Shown: positions 1 through 42,703 of the stretch, piece after piece
How the letters are laid out: every line of letters starts with the position of its first letter
Position numbering within the stretch: position 1 is the first letter of the stretch
NCBI GenBank assembly: GCA_017412675.1
Contig: JAFPWV010000019.1
Span: forward strand, 1-42,703
Length of the DNA stretch: 42,703 nt
Source: Clostridia bacterium
GTDB lineage: Bacteria > Bacillota > Clostridia > Oscillospirales > CAG-272
Direction of reading: 5' to 3'
Program-made: the position numbers and the translations under genes
The notes under the pieces: generated by a model
Told to the model about the DNA's origin: nothing
Databases searched by the model: none
The model's input: the letters and a program-made list of their open reading frames with translations, nothing else

Positions 1-608
1 GCCTGAACGAGGTCCGCGGGCGGGGCGAGCGTCCCGACTACACCGCACAGACCGAAGCCATGGCCGCCATGCTCGGCTATCACGGCTATTTCGGCCGCTC
101 GTTCTACGTCGGCGGGTGGAACCCCTACGGCAACGCCGTCCTCTCCCGCTGGCCGATCGTCGAGGCAAAGGTCTTCCGGATCCCCGATCCCGCGTCGAAG
201 GCCGATGCGCCGCGCTTTGAGCCCCGCTCGATCCTGCGCGCCGTGATCGACTTGCCGGACGGCGGACGCTTTGCCGTCTACGCGTCGCACTTCGGCCTCT
301 CGCACGTCGAAGCCGAGCACGCCGCCTCCCTCGCCGCCTCGCTGACCGCGGAGGAGCCCCTTCCCTTCGCCCTGATGGGCGACTTCAACGTCACGCCCGA
401 CGATCCGGTCCTCGCGCCCCTCGACGCCTCCCTCTGCGAGACGCATTCGATCCTCACGTCCCGCGGTGAGCTGAGCCATCCGTCCCACGCGCCTGCCGAC
501 CTCATCGATTTCATCTATACCGCGAGATCCGTGACGGTGAAGGACGTGCATGTGCACACGGTCGTTGCGAGCGACCATTGTCCCGTCGTCGCCGATCTCT
601 CCTTCTGA
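1..608 (+). CDS. Endonuclease/exonuclease/phosphatase family protein, C-terminal part
   Basis: The gene enters from the left edge; the first complete codon begins at base 3, and about 201 residues are visible. The visible part starts with NEVRG, where the glutamate matches the metal-binding Glu of the EEP (DNase I-like) superfamily. Further on are a GDFN motif (catalytic Asp and Asn) and a final SDHCPV motif (catalytic Asp-His pair). These are the signatures of Mg-dependent phosphodiesterases that act on nucleic acids or phosphoesters. The substrate cannot be told from sequence, because members range from exodeoxyribonuclease-like enzymes to lipid phosphatases. The N-terminal strands, and any signal peptide, lie outside the window. 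The gene ends with TGA just before a strong hairpin terminator, so it is the last gene of its transcript. The family call is firm; the role is open. Confidence 0.85.
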   Translation, partial: LNEVRGRGERPDYTAQTEAMAAMLGYHGYFGRSFYVGGWNPYGNAVLSRWPIVEAKVFRIPDPASKADAPRFEPRSILRAVIDLPDGGRFAVYASHFGLSHVEAEHAASLAASLTAEEPLPFALMGDFNVTPDDPVLAPLDASLCETHSILTSRGELSHPSHAPADLIDFIYTARSVTVKDVHVHTVVASDHCPVVADLSF

Positions 609-616
609 ACCGAAAC

Positions 617-650
617 CCGCCCCGCGTCCTCTCCGGAAGGGGCGGTTTTT
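617..650 (+). terminator. Intrinsic terminator after the EEP gene
   Basis: A perfect 7-bp stem, CCGCCCC at 617-623 with GGGGCGG at 639-645, is followed directly by five T residues. It starts nine bases after the stop codon of the EEP-family gene and separates it from the acetyltransferase downstream. Confidence 0.8.
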
Positions 651-739
651 CGTATTCATGAACGACGAATTGCGAAAGTATGAAAAAACAACCGTCGTTT
701 TCCCGGATTTCCGCGGCGATCGCCGTCCGCTGCGCGCAG

Positions 740-773
740 TTATGCACAGCCTGTGGAAAAGTCCTGTGGAAAC
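740..773. promoter_or_regulatory. Cluster of three DnaA-box-like 9-mers
   Basis: TTATGCACA at 740-748 matches the DnaA box consensus TTATNCACA. TGTGGAAAA at 752-760 is the reverse complement of TTTTCCACA, which fits the relaxed form TTWTNCACA. TGTGGAAAC at 765-773 is one step weaker. The three are spaced 12 and 13 bases apart in the 233-base gap before the GNAT gene. No replication-initiation genes (dnaA, dnaN, rpmH, parB) are nearby, so a replication origin is unlikely. A DnaA-binding regulatory or titration site, or chance, are the alternatives. The rest of the gap (651-739 and 774-830) shows nothing else I recognise. Confidence 0.4.
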
Positions 774-841
774 AGGGGTTTCAAGGCCTTCGCCGTCGCG
801 CGGGATGGTAATTCCACCCAATACAAGAAGTAGAGGTTTGT

Positions 842-1870
842 ATGAAATATCAACATGCCCTCCCAACGGACGTCCGACGGGCCGCCGAGACGTACAACCG
901 CCTCCGTCCGACGGATTGCCTGCTCCCGATCGACGGGGAGGAAGCGGCCGCGCTCTTTCTGCCGGGGCACCCCCTGCCCGATCCCTCCCTTTCGGCGCAA
1001 AAAACGGCGATTTTCGCGCAAAATGACGCCACCGACGCCGGATTTGCCGCCGGAAACGCAGCGCCTGGCTCGGAGACCGGTTATGTGACGGTCCTGCTCG
1101 CCGCGGATGACGGCACGCGCCGCGCGCTCCTCGACGAACTCACAGCGGCGATGCGGGCGGAGAATCCTTCGCTGAAGCGGCTCCGCTGGGTATTTTATAA
1201 TCCCTGTCTGCTCCGCTGGCGTCTGCCCGGGCCGGGCCGTTTCGAGCATCCCGGACTGCCGGGCGTCCCGGAGGATTCGGCGCTCCACGCCTTCCTTCTG
1301 GCTCGCGGATGGCGGGATTTCGCCCAAATGAACGTCTATCTGCGCCCGCTCGCGGATTACCGGATCCCGGACGGGCTGCGGGCAAGGATCGAGGTGAACG
1401 CGGCGGCGGGGCTCTCCGTCCGGCTGTGGGATCCCGCGCGGGACACCTCCTTCACGCCGCTCACGGATGCCCTCGGCAACGACGACTGGCGGCGGACCCT
1501 CGCGGCGAACGAAGCCTCCCCCGCGCCCCTGCCCGTGATGATCGCGGCAGATGAGCGGGAGGTGACGCGGGCCGAGTACGGCGGACGGGCCCTCGTGTGC
1601 GGGTTCGCCGGTCCGATGCGGCGCACGGAGAACGGACGGGGGTATTTCGCCGGGATCGGCATCCATCCGGACTACCGGCGGCGCGGACTCGGATCGACCC
1701 TCTTCGCGTCGCTCTGCGAAGGGCTGCGTGCGCTCGGCGCGGACTACATGACCCTCTTCACCGGATCGGACGGCGCGGCGCGGCATATATACGAGGCAGC
1801 GGGCTTCGAGGTCCGCCGGACCGTCTCCGCCATGGAGCTCTCCCTGCCCGCGGATGTGAAATCCCGGTGA
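842..1870 (+). CDS. GNAT family N-acetyltransferase
   Basis: A 342-residue protein with a C-terminal GNAT domain at about residues 190-340. The acetyl-CoA-binding motif A is visible as a strand ending GIGIHPDYRRRGLGS, where RRRGLG supplies the pyrophosphate-binding loop, followed by a helix. The late sequence IYEAAGFE is the usual GNAT motif B end. The N-terminal half (about 1-180) lacks a clear acetyl-CoA loop and may be a degenerate second GNAT fold or a substrate-binding domain; this is inference. The acceptor substrate is unknown. The start is chosen from AGAGG at 832-836, five bases before ATG. A strong terminator lies upstream and no convincing promoter is visible in the gap. The gene stands alone and is followed by the promoter of the foldase gene. 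Confidence 0.85.
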   Translation: MKYQHALPTDVRRAAETYNRLRPTDCLLPIDGEEAAALFLPGHPLPDPSLSAQKTAIFAQNDATDAGFAAGNAAPGSETGYVTVLLAADDGTRRALLDELTAAMRAENPSLKRLRWVFYNPCLLRWRLPGPGRFEHPGLPGVPEDSALHAFLLARGWRDFAQMNVYLRPLADYRIPDGLRARIEVNAAAGLSVRLWDPARDTSFTPLTDALGNDDWRRTLAANEASPAPLPVMIAADEREVTRAEYGGRALVCGFAGPMRRTENGRGYFAGIGIHPDYRRRGLGSTLFASLCEGLRALGADYMTLFTGSDGAARHIYEAAGFEVRRTVSAMELSLPADVKSR

Positions 1871-1908
1871 ATAACTGCGCCGAATTCTGTAAAGCCTCCC
1901 GAAAAGGC

Positions 1909-1937
1909 TTGAAATCCGGGTTTTCCTGTGGTATAAT
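1909..1937 (+). promoter_or_regulatory. Sigma-A promoter for the PpiC-type foldase gene
   Basis: TTGAAA at 1909-1914 and TATAAT at 1932-1937 are separated by 17 bases, with an extended -10 (TGG before TATAAT). Transcription would begin near 1944, about 45 bases before the ATG at 1990. Confidence 0.85.
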
Positions 1938-1989
1938 ATTCGGGTACATCGCAAAACCTCACAGCATTTGAAAGGAGCTTTTCCAGAAC

Positions 1990-3423
1990 ATGACGAAGGA
2001 AAAGAAAAAATCGATTCTGATCACGGTATGCGTGATCCTCGCCGTCATCCTCGTGCTCGGGCTGGTGGTCTACAACCGCCTCTACGATTCCGGCGTGATC
2101 CTGCGCGCGAAGACCGCCGTCTCGTCCGAAAACTTCAAGGTCTCCGGCACGATGATGGCCTACTTCTACAATACGCAGTACCAGAACTTCTACTCGTATT
2201 TCAGCTATCTCGGCATCCAGGCGGGGACCTCGCTGAAATCCCAGGCCTGCTCCCTGCTCTCGAACGGCGGCTCGTGGTTTGACTACTTCATGGCCACGAC
2301 CGAGAGCTACGTCGGCAACATGCTGGCGCTCTGCGAAGCCGCGAAGGCGAACGGCGTCACCCTCGACGACGAGGACAAGGCCGCGATCGACGCAAACATG
2401 GACGCGCTTGAAGCGACCGCGAAGGCCTACGGCTACAACACGAAGACCTACCTGCTCATGACGATGTCCAATCCCGTGAGCGCCGGCGACGTGCGCAAGT
2501 GCCTCGAGCTCAACGCCCTCGCGCAGAAGTACTACAACACCTACATGGATTCCCTCTCCTACACCGACGCACAGATCGAAGAATACTACAACGAAAACGC
2601 GTCGACGTTCGAGGGCGTGGACTACTATTCCTACACGCTCTATTCCACGGACTTCGCGGAATACGACGAGAACGAGAACCCGACCTCCACCTCCGCCGAG
2701 AACTCCGCGAAGGCGTATGAGGCCGCCAAGACCCTCGCCGCCGCGACCACCGCCTCCGCGTTCGAGGATGCGCTCCGTACGCTCGCCGCGAAGGAAGGCA
2801 CCACCGACGATTCCGTCGATTCGGCCATCGAAAACGCGTACCACCGCCACGTCCTCGCCTCCTCGATCCCGACGATCTCCGACTGGGCGTTCTCCGCGAA
2901 GGCCGGGGAGAGCATGATCGACGGCGAAGAGGGCGCGACGACCTACACGGTCTACCTCCTCACGAAGGAGCCGTACCGCGATGAGCAGAAGACCCGCGAC
3001 ATCCGCCACATCCTCTTCCAGCACGACAACCACGAGGATTCCTCCGCGGCCGAGGCTGCCTATGCCGAATGGGAAGCCGCCGGATTCACCGAAGAGAAGT
3101 TCATCGAGATGGTCCCGCAGTACTCCGAGGATCCGGGTTCCGTCGACAACGGCGGTCTCTATGAGAACGTCGAGAACGGCGACATGGTGACCGAGTTCAA
3201 CGACTGGCTCTTCGACGAGAGCCGCAAGCCCGGCGACCACGACCTGATCGAGGCCTCGTCCACCGGCTGGCACCTGATGTACTACGTCGGCGAAGGGGAC
3301 AAGGCCGCATGGCAGAACACCGTGGAATCCGCCCTGAAGACCGCGGACTACGACAAGATGGTCGAGTCCTACGCCGGCGGCATCCAGTTCAATTCCTCCG
3401 TTTATTCGCAGATCAACGGCTGA
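1990..3423 (+). CDS. Membrane-anchored peptidyl-prolyl isomerase (PpiC/PrsA-like)
   Basis: A 477-residue extracytoplasmic foldase. Residues 1-7 are lysine-rich (MTKEKKK) and are followed by one hydrophobic segment at about 8-28. There is no lipobox cysteine, so it is anchored by an uncleaved helix, not as a PrsA-type lipoprotein. The middle is helical and Ala/Tyr-rich, as in SurA/PrsA chaperone domains. The C-terminal parvulin-like domain (about 330-460) shows the family landmarks RHILF, then YSEDPGS, a GGLYENV turn, FNDWLFDESRKPGD and GWHLMYYVGE. Its likely role is folding of exported proteins on the outer face of the membrane. AAGGAG at 1972-1977 lies 12 bases before the ATG, slightly long. 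It has its own promoter and terminator and so is monocistronic. Confidence 0.85.
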   Translation: MTKEKKKSILITVCVILAVILVLGLVVYNRLYDSGVILRAKTAVSSENFKVSGTMMAYFYNTQYQNFYSYFSYLGIQAGTSLKSQACSLLSNGGSWFDYFMATTESYVGNMLALCEAAKANGVTLDDEDKAAIDANMDALEATAKAYGYNTKTYLLMTMSNPVSAGDVRKCLELNALAQKYYNTYMDSLSYTDAQIEEYYNENASTFEGVDYYSYTLYSTDFAEYDENENPTSTSAENSAKAYEAAKTLAAATTASAFEDALRTLAAKEGTTDDSVDSAIENAYHRHVLASSIPTISDWAFSAKAGESMIDGEEGATTYTVYLLTKEPYRDEQKTRDIRHILFQHDNHEDSSAAEAAYAEWEAAGFTEEKFIEMVPQYSEDPGSVDNGGLYENVENGDMVTEFNDWLFDESRKPGDHDLIEASSTGWHLMYYVGEGDKAAWQNTVESALKTADYDKMVESYAGGIQFNSSVYSQING

Positions 3424-3432
3424 CAGATCCAT

Positions 3433-3463
3433 GAGGGCGGGAGCTTATCCCGTCCTCTTTTTT
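3433..3463 (+). terminator. Intrinsic terminator after the foldase gene
   Basis: A stem between 3433-3442 and 3448-3457, ten pairs with one G-T wobble, is followed by a run of six T residues. It ends only three bases before the Shine-Dalgarno sequence of the next gene, so the next gene either relies on read-through or on a promoter lying inside the foldase gene. Confidence 0.8.
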
Positions 3464-3477
3464 CCAAGGAGGTTATC

Positions 3478-5517
3478 ATGATCGCATACAATGAAATCAC
3501 CACGCTCTTCGTCTCCCCGAACGGCGGATCCGGCACGAGCGGCACGGAGAGGACCTCCTCATCCGCCAGCGCGCCCCTTCCCTCCCTCGAAGCAGCCTTC
3601 TCCATGATCGCGGGTCTGAGGCGCGTGGGCGTCGGTCAGCCGATCACCGTCCGCCTTCTGGACGGCATCCACACGCTCTCCCGCACCGTGAAGATCGGTC
3701 CGGCCGTGACGCGCGTCACCGTGGAGCCGGATCCCGGGGCAAACGTGCGCGTCATCGGCGGCCTGAAGATCGACGGCTGGGAGTGGGACACCTACAACGG
3801 CGTGAAATGCCTCTCTGCCCCCCTGCCCGGCGCGGCGGACTTCACCGATTTTTACGTCAGCGGAGAGCGCGCGAAGCTCACCCGCTATCCCGAGGAGGGC
3901 TGGCTCTACCCCGAGGACGTCGAGAACCACGAGGGCCAGCTCTTCTCCTCCTCGAAGTGGTTCATCGCGCGGGAGGGGGACATCCGGGACTTCAAGAACA
4001 TCGACCGCGTGCAGATCAGCTTCTGCCACTACTGGATCGACGAGCACACCCCGATCGAGGGCTATGATCCCGCATCGCGCCGCGTGACCTTCCTCTATCC
4101 CTCGCGCTTCAACATCGACGGCGGCAGGGGAACGGCGTCCGGGCTCGAATACTGCCTCGAGAACGTGGCGGAGACCTTCGGGCATCCCGACGAATGGTAC
4201 GCGGACGGCGGGCGGATCTACTACGTCCCGCGCGACGATTCGATCACGCCCGAAACGATCGAGGCGTTCATCCCGCGGATCGCAAAGCTCTTCGAGATCG
4301 AAGGGACGGCGGGAAATCCCGTGAAGAACATCCGCTTCCGCGGCCTCAGAATGGGCGTGACCCGCGGCGAATACGGCTCCGTCGGGTACGGCGCATCCGG
4401 CGAGGGAGAACCCGTGAAGTTCGCCTCCGACGCGCAGGCAGTCGCGCAGGCCGACGGGTCGGTCTCGTTCCGGTACGCGGCCAACTGCTCGGTCGAGGAC
4501 TGCGCGCTCGAGAACTACGGCGTCCACGGCTTCGTCATCGGCGAGGGCTGCCACGGGATCCGCATCCTCCGCACCCTCATGCGGGACGGCGGCGCGGGCG
4601 GTGTCAAGATCATCGGCGGGCCTGAAGGCTCCCCGGAGGCGACGCATACATACGGCAACGCGGTCGAGGACTGCACGATCCTCTCCTGCGGACGGCGGTA
4701 TTTCGCGGCCTGCGGCGTGCTGCTCATCCACACCTACGAGAACAGCGTCTCGCACAATGAGATCGGCGACCTCTACTACACCGGGATCTCCGCCGGATGG
4801 GTCTGGGGATACGCCCCGAGCATCTCGCGGGACAACCGGATCGAGAAGAACCACATCCACCACCTCGGCGGCGGGATGCTCTCCGACATGGGCGGCGTCT
4901 ACCTCCTCGGCGCGCAGCCCGGCACGGTGGTCTCCGGAAACGTGATCCACCATGTGAAATCGAAGAACTACGGCGGCTGGGCGCTCTACACCGACGAGGG
5001 CTCGTCCTTCATCACGCTCGAGAACAACATCTGCTACGAGTGCTCCGACAACTCCTACCATCAGCACTACGGCTCGATGAACACCGTGCGCAACAACGTT
5101 TTCGCCTTCGCACACGGACAGGAGATCCGCGTCAGCCGCACCGAGCCCCACCTCTCGATCCTCTTCGAGAACAACATCCTCTTCGCCGACCGCGTCCCGC
5201 TCTACGAGATCAGCCGGGAGCAGATCGCCGGGCACACCGTCTCGGCGAAGCGCAACATCCTCACGGACTGCACGCGCGGTCAGAACGAAGAAGTGCTCCG
5301 CCGGTTCGGCGACGAGCAGCTGACCCTCGCGGACTTCCAGGCGGCGGGCATGGAATACGAATCGATCTCCGCCAACCCGCTCTTCGAGGATCCTTACAAC
5401 TATAACTTCACCCTGAAACCGGAGTCCCCGGCGCCCGCGCTCGGCTTCCTCCCGATCGACACGTCGGACGTCGGACCGCGGACGGGCAAAAACGGAGGGG
5501 AACCATGGAGAAGCTGA
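3478..5517 (+). CDS. Right-handed parallel beta-helix protein, putative GH141-like glycosidase
   Basis: A 679-residue protein without a signal peptide. The N-terminal 110 residues resemble the opening strands of pectate-lyase-like proteins (FVSPNGGSGTSGTE, then a LLDGIHTLSRTV strand). From about residue 270 onward the sequence is a ladder of short beta repeats with Asn and Gly turns (NRIEKNHIHHLGGG, SGNVIHH, LENNICYECSDN, VRNNVFAF), typical of right-handed beta-helices. Around residue 500 the GGWALYTDEGS segment resembles the family often annotated near GH141 (fucosidase/xylanase); I offer that only as a likely placement. It is probably cytoplasmic and may act on imported oligosaccharides. 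AAGGAGG at 3466-3472 sets the start. It overlaps the following alpha/beta hydrolase gene by 13 bases, which suggests co-translation. Confidence 0.75.
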   Translation: MIAYNEITTLFVSPNGGSGTSGTERTSSSASAPLPSLEAAFSMIAGLRRVGVGQPITVRLLDGIHTLSRTVKIGPAVTRVTVEPDPGANVRVIGGLKIDGWEWDTYNGVKCLSAPLPGAADFTDFYVSGERAKLTRYPEEGWLYPEDVENHEGQLFSSSKWFIAREGDIRDFKNIDRVQISFCHYWIDEHTPIEGYDPASRRVTFLYPSRFNIDGGRGTASGLEYCLENVAETFGHPDEWYADGGRIYYVPRDDSITPETIEAFIPRIAKLFEIEGTAGNPVKNIRFRGLRMGVTRGEYGSVGYGASGEGEPVKFASDAQAVAQADGSVSFRYAANCSVEDCALENYGVHGFVIGEGCHGIRILRTLMRDGGAGGVKIIGGPEGSPEATHTYGNAVEDCTILSCGRRYFAACGVLLIHTYENSVSHNEIGDLYYTGISAGWVWGYAPSISRDNRIEKNHIHHLGGGMLSDMGGVYLLGAQPGTVVSGNVIHHVKSKNYGGWALYTDEGSSFITLENNICYECSDNSYHQHYGSMNTVRNNVFAFAHGQEIRVSRTEPHLSILFENNILFADRVPLYEISREQIAGHTVSAKRNILTDCTRGQNEEVLRRFGDEQLTLADFQAAGMEYESISANPLFEDPYNYNFTLKPESPAPALGFLPIDTSDVGPRTGKNGGEPWRS

Positions 5518-6266
5518 CCAAAACGACGGAGTTTTCCTTCACGCGGGGGAACAAACGGCTTTTCGGCGAGCTGGTGACGCCCGCGGGCGAGGGTCCGCAT
5601 CCGGCGGTGATCCTCTGCCACGGCTACGGCGGGAATCACACGCACAACATGGGCTTCGCGGCGTACTTCGCGGAAAACGGCTTCGCGGCGGCGGCCTTCG
5701 ACTTCGCGGGCGGCGGATGGGGCAACCGGAGCGACGGGCGATCCGACGAGATGTCCGTCCTCACGGAGGCCGAGGACCTCTTCGCCGTCATGGACGGGCT
5801 CGGCGCGATGCCGGAGATCGACGCGGACAACCTCTTCCTCTTCGGGCAGAGCCAGGGCGGATTCGTCTGCTCGTATGCGGCGGGGAAACGCCCCCAAGCG
5901 GTCCGCGGACTCGTCGCGCTCTTCCCGGCGTATGTGCTCCAGGACGACACGAGGCGGCGCGTGCCGGATCCCGCAAACATCCCCGCGCGCATGGAGGTCA
6001 TGGGGATGCCCCTCGGCGCGATCTACCACCGGGACGCCCTCTCCTTCGACATTTACGACGTGATCCGGGAATACCCCGGTCCGGCGCTGCTCTTCCACGG
6101 GACGGCGGACACCCTCGTGCCGATCGCGTACTCCGAGCGCGCGGTGAAGGCGTTCCCCTCGGCCCGCCTCGTCGCCATCGAAGGCGCGGGTCACGGCTTC
6201 GGCCCCGAGGACGGCGCAAAGGTCGCGGAAGAAAGCCTCGCGTTTTTCAGGGAGAACTTGAAATAA
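5505..6266 (+). CDS. Alpha/beta hydrolase (esterase/acyl-peptidase-like)
   Basis: A 253-residue single-domain alpha/beta hydrolase. The catalytic triad is readable: nucleophile Ser in GQSQGG (about residues 111-116), Asp in HGTADTLVP (about 201-209) and His in GAGHGF (about 227-232). The oxyanion strand LCHGYGGNH lies at about 36-44. No signal peptide is present, so it is cytoplasmic. The family includes carbohydrate acetyl esterases, feruloyl esterases and dienelactone hydrolases. Its 13-base overlap with the beta-helix gene suggests it removes acyl groups from the same glycan, which is inference. GGAGGGG at 5494-5500 inside the preceding gene serves as the ribosome binding site. The gene converges on the polyol/sugar operon encoded on the opposite strand. 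Confidence 0.85.
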   Translation: MEKLTKTTEFSFTRGNKRLFGELVTPAGEGPHPAVILCHGYGGNHTHNMGFAAYFAENGFAAAAFDFAGGGWGNRSDGRSDEMSVLTEAEDLFAVMDGLGAMPEIDADNLFLFGQSQGGFVCSYAAGKRPQAVRGLVALFPAYVLQDDTRRRVPDPANIPARMEVMGMPLGAIYHRDALSFDIYDVIREYPGPALLFHGTADTLVPIAYSERAVKAFPSARLVAIEGAGHGFGPEDGAKVAEESLAFFRENLK

Positions 6267-6279
6267 ACGAACAGAAACA

Positions 6280-6318
6280 GAAAAAAGAAGGGATTGCCCG
6301 GCGAGAGCAGTCCCTTCT
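6280..6318 (-). terminator. Terminator of the sugar/polyol operon
   Basis: A 12-bp stem between 6286-6297 and 6307-6318 with one G-T wobble. Read on the minus strand it is followed by six T residues, which makes a strong terminator for the operon ending at 6334. Read on the plus strand it has only a weak T tract, so it may also serve the hydrolase gene less efficiently. Confidence 0.75.
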
Positions 6319-6333
6319 GTTGTTATCTGTGAT

Positions 6334-7548
6334 TCAAACGATCTCCCCGCACGCGTCTGTGAGGATCTCGTCGGCGAGGGCGAAGACCTTCTTCATCCGC
6401 TCCGCGAACGGCGCCTCTTCCGTGAGGATCGCATAAAACGCGAGGGCGTCGTCCCGGTACGGTCCTTCCCGCACCCCGGTGAGCGCGTCGAACGCCTGTG
6501 CCGGATCAGCAGGGCCGCCGTCCGCGGGATCGCCGTGTTCCGCGCGCACCGCGAGAGCCGCCGCCGCGCCGAGGGAGAACCACACCGGACGGATCCCGGC
6601 TTCCTCCGCAGAGCAGGCGGCGCCCGTCAGCCGGTCGGATTTCGCCAGCTTGCGCGGGATATCGGCCCCGACCCTCACCGCGGTATCGCCGAGCGCGCGG
6701 TTGCCGAACCGCCGGATCAGGTCCTCCGCATGGGCGAGGAGGGCGTCGAGATCCTTTCCGTACCGCTTTGCGAGCGCGCGGGCAGACGCGGTCATGGCCT
6801 CCCGCACCGCCAGCCGGATCGGGGGATCGGCGATGGCATCCGCGATGCGTTCGTGTCCCGCGAGCATCCCGAGGTAGGCGCAGAGGGCGTGGCCCATGTT
6901 GTGCAGATAGAGCTTGCGCTCGATGACGAAGCGGAAGGGCGAGACCGGGATCAGCCCCGGCACGTCGGGAAGCGGTCCCTTCCACGCGTCGGCGTCGAAC
7001 GGGAGCACCCCGTACCGCTCCGCCCGCACGAGCAGCGGCTCCTTCTCGAGGAGGGTCTTGTCCGGCAGCGGCACCATGCGGCCGACCGAGGTCTCGACGA
7101 GCCCGACGTCCGCCCGCTCCTCCGGGGTGAGAACGTCCGCCAGCAGCGAATCGATGTACCGGTCCGCATCCATGAGGTTCTCGCAGATCAAAAGATTGAG
7201 CGGACCGCGGCCCTCGGCATGGCGCAGCTTCACGCCCGCCGCGAAATTCGGGATGATGTATTTGATCGCCTTCGCGCCGACGCAGGTGACACACACATCC
7301 GCCTCCGCCGTCACCCTGGCCGCCGCCTCGCGGTCGTTCCCGTTGACCGCCGAGACCGGGGCGATGATCCTGCGCTCACATCCGCTGCTCGAGACGATCT
7401 CGAGGGGATACGCCCCCGCCGCGTTCAGGGCGTCCACCACGGCGGCTGCGACGTCGAGATAGCAGACCTCCCATCCCGCCTCCGAAAAGAGCTGTCCGAT
7501 AAAGCCGCGGCCGATGTTCCCCGCGCCGACGATGACGGCCCGCTTCAT
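6334..7548 (-). CDS. Mannitol dehydrogenase family protein (mannitol-1-phosphate 5-dehydrogenase-like)
   Basis: A 404-residue long-chain polyol dehydrogenase. It opens with an NAD-binding Rossmann fold (GAGNIGRGFIG, residues 8-18), which is close to MtlD of mannitol catabolism. The catalytic region ERKLYLHNMGHA carries the conserved Lys, Asn and His of the family, and LICENLMDADRY matches the substrate-contact helix. The expected reaction is NAD-linked interconversion of a hexitol phosphate and a ketose phosphate, for example mannitol-1-phosphate to fructose-6-phosphate. Its length slightly exceeds that of MtlD (about 380). I chose the ATG at 7546-7548, which overlaps the TGA of the kinase gene by four bases (ATGA) and is preceded by GGGGAGG; the frame stays open further upstream, but only inside the kinase gene. 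The family is certain; the exact polyol is not. Confidence 0.8.
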   Translation of the reverse strand: MKRAVIVGAGNIGRGFIGQLFSEAGWEVCYLDVAAAVVDALNAAGAYPLEIVSSSGCERRIIAPVSAVNGNDREAAARVTAEADVCVTCVGAKAIKYIIPNFAAGVKLRHAEGRGPLNLLICENLMDADRYIDSLLADVLTPEERADVGLVETSVGRMVPLPDKTLLEKEPLLVRAERYGVLPFDADAWKGPLPDVPGLIPVSPFRFVIERKLYLHNMGHALCAYLGMLAGHERIADAIADPPIRLAVREAMTASARALAKRYGKDLDALLAHAEDLIRRFGNRALGDTAVRVGADIPRKLAKSDRLTGAACSAEEAGIRPVWFSLGAAAALAVRAEHGDPADGGPADPAQAFDALTGVREGPYRDDALAFYAILTEEAPFAERMKKVFALADEILTDACGEIV

Positions 7549-8585
7549 ACCGCCGCCTCCCCCGGGATCGCCGGAGTGACGGGCGCGCCGAAGCTGTCCG
7601 TGACTGCAAGGCATTCCTCCGCCGTGCGCATGGCCTCGGTCGCCCCGGGCGCGTTCAGCGAAACCGTCGCCGCCGCGTTGCCGAGCTTCAGGGCCTCCTC
7701 GAGCGTCATGCCCCGGTGCGCCGCAGCGAGAACGCCCGCACAGAACGCGTCTCCCGCGCCGACCTTTCCGCGGATGTAGCCCTCGGGCGTCGGGATCTGC
7801 CCGTAGGACGCGAACCGGCCCGCGCGGTCCATGCCGAAGCCGCCCTCGGGACAATGGATCACCGCCCACTCCCCGACGCCGAGTCCGAAGAGCGCCCGGA
7901 GGCAGGGCACGATGTTCTCCGTCCGGAGGGAGCCGTCCGGCGCGCGGAGCTCGATCCCCGTGGTCCGGCCCGCCTCGATCTCGTTGATGACGCAGAAATC
8001 GGTATAGCGGAGCGCGGGCGGGACGATGCGGCTGAACCGCTCCCCGGTCTCGCTCACGACGTCCACCGATGTGCGGATGCCGCGTTCCTTCGCATGACAC
8101 AGCAGCCGCGCGAGCTTCGTGCCGTATTCCGCGTCCTCCGCGTCGAGCGCGTCGAGGAGGAGGATATAGGCGACGTGGAGGATGTCGCAGTCGACGGCGT
8201 CCCACGAGAAGGAATCCTCGGAGAACAGGGCGTTCGCGCCGCGGTACTGGAAGAAGGTGCGCTCGCGGCTGACGGTGTCGCTCATGACGGCGGTGAAGGA
8301 CGTGATGCCCTCCCGCCCGACGAGCGAGACGTCGATGCCTTCGTTCGCCATTGCCGTGAGCGCGAATTCCCCGCCCTCGTCATTTCCGACCAGGCCGAGC
8401 GCGGCGACCTCGGTGTCCGGCATGAGGCGCTTGAGGTCGATGCCGACGTTGCAGACCGCGCCGCCGACGGACCGTCCGATGCCGTCGAGGATGGTGGTGA
8501 GCTGACCGCGGTCGGGCCAGCCCGCGATGGGATAGAGGTGGTCGACGAGGATGTTCCCCGCGACGATGATCTTGTTTTTCTTCAT
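7545..8585 (-). CDS. PfkB family carbohydrate kinase
   Basis: A 346-residue ribokinase-like sugar kinase. The N-terminal motif is GNILVDHLYPI, followed by a GGAVCNVGIDLKRL segment (the first PfkB signature, which binds the sugar). The catalytic second signature near the C terminus is GKVGAGDAFCAGVLAA, with the catalytic Asp in GAGD. It transfers the ATP phosphate to a hydroxyl of a sugar or nucleoside; substrates in this family vary widely. The gene begins two bases after the stop codon of the solute-binding protein and ends inside the dehydrogenase start. The likely sequence is therefore uptake, phosphorylation and then oxidation or reduction of one compound, which is inference. Only a weak Shine-Dalgarno precedes it, in line with translational coupling. 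Confidence 0.85.
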   Translation of the reverse strand: MKKNKIIVAGNILVDHLYPIAGWPDRGQLTTILDGIGRSVGGAVCNVGIDLKRLMPDTEVAALGLVGNDEGGEFALTAMANEGIDVSLVGREGITSFTAVMSDTVSRERTFFQYRGANALFSEDSFSWDAVDCDILHVAYILLLDALDAEDAEYGTKLARLLCHAKERGIRTSVDVVSETGERFSRIVPPALRYTDFCVINEIEAGRTTGIELRAPDGSLRTENIVPCLRALFGLGVGEWAVIHCPEGGFGMDRAGRFASYGQIPTPEGYIRGKVGAGDAFCAGVLAAAHRGMTLEEALKLGNAAATVSLNAPGATEAMRTAEECLAVTDSFGAPVTPAIPGEAAV

Positions 8586-8587
8586 AA

Positions 8588-10078
8588 TCAGCCGACCTGT
8601 TTGTATGCGTCGATCAGTTTGCCGAGCATTTTGTTGATGACCTTTTCCTTCTTCGCGTAGGCGGACGCGAAATCGGAGGACTTGGCCGAGATGACGTCGC
8701 GGATCATGTGGCCGACGTCGCTCAGCGAGCTCGAATGCAGCAGCACAAAGTCGAAATACACGCCGTTCTTGATGATGTCGAAGATCTCCGCCGTCACCAT
8801 GTCGCGGGCGAATTTCTCTTTCAGAAGGGTCTCGAAGTACACGTCCGTCACGTCCCGATAGCTCTGGGAAGCGAAGGCCTCCATGAACGCGCCGGTCATC
8901 TCCGCTTTTTCGAGATTGGTGATTGGCACGCAGAACACGGACACGGAATCGTGCACGCCCGTGCTGTATTCCGCCTGCGTTTCGTCATACTTCGGAAGCG
9001 GGACGATGGCGTAATCCGATTCCATGTCGCGGAGCTTCTCGGAGACGTCCGCGCGGAACGGGAGGAACATGAGGGTATCAGACTTGAACTTGTTGATGAG
9101 ATCCGATTCGCCCTCGACGGATGGCGCGGCGATATAGGAGCCGATGTTCTCATAGAGCAGCCGGTAAATCTTCTCGACGAAATTGACGGTGCGCTCGTTG
9201 TTGATCGTCACCTTCGGATAGCCCTCTTCGTCGTATTCGCACCACCTCAGGCCCGCGCCCGCGACGGAGTAGTCCAGCATGGACAAGGTGGTTGTCCCGT
9301 AGCCGTAGATGTCGCCGCCGTCGGTCTTGCCGTCGCCGTTGACGTCGGTATAGACGTCTTCGCAGTATTCGGACATTTTATCGAAGGTCCAGCCGCCTTC
9401 AAGGACGATGGAATACAGATCGGGGATCGCGCCGAAGTACTGGGTGTAGATCGTGTTGTTCACATACATGGTCGCCATGTTGCGCAGCATGGACAGAGCC
9501 GCGTCGCCGGTGAGGAAGTACAGACGCTCGCCGCCGATGGTGCAGGCCTCGGTGAACTGGGCGGCCCACCACGGCTTCGTGGTATCGACGTACTTGATCT
9601 CGTTCCAGTTGCGGAGGATGCCCTCCGTCGCCATGCCCATCGCGTAGTACTGATAGGCGGCGCAGAGGTCGAAGTCGTCGGAACCGGCCTGCGCCGTGCG
9701 CCTCAGAAGCGCCTGCGTGTCATCCGCGGGCACGGAGACGATCGTGAGGCCGAGACGGTCCTCCACCTTGATGTTGCGCGCGTAGATCGCGGAATCGAGG
9801 GCGTCGCCGGTGTCCTCTTCCACATAGATCTCCTGCGTGGTTTTTTCGCCGCTCCGGTGAGCTACGCGCATATCCGTGCCGTCAAAGTCGAGATCGGCGG
9901 GGAGATCGTCCTTGAGCTTGGTCTCGGGCACGTCTTCGGCGGGCTCCGTCACGACTTCGTTCGGATTGCCGGAGGGATCGGTGTTCGCGGCGGGATCCTT
10001 CTGCGTCGTCTCTGAGCAGGAAGCGAAGAGCGGGAGCAACATCAGCGCTGCGAGGATCAGGGAAATCGTCTTTTTCAT
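8588..10078 (-). CDS. Extracellular solute-binding lipoprotein (ABC sugar-binding family)
   Basis: A 496-residue secreted lipoprotein. The signal peptide MKKTISLILAALMLLPLFAS ends at lipidated Cys21 (LFASC lipobox), and a Thr/Pro/Glu-rich linker to about residue 60 follows. The rest resembles cluster-B type solute-binding proteins of carbohydrate ABC transporters. A calcium-loop-like sequence, DVNGDGKTDGGD, lies near residue 240, as in many Clostridial members. No permease or ATPase gene is adjacent, so it must use a transporter encoded elsewhere or act as a sensor. It is the first gene of a three-gene operon with the PfkB kinase and polyol dehydrogenase. AAAGGAGG lies just upstream of the ATG, and a strong promoter lies at 10129-10157. 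Confidence 0.85.
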   Translation of the reverse strand: MKKTISLILAALMLLPLFASCSETTQKDPAANTDPSGNPNEVVTEPAEDVPETKLKDDLPADLDFDGTDMRVAHRSGEKTTQEIYVEEDTGDALDSAIYARNIKVEDRLGLTIVSVPADDTQALLRRTAQAGSDDFDLCAAYQYYAMGMATEGILRNWNEIKYVDTTKPWWAAQFTEACTIGGERLYFLTGDAALSMLRNMATMYVNNTIYTQYFGAIPDLYSIVLEGGWTFDKMSEYCEDVYTDVNGDGKTDGGDIYGYGTTTLSMLDYSVAGAGLRWCEYDEEGYPKVTINNERTVNFVEKIYRLLYENIGSYIAAPSVEGESDLINKFKSDTLMFLPFRADVSEKLRDMESDYAIVPLPKYDETQAEYSTGVHDSVSVFCVPITNLEKAEMTGAFMEAFASQSYRDVTDVYFETLLKEKFARDMVTAEIFDIIKNGVYFDFVLLHSSSLSDVGHMIRDVISAKSSDFASAYAKKEKVINKMLGKLIDAYKQVG

Positions 10079-10128
10079 GAGGTTCCTCCTTTTTGGGTAC
10101 CCATTCGGCGGATTCTTCGTTCCCCTTT

Positions 10129-10157
10129 ATCATAGCACAGTTTTGTCGGTTTTGCAA
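10129..10157 (-). promoter_or_regulatory. Promoter of the solute-binding protein operon
   Basis: Read on the minus strand: TTGCAA (10152-10157), a 17-base spacer, then TATGAT (10129-10134) with an extended -10 (TGC). It lies about 50 bases before the lipoprotein ATG and is divergent from the promoter at 10218-10246. Confidence 0.75.
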
Positions 10158-10217
10158 TGGGGATCGAGGGATTTTCGCGCATTTCGGGCAAATCTGCACA
10201 AGAGCGGGCCGGGACGC

Positions 10218-10246
10218 TTGACTTTTGGGCCGATCTCTGGTACACT
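10218..10246 (+). promoter_or_regulatory. Promoter of the ArsC-fold gene
   Basis: TTGACT at 10218-10223, a 17-base spacer and TACACT at 10241-10246 with TGG upstream (extended -10). It drives the ArsC/Spx-fold gene and probably the carboxypeptidase gene behind it. Confidence 0.65.
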
Positions 10247-10277
10247 ATACCCGTACATCCCACCCCGGGAGGCGGAC

Positions 10278-10619
10278 ATGAACATCCAGATCTTCGGAAC
10301 GAAAAAGAGCGCGGACACGAGGAAGGCCGAACGCTGGTTCAAGGAGCGCGGCATCCGCATCCAGTCCGTCGACATGCGCGAAAAGGGCCTCTCGCGCGGG
10401 GAATTCGACGCGGTCCTCAAGTCCGTCGGCTCCCTCGACGCCCTCCTCGACGAGGACTGCCGCGACCGGGAGCTCTATGCCCTCGTGAAATACCTCGGCG
10501 AGCGCGACCGCGCGGACAAGGCCTTCGAGAATCAGGAAGTCCTGCGCCTTCCCATCGTGCGCAACGGCAGACAGGCCACGGTCGGCTACGCCCCCGACGT
10601 GTGGAAGACGTGGGAATGA
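10278..10619 (+). CDS. ArsC/Spx-fold protein lacking the redox cysteine
   Basis: A 113-residue thioredoxin-fold protein of the arsenate reductase/Spx family; its length is typical. Related Firmicute proteins begin with a strand followed by a redox Cys in a GTKKC-like turn. Here the turn reads GTKKSADTRKAERWF, so Ser11 (codon 10308-10310) sits where the catalytic Cys should be, and Thr14 sits where Spx proteins have their second Cys. The conserved LRLPIV segment, holding the cis-proline and the basic residue of the family, is intact near residue 92. It therefore cannot carry out the usual thiol chemistry and may be a binding or regulatory protein. GGGAGG-like bases lie upstream of the ATG at 10278. 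Its TGA overlaps an alternative upstream ATG of the next gene. Confidence 0.75.
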   Translation: MNIQIFGTKKSADTRKAERWFKERGIRIQSVDMREKGLSRGEFDAVLKSVGSLDALLDEDCRDRELYALVKYLGERDRADKAFENQEVLRLPIVRNGRQATVGYAPDVWKTWE

Positions 10620-10645
10620 AATCCCTTCCAGAAACGGAGCACCAA

Positions 10646-11842
10646 ATGAAACGCTGCCTATCCCTCCTCCTCACCCTCCTCCTCTCGCTCACCGCCGTCC
10701 CCTTCGCCTCGGCAGACGGACCGGACGGACCGCCCTCCTTCCCGATCTTCGACGACACCCCGACCGACGCGTGGTATTACGCCGATCTTCTCTATGCCTA
10801 TCATTCCGGGCTCATCAACGGCAAATCGGAAACCCGCTTCGCGCCGGACGATCCCCTGACCTACGCGGAGGCCGTCAAGCTCGCGGCCTGCATGCGCCAG
10901 CTTCACGACGGCGTCTCCTTCACGCCCCGAAAGGACGCGGGCATGTGGTATGAGCCGTATGTCAACTACTGCAAGGCTTACGGGATCATCGCCGCGGACT
11001 ATCCGTGGAATCAGCCGGCGACGCGGGCGGGCTACATGGAGATCTTCGCCGCAGCTCTACCGGACACGGACCTCGCCCCGATCAACGAGATCCCCGACGG
11101 CGCGATCCCCGATCTCGGCGGGCTTTCCGCGGAAACGACGGCCGCGATCTACAAGCTCTACCGCGCCGGGGTCCTGCAGGGGACGGGGGACGACCACGCC
11201 TGCGCGCCGTACGCATCCATCCGGCGGTGCGAGGTCACGGCGATCCTCTCGCGGATGATGGAGCCGGAAAAGCGCATCTCGTTCACGATGACCGTGCCGG
11301 AGCACCGGATCGAGACGGTCGGCGGGATCACCTACGTCGATGGCATCCTCATCGCAAACAAGACCTATTCCCTCCCCGCGGATTACGCGCCGGGCGGACT
11401 CACCGCGGAATGCCAGGCAGCGCTCGACGCTCTCTCGGCAGGCGCCGCGGCGGACGGGCTGACGATCTACCCGATCTCGACGTACCGCTCGTATGCCTAT
11501 CAGGCGGGTCTCTATGAACGCTACGCGGCGCGGGACGGCTATGCCGAGGCGGACCGGTATTCCGCGCGTCCGGGGCACTCCGAGCATCAGACGGGCCTCG
11601 CCGTCGACGTCAACAGCCTCGACTACGACTTCGCCTACACGCCCGAGGGCATCTGGCTCGCCGCTCACTGCGCGGAATACGGCTTCATCCTGCGCTATCC
11701 GGAGGGCGAGGAAGCCGTCACGGGCTACCGCTACGAGCCGTGGCACATCCGCTATCTCGGCACGGAGACCGCGCAGAAGGTGAAGGACAGCAGCCTCACG
11801 CTCGAAGAATACCTCGGGATCACGTCGGCATACGCAGACTGA
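10646..11842 (+). CDS. SLH-domain D-alanyl-D-alanine carboxypeptidase (VanY, M15B)
   Basis: A 398-residue secreted cell-wall enzyme. Residues 1-23 form a signal peptide (MKRCLSLLLTLLLSLTAVPF, then an ASA-type cleavage site). Three S-layer homology modules follow (about 37-82, 99-138 and 150-205), each with W/Y-Y-A..A...G landmarks; they anchor the protein to wall polymer. The C-terminal half (about 225-375) is a VanY-type metallopeptidase: a YRSYAYQ segment, zinc ligands His314 and Asp321 in SEHQTGLAVDV, catalytic Glu364 and zinc ligand His367 in EPWHIRY. It trims D-Ala from peptidoglycan stems. I chose ATG 10646, behind GGAG at 10636-10639, because it gives a clean signal peptide; an in-frame ATG at 10616 overlaps the preceding stop. 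Confidence 0.88.
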   Translation: MKRCLSLLLTLLLSLTAVPFASADGPDGPPSFPIFDDTPTDAWYYADLLYAYHSGLINGKSETRFAPDDPLTYAEAVKLAACMRQLHDGVSFTPRKDAGMWYEPYVNYCKAYGIIAADYPWNQPATRAGYMEIFAAALPDTDLAPINEIPDGAIPDLGGLSAETTAAIYKLYRAGVLQGTGDDHACAPYASIRRCEVTAILSRMMEPEKRISFTMTVPEHRIETVGGITYVDGILIANKTYSLPADYAPGGLTAECQAALDALSAGAAADGLTIYPISTYRSYAYQAGLYERYAARDGYAEADRYSARPGHSEHQTGLAVDVNSLDYDFAYTPEGIWLAAHCAEYGFILRYPEGEEAVTGYRYEPWHIRYLGTETAQKVKDSSLTLEEYLGITSAYAD

Positions 11843-11855
11843 ACCTTCGTTTTTC

Positions 11856-11895
11856 TCCCCGCTTGGGCAAAACCGGGCGGGGATTTGTCTTTTTC
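11856..11895 (+). terminator. Intrinsic terminator after the carboxypeptidase gene
   Basis: The stem TCCCCGC (11856-11862) pairs with GCGGGGA (11877-11883) and is followed by a T-rich tract ending in five T residues at 11890-11894. Confidence 0.7.
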
Positions 11896-11938
11896 CGGGA
11901 ACAGCGGGAACAATTTGCGCCTTTTTCGTCCGACGCTG

Positions 11939-11967
11939 TTGACCTCGGGGGGAAAAAAGTGTATAAT
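11939..11967 (+). promoter_or_regulatory. Promoter for the DUF512-der-plsY gene block
   Basis: TTGACC at 11939-11944, a 17-base spacer and a perfect TATAAT at 11962-11967. A second TATAAT at 11977-11982 has no good partner. The ATG of the first gene is about 60 bases beyond the predicted start of transcription. This is the only strong promoter I find for the collinear block up to 20092. Confidence 0.8.
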
Positions 11968-12034
11968 ATATCCTGATATAATAGGGTATTTTTGATTTCG
12001 CCGGACAGAACGACCGGCGCGGAAAGGAGTCTTC

Positions 12035-13363
12035 ATGCCCGAGATCACCGGGGTGCTTCCCCATTCCCGTGCCGCGCGCGCGGGCGTCGTCGAGGGCGAC
12101 TGGCTTCTGGAAATCAACGGACATCCGATCCGCGACGTTCTCGACTACCGGTTCCGTCTCGCGGAGAGCCGCGTCACGCTCAAGCTCCACCGCGGGCCGG
12201 ACATCGTCGAGGTGACGATCAAAAAGAACGAATACGACGACATCGGCCTCGAGTTCGGGACCCCGCTCATGGACAAGAAGCACCGCTGCGAAAACGGATG
12301 CCTCTTCTGCTTCATCGATCAGAACCCGCCCGGGATGCGCGACACGATCTACTTCAAGGACGACGACAGCCGTCTGTCCTTCCTGCACGGCAACTACGTC
12401 ACCCTCACCAACCTGAAGGACGAGGACATCGACCGCATCATCGAGATGCACATCTCCCCGGTGAACGTCTCCGTCCACGCGACCAACCCCGAGCTGCGCG
12501 TGAAGATGATGAAGAACAAGCGCGCGGGGGAGGTTCTCAAGTATCTCGGCCGCCTCGCCGACGCCGGGATCACGCTCCGGGGGCAGATCGTCTTGTGCCG
12601 GGGACTCAACGACGGCGCGGAGCTCGAGCGCTCGATGCATGATCTCTCCGCCTACTGGCCCGCGATGGATTCCGTCTCGGTCGTCCCCGTCGGGCTCACG
12701 GCGCACCGCCACGGCCTCTATCCCCTCGAGCCCTTCACCCCGGAGGAATGCGCCGCCGTCATCCGTCAGATCGACGCGTTCAACGAGGAATTCGGGAAGA
12801 CGCACACCGGCGAGGACGGCGGACCCGCGCGGCTCTTCTACGCCTCGGACGAGTTTTACGTCAAGAGCGGCACGCCGCTCCCGGACAACGACTTCTACGG
12901 CGACTACACGCAGATCGACAACGGCGTAGGGATGCTGACCTCGCTCGCGCACGAATTCCGCCTCGCGCTCTCGATGATGGATGAGGACGAGCGGACGGTT
13001 TCCCGCGAGGTGTCGGTCGCCACGGGGGAAGCGGCGTATGCGGTGATCGCTTCTCTCGCCGACGAGCTCACGGCGCGCTGTCCCGGCATGAAGGTCCATG
13101 TCCACGCGGTGAAGAACCGGTTCTTCGGCGGGCAGGTGACCGTCACGGGGCTGCTCACGGGCCGGGACCTCGTCGAAGGCCTCCGGGACAAACCCCTCGG
13201 GGGGACGCTCTATCTCTCCCGGACCACGCTCCGCGCGGAAGGCGACCTCTTCCTCGACGGCATGACGCCGGACGCCCTCTCCGACGCGCTCGGCACCCCC
13301 GTTGCCTTCGTCGACACCGACGGCGCGGCGCTCTGCGATGCCCTCTGCGGCGTATCGTGGTGA
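12035..13363 (+). CDS. DUF512 protein with PDZ and radical SAM-like region
   Basis: A 442-residue member of the DUF512 family, which lies beside der in many Clostridia. Residues 1-65 form a PDZ-like domain (GVLPHSRAARAGVVEGDWLLEI). A CENGCLFC motif (Cys85, Cys89, Cys92; Cx3Cx2C) then matches the Fe-S cluster ligation of radical SAM enzymes. The following region (SFLHGNYVTLTNL, VSVHATNPELR) resembles a radical SAM barrel, and the last 200 residues are the DUF512 region (FYASDEFYVKSG, YTQIDNGVGM). The biochemical role is not established to my knowledge; co-occurrence with Der suggests ribosome assembly or modification, which is inference. GGAAAGGAG just upstream supports the ATG at 12035. It is the first gene of the block and is followed 54 bases later by der. 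Confidence 0.85.
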   Translation: MPEITGVLPHSRAARAGVVEGDWLLEINGHPIRDVLDYRFRLAESRVTLKLHRGPDIVEVTIKKNEYDDIGLEFGTPLMDKKHRCENGCLFCFIDQNPPGMRDTIYFKDDDSRLSFLHGNYVTLTNLKDEDIDRIIEMHISPVNVSVHATNPELRVKMMKNKRAGEVLKYLGRLADAGITLRGQIVLCRGLNDGAELERSMHDLSAYWPAMDSVSVVPVGLTAHRHGLYPLEPFTPEECAAVIRQIDAFNEEFGKTHTGEDGGPARLFYASDEFYVKSGTPLPDNDFYGDYTQIDNGVGMLTSLAHEFRLALSMMDEDERTVSREVSVATGEAAYAVIASLADELTARCPGMKVHVHAVKNRFFGGQVTVTGLLTGRDLVEGLRDKPLGGTLYLSRTTLRAEGDLFLDGMTPDALSDALGTPVAFVDTDGAALCDALCGVSW

Positions 13364-13417
13364 GCGCCCATCCGTTTTCCCCATACTCCCCTCTCAACGA
13401 AAGGAGATCCCCGATCT

Positions 13418-14767
13418 ATGAAACCAGTCATTGCGATTGTCGGACGCCCGAACGTCGGCAAAAGCACCTTATTCAATAAACTCATCGGCGAGCGGCGCGC
13501 CATCGTCGAGGACACGCCCGGCGTCACCCGGGACCGCATCTACGGCGAATGCGAATGGCGCGGCAAGGTCATGATGGTCATCGACACGGGCGGCATCGAG
13601 CCGAAGAGCGACTCCGTCATCCTTCAGAAGATGCGCGAGCAGGCCCAGATCGCCATCGAGACCGCTGACGTCATCCTCTTCATGGTCGACATCCGCACGG
13701 GGCTCGTCGCGGACGACATGGACATCGCGCTCATGCTGAAAAAGAGCGGCAAGCCCGTCATCCCCGTCGTGAACAAGTCCGACAAAATCGGCGACGTGGA
13801 CCCGACCTTCTACGAGTTTTACGAGCTCGGCTTCGACGTCGATCCCATCGCGATCTCCTCCCTGCACGGCAGCGGGAGCGGGGACGTCCTCGACGCGGTC
13901 CTCGACGCCCTCCCGGATTTCGAGAGCGCGCCCGACGACGACGAGACGATCTCCGTCGCGGTCATCGGCAAGCCGAACGCCGGAAAATCCTCCCTCGTCA
14001 ACCGCATCCTCGGCGACGAGCGGTGCATCGTATCCGACATGCCCGGCACGACGCGCGACGCGATCGACACCTATTTCGAGAACGATCACGGCAAGTACAA
14101 CTTCATCGACACGGCGGGCATCCGGCGGCAGTCCCGCGTGGACGACCGGGTCGAGAAGATCAGCGTGCTGCGGGCGAAGATGGCGGTGGACCGCGCGGAC
14201 GTCTGCCTCATCATGATCGACGCGAACGAGGGCATCACCGAGCAGGACGAGAAGATCGCGGGCATCGCGCACGAAGCGGGCAAGCCGTCGATCATCTGCA
14301 TCAACAAGTGGGACCTCATCGACAAGGACAACAGCACGACGAACGAATTCACGAAGAAGGTCTACGACGCGCTCTCCTACATGACCTACGCGCCGATCCT
14401 CTTCCTCTCCGCGAAGACCGGTCAGCGCGTGGAGAAGCTCTTCGAGCAGATCAACTACGTCAATATGCAGTCGAAGCTGCGCGTGACGACGGGGATGCTC
14501 AACGACGTCCTCGCCGACGCTGTCGCCCGGGTCCAGCCGCCGTCCGACAAGGGCCGCAGGCTCAAGATCTACTACATGACCGAGACTGAGGTCGCGCCGC
14601 CCACCTTCGTCGTCTTCTGCAACATCGCCGAGCTCTTCCACTTCTCCTATCAGCGGTATCTCGAAAACTGCCTCAGGCAGACCTTCGGATTCCGCGGCAC
14701 GCCCATCAAGCTCATCATCCGCCAGCGGGGCGACAATGAAGATCAGGATTTCGGGGGCAAAAAGTAA
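13418..14767 (+). CDS. der: Ribosome-assembly GTPase Der (EngA)
   Basis: A 449-residue GTPase with two tandem G domains and a C-terminal KH-like domain, the normal Der length. The first domain has G1 GRPNVGKS (9-16), G3 DTGG (56-59) and G4 NKSD (119-122). The second has G1 GKPNAGKS (184-191), DTAG (231-234) and NKWD (296-299). Residues from about 355 on form the KH-like domain that contacts rRNA, ending in a basic tail. Der helps 50S subunit maturation and is normally essential. AAAGGAG lies 11 bases before the ATG. Its TAA overlaps the ATG of plsY by one base (TAATG), so the two are translationally coupled, a common pairing in Firmicutes. Confidence 0.97.
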   Translation: MKPVIAIVGRPNVGKSTLFNKLIGERRAIVEDTPGVTRDRIYGECEWRGKVMMVIDTGGIEPKSDSVILQKMREQAQIAIETADVILFMVDIRTGLVADDMDIALMLKKSGKPVIPVVNKSDKIGDVDPTFYEFYELGFDVDPIAISSLHGSGSGDVLDAVLDALPDFESAPDDDETISVAVIGKPNAGKSSLVNRILGDERCIVSDMPGTTRDAIDTYFENDHGKYNFIDTAGIRRQSRVDDRVEKISVLRAKMAVDRADVCLIMIDANEGITEQDEKIAGIAHEAGKPSIICINKWDLIDKDNSTTNEFTKKVYDALSYMTYAPILFLSAKTGQRVEKLFEQINYVNMQSKLRVTTGMLNDVLADAVARVQPPSDKGRRLKIYYMTETEVAPPTFVVFCNIAELFHFSYQRYLENCLRQTFGFRGTPIKLIIRQRGDNEDQDFGGKK

Positions 14768-15591
14768 TGCTGTATTTCTTCCTCTCACCGCATTTCTCGG
14801 AGCTCGGCGCCGAGGGGCTCGTCGGCTATTTCTGGAAGGACATCCCCGTCGCCGCCTCCCTGCTCCTCGCGTTCGTCTATATCCTCATCCCCTATCTGAT
14901 CGGCTCGGTCAACACCGCGATCATCGTCTCGGACAAATTCTATCACGATGACATCCGCAACTACGGGAGCGGGAACGCGGGCTTCACGAACATCATGCGC
15001 ATCTACGGGAAGCGCGCGGCGATCGTCACCTTCGTCGGCGATTTCCTCAAGACGGTCCTCGCGATCATGATCGGCTGGTGCTGCTTCGGCTATCTCACCG
15101 CCTACATCGCGGGCTTCTCGTGCTTCCTCGGCCACATCTTCCCGGTGTACTACCGATTCCGGGGCGGCAAGGGCATCCTCTGCCTCACGGCGATGCTCTT
15201 CATGCTCGACTGGCGCATCTTCCTCGTGCTCCTCGCGATCTTCCTCCTCGTCGTCGCCATGACGAAGTACATCTCGTTCGGCTCCGTGCTCTGCTCGGTG
15301 CTCTACCCGCTCGTCTTCAACCGGATGAACAAGTCCCTCCTCACCCTCGTGCCGCACATGTACCTCTGCCAGCTCATCGCGGTCGCCGTCGCGGTGATCG
15401 TGGTGATCAAGCACTGGGGCAACCTCAGGCGCATCTTCGACGGCACGGAAAGCAAATTCCAGTTCAAGAAGAGCCGGGAGACCCCCGAGGAAGAAGCGAC
15501 CGCCGCAGCCGGATCCGAGCCGGCGCGTGAGAAGAAGATCAACTACGGCGCGCTTCCGGGACAGAACGCCGGAAAGAAGAACAAGAAATAA
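14767..15591 (+). CDS. plsY: Glycerol-3-phosphate acyltransferase PlsY
   Basis: A 274-residue integral membrane enzyme that moves an acyl group from acyl-phosphate to glycerol-3-phosphate, the first step of phospholipid synthesis. The PlsY motifs are intact: SGNAGFTN (68-75), the GHIFP loop (122-126) and FRGGKG (131-136). The hydrophobic core has the usual pattern of several membrane segments. It is longer than the common 200 or so residues, with about 30 extra residues at the N terminus and a charged, probably cytoplasmic tail from about residue 215 to the end, rich in Glu, Lys and Ala. Neither extension touches a motif. The start overlaps the der stop codon. gpsA, often next in other genomes, is absent here. 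Confidence 0.93.
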   Translation: MLYFFLSPHFSELGAEGLVGYFWKDIPVAASLLLAFVYILIPYLIGSVNTAIIVSDKFYHDDIRNYGSGNAGFTNIMRIYGKRAAIVTFVGDFLKTVLAIMIGWCCFGYLTAYIAGFSCFLGHIFPVYYRFRGGKGILCLTAMLFMLDWRIFLVLLAIFLLVVAMTKYISFGSVLCSVLYPLVFNRMNKSLLTLVPHMYLCQLIAVAVAVIVVIKHWGNLRRIFDGTESKFQFKKSRETPEEEATAAAGSEPAREKKINYGALPGQNAGKKNKK

Positions 15592-15593
15592 GC

Positions 15594-16793
15594 ATGACAC
15601 ACGATAAAATCACCGCGTTCGCCGCGCTGCTCCGAAGAGCCGCCGAGGCCGGGACGATGCAGAACGTCACGTTCCACAGCCCCGCCGCGGGAGACGCCCT
15701 GAAATGCCGGGGGACGCTCCGCGCGATCGGCGGGCAGACGCTCGTGCAAATGGAGACCTTCCTCACCGAGGGCCGCGTCTCGCAGGAAAACATCGCGCCC
15801 GCGGATCTCGAGGCTGCCGCAGAACGCCTCTTCGACACCTACCGGAAAGCCGATCTCACCGACGCGGGCGGCACGGCGTCGCTCATGGTCTCGAAAAAGG
15901 GGACCGTCACCCTGCTCCGAAAGGGGCAAATCGGCGAGGGGTATGCCGCGGGCAGCCATCCGGCATCGCTCCCGCGTCCGGGCAACGACCGCGTGAAACG
16001 GCGGCTTCTGACGGGGGAGGAGCCCTTCCTCGTCCCGCTCGGCATTTCGGATCGGACCGGGCGGATCCACGACAAGATGCAGCCGAAATTCCGGCAGATC
16101 GCGCGCTTCGCGGAATATGTCGCGGAGGCGGAGAAGAAGCTCGATCCGGACGGCCCCCTGACGGTCTGCGACCTCTGCTGCGGCAAGAGCTATCTCTCCT
16201 TCGCCGCGTATTACGTCCTCACCGCGCTCTCGGGCCGTGACGTCCGCATGTTCTGCGTCGACCGGAAGGCGAGCGTGATGGAAACCTGCGCCGGGATCGC
16301 GCGGGCCTCGGGCTTCGGCGGCATGGAATTTTACGCAATGGACATCGGGGACTTCGATCCCGGCTGCGCGCCCGACCTCGTCCTCTCCCTTCACGCCTGC
16401 GACACGGCGACCGATCTCGTCCTCGACTACGCGTCCCGGCACCGCGCGAAGATCATCCTCTCGACGCCGTGCTGTCAACAGGAGCTGAACCGCGCGCTCG
16501 ACTGCCCGACGCTCGACTTCATCGCCTCCGTCCCGGTCCTGCGCCGATCCTTCGCGGCGACGGCGACGGACGCCCTCCGGCTCCTCAAGCTCGAGGCCGA
16601 GGGCTACCGGACCGACGCGACGGAATTCGTCGATCCCGAGGACACCCCGAAGAACGTGATGCTGCGGGCCTTCCTGCGGCCGGATTTCGATCCCGCCTCC
16701 GCCGACGCGGCACAGAAGCGCGAACGGTACGAGCGCACCCGGGCCTTCCTCTACGGGGACGGATACCGGGGACATGAACTGAACAATTTCTGA
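15594..16793 (+). CDS. Class I SAM-dependent methyltransferase
   Basis: A 399-residue methyltransferase. Its centre has a SAM-binding motif I, VCDLCCGKSYLSF (about 183-195), then an acidic residue after strand 2 (FCVDRKASVM), then LSLHACDTATD (about 258-268), and STPCCQQEL (about 288-296). The CDLCCGKSYLSF and SLHACDTATD signatures resemble the Methyltransf_32 group, which also contains eukaryotic METTL25 relatives; that placement is from memory and only moderately sure. The first 150 residues form an additional domain, possibly for RNA or protein binding. The substrate is unknown. It starts two bases after the plsY stop and is clearly part of the same transcript, with a weak A/G-rich ribosome binding site. 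Confidence 0.8.
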   Translation: MTHDKITAFAALLRRAAEAGTMQNVTFHSPAAGDALKCRGTLRAIGGQTLVQMETFLTEGRVSQENIAPADLEAAAERLFDTYRKADLTDAGGTASLMVSKKGTVTLLRKGQIGEGYAAGSHPASLPRPGNDRVKRRLLTGEEPFLVPLGISDRTGRIHDKMQPKFRQIARFAEYVAEAEKKLDPDGPLTVCDLCCGKSYLSFAAYYVLTALSGRDVRMFCVDRKASVMETCAGIARASGFGGMEFYAMDIGDFDPGCAPDLVLSLHACDTATDLVLDYASRHRAKIILSTPCCQQELNRALDCPTLDFIASVPVLRRSFAATATDALRLLKLEAEGYRTDATEFVDPEDTPKNVMLRAFLRPDFDPASADAAQKRERYERTRAFLYGDGYRGHELNNF

Positions 16794-16812
16794 CACCCAG
16801 AAAGGCGGCAAT

Positions 16813-18099
16813 ATGAAGAAAAGCGAACTGCTCCAGACCATCAGCCGGACGGATGTGCCGGCATCGGCGCGTCTTGACGCCCTGCGCGGTCTTCGCGCGA
16901 TGATCGATGCCGGGGAGATCGAGACCCCGGCGCGCGGGATCTACGTCAACAACCACATCCACACGAGCTATTCCTTCTCGCCCTACACGCCGACCTCCGC
17001 GGTCTTTTACGCGTGGAAGGCGGGGCTTAGAACCGCGGGGATCATGGACCACGATTCTGTCGGCGGGATGCGGGAGTTCATCGAGGCGGGCGCGATCATG
17101 GACATGCCGATCACCTGCGGCTTCGAGTGCCGGGTGAACGTGGACGGCACGCCCCTCGTCGGACGCCGGGTCAACAACCCCGACCAGAAATCCTGCGCGT
17201 ACCTTGCGATGCACGGCATCCCGCACACCCAAATCGACGCCGCGGAAGCGGTCCTCGCGGGGCTGAGGGAAAAGCGGAACGAGCGCAACCGCAAAATGGT
17301 CTCGAAGATCAACGATCTCGTCGCCGGGGCGGGGATCGCGCTCGATTTCGACCGTGACGTGTACCCCCTGTCCATGGCGCAGGAAGGCGGCAGCGTGACC
17401 GAGCGGCACCTCTGCATGGCGCTTGCGAAGAAGATCACGGCGGCCTATCCCGAGCGCGCGGCGGTCTGCGATTTCCTCGATGCCGTGACCGGCGCGCCGA
17501 TGAACGAAAAGACCCGCAAAAAGCTGCTCGAAGCGCCCGACGCCTTCTATGAATACGACATCCTCGGCGTCCTGAAGGGCCATCTCGTCGAGAAGTTCTA
17601 CGTCGACGCCACGGACGAATGCATGAACATCCGGGACTTCACGGCGCTGGCGAAGGAGCTCGGCGCGGTCTCGGCGTACGCGTACCTCGGCGACGTGGGC
17701 GAATCCCCGACGGGGGACAAGAAGGCGCAGAAATTCGAGGACGACTACCTCGACGAGCTCTTCGACACCCTCGCGGACTGCGGCTTCGACGCCGTGACCT
17801 ACATGCCCTCGCGGAACACGAAGGCGCAGCTCGAGCGCGTCATGACCCTCTGCCGGGAACGCGGGCTCTACCAGATCTCGGGCGAGGACATCAATTCCCC
17901 GCGCCAGTCCTTCATCTGCGAAGCCCTCGCCGACTATCCGCATCTCTTCACCGCCACCTATGCCCTGATCGGCCAGGAGATCGCCGCGACCGAAAACCTC
18001 GGCGACGCGATGTTCTCCCCCGCGGCAAAGGAAAAATACCCCGACCTCGACGAGCGCGTCGCCGCATACGCGAAGATCGGCGGGATCGACCGGAATTGA
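16813..18099 (+). CDS. PHP-domain metal-dependent phosphoesterase family protein
   Basis: A 428-residue PHP-superfamily protein. The first motif, NNHIHTSYSFSPYTP (about 47-61), supplies metal-binding histidines, and the second, IMDHDSVGGM (about 76-85), supplies Asp and His. Later residues (the segment GFECRVNV and a C-terminal SGEDINSPRQ) probably complete the metal site. PHP proteins hydrolyse phosphoesters such as histidinol phosphate or nucleotides; this long version, with about 200 residues inserted between motifs, is a less characterised type. AGAAAGGCGG upstream supports the start. It lies 43 bases before the aldolase/dehydrogenase fusion gene; the pair may act on one phosphorylated sugar, which is inference. 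Confidence 0.8.
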   Translation: MKKSELLQTISRTDVPASARLDALRGLRAMIDAGEIETPARGIYVNNHIHTSYSFSPYTPTSAVFYAWKAGLRTAGIMDHDSVGGMREFIEAGAIMDMPITCGFECRVNVDGTPLVGRRVNNPDQKSCAYLAMHGIPHTQIDAAEAVLAGLREKRNERNRKMVSKINDLVAGAGIALDFDRDVYPLSMAQEGGSVTERHLCMALAKKITAAYPERAAVCDFLDAVTGAPMNEKTRKKLLEAPDAFYEYDILGVLKGHLVEKFYVDATDECMNIRDFTALAKELGAVSAYAYLGDVGESPTGDKKAQKFEDDYLDELFDTLADCGFDAVTYMPSRNTKAQLERVMTLCRERGLYQISGEDINSPRQSFICEALADYPHLFTATYALIGQEIAATENLGDAMFSPAAKEKYPDLDERVAAYAKIGGIDRN

Positions 18100-18142
18100 A
18101 CTCCATATTCACGATAAGATTGAAGAAAGAAGGAAATCCAAG

Positions 18143-20092
18143 ATGAGCACAGCACTCGAAACGCTCGTTGCGTATTCCAACCGCTACGGCGCGGACGCCG
18201 GTTTCGTCCTCGCGGGCGGCGGAAACACCTCGATGAAGACCGATGACACCCTCTGGGTCAAGGGCAGCGGCACCTCCCTCGCCGCGATCCGGGAAGAGGG
18301 GTTCGTCAAGATGGACCGCGCGAAGCTCGCCGCGATCTGGGAGAAGACCTATTCCCCCGATCAGGCGGCGCGGGAAGCGGAGGTCCTCGCCGATATGATG
18401 GCGGCGAAGCTCCCCGGCGAGGAGGCGAAGCGTCCCTCCGTCGAGACCCTGTTGCACGATCTCTTCCCGCAGAAGTTCATCCTGCACGTCCACCCGTCCC
18501 GCGTCAACGCCCTGACCTGCTCGAAGGCGGGCAAGGACGGCATGAAGCGCCTCTTCCCCGACGCCGTGTGGGTCGACGAATGCGAGCCCGGCTACATCCT
18601 CGCGTCCCGCTGCCGTTCGATGATGCAGGCCTACCGGGCCGAGACTGGACGCGACGCCGACGTGGTATTTCTGCAGAACCACGGCATCTTCTTCGCGGCG
18701 GATACCGGGGACGCGCTCGACGCCCTCGTCGCCTCCGTGATGGAGAAGCTCGACGCGGAAATCAAGGTCCGTCCCGACTTCACGGAGGCCCAGACCGACC
18801 GCACCGTAGCCGCGAAGATCGCGCCGGTCCTGAGGATGCTGTACGGCGATGAGGCCGCGGTCGTCTTCACGGCGGACAGGACCGTCCTCGACTTCGCCGC
18901 ATCCGCCGAGGCGTTCTCGGTCCTCAAAGAGCCCCTCTCCCCCGACCACATCGTCTACTGCAAGGCGGAGCCGCTCTGGCTCGAGGACTTCACTCCGGAC
19001 GGCATCCGCGCGGCGTTCGAGGAGCTGAAATCCCGCCGCGGGTTTGTCCCGAAGGTCGCGTTCGCGCGCGGCATCGGCATGTTCACGATTGGCAAGACGC
19101 TCAAGGAAGCGAAGACGGCGGCGGCGGTCTGGCATGACTGTATGGCGATCACCGTCATGGCGGAGAACTTCGGCGGCGTGCGGCACATGGCCCCGGCGAT
19201 GGTGGACTTCATCGTCAACTGGGAGGTCGAAAGCTACCGCGCGAAGGTCTCCCTCTCGTCCGGCGGCGGCAAGAAGCTCGAGGGCAAGATCGCCGTCATC
19301 ACGGGATCGGCGCAGGGCTTCGGCGCGGGCATCGCGGAATTCCTCGCCACGGAAGGCGCTGCGGTGGTCATCGCCGACATGAATTTTGAAGGCGCGAAGG
19401 CAACCGCGGCCGAGATCGGCGAAAAGACCGGCGCGGCGACCCTGGCCGTTTCCGCGAACGTCTCCGACGAGGACAGCGTCCGTCAGATGATCGAGGAGAC
19501 GGTCCTCACCTTCGGCGGGCTGGACATCTTCGTCAACAACGCCGGGATCGTCCGCGCGGGCTCGCTCGAGGAGATGACGAAGAAGAACCTCGAGCTGGTC
19601 ACGGCGGTCAACTACACGGCCTACTTCCTCTGCGCGAAGTACGCCTCCGCGGTCATGAAGCTGCAGCGCGCGGCCTCGCCGGAATATATGGCGGACATCA
19701 TCGAGATCAACTCGAAGTCCGGGCTTGCTGGATCGAACAAGAACTTCGCCTACGCGGGCTCGAAGTTCGGCGGCATCGGCCTGACGCAGTCGTTCGCGCT
19801 GGAGCTCGCGCCGTTCGGGATCAAGGTCAACGCGGTCTGCCCGGGCAACTTCCTCGACGGGCCGCTGTGGAGCGATCCGGAAAAGGGCCTCTTCGTGCAG
19901 TACCTCAACGCCGGGAAGGTCCCGGGCGCGAAGACGGTCGCCGACGTGCGGAAGTTCTACGAGGCGAAGGTCCCGCTCGGACGCGGCTGCCGGATCGAGG
20001 ACGTTGCGAAGGCGGTGCTCTACATCATCGATCAGAAATACGAAACCGGTCAGGCCGTCCCCGTCACGGGCGGTCAGGAAATGCTGAAATAA
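18143..20092 (+). CDS. Bifunctional class II aldolase/short-chain dehydrogenase
   Basis: A 649-residue fusion. Residues 1-365 form a class II (zinc) aldolase/adducin domain: GGGNTSMK (25-32), the zinc ligands His115 and His117 in HVHPSR, and His180 in NHGIF. Residues 380-649 form an SDR domain: NAD(P)-binding TGSAQGFG (387-394), NNAG (465-468), Ser524 and the catalytic Tyr537-Lys541 in YAGSK, ending with a VTGGQEML-type tail. Such fusions, related to RhaD/YuxG proteins, cleave a ketose-1-phosphate such as rhamnulose-1-phosphate and oxidise or reduce the aldehyde. The exact sugar cannot be read. AAGGAAAT precedes the ATG. It is the last gene of the block and is followed by a strong hairpin terminator. 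Confidence 0.87.
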   Translation: MSTALETLVAYSNRYGADAGFVLAGGGNTSMKTDDTLWVKGSGTSLAAIREEGFVKMDRAKLAAIWEKTYSPDQAAREAEVLADMMAAKLPGEEAKRPSVETLLHDLFPQKFILHVHPSRVNALTCSKAGKDGMKRLFPDAVWVDECEPGYILASRCRSMMQAYRAETGRDADVVFLQNHGIFFAADTGDALDALVASVMEKLDAEIKVRPDFTEAQTDRTVAAKIAPVLRMLYGDEAAVVFTADRTVLDFAASAEAFSVLKEPLSPDHIVYCKAEPLWLEDFTPDGIRAAFEELKSRRGFVPKVAFARGIGMFTIGKTLKEAKTAAAVWHDCMAITVMAENFGGVRHMAPAMVDFIVNWEVESYRAKVSLSSGGGKKLEGKIAVITGSAQGFGAGIAEFLATEGAAVVIADMNFEGAKATAAEIGEKTGAATLAVSANVSDEDSVRQMIEETVLTFGGLDIFVNNAGIVRAGSLEEMTKKNLELVTAVNYTAYFLCAKYASAVMKLQRAASPEYMADIIEINSKSGLAGSNKNFAYAGSKFGGIGLTQSFALELAPFGIKVNAVCPGNFLDGPLWSDPEKGLFVQYLNAGKVPGAKTVADVRKFYEAKVPLGRGCRIEDVAKAVLYIIDQKYETGQAVPVTGGQEMLK

Positions 20093-20100
20093 GAAAAAGG

Positions 20101-20150
20101 GGCTGTCGCATAAACTCCAAGAAACGGAGAAATGCGACAGCCGTTCTCTT
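20101..20150. terminator. Bidirectional hairpin terminator
   Basis: An 11-bp perfect stem: GGCTGTCGCAT at 20101-20111 with ATGCGACAGCC at 20132-20142, containing a smaller inner stem (CTCC/GGAG). It is followed by GTTCTCTTT on the plus strand and by CCTTTTTC on the minus strand, so it can end transcripts from both sides. Confidence 0.8.
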
Positions 20151-20400
20151 TCCATAGCGCTTTCGGCGTTCTTTTTCTCCTTTATCTGAGGAGCGCATGA
20201 AATCGGAGATTTCATGCCAAAGAACCAAAAAGAGGAACTCTCTGGAAGGCTTGGGTGTTTCGACCTCTGCGGAGTGCGGGTCAGGGCGCTGCCCTCGACA
20301 CTCGGGATGCTTTGCATCCCGGGACACCATTTTGAAAAAGGTGGACGAAAACTTTTGCCCTATTTGCGACAACCCGCTTTTTGATGTGTTTCGCGCGGTT
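20151..20400. other. Non-coding region with multiple hairpins
   Basis: This 250-base gap lies between convergent genes and shows no credible gene. It contains a perfect 10-bp hairpin with a 3-base loop (20195-20217), an 8-bp hairpin (20303-20321), a short AGGGC/GCCCT stem (about 20283-20295) and a CACC/GGTG pair near 20325-20344. A TTGTCGCAAAT-like string near 20367-20377, on the minus strand, echoes the TGTCGCAT of the terminator at the other end. The layout suggests an intergenic repetitive element or a structured 3' untranslated region of the rubrerythrin transcript. Confidence 0.5.
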
Positions 20401-20949
20401 TTATTTCCCGAAATACCGCTCGAGCAAGCCCTGGAACGCTCTGCCGTGACGGGCTTCGTCCTTCGCCATCTCATGGACGGTGTCGTGGATCGCGTCGAGG
20501 TTCGCGGCCTTCGCCTTCTTTGCGAGCGCGAATTTGCCTTCGCAGGCGCCGTTTTCCGCAGCCACGCGCATCTCGAGGTTCGTCTTCGTGGAATCCGTCA
20601 GCACTTCGCCGAGCATCTCCGCGAACTTCGCCGCGTGCTCCGCCTCTTCGTAGGCCGCCTTCTCCCAGTACAGGCCGATCTCCGGATAGCCTTCGCGGAA
20701 CGCCACGCGGGACATGGCGAGGTACATGCCGACCTCGGAGCATTCGCCCGTGAAGTTCGCGCGCAGCCCTTCGACGATCTCCGCCGGAACGCCGTCCGTG
20801 ATGCCGACCTCGTGCTCGGTCGCCCAGTTCATGCCTTCTTCGACGACTTCTTCAAACTTTTCGCCCGGGGCCTTGCAGAGGGGACATTTCTCGGGGCGGA
20901 CGTCACTCTCGACGATCTCGCCGCAGATGGTGCATCTCCATTTTTTCAT
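20401..20949 (-). CDS. Reverse rubrerythrin (NADH peroxidase-type)
   Basis: A 182-residue oxygen-defence protein. The rubredoxin domain comes first: Cys6, Cys9, Cys22 and Cys25 in CTICGE and CPLCKAP. A four-helix diiron ferritin-like domain follows, with Glu/His ligands in [31 protein letters not shown] and DEARHGRAF. This order is the opposite of classical rubrerythrin and matches the reverse rubrerythrins of Clostridia, which reduce hydrogen peroxide, and oxygen with partners, using NADH-derived electrons. I chose the ATG ending at 20949 because AAGGAG lies about ten bases upstream; the 18 extra upstream codons lack such support. It is probably transcribed alone. A CACAAA-type repeat lies just upstream. 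Confidence 0.93.
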
Positions 20950-21027
20950 GATGGGATTCTCCTTTTTGTTTGTGTTTGTGTGATGGGATATGTATGAGAT
21001 CATCCTGACGCGGTCCGGCCAGGAGGT

Positions 21028-22593
21028 TCACCATTGATAGTTGAACGCGATCGTCTTGGCGACCGAGGAATCCACGACGCAGAAGAACGATTTGCCGCAG
21101 TTGAGGATCACCTCCGAGCCGTCCGCGTAGGTCAGAACGAGCGGGGAGGTCAGGCTTGCGCGCGACCAGTTGATCGACTTGACCACGCCGTTCGTCGCAT
21201 AGTACCCGGTCCCCGATCCGACCGTCGTCACCGCGACGCGCGCTTTCTCGTCGCCGGGGATCACGCCGATGTCCGTGAACAGGATGAACACGTTCTTGAC
21301 GGAGATCTGGTTGCCCGTCGAGCCGTCCACGTGGGCGATGCCGTTGTACTGATAGCGCAGGTATTCCTTCGTCGCCGCGCTGTACACGAAGTCCACCGTC
21401 TGGATGGAGGTCGAAATCATGCGGATGTGGCTTGCCGCGGAGCCCGCCAGCTGGTTGTCCGTGCCCTCCGCGCAGAATTTCAGGGACGGAACGTGGCCCG
21501 TGTTCAGGTTGGTGCGGTATTTCTTGAACTGGATGCCGGACACGATGCCCGAGCCGTTGGTCATCAGGCTGTGCTCATAGCCCACGTTGTACAGACGCCA
21601 TTGATCCCGCCAGTAGGTCGAGGGCAGGTACATGTTCGCGCCGTCGAGGTTCGAGAGCCCGAGGTCCTGGATCTTCTGATACGCCTGCGGGGATCCGCCC
21701 GCGTGGACGTAGATCGCGTCGAAGTCGTTCAGAAATTCCGTGAAATAGTCGCGCGAGGAGCGGATCGAGCCGATGGTCCCCATCGATTCGTAGTTGTCCG
21801 CGAGCATCATGAGGCGCGTGATCCCGCCCTCCGTCACGACCTCATAGAAGATCGAGCCGTAGTCCAGACCGAACTGCGGGAGCTGCTGCCGGAGGTTGTT
21901 GATCATGATCGCCACGGGGCGCTTCTGCTGTTCGGCGAGCGTGACCGTCTTGCCGTTCAGGTAGTTGTAGATCCGGTTGTCCCCCGCATCCTTCGGAGGC
22001 GTTTCGGTCTTGGTGTCCTTGGAATCCTTGGTATCTTTGGAATCCTTCGTGTCCTTGGAATCTTTCGTTTCTTTGGAGTCCTTGGTGTCCTTAGAATCCT
22101 TCGTGTTTTTGGAATCCTTCGTGTCTTTGGAATCTTTCGTATCTTTGGAGTCCTTCGTGTCTTTGGAGTCCTTCGTATCCTTGGAATCCTTCGTGCCTTT
22201 GGAATCCTTCCCGTCTTCCTTTTCCGTCTCTGCCGCTTCGGTTTCCGGTTCCTCGGTCTCGGGCGCTTCGGTCTCGGGTGCTTCGGTCTCTGGCGCTTCT
22301 GTCTCGGGTGCTTCGGTTTCCGGCGCTTCGGTCTCGGGCGCTTCGGTCTCCGGCGCCTTGGTTTCCGGTGCCTCGGTTTCCGGTGCTTCGGTTTCGGGCT
22401 CTTCGGTTTCGGGCTCTTCGGTTTCGGGCTCTTCGGGTTCACCGGCCTCGGCTGCGGGCTTCTCCGTTTCGGCGGGGACGGGCTCTGCGAGGTCGGTCTC
22501 CGGGACGACGGGCGTCTCCTTGTGGCATCCCGCCGCCGGGAAGAGCATGGCTGCGGCGAGGACGAGGGCGATCAGCGCTCTTCTTTGCTTCAT
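21028..22593 (-). CDS. DUF3048 (YerB-like) lipoprotein with long low-complexity stalk
   Basis: An exported lipoprotein of about 521 residues. The signal peptide MKQRRALIALVLAAAMLFPA ends in an AAGC lipobox. Next come about a dozen PETE pentads (Pro-Glu-Thr-Glu, acidic), then about eleven KDSKDT hexads, forming a roughly 150-residue disordered stalk that probably lifts the domain through the wall. From about residue 215 the DUF3048 domain follows (AIMINNLRQQLPQFGLDYGSIFYEVVTEGG, in parts; GSIRSSRDYF; a C-terminal GKSFFCVVDS strand). YerB-type proteins have no firmly established activity known to me. I prefer the second ATG (22593) because AGGA lies nine bases before it; the first ATG at 22599 is only three bases from that sequence. 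Confidence 0.85.
   Translation of the reverse strand: MKQRRALIALVLAAAMLFPAAGCHKETPVVPETDLAEPVPAETEKPAAEAGEPEEPETEEPETEEPETEAPETEAPETKAPETEAPETEAPETEAPETEAPETEAPETEAPETEEPETEAAETEKEDGKDSKGTKDSKDTKDSKDTKDSKDTKDSKDTKDSKNTKDSKDTKDSKETKDSKDTKDSKDTKDSKDTKTETPPKDAGDNRIYNYLNGKTVTLAEQQKRPVAIMINNLRQQLPQFGLDYGSIFYEVVTEGGITRLMMLADNYESMGTIGSIRSSRDYFTEFLNDFDAIYVHAGGSPQAYQKIQDLGLSNLDGANMYLPSTYWRDQWRLYNVGYEHSLMTNGSGIVSGIQFKKYRTNLNTGHVPSLKFCAEGTDNQLAGSAASHIRMISTSIQTVDFVYSAATKEYLRYQYNGIAHVDGSTGNQISVKNVFILFTDIGVIPGDEKARVAVTTVGSGTGYYATNGVVKSINWSRASLTSPLVLTYADGSEVILNCGKSFFCVVDSSVAKTIAFNYQW
22005..22440 (-). repeat. Two in-frame tandem repeat arrays (PETE and KDSKDT)
   Basis: Inside the DUF3048 gene, roughly 22230-22440 encodes 15-base units (Pro-Glu-Thr-Glu plus Ala or Glu) and roughly 22010-22210 encodes 18-base units (Lys-Asp-Ser-Lys-Asp-Thr). 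The DNA units differ mainly at third positions, so the protein repeat is kept while the DNA has drifted. Unit sizes of 15 and 18 bases allow length change by slippage without frameshift. Confidence 0.85.
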
Positions 22594-22617
22594 GTTCATG
22601 ATTCCTGTTCCGTCATA

Positions 22618-22637
22618 TTGATAAAATTTGATAAAAT
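22618..22637. repeat. Perfect 10-base tandem repeat upstream of the DUF3048 gene
   Basis: TTGATAAAAT occurs twice without a gap at 22618-22627 and 22628-22637, in an AT-rich patch that stands out from the GC-rich surroundings. It lies about 20 bases upstream of the DUF3048 start and may overlap its promoter or be an operator. I could not place -35 and -10 boxes with confidence. Confidence 0.6.
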
Positions 22638-22665
22638 GATAAGTTATTGAAACCCTTCGGGAGCG

Positions 22666-23601
22666 TCACGCCCGCGGCGCAAAGACGTCGAGCAGCAGCG
22701 CGATGTTTCCTTCGTCGAAGACCGTGTCCTTCGGCGTGTGGATCTTGTTCATGTAGAGCCCGACGACGGGGGATCGGTTCAGCGCGCAGACGGCGGCGGA
22801 CACCTTGAAATTGGCCTGATCGGAGGGGTAGATCGTCCCGCGCTTCGGGAGGACGTCGATGTCCTTACCCGTGCCCTCAAAGACAGCCGGGGCTTTTGCG
22901 CACAGATCCTCATAGAACGGTCTCTTCTCCGCCTCTTTCGAGAAGAGAACGAGGAAGTGGTCCCCGTCCGAGACGCAGTCGAAGTTCACGATCATGGTGT
23001 TCTTCTTCACGTCCGGGTGCGCCGCGGCGTAGGCCATCGATCCGAGCAGCCCGACCTCCTCGTTGTCGAAGAGGATGAACGCGGCGTCCGGGTCGTCGGC
23101 CAGCCGGTCCGCGAGGGTGAGGACGGTGACGACGCCCGAGGTGTTGTCGTTCGCGGTGTGCGGGTTCGGGACGCCGATGAGGAAGACCCAGACGAACAGG
23201 ACGAGGACGAGGATTAACGTCCCCTCCGCTGCGAGCAGGGAAACGAGAGGCCCCGCGTTCCGGGTCAGATACCCGGCGAGGATCTCGAGGGCGAAGGCCG
23301 GGATCACGAAGAGCAGCGCGATCCCCACCTGATAGAGCAGATAGAGGAAGATGTTCTTCGGCGTGATGAAGTTCGGGATCGGGAGGCGCGCGCAGGTGTC
23401 GTAATGCGCGGTGTAGACGGTTTTCGCGGTCTCGGGCGATCCGAGCACGATGTTGCGGCTCTTTACGAGGCTGCCGCCCTCCTCGACATGCATCCGGTCC
23501 CCGTATTCCTTCGAGAGCAGATCGATGAACGCCTGCTTTTCGGCCTTCGACTTGCGGATCTCATAGGCGGGGAGGAGGATGTCTTTCCAGTTGTGTTCCA
23601 T
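22666..23601 (-). CDS. Membrane M28-family zinc peptidase
   Basis: A 311-residue peptidase of the M28 (aminopeptidase Y/glutaminyl cyclase-like) family. Zinc ligands and catalytic residues are readable: His66-Tyr-Asp68 in TAHYDTC, Asp152 in ANDNTSGV, Glu181/Glu182 in DNEEVGLLGS, Asp208 in NFDCVS and a C-terminal His in NKIHTPKDT. Two hydrophobic segments (about 84-108 and 118-143) are inserted between the first His and the bridging Asp, so the catalytic domain is split by a membrane hairpin. There is no signal peptide. It probably cleaves small peptides at the cytoplasmic face of the membrane. AAGGAG seven bases before the ATG at 23601 fixes the start; a strong promoter lies 37 bases further upstream. 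Confidence 0.85.
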   Translation of the reverse strand: MEHNWKDILLPAYEIRKSKAEKQAFIDLLSKEYGDRMHVEEGGSLVKSRNIVLGSPETAKTVYTAHYDTCARLPIPNFITPKNIFLYLLYQVGIALLFVIPAFALEILAGYLTRNAGPLVSLLAAEGTLILVLVLFVWVFLIGVPNPHTANDNTSGVVTVLTLADRLADDPDAAFILFDNEEVGLLGSMAYAAAHPDVKKNTMIVNFDCVSDGDHFLVLFSKEAEKRPFYEDLCAKAPAVFEGTGKDIDVLPKRGTIYPSDQANFKVSAAVCALNRSPVVGLYMNKIHTPKDTVFDEGNIALLLDVFAPRA

Positions 23602-23637
23602 GGTGCCGCTCCTTGGCGTTGATGCCTGATCATGTCT

Positions 23638-23666
23638 ATTGTACACCCTTCGGCGCGCGATGTCAA
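23638..23666 (-). promoter_or_regulatory. Promoter of the M28 peptidase gene
   Basis: Read on the minus strand: a perfect TTGACA (23661-23666), a 17-base spacer and TACAAT (23638-23643). It diverges from the asnS promoter that starts about 50 bases away. Confidence 0.85.
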
Positions 23667-23717
23667 GAACAGGATGTGACCAGGATGTGAGCATTTCCGT
23701 TTTTCGCCGAAAACGCC

Positions 23718-23746
23718 TTGCATTTCCGGCCGCGGTGTGCTATAAT
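23718..23746 (+). promoter_or_regulatory. Promoter of asnS
   Basis: TTGCAT at 23718-23723, a 17-base spacer and TATAAT at 23741-23746 with an extended -10 (TGC). Only about 40 bases separate it from the asnS start, which leaves no room for a T-box leader. Confidence 0.85.
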
Positions 23747-23789
23747 ACAGTATTATCAAAATTCTTCCGATTCAAAAGGAATGCACAAG

Positions 23790-25180
23790 ATGGAACTCAC
23801 AAGCATCCGCACCCTTTACCGCGAGCGGGACACCGTCGACCATGCCTCTGTACGCGTGGGCGGCTGGGTCCGCAGCATCCGCGCTTCCAAGGCCTTCGGG
23901 TTCATCACCCTGTCCGACGGCACGTTCTTCGAGACGCTCCAGATCGTGTACGACGAAAAGCTCCCGAACTTCGCCGAGATCTCCAAATTCAACGTCGGGG
24001 CCGCGCTCATCGTCGAGGGTGAGCTGATCGAGACGCCTGACGCCCAGCAGCCGTTCGAGATCCACGCCTCCTCCGTCGTGCTCGAAGGCGCGTCGACGCC
24101 GGACTATCCGCTGCAGAAGAAGCGCCATTCGATCGAATTTCTGCGCACGATCTCGCACCTGAGACCGCGTACGAATCTCTTCCAGGCGGTCTTCCGCGTC
24201 CGCTCCCTCGCGGCTTATGCCATCCACCGCTTCTTCCAGGAGCGCGATTTCGTCTACGTCCACACCCCGCTCATCACGGGTTCCGACTGCGAAGGCGCGG
24301 GCGAGATGTTCCGCGTGACGACGCTCGATCTCGACAACGTCCCGAAGACGGAGGACGGCGCGGTCGACTTCTCCGAGGACTTCTTCGGCAAGAGCACCAA
24401 TCTGACGGTGTCCGGCCAGCTCAACGGCGAGACCTACGCGATGGCCTTCAAGAACATCTACACCTTCGGCCCGACGTTCCGCGCGGAGAACTCTAACACC
24501 ACGCGCCACGCGGCGGAATTCTGGATGATCGAGCCGGAGATCGCGTTCGCGGACCTCAGCGATGACATGCGTCTCGCGGAGGATATGCTCAAGTATATCA
24601 TCCGGTACGTCATGGAAAACGCGCCGGAGGAGATGGCGTTCTTCAACCAGTTCGTGGACAAGGGCCTGATCGACCGCCTGACGCACGTCCTCGAATCCGA
24701 TTTCGGCCATGTGACCTATACCGAGGCGATCGAGCTCTTGAAGGCGCACAACGACAAATTCGACTACAAGGTCTCGTGGGGCTGCGACCTCCAGACGGAG
24801 CACGAGCGGTATCTCACCGAGGAGATCTTCCGGCGTCCGGTCTTCGTGACGGATTATCCGAAGGAGATCAAGGCGTTCTATATGAAGCTCAACCCGGACG
24901 GAAAGACCGTCGCGGCGATGGACTGCCTCGTCCCGGGATCGGGGAAATCATCGGCGGCAGCCAGCGTGAGGACGACCTCGGCCTCCTCGAGCAGCGCATG
25001 GACGAGCTGGGCCTCGACCGCGCGTCGTACGAATTCTATCTCGATCTGAGACGGTATGGATCGGCGCGTCACGCGGGCTTCGGGCTCGGGTTCGAGCGCT
25101 GCGTGATGTACCTCACGGGCGTGGCGAACATCCGGGACGTCATCCCGTTCCCCCGCACCGTCGGGAACTGCGAGCTCTGA
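23790..25180 (+). pseudogene. asnS: Asparagine--tRNA ligase, interrupted by a one-base frameshift
   Basis: Class II aminoacyl-tRNA synthetase that charges tRNA-Asn. The OB-fold anticodon domain comes first ([18 protein letters not shown]). Catalytic motif 2 is visible as [21 protein letters not shown] and motif 3 as [15 protein letters not shown] near the end, followed by the typical [14 protein letters not shown]. The frame is open from the start to about 24934, where ...DCLVPG should continue as [12 protein letters not shown]. The continuation is present but one frame away, as if one base were missing in the CCCGGGATCGGGG stretch. Both halves are otherwise well conserved, so this is either a sequencing/assembly error or a very recent mutation. 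The start ATG at 23790 is preferred because AAAGGA lies nine bases before it; an ATG at 23781 abuts that sequence. Confidence 0.88.
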
Positions 25181-25208
25181 CGAGCAGCCAGCGGCAACGA
25201 ATATGGAG

Positions 25209-25238
25209 AGTGCGTATCTGAAAAGGTGCGCACTTTTC
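25209..25238 (+). terminator. Probable terminator after asnS
   Basis: AGTGCG (25209-25214) pairs with CGCACT (25229-25234), followed by a short T run (TTTTCTGT). The stem is short, so efficiency may be moderate. Confidence 0.5.
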
Positions 25239-25307
25239 TGTCGTGCGCAAAAAAGAAACGGCGCGAGCGAAAGACGCTTCTGCTACATAAAATTCACAGA
25301 TTGTATT

Positions 25308-25336
25308 TTGACTTCCCCCTTCCTCTGTGCTATAAT
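25308..25336 (+). promoter_or_regulatory. Promoter of the ruvC gene run
   Basis: TTGACT at 25308-25313, a 17-base spacer and TATAAT at 25331-25336 with TGC immediately upstream (extended -10). It lies about 40 bases before the ruvC start. Confidence 0.85.
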
Positions 25337-25379
25337 ATTTCATTATGAATGCTAAAATCGGGAGCAGTATCGGAAAACG

Positions 25380-26045
25380 ATGATCATCCTCGGAATCGAC
25401 CCCGGTATCGCCATCGTGGGGTGGGGCGTCATCGAGTCCCTGGGCGTCGGAAAAAAGATCCGCCCCGTCGACTACGGCGCCATCAAAACCTCCTCCTCCA
25501 TGAAAACGGAGGACAGGCTTCTCGAGGTCCACCGCGAGCTCACCGCCGTCATCCGGCAGTATCGGCCGGAGGCCTGCGCCATCGAAGAGCTCTTCTTCAA
25601 CACCAACCAGAAAACCGGCATCATCGTGGCTGAGGCGCGCGGCGTCCTCCTCCTCGCCTGCCGGGCCGGGGGCATCCCCGTTTACGAATACACCCCCCTG
25701 CAGATCAAGCAGGCCGTCGCCGGATACGGCCGCGCGGACAAGAACCAGGTCATCCAGATGGTCACGACCTTCCTCTCCCTCCGCGAGCCGCCGACTCCCG
25801 ACGATACCGCCGACGCCCTCGCCGCCGCGATCTGCCACCACTACGCGGGCTCCAACCGTCTCGCCGAGTATTTCAACCGCCCCACCACCATGGCCGGAAA
25901 GATCGGTCAGGAGGGGAAGGGCAGCCGTTCCGTGTGGGCATCCCGCCTCGGCGGCGCAAACGCGGAGGTCCTCGCCCGCGCGAAGGAGATCGAAGAGCAG
26001 CGGACCGCCCAACAGCAGCAAAGAAAGCAGAACGAAGAATCATGA
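25380..26045 (+). CDS. ruvC: Crossover junction endodeoxyribonuclease RuvC
   Basis: A 221-residue Holliday junction resolvase. The RNase H-like core is clear: GIDPG with Asp7, AIEELFF with the catalytic Glu at about 69, and the C-terminal acidic cluster DDTADALA with Asp at 141, 142 and 145. RuvC is usually about 165-175 residues; here a tail of about 50 residues follows, rich in Lys, Gln and Glu (ending QQQQRKQNEES), probably flexible. ruvA and ruvB are not adjacent. Only a weak Shine-Dalgarno is seen before the ATG at 25380, which directly precedes the family-typical MIILGIDPG start. The TGA overlaps the ATG of the next gene by four bases (ATGA). Confidence 0.95.
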   Translation: MIILGIDPGIAIVGWGVIESLGVGKKIRPVDYGAIKTSSSMKTEDRLLEVHRELTAVIRQYRPEACAIEELFFNTNQKTGIIVAEARGVLLLACRAGGIPVYEYTPLQIKQAVAGYGRADKNQVIQMVTTFLSLREPPTPDDTADALAAAICHHYAGSNRLAEYFNRPTTMAGKIGQEGKGSRSVWASRLGGANAEVLARAKEIEEQRTAQQQQRKQNEES

Positions 26046-26932
26046 TTTTTCTCGCCGATCGCTGGAAATCCTACGAACTGATTGACGCCGAGGGCGGCGA
26101 ACGCCTCGAACGCTGGGGAGAGCAGATCCTCGTGCGGCCCGATCCCCAGGTGATCTGGAAGGGGGAGCGCAAGAATCCCCTCTGGCGGCGCGCGGACGGT
26201 GTCTACCGCAGACAGGGCGGGGGCGGCTCGTGGGTCGTCAACCGGATGCCCGACGCGTGGAACATCACCTATCCCGGCACCGCGGGCGAGCTGACCTTCC
26301 GGCTCCGTCCGATGGGCTTCAAGCACACCGGGCTCTTCCCCGAACAGGCTCCCAACTGGGACTGGACCGCGGGGATCATCGGGCAGGCGGTGCAGAACGG
26401 CCGGGAGCAGCCGCGCGTCCTCAACCTCTTCGCCTATACCGGCGGCGCGACCGTTGCCTGCGCGAAGGCCGGTGCCGCACTCGTCCACGTCGACGCATCG
26501 AAGGGCATGACGAACGCCGCGCGGGAGAACATGGCGCTCTCCGGACTCGGCGACGCACCCTGCCGGTACATCGTCGACGATTGCCGGAAGTTCGTCGAGC
26601 GGGAGATCCGCCGCGGGAACCGGTACGAAGGGATCATCATGGATCCGCCGTCCTACGGAAGAGGCCCGGGCGGCGAGGTCTGGAAGCTCGAGGAATGCGC
26701 CGCGGATCTCGTCGAGACCGTCGTGAAGGTCCTCTCGGACGAGCCCCTCTTCTTCCTCATCAATTCCTACACCGCGGGACTCTCACCGGCGGTCATGCAG
26801 TATATCCTCCTCCGCGCCCTGCCGGAAAACCTCCGGAGCCGCGCCGCCGTGACGGTCGGAGAGACCTGCATCCCCGTCGCGAGCACCGGGCTGGCCCTTC
26901 CGAGCGGCTCGAGCGTCCGGGTGCAGTTTTAA
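26042..26932 (+). CDS. RlmI-like class I SAM-dependent methyltransferase
   Basis: A 296-residue methyltransferase. Motif I is visible in NLFAYTGGATVACAKAGA, with the acidic residue of motif II in VHVDASKGM. The nucleobase-site motif IV is DPPSYGRG, as in 23S rRNA cytosine-C5 or guanine-N2 methyltransferases of the RlmI/RlmK group. No N-terminal PUA domain is present; instead a region of about 90 residues (YELIDAEGGERLERWGEQ and on) precedes the core. It probably modifies rRNA, but the target base is unknown. It is coupled to ruvC through an ATGA overlap and so shares its promoter. The ECF genes follow after 35 bases. Confidence 0.85.
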   Translation: MIFLADRWKSYELIDAEGGERLERWGEQILVRPDPQVIWKGERKNPLWRRADGVYRRQGGGGSWVVNRMPDAWNITYPGTAGELTFRLRPMGFKHTGLFPEQAPNWDWTAGIIGQAVQNGREQPRVLNLFAYTGGATVACAKAGAALVHVDASKGMTNAARENMALSGLGDAPCRYIVDDCRKFVEREIRRGNRYEGIIMDPPSYGRGPGGEVWKLEECAADLVETVVKVLSDEPLFFLINSYTAGLSPAVMQYILLRALPENLRSRAAVTVGETCIPVASTGLALPSGSSVRVQF

Positions 26933-26967
26933 GACCCCGGCGCAGTTATGACGAAAACAGGTACGTT

Positions 26968-27858
26968 ATGGAACTCATCAAAGCAGAACACCTCTCCTTC
27001 ACCTATCCGGGGGACGAGGAGACAAAGCCGGTACAGGCGCTGACGGACATCTCCTTCTCGATCCCCGAGGGCTCCTTCACGGCGATCCTCGGGCACAACG
27101 GGAGCGGAAAGTCCACCCTTGCGAAACTTCTCTGCATGATCTCCCTCCCCGATTCCGGGCGGCTGTGGATCGCCGGGCACGAGATGACCGCCGACGGCAC
27201 CACGGAAGAGGACATCCTCGCCGCGCGCCGGGAGGTCGGCATGGTCTTTCAGAACCCCGACAACCAGATCGTCGCCACCATCGTGGAGGAGGACGTCGCG
27301 TTCGGGTGCGAGAACCTCGGCATCCCGCCGCAGGAGATCCGCCGCCGGGTCGACGAAGCCCTCGCAGCCGTCGGCATGTCGGAATACGCGCGGCATCCCT
27401 CCTACAGCCTCTCCGGCGGACAGAAGCAGCGCGTCGCCATCGCCGGGGTCATCGCCATGCGCCGCCGCTGCATCATCTTCGACGAATCCACCGCGATGCT
27501 CGATCCGGTGGGACGGCGCGAGGTCATGGACATCATCGAACGGCTCAACCGAGAGGAGGGCATCACCGTCCTCATCATCACCCACCACATGAATGAAGCC
27601 GCCCGCGCGGACCGCATCCTCGTGATGAACGGCGGCCGGATCTTCGCCGACGGGACGCCCCCCGAGGTCTTCGGCAATCCCCTCCGGATGTGGGAAGCCG
27701 GCCTCGACGTGCCGCAGACGACCGAGCTCTGCTATAAGCTGCGCGCACAAGGGCTGAACGTGCCGCTCGACGTGTTCGACGCGGAGGAGTGCGCCCGGAT
27801 CGTGGCGGAGGAATGTATGCGGATCCTCACCGAAAAGAACGGAGGGCGGACAGTATGA
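26968..27858 (+). CDS. ecfA1: Energy-coupling factor transporter ATPase EcfA1
   Basis: A 296-residue ABC ATPase of the shared energizing module of ECF vitamin/cofactor transporters. Walker A is GHNGSGKST (about 44-52), the Q-loop is FQNPDNQIV, the ABC signature is LSGGQKQR (about 149-156), Walker B is CIIFDESTAMLD and the switch His lies in ITHH. The FQNPDNQ loop and the C-terminal extension of about 60 residues are typical of EcfA1/CbiO proteins. The second position of the Walker B pair is Glu, followed by Ser-Thr-Ala-Met-Leu-Asp, as expected. The TGA overlaps the ATG of the partner ATPase (ATGA). A weak ribosome binding site precedes the ATG. Confidence 0.92.
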   Translation: MELIKAEHLSFTYPGDEETKPVQALTDISFSIPEGSFTAILGHNGSGKSTLAKLLCMISLPDSGRLWIAGHEMTADGTTEEDILAARREVGMVFQNPDNQIVATIVEEDVAFGCENLGIPPQEIRRRVDEALAAVGMSEYARHPSYSLSGGQKQRVAIAGVIAMRRRCIIFDESTAMLDPVGRREVMDIIERLNREEGITVLIITHHMNEAARADRILVMNGGRIFADGTPPEVFGNPLRMWEAGLDVPQTTELCYKLRAQGLNVPLDVFDAEECARIVAEECMRILTEKNGGRTV

Positions 27859-28715
27859 GCGCGGAATATGCCATCGAACTCCGGAACATCTCCTTCACCT
27901 ACAACAAAAGCCTGCCCTCGGCCACGCGCGCGCTCGACGACGTGTCCCTCACGGTGAAGAGCGGCGGGATCACCGGCCTCATCGGGCATACGGGGAGCGG
28001 CAAATCGACCCTCGTGCAGCTCTTGAACGGGCTGCTCAAGCCGGACAGCGGCACGGTGCTCCTCGACGGCACGGATATCTGGGCGGAACCGAAGAAGATC
28101 CGCGAGGTGCGTTTCAAGGCGGGCCTCGTGATGCAGTATCCCGAATACCAGCTTTTCGCCGAGACCGTCTCGGACGACATCGCCTTCGGCCCGAAGAACA
28201 TGGGCCTCTCCGGCGACGAGCTCGAGCGGCGGGTGCGTGAGGCGGCGGCGTTCTCCGGCCTCGGAGAGGATCTGCTCGCCAAGTCCCCGTTCGATCTCTC
28301 GGGCGGGCAGAAGCGCCGGGTCGCGCTCGCGGGCATCATTGCGATGAACCCGAAGATTTTGATCCTCGACGAACCCGCGGCGGGTCTCGATCCGGCGGGC
28401 AGGCGGGATATCCTCGGCGGCATCAAGCGCTTCTCGCGGGAGAGCGGGACGACCGTGCTCATCGTGTCGCATTCCATGGAGGACATGGCAATGTACTGCG
28501 ACGACGTGATCGTCATGGCGCACGCGAGGATCCTGATGCACCGTCCGACGGCGGAGGTCTTCTCCCGCGCGGACGAGCTGACGGCGGTGGGCCTCGACGT
28601 TCCGCTGATCACCCGGGTCGCCGCGGCTCTGAAGAAGAACGGCGTCGACATCGGTCTCGACGTGTACACCGTCGACTACGCCGTCGGGAAGCTGAAGGAT
28701 TACCTCGCCGGATGA
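27855..28715 (+). CDS. ecfA2: Energy-coupling factor transporter ATPase EcfA2
   Basis: A 286-residue second ATPase of the ECF module. Walker A is GHTGSGKST (about 43-51), the Q-loop MQYPEYQLF is the EcfA2 form, the signature is LSGGQKRR (about 147-154) and Walker B is ILILDEPAAGLD, with switch His in VSHSMED. EcfA1 and EcfA2 form a heterodimer beneath EcfT. GGAGGGCGG lies seven bases before the ATG, and the start overlaps the ecfA1 stop. No substrate-specific S component is encoded next to it, which fits the group II arrangement where one module serves several S components encoded elsewhere. Confidence 0.92.
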   Translation: MSAEYAIELRNISFTYNKSLPSATRALDDVSLTVKSGGITGLIGHTGSGKSTLVQLLNGLLKPDSGTVLLDGTDIWAEPKKIREVRFKAGLVMQYPEYQLFAETVSDDIAFGPKNMGLSGDELERRVREAAAFSGLGEDLLAKSPFDLSGGQKRRVALAGIIAMNPKILILDEPAAGLDPAGRRDILGGIKRFSRESGTTVLIVSHSMEDMAMYCDDVIVMAHARILMHRPTAEVFSRADELTAVGLDVPLITRVAAALKKNGVDIGLDVYTVDYAVGKLKDYLAG

Positions 28716-28758
28716 CGTCCGGAGCCCCCCTTGATTTCGCTTTGAAACGGATTTGCAC

Positions 28759-29586
28759 ATGAAATCAGATATTATCTTCGGCCAGTATGTGGAAGGGGAT
28801 TCCCTGATCCACCGGCTCGATCCGCGCATCAAGATCATCGCGGCCTTTCTCTACATCGTCGTGATCTTCCTTGCGAAGAGTGCGACGGCCTTCGCGCTGC
28901 TCACCCTGTCGGCGGTCGTCTTCGTCCTCATGACCCGGATCCCGCCGCGGATGATTTTCCGCGCGATGAAGCCGCTCATCTTCATCATCCTCTTCACGGC
29001 GGTCATCAACCTCTTCTTCATGACGGGCGAGCATCTCGTGTTTCAGCTCGGCTTCATCAAGGTCTACCGCGAGGGGATCGTCAACGCCTTCCTCATCGTG
29101 CTCCGCATCCTTCTCCTCATCGTCGCGACCTCGGTGTTCCTGACCTACACGACGACGCCCATCGCCCTGACGGACGCGCTCGAATCGCTCCTGTCACCGC
29201 TCAAGAAGCTGCACGTTCCGGTGCACGAATTCTCGATGATGATGACCATCGCCCTGCGCTTCATCCCGACGCTGATCGACGAGACGCAGAAGATCATCAA
29301 CGCCCAGACGGCGCGCGGCGCGGATTTCACCTCGGGCGGGCTGATCCAGCGGGGCAAGGCGCTCATCCCGATCCTCATCCCGCTCTTCATCTCGGCGTTC
29401 CGGCGCGCGGACGAGCTGGCGACCGCGATGGAGTGCCGCTGCTACACGGGCGGCGAGGGACGGACCCGGATGAACACGCTGAAAAGCGAGCCGAAGGACT
29501 GGGCCTTCCTCTGCGTGATCGTCCTGCTCGGCGCGGCGGTCGTATTGCTCAACCGGTTCTTCCCGCTCGTGACGATCCAGCTGTGA
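28759..29586 (+). CDS. ecfT: Energy-coupling factor transporter transmembrane protein EcfT
   Basis: A 275-residue scaffold protein. It begins with a short cytoplasmic stretch (HRLDPRIKIIAAF, the family-typical opening) and has several hydrophobic helices between about 20 and 125 and one at the C terminus (about 250-270). The coupling helices carry the family signature arginines: QTARGADF near residue 180 and AMECRCYTGG near 220, a variant of the usual AxARGY. These touch the Q-helices of the two ATPases. The ATG at 28759 is preferred to an upstream TTG. The gap to ecfA2 is 43 bases and truA starts 10 bases after the stop, the standard Firmicute order. Confidence 0.92.
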   Translation: MKSDIIFGQYVEGDSLIHRLDPRIKIIAAFLYIVVIFLAKSATAFALLTLSAVVFVLMTRIPPRMIFRAMKPLIFIILFTAVINLFFMTGEHLVFQLGFIKVYREGIVNAFLIVLRILLLIVATSVFLTYTTTPIALTDALESLLSPLKKLHVPVHEFSMMMTIALRFIPTLIDETQKIINAQTARGADFTSGGLIQRGKALIPILIPLFISAFRRADELATAMECRCYTGGEGRTRMNTLKSEPKDWAFLCVIVLLGAAVVLLNRFFPLVTIQL

Positions 29587-29596
29587 CGGTGACGAA

Positions 29597-30403
29597 ATGA
29601 AACTTCTTCTCAAACTGATCTGGAACGGCGCGGGGTACGCGGGCTATCAGGCCCAGAACGACGAAGACGCCCCGAAGCCCTCGATCCAGCGTACCCTCAC
29701 CGCCGCGTTCTCCGAGGGGTTCGGCTTCCCCTGCAAAGTCACGGGATGCAGCCGCACCGACGCGGGTGTGCACGCCCTCGGATTCTGTGCAGCCGTCGAA
29801 CCGGCAGATCCGGCAGAGGCGCGGGACGGCTGGCTCCGGATCCCCGTCGGACGGGTACACCGGGCCATGCGCTGCGTCCTGCCCCCGGATATCGCGATCG
29901 CGGGCGAGGCGGCGGTCCCGGATGACTTCCACCCGCGGTATTCCGCCGTCGGGAAGGAGTACGTCTACCGCATGAACGACGCGCCCTGGGACGATCCTTT
30001 CGCGGCGGGGACTGCCTGGCATCTTCCCCGGCCCCTGCCCCCGGACGGCGTGGACCGCATGAACCGGGCTGCCGCGTATTTCGTCGGGCGGCAGGACTTC
30101 ACCTCGTTCATGGCGGCGGGCTCGAAGATCACCGACGCGACCCGGTGCGTGACGGCGCTCTGCGTGACGCGGTCCGGGCACGACCTCGCGCTGAACGTCG
30201 CGGCGGACGGATTCCTCTATCACATGGTCCGCATCCTCGCGGGGACGCTCGCCGACTGCGCGTGGGGGACGATCGAGCCGGAAGACATGGCCGCGATCCT
30301 TGCAGCGCGCGACCGGACGAGAGCCGGCAGGACCGCGCCCGCCCACGGACTCTATCTCGCGCGGGTGGACTACGATCCCCCGATCAACTGGCTCTGCCTG
30401 TGA
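29597..30403 (+). CDS. truA: tRNA pseudouridine(38-40) synthase TruA
   Basis: A 268-residue enzyme that makes pseudouridine at positions 38-40 of tRNA anticodon stems. The catalytic Asp lies in CSRTDAGVHA (about residues 51-60). Further family landmarks are FHPRYSA, EYVYRM, GRQDFTSFM and FLYHMVRILAGTL. Its length is normal for the family (about 245-270). It starts ten bases after ecfT and is presumably on the same transcript. rplM and rpsI, which often follow truA in other Firmicutes, are absent; instead a short repetitive spacer leads to a membrane protein gene. Confidence 0.95.
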   Translation: MKLLLKLIWNGAGYAGYQAQNDEDAPKPSIQRTLTAAFSEGFGFPCKVTGCSRTDAGVHALGFCAAVEPADPAEARDGWLRIPVGRVHRAMRCVLPPDIAIAGEAAVPDDFHPRYSAVGKEYVYRMNDAPWDDPFAAGTAWHLPRPLPPDGVDRMNRAAAYFVGRQDFTSFMAAGSKITDATRCVTALCVTRSGHDLALNVAADGFLYHMVRILAGTLADCAWGTIEPEDMAAILAARDRTRAGRTAPAHGLYLARVDYDPPINWLCL

Positions 30404-30450
30404 CCCCCTCAACTTCATCTCGGATGACTTCTTCTCCGAACTCCCCTCAA

Positions 30451-30492
30451 CTCCATCACTCCATCACCCCATCACTCCATAACTCCATCACT
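30451..30492. repeat. Short imperfect tandem repeat (CCATCACT)
   Basis: The spacer after truA contains four to five imperfect copies of CCATCACT between 30451 and 30492. It lies directly before the ribosome binding site AAAGGAGG of the next gene. I see no coding or regulatory meaning. Confidence 0.6.
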
Positions 30493-30512
30493 CTCAGAAA
30501 GGAGGCCCTCCC

Positions 30513-31724
30513 ATGCCCCGGACGGATGAAAAGCTGGCGGTTGCCGGAAAGATCGAACCGGAATTCAACCGACACTATGCCAAGGTGGCGAAACGGTACG
30601 CCGCGGCGGGGATCGTCTGCATGATCCTCTTCGTCGGGTATCTGCTCGGTCTGATCGTCTTCGGCTCCGAGTACATCACCTACGACAACATGCGCTACCT
30701 GATCCGCGACTTCGGCACGGCGGCAGGAGAGGGTACCCGGGAATTCGGGAAGATCGTCTACAACGGCTCCGCCGACACCGTGTTCGCCTATTTCCGCGGA
30801 GGCGCGGCGGTCTGTACCCCGGATGCCTACCGCTATTTCGACAAGAACGGCACGCAGATTATCGCGGACCCGCTGAATTATTCGGATCCCGTGCTCGCGC
30901 CTTCGGAAAAATACATGCTCGTCTATGACATGGGCGGCACGGGCTATTCCGTTTACAACCAGCTCACCGGGATCGTCGCGAAGGAGACCGAGGGCCGGAT
31001 CATCGCGGCGGATGTCGCGGACGACGGCTCGCTCGTGCTCGTGACGCGCTCGAAGGACACGAAATTCGTGGTCGAGCTGAACAATGCGGCCTTCAACAAG
31101 ACGATGGAGGTCTACAAGGACGGCTATGTGCTCGGCGTCGCGATGGCCCCGGACGGGAAGCAGTTCCTCGTGGCCTCGGCGGTGCAGTCCTCCACGGACT
31201 TCAACTGCGAGATCCAGATCTGCGAGCGCGGCTCGGCCGAGGAGGTCTCGAAGGAGATCATCCCCCATACGATGCCGCTGGCGGTGCGCGCGACGGACGA
31301 CGGGTACATCGTGCTCTGCGACACGGCGGTCTACTATTACAGCCGCTACGGCACCGCCGTCAAGACCGTGTCCCTCGCCGGGATGACGCTGAAATACGCG
31401 GACATCGGCGGCGGACGGGTCGCCCTGCTCGGGCAGGTGAACGCGCTCGGCAGTGAACACCGCATCCTCGTGCTGGACCGGGCGGGCGAGATCCTCTACG
31501 ACGGCACGATGCGCACCCGGCCGAGCGGGATCCGGGCGTCACGCGGCGAGGACGCGCTCTGCTATCTCATCACCTCCGACGGCGTGATCCGGGTCGCGGC
31601 GGACAGATCCCTCTCGCAGGAGAGTCCGGAGAGCGGCGACATCCTCGACGTTATCCCGCTCAGCGCGGGCGCCCTGATGTGCCAGAAAAACGCGGCCTAT
31701 CAGATCTTCGTCGGGAAAAAGTAA
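30513..31724 (+). CDS. DUF5711-like membrane protein
   Basis: A 403-residue protein. A charged N-terminal 27 residues is followed by one membrane helix (about 30-50, IVCMILFVGYLLGLIVF), then an outside domain of about 350 residues. That domain is built of short beta strands with Asp/Gly turns (AADVADDGSLVLVTRSKD, GVAMAPDGKQFLVAS, YADIGGGRVALLGQV), which reads like a WD40/beta-propeller fold. Proteins of this size and context, next to a CvpA protein, are annotated DUF5711 in Clostridia; I am fairly but not fully sure of that assignment. The function is unknown. AAAGGAGG upstream gives a strong start at 30513. Confidence 0.7.
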   Translation: MPRTDEKLAVAGKIEPEFNRHYAKVAKRYAAAGIVCMILFVGYLLGLIVFGSEYITYDNMRYLIRDFGTAAGEGTREFGKIVYNGSADTVFAYFRGGAAVCTPDAYRYFDKNGTQIIADPLNYSDPVLAPSEKYMLVYDMGGTGYSVYNQLTGIVAKETEGRIIAADVADDGSLVLVTRSKDTKFVVELNNAAFNKTMEVYKDGYVLGVAMAPDGKQFLVASAVQSSTDFNCEIQICERGSAEEVSKEIIPHTMPLAVRATDDGYIVLCDTAVYYYSRYGTAVKTVSLAGMTLKYADIGGGRVALLGQVNALGSEHRILVLDRAGEILYDGTMRTRPSGIRASRGEDALCYLITSDGVIRVAADRSLSQESPESGDILDVIPLSAGALMCQKNAAYQIFVGKK

Positions 31725-31751
31725 GAAAAAAGCAAGAAGCAAGGAAAAATC

Positions 31752-31767
31752 CGCCCGTGCGGGTTTC
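31752..31767 (+). terminator. Possible weak terminator hairpin
   Basis: A short CCCG/CGGG stem (31754-31757 with 31760-31763) is followed by three T residues. The loop is only two bases as drawn, so this is a weak candidate and read-through into the CvpA gene is likely. Confidence 0.3.
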
Positions 31768-31817
31768 GGGAAACGAATTCAAAACGATCTGGATCATACC
31801 GAAGGGAGTGTTTCATT

Positions 31818-32546
31818 ATGACGCTGGCGATTGACGCGATTCTGATTTTTGCGGCGGTTTTGTGTATCTGGGCGGGGACGCGGAAGGGATTCGTGCGCTC
31901 CGTCATGGGCCTCATCAGCACCCTGGTGGCGGCCATCGCGGCGTACGCCTATACGCCCGTGCTCGCCGCCTTCATCCGCGACCGGTATCTCATCGGGCGG
32001 ATCACCGACGGCATCGACGAGACCCTTCGTTCCCTTGCCTTCGACACGTCGACCGATCTCTTCAACCTCGACCGCGTCGCCGCCGATCTTCCGGAGCCCT
32101 TCACGGCGATCCTCTCGCGCTACCGGATCGACCTCTCGGCCATCGTGGAGAAGATGCGCGGGTTCACCGGCGTGGATCGGGAAGCGGTGCGCTCCGTGGC
32201 AAGCGATATCGCCGGTCCGACGGCAAACGCGCTGGCCTCTGCGATCTCCTTCCTCCTCCTCTTCATCGGCGCGATCATCGTGCTCTCGCTCTTGACGCTC
32301 CTGCTCGACGCGATCTTCCGTCTCCCGGTGCTGAAGGGCGCGAACACCTTCTTCGGATTCCTCTTCGGCGTCCTCGAGGCGGCGGTGATGGTCAGCGTGC
32401 TCGCAATCGTGATCTCCGTACTGACGGAAGCGCTCGGCGCGTTTGACCCGGCGCTCTTCGGTCCGGAAACGGTCGACCGCACGGTGGTGTGCCGCTTCCT
32501 CCTCCAGTATAATCTCTTCGACAAGATATACGCGGTTTTGCGGTAA
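31818..32546 (+). CDS. CvpA family membrane protein
   Basis: A 242-residue membrane protein. It starts with the CvpA-like pattern of a short hydrophobic helix, then RKGFVRSVMGLIS and a second helix; two more helices lie at about 135-160 and 180-205, giving about four segments in all. The loop between the second and third helix (about 55-125) is polar. CvpA-type proteins are poorly characterised, being linked to colicin V production and envelope stability. AGGGAG near 31802-31807 supports the ATG at 31818. The gene is followed 45 bases later by the ClpE-like gene and preceded by the DUF5711-like gene, both of which may share its transcript. Confidence 0.8.
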   Translation: MTLAIDAILIFAAVLCIWAGTRKGFVRSVMGLISTLVAAIAAYAYTPVLAAFIRDRYLIGRITDGIDETLRSLAFDTSTDLFNLDRVAADLPEPFTAILSRYRIDLSAIVEKMRGFTGVDREAVRSVASDIAGPTANALASAISFLLLFIGAIIVLSLLTLLLDAIFRLPVLKGANTFFGFLFGVLEAAVMVSVLAIVISVLTEALGAFDPALFGPETVDRTVVCRFLLQYNLFDKIYAVLR

Positions 32547-32591
32547 GACGCCGCGGGACCGGGAATTTCAAATACAGGGTAACAGAACAGA

Positions 32592-34874
32592 ATGGTAATG
32601 TGTTCAAGGTGCCACAAGCGCGTGGCAGTTGTATTTCTCCGCACCATCAAGGACGGCGCGGAAACGCAGGACGGCTTCTGCATCAAGTGCGCGCGGGAAC
32701 TCGGGATCAAGCAGATCGACGACGTGATCGCGCAGACGGGCCTCGACGACGAGACGATCGAGCGGCTCAACGGCGAAATGCTCTCCATGATGGAGAACGG
32801 CGATTTGGCGAACAACCCGGAAAACGCGGACGGGCGCGCGCCGCTCTTCAATTTCTCCAAGCTCATGGGCGAGGGGCAGAAGAGCGAGAAGAAAAAGAAA
32901 AAAGCCGACAAAAAGGATGAGCCGGAGGAGCCGGAATACCGCTACCTCTCGACCTATACGACCAATCTGACCGAGAGGGCGCGGGAAGGCAAGCTCGACC
33001 GCATCGTCGGACGCGAGCGCGAAATGGAGCGCGTGATCCAGATCCTGAGCCGCCGGCAGAAGAACAACCCGTGCCTGATCGGCGAACCCGGCGTCGGCAA
33101 GACCGCGATCGCGGAAGCGCTGGCCCAGCGGATCGCGGACAACCGGGTGCCGTACAAGCTGAAAAACGTGGACGTCTGCCTTGTGGATTTGACCGCGCTC
33201 GTCGCCGGGACGCAGTTCCGCGGGCAGTTTGAATCGCGCGTACAGGGACTTCTGCGCGACGTGACCGAGCGGGGCAACGTGATCCTCGTGATCGACGAGG
33301 TCCACAACATCGTGGGCGTGGGCGACGCCGAGGGCTCAATGAACGCGGCGAACATCCTCAAGCCCGCGCTCTCCCGGGGTGAGATCCAGGTCATTGGCGC
33401 GACGACCTTGACGGAGTACCGCAAGTACATCGAAAAGGACACCGCGCTCGAGAGACGCTTCCAGCCCGTCATGGTGAACGAGCCGTCGGTCGCGGACACG
33501 GTGGAGATCCTCCGCGGCGTCAAGAAGTATTACGAGGATTACCACGGCGTGAAGATCGCGGACGCACTGCTCGATGCGGCGGCATCCCTGTCCGAGCGCT
33601 ATATCACGGACCGGTATCTGCCGGATAAGGCGATCGATCTGATCGACGAGGCGGCGGCGCACATCGCGGTGAACTCGCCCGAGCTGGCGGAGCGTCACGA
33701 GCTGGCGGACCGCCGGGTCGAAGTCGAGCGCGAGCAGGCCGATCTCGAAAACGAGATCAACGCGGGGGACACCTCGAAGGAGGATCCCGCCGCTCTGGAA
33801 GAGCGCTACAAGCGGCTCGCGGACCTCAAGGCGGAAGAGCTGCGCGTCGAAAAGCGGCTGCGCTATCTCGACGAGGTGTGCGGCAACATCCGCATGAAGG
33901 AATCCGACCTCGCGGACGTGATCGAGATCTGGACGGGCGTCCCGGCCTCGACCATCGCGGAGAGCGAATACGAAAAGCTCGAGAAGCTCGACGAGCGGCT
34001 CCGCGCCCGGATCGTCGGGCAGGACGAAGCGGTGGACGCGGTGGCGAGAGCGGTGCGGCGCGGCCGGGTGGGCGTGTCGTACAAGCGCAAGCCCGTGTCG
34101 TTCATCTTCGCGGGCCCGACCGGCGTGGGCAAGACGGAGCTTGTGAAGGTGCTCGCGGCGGATCTCTTCTCGTCGCCGGAGACCCTCATCCGCCTCGACA
34201 TGAGCGAATTCATGGACAAGTTCTCGGTGAGCCGCCTCGTGGGGTCGCCTCCGGGCTATGTCGGCTATGACGACGCGGGCCAGCTGACGGAGAAGATCCG
34301 CCGCCGCCCGTACTCGGTCAACCTCTTCGTCGAGATCGAGAAGGCGCACCCGGACGTGATGAACATCCTCCTCCAGATCCTCGACGACGGGATCATCACG
34401 GACTCGCACGGCAAGCAGGTGGATTTCACGAACACGATCATCGTGATGACGACGAACGCGGGGAGCACGTACGCGCAGAACAAGCCGGGCTTCACGTCGA
34501 ATCCGAAGGGCTTGACGGAGGACAAGACGAAGCGCGCGCTCGAGGACTTCCTCCGTCCGGAATTTCTGAACCGCGTGGACGAGATCATCACCTTCAACGC
34601 CCTGACCGAGGAGAACTTCCGCGGCATCGCGTCCCTCATGCTCGGCGATCTCAAAGCCCTGCTCGAAAAGAAGGGCATCGACGCCCACTTCACGGACGAG
34701 GCGCGGGATCTCGTCGCGGAGAAATCCTATTCGGCGAAGTACGGCGCGCGCAACATGCGGCGGTATATCCAGACCGAGATCGAGGACCGGATCGCCGAGC
34801 GCCTGATCGCTGCCCGCGGGGAAGTCTCCGCCCTCACCATCGACGTGCGGGACGGGAAGATCACGGTGGAATGA
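32592..34874 (+). CDS. clpE: ClpE-like AAA+ unfoldase with altered second Walker B
   Basis: A 760-residue double-AAA+ ATPase. The N terminus has a Cys4 zinc module (Cys4, Cys7, Cys30, Cys33), as in ClpE, and lacks the repeat N-domain of ClpC. A Lys-rich linker (about 98-112) leads to NBD1: Walker A GEPGVGKT (164-171) and Walker B with Asp235-Glu236. A coiled-coil middle region (about 375-425) follows. NBD2 has Walker A GPTGVGKT (508-515), but its Walker B reads NLFVEIEKAHPD: Val580 replaces the Asp of the usual LFDE, while Glu581 remains. A PGF tripeptide (632-634) sits where ClpP-binding loops normally lie. Its usual role is unfolding proteins for ClpP; NBD2 may be impaired. Only a weak ribosome binding site is seen. 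Confidence 0.9.
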   Translation: MVMCSRCHKRVAVVFLRTIKDGAETQDGFCIKCARELGIKQIDDVIAQTGLDDETIERLNGEMLSMMENGDLANNPENADGRAPLFNFSKLMGEGQKSEKKKKKADKKDEPEEPEYRYLSTYTTNLTERAREGKLDRIVGREREMERVIQILSRRQKNNPCLIGEPGVGKTAIAEALAQRIADNRVPYKLKNVDVCLVDLTALVAGTQFRGQFESRVQGLLRDVTERGNVILVIDEVHNIVGVGDAEGSMNAANILKPALSRGEIQVIGATTLTEYRKYIEKDTALERRFQPVMVNEPSVADTVEILRGVKKYYEDYHGVKIADALLDAAASLSERYITDRYLPDKAIDLIDEAAAHIAVNSPELAERHELADRRVEVEREQADLENEINAGDTSKEDPAALEERYKRLADLKAEELRVEKRLRYLDEVCGNIRMKESDLADVIEIWTGVPASTIAESEYEKLEKLDERLRARIVGQDEAVDAVARAVRRGRVGVSYKRKPVSFIFAGPTGVGKTELVKVLAADLFSSPETLIRLDMSEFMDKFSVSRLVGSPPGYVGYDDAGQLTEKIRRRPYSVNLFVEIEKAHPDVMNILLQILDDGIITDSHGKQVDFTNTIIVMTTNAGSTYAQNKPGFTSNPKGLTEDKTKRALEDFLRPEFLNRVDEIITFNALTEENFRGIASLMLGDLKALLEKKGIDAHFTDEARDLVAEKSYSAKYGARNMRRYIQTEIEDRIAERLIAARGEVSALTIDVRDGKITVE

Positions 34875-34966
34875 CCGCCTGATGCAGAGCTGAAACCGCT
34901 TGCGGTTCCTCCCCCTGTTCACGCTTTCTCTCTTCATTGTTCACTTTTCGCAAGAAGGAGGCTCCG

Positions 34967-37807
34967 ATGAACCTGTCCAATTCCTGGCACCTCTTGGATA
35001 ACGGCGAGGTGCTCCGGCTCCTCGAGTCGGATATGTATCAGGGCCTCTCGTCGAAGGAGGCGAAAAAACGCCGCCGCGCCTCCGGCTCCAACAACGTGTG
35101 GCATGTGAAGCGCACCCCCGCCGGGGAAGTCGTGCTCTCCGCCCTCTTCGATCTGCCGACGCTCCTTTTGGCAGTCAGCGCGGGCGCCGCCGCCATCTTC
35201 GACAAGCGCTTTGAAGCGGGCGCGATCGCTGCGGTCCTCGTCGCGGGGGCTCTGCTCCGGACGGCAGCCGCCGTGCGCGCCAACCGCATTCTCGAGGACA
35301 TGGCCCGCGAGCGCATCCCGCACTCCTCCGTCATCCGCGACGGACGCATCCACCTCCTCCCTGCCGAGGAGATCGTCCCCGGCGACATCATCTTCCTCGA
35401 GGCGGGCGACACCGTCCCCTGCGACGGGAGAGTCATGACCGGCGAGGACGCCGTCGTCAGCGAGCGCGGGATCACCGAGAACAACCTCCCGGTCCATAAA
35501 TTCAACACCGTCATCGCGACCGACGCCGACAGCGGGGAGATCCCCTGCGAATTCCGCTCGAATATGCTCTTCGCCGGGTCGCTCGTGCTGTCCGGATCCG
35601 TGCGCATCGCCGCGACTGCCTGCGGAGACGGCACCCTCGTCTCGATGAAGCAGGGCGGCGTGACCGTCGAGGCCGAACACAGCTTTCCCCTCGTCGAGCG
35701 CCTGCGCAGGTCGGGCCGCACGGTCAGTCTGTGTATGCTCGCGGCCGTCCTCGTGCTCACCGTCCTCTCCCTTTTCGTGGGGGACGGCTTCACCCTGCCC
35801 GACGTCTTCCTCTGCACCATGGCGATGGCCGTCGCCGCGATGAGCGAGTTCATGCCCGCCGTCGCGTCGATCATCCTGGCTTCCGCCGTGCGGGACGCAG
35901 CGTCCGGGAGGGAGCCTGTCGGGTGGCGCGACGCCGTGAAGAGACGTCTTGACGATGCCAAGAACACCGTGCGGGGCAGGGAAGACGAGATCCGTGCCGC
36001 GAGCCGCGCCGTGTTCCGCGATCCGTCCCGCATGGAGGAGGTCGCATACCCCGACGCCGTCGTCTTCTGCGGCACCGAATTCTTCAAATCCGGCAACGCG
36101 GAGCTCCTTGCCTACCGCTTCCGCGGAACCTATACCGGCATCGACGAGCGCGGCGGGGATCCGTCGGAGCTTTTGGCCCTCGCGCTCGCCGCAACCTCGC
36201 AGACCGCGTCGCGGAGTGCATCGCGCGGCGGGGAAAAGACGGGCATGTCCGCGGGCGGCAGACGCTCCCTGTCCCATAAGGCCGCCGGACGTGCCGCACT
36301 GGTTTCCGCTGCGGCGGACGCCTGCGTGCATCGGACGGGCAAGCCCATCGGCTACGGGTTCGCGCTCGCGGATCACCGCGATTCGACCGACCGGATGGCG
36401 ATGAACTGCGAGGTCTCCCTTGCGGAGGCGGGCGGAGAACTGTGGGCGGTGGCCTGCGGCGCGCTCGGTGACGTTTTGGCCTGCTGCTCGACCGTGGAGA
36501 CCGCGTCCGGGGCGATCCCGCTGACGGACGATGAGCGGCGGAAATACTTCGCCGAAGCGGCGGCACTCGAATTCGGCGGCGCGCGCGTGCTGGCAGTCGC
36601 CCGTCGGACCTCGCCCTATCCGCAGCTCAACCGGCTCGCGGTCCTGACGCAGGCGATGAGCTTCACGGGCTTCTTCGCCGTCGCGCTGGAACCCGAGGAA
36701 GGCGCGCGGGAGAGCATCGCGTTTCTGAAGGAAAGCCGCGTCTGCCCGATCCTCTTCACGGAGACACCCGAAGAGGACCGGTATTACGGCACCCGGATCG
36801 GGCTTTTCGAGCGCGACACGCCCGTGATCCCGTTCGCGGAATGGAACGCGATCCGGGCGAAGGAGGTCCTCTCCGGGAGTGAGAACGACCGCCGCGGGGT
36901 GATCGTGTCCTTCGAGGACATCGGCGACCAGTACCTCGGCGGCGCGTATGTGCAGGCCATGACGGCGCTCGGCGCAGCGGACGGGGATGCCGTCACGGCA
37001 GCGGTCGGGCGGGAAGCCTGGGATGCCGGCGCGCTCGGACGGGCGGATTTCGGCTTTGCCGTGACCCGCTCGAAGATCCGCGCAGTCCCGGATGCCCTTG
37101 CGCGCAACGCAGCGGCGGTGATCTGGCCGGGCGACGGATGCGCGGCGGGATACGGCGGTCTGGACGGCGTCCGGGGCGCGGTCCGCACGGCGCAGCGGGT
37201 GCTCGCAAATACCGAAACGGCGAAATTCTATCTGACGGCCTCGCAATGCGCGCGGCTTCTCACGGTCCTCGCGGCGATCCTCGGATGGATCCCGCTGCTC
37301 GGAGCGGTGTTCCTCCTCGTGTGGGGCCTGATCTTCGACTTTGCCGCGATGCTCGTGATGGCGTTCGACCGCGACGGAAAACCTCCCCGGGCCCGCCCCA
37401 CGGAGGAAACGGACCGGCGGCGCACGCGGTTTGCGATCGTGTCGGGGCTTCTCTGGGGATTGCCCCTCGCGGCCCTGCCGATCCTCTTCCGGTATGCGCC
37501 GGCGCTTTCGGAGCTCTGGTCCCCGGAGAGCGCGCGGGCGATGCTGTCCTCCGCGGCGATTTTGTCGGGACTGGCGTTTTCGGCGGAATGCGGCGCGAAC
37601 GGGAGCCTCTTTTTGAAGCGGGAATTCAACCTCGCGCAGGCGATCTTTGCGCTGACCTCGGCGGCGTTTGCGGCGTGGATCCTCTTCTCGTCCGTAGGCG
37701 CGTCGATCGTCGGCGGGGTGCCGTGCGGCGCGGAAGGACTCTGTGCAGTCCTCCCGGCGGCGTTCGTGCTGCTCGCGGCGGAGATCCGGAAAGCGGTGAA
37801 GAAGTGA
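34967..37807 (+). CDS. Degenerate P-type (cation) ATPase-like membrane protein
   Basis: A 946-residue protein with the full P2-ATPase plan: two N-terminal helices (about 53-100), an actuator domain with PGDIIFLEAGDTVPCDGR (138-155), helices M3-M4 (about 252-310), a cytoplasmic P/N region (about 310-750) and about six C-terminal helices. All catalytic motifs are changed: TGES reads TENN (170-173); PEGLP reads SEFMP (293-297); the DKTGT site reads VVFCGTEFF (365-373); KGAPE reads CGALG (497-501); MITGD reads LFTET (596-600); GDGVND reads GREAWD (681-686). Acidic residues remain in M4 (Glu294) and in the M6 region (Asp791). It cannot form the phospho-aspartate and is probably a pseudoenzyme; its function is unknown. 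AAGGAGG (34955-34961) fixes the start. It follows the ClpE-like gene by 92 bases. Confidence 0.85.
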   Translation: MNLSNSWHLLDNGEVLRLLESDMYQGLSSKEAKKRRRASGSNNVWHVKRTPAGEVVLSALFDLPTLLLAVSAGAAAIFDKRFEAGAIAAVLVAGALLRTAAAVRANRILEDMARERIPHSSVIRDGRIHLLPAEEIVPGDIIFLEAGDTVPCDGRVMTGEDAVVSERGITENNLPVHKFNTVIATDADSGEIPCEFRSNMLFAGSLVLSGSVRIAATACGDGTLVSMKQGGVTVEAEHSFPLVERLRRSGRTVSLCMLAAVLVLTVLSLFVGDGFTLPDVFLCTMAMAVAAMSEFMPAVASIILASAVRDAASGREPVGWRDAVKRRLDDAKNTVRGREDEIRAASRAVFRDPSRMEEVAYPDAVVFCGTEFFKSGNAELLAYRFRGTYTGIDERGGDPSELLALALAATSQTASRSASRGGEKTGMSAGGRRSLSHKAAGRAALVSAAADACVHRTGKPIGYGFALADHRDSTDRMAMNCEVSLAEAGGELWAVACGALGDVLACCSTVETASGAIPLTDDERRKYFAEAAALEFGGARVLAVARRTSPYPQLNRLAVLTQAMSFTGFFAVALEPEEGARESIAFLKESRVCPILFTETPEEDRYYGTRIGLFERDTPVIPFAEWNAIRAKEVLSGSENDRRGVIVSFEDIGDQYLGGAYVQAMTALGAADGDAVTAAVGREAWDAGALGRADFGFAVTRSKIRAVPDALARNAAAVIWPGDGCAAGYGGLDGVRGAVRTAQRVLANTETAKFYLTASQCARLLTVLAAILGWIPLLGAVFLLVWGLIFDFAAMLVMAFDRDGKPPRARPTEETDRRRTRFAIVSGLLWGLPLAALPILFRYAPALSELWSPESARAMLSSAAILSGLAFSAECGANGSLFLKREFNLAQAIFALTSAAFAAWILFSSVGASIVGGVPCGAEGLCAVLPAAFVLLAAEIRKAVKK

Positions 37808-37838
37808 ATTCGGAATGAAGAATTCAGAATGAAGAATG

Positions 37839-37885
37839 AAACGGTCGTGAAGCTGTATATCCCGTACAGCCGCACGACCGTTTTA
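37839..37885. terminator. Bidirectional terminator between convergent genes
   Basis: An 11-bp perfect stem (37839-37849 with 37873-37883), with a second nested stem GCTGTA/TACAGC inside it. T runs follow on the plus strand (TTTTAATT) and more weakly on the minus strand. It separates the P-type-ATPase-like gene from the activase genes. A direct repeat of GAATGAAGAATTC-like sequence lies just before it (37813-37839). Confidence 0.75.
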
Positions 37886-37901
37886 ATTCATGGAGATTCT
37901 C

Positions 37902-39170
37902 TTAATCTTCGCTCTTCACTCTTTCCGCTTCCCGCGCCGCCGAGAGCATCAGCTTCAGGCGGTTTTCCTGATTCACCGCCGAGGTGCCCGGGTCGTAGTC
38001 GATCGCCACGATGTTCGCCCCCGGGATCGCCTCCTTGATCGGCTTCATCATGCCCTTGCCGCAGATGTGATTCGGCAGGCATCCGAACGGCTGGGTGCAG
38101 ACGATGTTCATCACGCCGGAATCGCAGAGCTCCAGCATCTCCGCCGAGAGGAGCCAGCCCTCGCCCATCTTCGTGCCGTAGCCGATGAAGTCCTTCGTCA
38201 GCTGCATCGTGTGGTCGAACGGCGTCATCGGGCGGAACGTCCCCTCTTCCCGGATCGCGGCGATCAGGTCCCGCTGCTTCGAGAGCAGGAACCGGTAGGC
38301 GATCTTGGAGAGCAGGTATTTCGTGCGCGAATGCGTCTTCGGGTAGAGCTTGTAATCGATGATCCCGTTGCACACGCAGTAGTTGAAGAAGTCGAGCAGG
38401 CCGGGCATCACGACCTCGGCGCCTTCGGATTCGAGGAATTTCTCGAGCCCGTTGTTCCCGAGCGGGGAGAATTTCACATAGATCTCCCCGACGATCCCGA
38501 CCCGAACGACCTCCGGACGCTCCACGCGCGGAATGGCCGCAAAGTCGCGCACGATCGCGGCATAGTTCTTTTTGATGTGCCCGTAGGAGATCGTGCGGCG
38601 GGCGAGCTCCCCGACGAGGGTCTCGGTCCAGCGCGTACAGAGCGCATCCGCCGCGCCCTTTTCCGCCTCGTAGGGACGCACCTGATTCGCAAGGGCCATC
38701 ATCAGGTCCCCGTAGAGGACGCCGTAGGCCATGCGGTGGTAGAGCGGGATCGAATTCCGGAAGCCCGGGTGCCGCTCGATCCCCGCGAGGGAGAGCGGGA
38801 TCACCGGGACATAGGCCATCCCCGCGTTTTCGAGCGCCTTGCGCATCAGGGAGACATAGTTCGAGGCCCGGCACCCGCCGCCCGTCTGGAAGAGCATCAG
38901 GGCGCATATGTGCGGGTCGTACTTCCCGGAGAAGAGCGCGTCGAGCATCTGCCCGATCACGAGGATCGCGGGGTAGCAGGTGTCGTTGTGGACGTATTTC
39001 TGCCCGGTCTCCGCGAGGTGCGGGCCGGTCGTCTCGAGCAGGACGGCGTGATAGCCGTCGTTTTCGAGGATGCGCTTCACCAGCTTGAAGTGGATGGGAA
39101 GCATGTTGGGGATGAGGATCGTGTGGGTCGACTTCATCTCCGCCGTGAATTGGACGTAATTGTGTTTCAT
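37902..39170 (-). CDS. 2-hydroxyacyl-CoA dehydratase activase, C-terminal component
   Basis: A 422-residue cytoplasmic protein that matches the C-terminal third of the large acyl-CoA dehydratase activase proteins (about 1,400 residues) of Firmicutes. Landmarks are NDTCYPAILVIGQML (near residue 62), LMLFQTGGGCRASNY (near 91), a KFSPLGNNGLEKFL segment (near 233) and CTQPFGCLPNHICGKGM (near 357), where the cysteines probably bind an Fe-S cluster or contact the dehydratase. The parent family resembles 2-hydroxyglutaryl-CoA dehydratase components. Here it is a separate gene starting 80 bases after the stop of the N-terminal component; together they total about 1,411 residues. Only a distant AAGGAAA precedes the ATG. 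No dehydratase A/B subunit gene is visible nearby. Confidence 0.8.
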   Translation of the reverse strand: MKHNYVQFTAEMKSTHTILIPNMLPIHFKLVKRILENDGYHAVLLETTGPHLAETGQKYVHNDTCYPAILVIGQMLDALFSGKYDPHICALMLFQTGGGCRASNYVSLMRKALENAGMAYVPVIPLSLAGIERHPGFRNSIPLYHRMAYGVLYGDLMMALANQVRPYEAEKGAADALCTRWTETLVGELARRTISYGHIKKNYAAIVRDFAAIPRVERPEVVRVGIVGEIYVKFSPLGNNGLEKFLESEGAEVVMPGLLDFFNYCVCNGIIDYKLYPKTHSRTKYLLSKIAYRFLLSKQRDLIAAIREEGTFRPMTPFDHTMQLTKDFIGYGTKMGEGWLLSAEMLELCDSGVMNIVCTQPFGCLPNHICGKGMMKPIKEAIPGANIVAIDYDPGTSAVNQENRLKLMLSAAREAERVKSED

Positions 39171-39227
39171 GACCGAATGCCTGTTTCCTTGAAATCCGAA
39201 TCGGCGGATATCTGCCTCAGCTCCTCA

Positions 39228-39262
39228 GCGGTGCTCTCGACCCGGAACGTTCAGAGCACCGC
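39228..39262 (-). repeat. Inverted repeat across the stop of the large activase gene
   Basis: GCGGTGCTCT at 39228-39237 and AGAGCACCGC at 39253-39262 form a perfect 10-bp stem with a 15-base loop. It covers the stop codon of the large activase gene and lies about 60 bases before the start of the smaller one. No T run follows on the minus strand, so it is unlikely to be a terminator; it could slow ribosomes or protect mRNA ends. Confidence 0.6.
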
Positions 39263-42220
39263 AGCCAGGCTCCTCAGCCGGATCTTGACCGCGCCGAGGT
39301 TGGCGATCTCGTCGATCTTGATCTGCGTGTAGTATTTGCCCGCGGCCTCGAGGATGCGCTTGACCTCGTCCGTCGTGATGGCGTCGACGCCGCAGCCGAA
39401 GGACACGAGCTGCACGAGCTGCACGTCGGGATTGTCCGCCGCGAAGGCCGCCGCCCGGTAGAGACGGGAGTGATAGGTCCATTGGTTGAGGACGTGGACG
39501 TCCGGGGTCGCGGCGAGATGGTAGACCGAATCCTCCGAGACGACCGCGAAGCCGAGCGAGACCGCCAGCTTGTCGATCCCGTGGCCGATCTCCGCGTCGG
39601 CGTGGTAGGGACGCCCGGCGAGGATCATCACGGGACGGCGGTTTTCGCGCGCCCAGCGGACCGCCCGCTCGCCCTCTGCCTTGACCGCATCGCCGAATTC
39701 CCCGAGCATCCGGAAGCCCTCGGAAACGGCGCGGCGGATCTCAGCGCGGCGTATGCCCGGGAACCGGTCCCTGAATTCGCGCCAGAGGCCGTCCGCCAGT
39801 TCTCCTTCGCTGTCGAGGGAGAGATAGGGGTAGAGGAAGCGGACCTTCCGGAGGCTGTCCATGTTGCCGCGGAGCAGCTCGCTGTAATACGCGACGACCG
39901 GGCAGTTATAGTGGTTGTCGGAGGCGTGCTCGTCGAGGTTCCACGTCATGCGGGGATAGAAGACGGCGGGGACTCCCTCTTCCACGAGCTTTTCGATATG
40001 GCCGTGCATGATCTTCGCGGGATAGCACGCCGTGTCGGACGGGATCGAGAACTGCCCCTTTTCGTAGATCGCCTTCGAGGACATCCCGGAGAGGACCGGG
40101 GTGAAGCCGAGCGAGCGGAAGACGCCGACCCAGAGCGGGAGGAGCTCGTACATCCCGAGGCAGAGCGGAAGCCCGATCGCGCCGCGCGGACCGACCTCTT
40201 CGGGGATCGTGTCGGGCGCGAGGGAGAGGAGGTAGTTCCGCTTGAATTCGTGCAGGTTCGGGACGCCGCGGTTGACGGCCGCCATGCCCGCGCCTTTCTC
40301 GCATTTGTTACCGGAGATGAAGCGTGCGCCGCCCGAGAAGGTGTTGACGGTCAAGAGGCACCGGTTGGTGCAGCCCTGGCAGGTCGCGGTCTTCGAGGTG
40401 TGGGTGAAGGAGGCGAGGGCGTCCTTCGAGATGAGTCTGGTGGGCTCGCCGGTCTTTTCCGCGCGTTCCTTTGCCCAGAGCGCCGCGCCGTAGGCTCCCA
40501 TGAGCCCCGCGATGTCCGGCCGGACGACCTCGCGCCCGATCTCCCGCTCGAAGGCGCGCAGAACGGCGTCGTTGTAGAAGGTGCCGCCCTGCACGACGAT
40601 GTGCTGCCCGAGCTCGTCGGGGGAGTGCGCGCGGATGACCTTGTAGATCGCGTTCTTGACGACGGAGAGGGAGAGGCCCGCCGAGATGTCCTCCACGGTC
40701 GCGCCGTCCTTCTGGGACTGCTTGACCTGCGAATTCATGAAGACGGTGCAGCGGCTCCCGAGATTGACCGGCGCCTCGGCGAAGAGGGCCTTTTGGGCGA
40801 ATTCCGCCGACGTGCAGCCCATGGAGCGGGCGAAGGTCTCGATGAAGGACCCGCATCCGGAGGAGCAGGCCTCGTTGAGCATGATCCGGTCGACCGCGCC
40901 GTTCTTGATCTTGAAGCACTTGATGTCCTGCCCGCCGATGTCGAGGATGAAGTCGACGTCGGGCATGAAGGTCTTCGCGGCGGTGTAGTGCGCGACGGTC
41001 TCGACGATGCCGTAATCGACGCCGAACGCGTGCCGGATCAGCTCCTCGCCGTAACCCGTGACGGCCGCGCCGAGGAACGTGACGTCCGCCGGGGCGGTTT
41101 CGTAGATGTTCGTGAGCTCCTGCCGCACGATCGAGACGGGATCGCCGTGGTTGGAGGCGTAGTATGTATAGAGCAGCTCGCCCGCGGATCCGATGACTGC
41201 GAGCTTGGTGGTCGTGCTGCCGCAGTCGATGCCGATCGCCGCCGGACCGTGATAGTCCGCGAGGGAGGCGAGGGGGACGGATGCCTTCCGGTGGCGCGCG
41301 GCGAAGGTCTCGTATTCTTCGCGGTCCCGGAAGAGCGGCTCGGTGCGGGTCGATGTGGAGCGGATCTTCGCGCCTTCGATCTTCGAGATGAAGCCGTCGA
41401 GGTCGCAGAGATCGATGTCGTCCGAGACGCGGACGGTGCGGGAATACAGCGCGGCGCCGAGAGAGACGGCATTGCGGGCATATTCCGGGAAGATGGCGTT
41501 GTCCGGGGAGAGGCCGAGCGTCTCGACGAAGCGTTCGCGCAGCCCGCGGCAGAAGTACAGCGGCCCGCCGAGGAACATGACGCGTCCCTCGATGCGGCGG
41601 CCCTGCGCGAGTCCGGCGACGGTCTGGTTGACGACCGCCTGATAGATCGACGCGGCGATGTCCTCCTTGGACGCGCCTTGGTTGAGGAGGGGCTGGACGT
41701 CCGATTTGGCGAAGACGCCGCAGCGCGACGCGATCGGGTAGATCTTTTTGTGCCGCAGGGCGAGCTCGTCCATTTCGTCGGGCGTGACGTCGAGGAGGGA
41801 GGCCATCTGGTCGATGAACGCCCCGGTCCCGCCCGCGCAGGTGCCGTTCATGCGCTCGTCGGTGCCGCCCTGCCAGAAGATGATCTTCGCGTCCTCGCCG
41901 CCGAGCTCGATGACGACGGAGATATTCTTTTCGAGTTTCTTGATGACCTCTCCGGTGGCCCAGACCTCCTGCACGAAGGGGATGCCCGCACCCTGCGCCA
42001 AGCCGAGACCGGCGGAGCCGGAGATGGCGGAGGTGAAGCGCTCCTTGCCGAGGACGGGGGCGGCTTCCCCGAGCATCTCGACGAGGGATTCGCGGATGCG
42101 GGAATAATGCCGCCGGTATGCGGTATAGACGATGTCGTCCCCGCGCAAAACGGCGATCTTGGCGGTGGTGGAGCCCACGTCGACGCCGAGGGAGAGGGGA
42201 AGTGTAGCGGAATGATTCAT
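39251..42220 (-). CDS. Acyl-CoA dehydratase activase with two ASKHA ATPase domains
   Basis: A 989-residue protein. It holds two ASKHA (BadF/HgdC-type) domains: the first from LGVDVGSTTAKIAVL (about 11-25) with GGEDAKIIF and an NGTCAGGTGAFIDQM Cys motif, the second from IGIDCGSTTTKLAVIG (about 332-347) with GGQDIKCFKI and a LNEACSSGCGSFIETF Cys motif. Each Cys motif is expected to ligate a [4Fe-4S] cluster shared by a dimer, and ATP hydrolysis drives electron injection into a dehydratase. The last 350 residues resemble DUF2229-type activase extensions (SDTACYPAKIMHGH, AGRPYHADAEIGHG, VSFGCGVDAI). In many Clostridia this continues into the neighbouring smaller protein. AAGGAA about 11 bases before the ATG supports the start. 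Confidence 0.88.
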   Translation of the reverse strand: MNHSATLPLSLGVDVGSTTAKIAVLRGDDIVYTAYRRHYSRIRESLVEMLGEAAPVLGKERFTSAISGSAGLGLAQGAGIPFVQEVWATGEVIKKLEKNISVVIELGGEDAKIIFWQGGTDERMNGTCAGGTGAFIDQMASLLDVTPDEMDELALRHKKIYPIASRCGVFAKSDVQPLLNQGASKEDIAASIYQAVVNQTVAGLAQGRRIEGRVMFLGGPLYFCRGLRERFVETLGLSPDNAIFPEYARNAVSLGAALYSRTVRVSDDIDLCDLDGFISKIEGAKIRSTSTRTEPLFRDREEYETFAARHRKASVPLASLADYHGPAAIGIDCGSTTTKLAVIGSAGELLYTYYASNHGDPVSIVRQELTNIYETAPADVTFLGAAVTGYGEELIRHAFGVDYGIVETVAHYTAAKTFMPDVDFILDIGGQDIKCFKIKNGAVDRIMLNEACSSGCGSFIETFARSMGCTSAEFAQKALFAEAPVNLGSRCTVFMNSQVKQSQKDGATVEDISAGLSLSVVKNAIYKVIRAHSPDELGQHIVVQGGTFYNDAVLRAFEREIGREVVRPDIAGLMGAYGAALWAKERAEKTGEPTRLISKDALASFTHTSKTATCQGCTNRCLLTVNTFSGGARFISGNKCEKGAGMAAVNRGVPNLHEFKRNYLLSLAPDTIPEEVGPRGAIGLPLCLGMYELLPLWVGVFRSLGFTPVLSGMSSKAIYEKGQFSIPSDTACYPAKIMHGHIEKLVEEGVPAVFYPRMTWNLDEHASDNHYNCPVVAYYSELLRGNMDSLRKVRFLYPYLSLDSEGELADGLWREFRDRFPGIRRAEIRRAVSEGFRMLGEFGDAVKAEGERAVRWARENRRPVMILAGRPYHADAEIGHGIDKLAVSLGFAVVSEDSVYHLAATPDVHVLNQWTYHSRLYRAAAFAADNPDVQLVQLVSFGCGVDAITTDEVKRILEAAGKYYTQIKIDEIANLGAVKIRLRSLAAVL

Positions 42221-42253
42221 GCGGAACGAAATTCCTTTATTCCTTTATGATAT

Positions 42254-42297
42254 CGGAAAAAAGCCGCAGAAACCCAGCCGGGGCGCGGTCTGCCGAA
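42254..42297 (-). promoter_or_regulatory. Terminator-like hairpin in the activase leader
   Basis: Read on the minus strand, GCAGA and TCTGC, extended by further imperfect pairs, form a GC-rich hairpin that is followed by six T residues, about 35 bases before the activase ATG. It lies downstream of the best promoter candidate (42347-42375), so it could act as a transcription attenuator; alternatively it ends a gene entering from beyond the right edge. Confidence 0.45.
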
Positions 42298-42313
42298 AAT
42301 ACTTTGAGATTGA

Positions 42314-42375
42314 AATGATAAAGAAATGGCTATCATTCCATTCTTCATGATAGCGCATGAGGGGGAGAAAATCAA
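42314..42375 (-). promoter_or_regulatory. Candidate promoter and overlapping operator of the activase gene
   Basis: Read on the minus strand: TTGATT (42370-42375), a 17-base spacer and TATCAT (42347-42352). Just downstream, AATGATA (42314-42320) and TATCATT (42331-42337) form an inverted repeat with a 10-base gap, placed where a repressor bound there would cover the predicted transcription start. The region is AT-rich compared with its surroundings. Confidence 0.5.
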
Positions 42376-42439
42376 AGACTTTATTTAAACTTTTTATGAT
42401 TTTTCTTTCTGTTTCGACCATCTGCGCGGCTGCGCTTGC

Positions 42440-42703
42440 GGATGATATGATTCCGCACCTATCGTGCGGGGAATGAGGAAGAAAGCCCTTCGGGGCTTTC
42501 AGGGATCGCCTGCGCGGCTGGCGGACAAGAGGGCTCCGGAGCCGCCCTCTTGTCAATCACCGCTCCCAGAGGCGCGTTCCCCGCCTCTGGACTCCACCCC
42601 CTCAACGTGCGTACCTTGGATTTTCTTGCAGCGTTGCTCCATTACGTCTGGTCCCACGGCGGATGGAACAAGTTCCATCTCGCCTTTCGCACGTTGGATT
42701 AAC
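42440..42703. other. Non-coding region with a chain of hairpins and a nested structured element
   Basis: No gene is recognisable in this stretch. Five hairpins follow one another: CCGCAC/GTGCGG near 42453-42469; GAAAGCCC with GGGCTTTC around a TTCG loop (42481-42500); an 11-bp stem (42524-42534 with 42544-42554); a 9-bp stem (42566-42574 with 42582-42590); and a larger module in which CAACGTGCG (42603-42611) pairs with CGCACGTTG (42688-42696), enclosing a 12-bp bulged hairpin (42658-42684). This looks like a structured RNA or a non-autonomous repeat element; it matches no RNA family that I can recall. Confidence 0.5.

Follow-up and report, generated by a model that had tools for sequence, protein, structure and literature searches.

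A pump-derived pseudoenzyme encoded beside ClpE in a family of Clostridia

Introduction

P-type ATPases are an enzyme family defined by a phosphorylated aspartate. Among described systems, the P2A Ca2+-ATPases (SPCA, LMCA1 and PacL type) share with the protein analyzed here, the pseudopump, the domain order, the membrane part, the A-domain core, the M4 Glu and the M6 Asp; in the pseudopump, however, the DKTGT, TGES, KGA, TGD and GDGVND motifs are not intact, and the M5 Asn/Glu are mostly Gln/Arg. Human TMEM94/ERMA is reported to have a P-type-like fold, to lack TGES and to show no detected ATPase activity, with Asp D417 discussed as a phosphorylation site (PMC12134183); another paper calls TMEM94 a Mg2+ ATPase (PMC13322241). 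TMEM94 differs from the pseudopump in being human and in having D417 as a candidate site, and the likeness between the two is one of published description only. The eukaryotic guanylate cyclase beta of Plasmodium has a degenerate P4-ATPase domain fused to the cyclase, whereas the pseudopump is of P2 type and is a separate gene beside ClpE. In the P3A H+-ATPases (AHA2, Pma1), an M5 Arg is paired with an M6 Asp (PMC10654040). These are working pumps, and their Arg-Asp likeness to the pseudopump holds at the level of the helices, not of the exact Arg position.

In the open-licence literature we found no bacterial family of such pseudopumps, in agreement with a first-pass annotation of the sequence, which knew of no described family of this kind. 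Neither "P-type" nor "transporter" occurs in the main text of a pseudoenzyme review (PMC10211241). Here we describe the pseudopump gene and its surroundings in a 42,703-nucleotide stretch of a Clostridia bacterium (contig JAFPWV010000019.1), hereafter the window, and compare them with other genomes of the same family and beyond.

Results

The pseudopump frame is unbroken (946 codons and a stop), with an ATG start at 34967 and an alternative upstream start, TTG, at 34937 (Table 1). Pfam identifies the A domain (1e-30) and Cation_ATPase_N (5e-11) in the window protein, and a Cation_ATPase_C match falls below the Pfam cut-off. Profile-profile alignment with ten intact pumps (hhalign) spans 858 columns and residues 6-919, with probability 100 and E 1.2e-83. 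An AlphaFold2 model, built from a 28-row alignment in which 23 rows are DKTGT-bearing pumps, has a pLDDT of 73.5 and a pTM of 0.67, and the top 50 rows of its PDB structure matches are all P-type ATPases, nearly all of P2 type; the match to hSPCA1 (8iwp) has TM-scores of 0.74/0.77 and an rmsd of 5.8. A model from five pseudo sequences alone reached a pLDDT of 33.7 and was left unused. Profiles and model together, the latter with intact pumps in its alignment, place the N-terminal part, the A, P and N domains and the membrane helices in pump order. The P2-type fold that the first-pass annotation had read in this intact frame is therefore upheld by Pfam, by profile alignment and by the AlphaFold2/PDB match, and the comparison with pump structures that it had proposed recovers a P-type fold in the predicted model, given that 23 of the 28 rows are intact pumps.

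Table 1. Features of the pseudopump locus, in window coordinates.
Feature	Position	Strand	Remarks
CbiQ/EcfT-type ECF transporter T component	28753..29586	+	cluster upstream in 63 genomes
TruA-type tRNA pseudouridine synthase	29597..30403	+	cluster upstream in 69 genomes
DUF5711 protein	30513..31724	+	cluster upstream in 73 genomes
CvpA (Colicin_V) membrane protein	31818..32546	+	cluster upstream in 75 genomes
ClpE-type AAA+ unfoldase	32592..34874	+	N-terminal CxxC..CxxC, two AAA modules, xGF loop
Pseudo-P-type ATPase gene (pseudopump)	34967..37807	+	946 aa, P2-type architecture, 0 intact catalytic motifs
TENN at TGES place	35474..35485	+	residues 170-173
M4 Glu294	35846..35848	+	Glu in 78/94 pseudo sequences
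VVFCGTEFF at DKTGT phosphorylation site	36059..36085	+	residues 365-373
CGA at KGA nucleotide site	36455..36463	+	residues 497-499
TET at TGD	36758..36766	+	residues 598-600
GREAWD at GDGVND	37007..37024	+	residues 681-686; first Gly and last Asp (D686) kept
M5 Gln760 and Arg763 at pump ion-site Asn and Glu	37244..37255	+	Arg/Lys in 90/94
M6 Asp791	37337..37339	+	Asp in 90/94 pseudo sequences

The catalytic motifs have not survived with the fold. The earlier reading of the five altered sites (TENN, VVFCGTEFF, CGA, TET and GREAWD) stands, with the nuance that the protein retains D686 (GDGVND), Thr170 (TGES) and Arg540 (N domain). No DKTGT occurs anywhere in the window protein; at the phosphorylation site the MAFFT and hhalign alignments are shifted by one residue, placing Cys or Gly at the Asp, and we do not claim the exact substitution. 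The same losses are found elsewhere: 88 pseudo-type rows (a few of them partial) and the window protein lack TGES, DKTGT and GDGxND at every motif position covered, in contrast to 17 references, called active by their DKTGT, which all keep TGES and GDGxND (17/17). Because the altered form is conserved in other genomes, chance is excluded as the source of the motif loss. The pseudoenzyme claim also survives a search for pump motifs hidden by misalignment, as the 95 other pseudo ORFs of at least 650 aa contain no GDG[VI]ND (0/95) and a single DKTG, which is off-site.

Might these proteins nevertheless be pumps with an unorthodox chemistry, at least in the lineages that have an Asp at the phosphorylation position? 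We consider this very improbable. We compared 94 pseudo sequences, a set that omits G115 and the frames that are short or incomplete (G018, G006 in its two pieces, G090, G109 and G065). Of these, 17 have an Asp in one of two candidate phosphorylation columns (e.g. LSDMELF), 75 have Asp or Glu at the final position of GDGVND, and 55 have Arg or Lys at the N-domain Arg position. However, all of the Asp-bearing sequences lack KTGT, and in 0 of the 94 does the first Asp of GDGVND coexist with an Asp in or next to the phosphorylation column; moreover, only 9/94 have Glu at the Glu position of TGES, and the window's own lineage has no Asp at the site. The sequences thus strongly support the conclusion that the window protein is a P2-pump-derived pseudoenzyme, which would no longer form an aspartyl-phosphate or pump ions.

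An ortholog is present in 24/24 sampled congeners, whose motifs are altered wherever their sequence covers the sites. By profile count, strong matches occur in 95/196 genomes of the same GTDB family, a figure that includes the window's genome; the motifs of 66 of these were read, and the cut at 1e-112 was set after viewing the list, with 11 members (G212 and ten others) falling below it. The dN/dS ratio is 0.09-0.28 in 11 pairs, within the range of the neighbors CvpA and DUF5711, and 0.02-0.30 per domain in three pairs. It is hardly credible that the gene is simply a decaying pump gene or a product of faulty assembly. The frame of the congener G018 is indeed cut near a contig end, the G006 pseudopump is split across two contigs, and nine other genomes above the 1e-112 cut are listed with a stop, or two, inside the region of the match; in the window, G101 and G035 this is the natural end of the gene, and the remainder are listed with open frames of 916-938 aa. 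Against decay, full-length open frames extend across dozens of genera, dN/dS is far below 1 in all domains, identity declines gradually, from 95% down to 23%, across independent assemblies, and the nearest relatives are congeners with altered motifs, not intact pumps. Selection maintains the pseudopump as a membrane protein of full length, and the selection on a non-enzymatic role proposed in the first-pass annotation is supported by the conserved altered form and the low dN/dS. It has two attributes of a pseudoenzyme: homology to an enzyme family with the catalytic residues lost, and purifying selection.

The pseudopumps form a lineage of their own. In a FastTree phylogeny one change separates the 94 pseudo from the 17 active sequences with a support of 100, in a tree with long branches among the divergent members and an unsure placement of G051 and G054. 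TGES, DKTGT and GDGxND are all present in the four order-level matches read outside the family, and in the best 7 of 22 class-level and best 7 of 18 phylum-level genomes (window excluded), in profile searches that could miss very divergent pseudopumps. Viral contigs scanned with the pseudo profile (one peptide pattern) yielded no relative.

The membrane part retains a different signature. We take M4 Glu294 to be at the position of SERCA E309 and M6 Asp791 at that of D800; in the same presumed numbering, Gln usually replaces M5 Asn768, Arg or Lys stands at M5 Glu771, and Gly stands at M6 Asn796 (89/94). The M4 Pro position is Ser in 53/94. The M5 Arg/Lys and M6 Asp occur together in 90/94 sequences and are both absent from the remaining four, which are among the most divergent and possibly misaligned. 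The Ca2+ site set (M4 E, M5 N/E, M6 N/D) is thus incomplete: M4 E and M6 D are kept, as the first-pass annotation had noted, and M5 N/E and M6 N are replaced, so that most Ca2+ ligands are gone and an internal charge pair is left. The suggestion made there that ion binding could survive is weakened, despite the two retained acids, by the loss of most ligands at M5 and M6.

These residues bear on a possible, though unlikely, role as an ATP-independent proton or cation sensor or leak, in which M5 Arg, M6 Asp and M4 Glu would act as a protonatable switch, in the manner proposed for the M5 Arg - M6 Asp pair of P3A H+-ATPases, and pH or voltage would be signalled to the cytosolic headpiece or to ClpE. 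M6 Asp (90/94), M5 Arg/Lys (90/94) and M4 Glu (78/94) belong to the most strongly conserved residues in the membrane domain; the upstream CvpA and ECF part are membrane proteins; and in P3A pumps an Arg-Asp salt bridge expels H+, according to a review (PMC10654040). However, the replacement of the M4 Pro by Ser and of Asn796 by Gly indicates that the ion path of the pump has been rebuilt, and a fixed salt bridge would sooner block a conducting path.

The gene directly upstream of the pseudopump is ClpE in 84/87 genomes; the name rests on domain architecture, with no match to a ClpE-specific model. Measured to the longest possible gene start, the gap between the two genes in 85 loci has a median of 20 nt, is at most 100 nt in 77 and reaches 367 at its largest. 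Pseudopump, ClpE and CvpA lie in one close-packed gene row and are probably co-transcribed. The order TruA-DUF5711-CvpA-ClpE-pseudopump recurs in another family, and the ClpE-pseudopump pair also holds together in two other families of the order, and where the pseudopump has diverged to E ~1e-48. G035 has two such pairs, with copies 93% (ClpE) and 70% (pseudopump) identical; a partial copy in G090 does not adjoin ClpE. The pseudopump has the gene linkage with a Clp ATPase that is sought in a Clp adaptor or membrane receptor. The ClpE/CvpA gene order, absent from the first-pass annotation, is the strongest functional clue at this locus.

ClpE also occurs without the pseudopump. In other families of the order, CvpA flanks ClpE in 19/21 loci, and no pseudopump is seen in 18 of the 19; in genomes of the window's family without a strong match, it is absent downstream of ClpE in 16 of the 26 read, some of them near a contig end. 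It could be an operon hitchhiker with a membrane task of its own apart from ClpE, such as a role in the envelope together with CvpA and DUF5711: TruA and the ECF part share the gene row, and CvpA-ClpE without the pseudopump is the usual arrangement in the other families read. This remains doubtful, as the pseudopump stays directly behind ClpE across very large divergence and follows ClpE in both ClpE loci of G035.

It is also improbable that the pseudopump is a non-catalytic regulator that joins a working P2A Ca2+-type pump of its own cell in a mixed complex. The pseudopump gene of G031 lies tail-to-tail with an intact P2A pump gene, that of G121, from the same genus, lies tail-to-tail with the end of a pump gene at a contig edge, and DKTGT-bearing pumps were read in ten pseudopump-holding genomes of the window's genus. 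However, pump adjacency was seen in a single genus, the constant neighbor is ClpE, and the three other P-type matches of the window genome are on other contigs; one of them (C112) was read and is intact.

Two further candidates were rejected. In its second Walker B, the window ClpE carries Val in place of Asp; the remaining ClpE sequences in a 121-row alignment (zinc-finger cysteines not covered in 7) have Asp, so within this set the Val is private to the window genome and not a co-evolving ClpE defect. In another order, the P-type gene found next to ClpE in G572 is CopA-like with TGES, and unrelated. In the window, a CtsR-like box consensus gave 0 matches at up to 3 mismatches, promoter-like sites numbered 0 against 1.2 expected from shuffles, and terminator-like sites showed no excess (6 found, 6.2 expected).

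Discussion

What could a pump without its chemistry do beside an unfoldase? The best explanation, to which we give about half of our confidence, is that the pseudopump is a pump-derived, ATP-independent membrane partner of ClpE, a partnership that we infer from gene order. The M5 Arg - M6 Asp charge pair would replace the transported ion and lock the ten-helix membrane part in one conformation; this part would carry the rebuilt A/P/N headpiece, which would offer a docking platform at the inner face. ClpE may dock there, which would either recruit ClpE (with ClpP) to the membrane or deliver membrane clients to it, and the hydrolysis of ATP would fall to ClpE, not to the former pump.

Several observations weigh against this partnership. 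The 18 of 19 CvpA-ClpE loci without a pseudopump in other families mean that ClpE does not need it. The pseudopump changes about twice as fast as ClpE, and its motif positions vary from genus to genus, so that a single conserved docking surface on the headpiece is not identified. The partial G090 copy lies away from ClpE, and with TruA and an ECF transporter part in the same gene row, neighborhood alone is no proof of partnership.

A more ambitious version of the partnership is a split machine, in which the dead pump would keep a membrane-substrate cleft and the headpiece, and the AAA+ ring of ClpE would be the motor, pulling on clients chosen by the pseudopump. Such a membrane-protein dislocase, which we think quite unlikely, would resemble the P5A helix dislocases, but with a different engine.

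The findings call for caution in annotation: because the A domain and the N-terminal part are the only Pfam domains above cut-off in the window protein, such genes can be labelled cation-transporting ATPases from the A domain alone. This prokaryotic pseudopump lineage, spread over dozens of genera, shows that a whole 900-residue fold can be selected without P-type chemistry. The link to ClpE suggests that Clp proteostasis has a membrane-linked branch, and the pseudopump-ClpE pair is a testable case of a pump turned receptor or sensor. Together, these observations suggest that an old pump has been repurposed as a membrane partner with a different function.

Catalytic motifs and fold of the pseudopump

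The 946-codon frame of the pseudopump gene reads open over its full length, as the first-pass annotation had claimed, and the replacement of the catalytic motifs was confirmed at each respective site (see table). To count motifs we used one alignment of 94 pseudopump sequences and 17 reference pumps, the latter called active because they hold DKTGT. The TGES glutamate and GDGxND are kept in all 17 active sequences; among the 94 pseudopumps, 9 have that glutamate, 2 the first GDGVND Asp and 37 the Asp of TGD, and the last GDGVND residue is Asp or Glu in 75. Seventeen pseudopumps (for example at loci L051-L054, L056 and L057) have an Asp in one of two possible phosphorylation columns, which in the six congeners among them reads LSD or LGD (LSDMELF, LSDIRLL and similar); KTGT is missing from all 17. 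None of the 94 has both an Asp in or next to the phosphorylation column and the first GDGVND Asp. As for a hidden DKTGT, which the annotation had raised, the sole DKTG in 95 other pseudopump open reading frames of at least 650 aa lies off the motif position, as do two occurrences of TGES, and GDG[VI]ND does not occur in them. The window protein is almost certainly a pseudoenzyme and, judged from its residues, would not pump.

Features of the window and of one compared locus, and residues found at the pump motif sites of the window protein
Feature	Sequence	Coordinates	Strand	Content
ClpE-type gene	window	32592-34874	+	AAA+ unfoldase
Pseudopump gene	window	34967-37807	+	946 codons
Gene after pseudopump	window	37902-39170	-	BcrAD_BadFG/DUF2229 domains (CoA enzyme activase type)
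Gene after pseudopump	window	39251-42220	-	BcrAD_BadFG/DUF2229 domains (CoA enzyme activase type)
TGES site	window protein			TENN
DKTGT site	window protein			VVFCGTEFF
KGA site	window protein			CGA
TGD site	window protein			TET
GDGVND site	window protein			GREAWD
Tail-to-tail pair	L062 (genome G031)	3385-9115		pseudopump gene and DKTGT-type P2A pump gene

In the window protein Pfam recognised two regions, the A domain and the N-terminal part of cation ATPases; it matched the C-terminal membrane part only under the cut-off and gave no match to the P or N domain. Across the 27 members of alignment A1 (E up to 0.01), all 27 matched the A domain and 26 the N-terminal part; the C-terminal part was recognised in 9 and the N-domain family in 1, and no member matched a P-domain family. 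Profile-profile comparison with ten intact pumps aligned 858 columns (residues 6-919, probability 100). An AlphaFold2 model (pLDDT 73.5, pTM 0.67), for which 23 of the 28 input rows were DKTGT-bearing pumps, matched P-type ATPases in the PDB, with hSPCA1 in the CaE1 state the best overall fit among the matches listed (TM 0.74/0.77); a model built from five pseudopump sequences alone was unusable. The P2-type fold proposed in the annotation is borne out, and because of this composition of the input it rests on the alignment together with a pump-assisted model.

Distribution and selection

An ortholog is present in all 24 sampled congeners. Identity to the window protein is 28-95% for the 22 that were aligned; in the remaining two the assembled gene is incomplete, with G006 divided between two contigs and G018 cut near a contig end. 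Of the 196 genomes in the GTDB family of the window, 95 (the window included) have a match at E 1e-112 or better; this is a profile count, and motifs were read in 66 of the 95. The motif-read set (106 hits plus the window) holds 17 DKTGT-bearing sequences, one active-pump fragment and 88 pseudo-type rows, the last representing 87 loci (one gene is in two pieces; G018, G090 and G109 are partial). All 88 lack the catalytic motifs wherever covered, and the annotation's refuting case, intact pumps as the closest relatives, is not borne out. The 394 genomes of the order gave 18 profile hits, 14 in family members (window included) and four outside the family; these four are intact pumps, as are the best 14 class- and phylum-level hits read. 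Below the 1e-112 cut, sequence downstream of ClpE revealed 10 divergent pseudopumps in 26 further family genomes without a strong hit, and others in 2 of 20 genomes of other families (G051 and G054). Close relatives also occur in four named records titled as rumen or Clostridia/Ruminococcus metagenome assemblies.

The pseudopump is under purifying selection. Its dN/dS (Nei-Gojobori) is 0.09-0.28 over 11 pairs, the check that the annotation had proposed on selection versus decay; control values, from 8 pairs each, are 0.06-0.10 for ClpE and 0.13-0.25 for both CvpA and DUF5711, and active P2A pumps give 0.06-0.09 (3 pairs). In a FastTree phylogeny of 111 sequences, whose root is not known and for which the program warned of long branches, one change with support 100 separates active from pseudo sequences, a topology in agreement with what may have been a single loss of catalysis and then long diversification.

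Genomic association with ClpE

The place of the pseudopump is constant: of 87 genomes that hold a pseudopump (88 loci), 84 have a ClpE-type gene upstream of it in the same orientation, no more than 367 nt away, the exceptions being G019 and G096, with little contig upstream, and G090, with other genes there. With the longest possible starts, the gap in 85 loci has a median of 20 nt, is at most 100 nt in 77 and is negative in eight. Upstream neighbours are CvpA (75 genomes), DUF5711 (73), TruA (69) and CbiQ/EcfT (63), counts in which absences are not split from contig ends; G051, from another family, has the order TruA, DUF5711, CvpA, ClpE, pseudopump. Elsewhere in the order, outside this family, the ClpE flank holds CvpA at 19 of 21 loci, 18 of these without a pseudopump, and the CvpA profile found it at none of 29 ClpE loci in other orders of the class. 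Since CvpA-ClpE loci of other families mostly lack it, the pseudopump seems to have been added to a pre-existing CvpA-ClpE unit. Genome G035 holds two ClpE-pseudopump pairs (L164 and L178; ClpE 93%, pseudopump only 70% identical), although that assembly may be contaminated.

The name ClpE rests on architecture: NCBIfam gives the window's ClpE-type protein no ClpE match, and its Clp matches are under the cut-offs. A 121-row alignment of ClpE proteins shows that both AAA modules are kept, the window's own Walker-B change apart; the zinc-finger cysteines are intact in all 114 rows with sequence there, and the xGF loop, which we take to be the ClpP contact, is kept too. In the window's ClpE, Val replaces the second module's Walker-B Asp (NLFVEIEKAH) where the remaining sequences read DEIEKAH or DEIEKGH; this could be genuine variation or an error in the assembly. 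In the passages retrieved from a Bacillus Clp review (PMC5506225), ClpE is described as a protein that severe heat shock induces, and its zinc N-domain is suggested to be an oxidation sensor.

Several other arrangements were seen. Genes of the BcrAD_BadFG/DUF2229 type lie near the pseudopump in only 7 genomes. The tail-to-tail arrangement of L062 recurs in L121 (G121, same genus), where only the end of the pump gene is on the contig. The P-type gene directly after ClpE in L345 (G572, another order of the class) encodes a CopA-like P1B pump, apparently unrelated.

Membrane site and proposed function

Two new signatures mark the pseudopump family, Trp7 (89%) and Gly-Gly (G730-G731; 94 and 97%) at the P-domain Asp-Asn of pumps. 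At the membrane site, in what we take to be SERCA numbering, the annotation's ion-ligand claim stands in part: Glu is kept in M4 (78 of 94) and Asp in M6 (90 of 94), but where the pump's site has its M5 Glu, 81 carry Arg and 9 Lys, and M6 Asn796 has become Gly in 89. In 90 sequences M5 Arg/Lys and M6 Asp are both present; the other four, among the most divergent, lack both and may be misaligned.

P3A proton pumps use an M5 Arg and an M6 Asp, which are predicted to be joined by a salt bridge in E2 (PMC10654040). Were a pair of this kind to form in the pseudopump, which lacks phosphorylation chemistry, it would most simply lock one conformation in the ion's place; the main alternative is that it acts as a proton switch.

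The annotation knew of no described family of this kind, and the listings of open-licence papers agree: they showed neither a bacterial family of inactive or pseudoenzyme P-type ATPases nor a bacterial family linking ClpE with CvpA or P-type ATPases, and the passages searched in a review of P-type enigmas held nothing on inactive members. Among eukaryotes, parallels are TMEM94 (PMC12134183) and, in PfGC beta, a degenerate ATPase domain (PMC6592433).

We propose a ClpE-partner model, to which, taken as a whole, we give roughly even chances. The pseudopump and ClpE would be co-transcribed, the M5 Arg-M6 Asp pair would replace the ion and fix one conformation, and the pseudopump protein would contact ClpE, so that ClpE(P) may be brought to the membrane, or membrane clients to ClpE.
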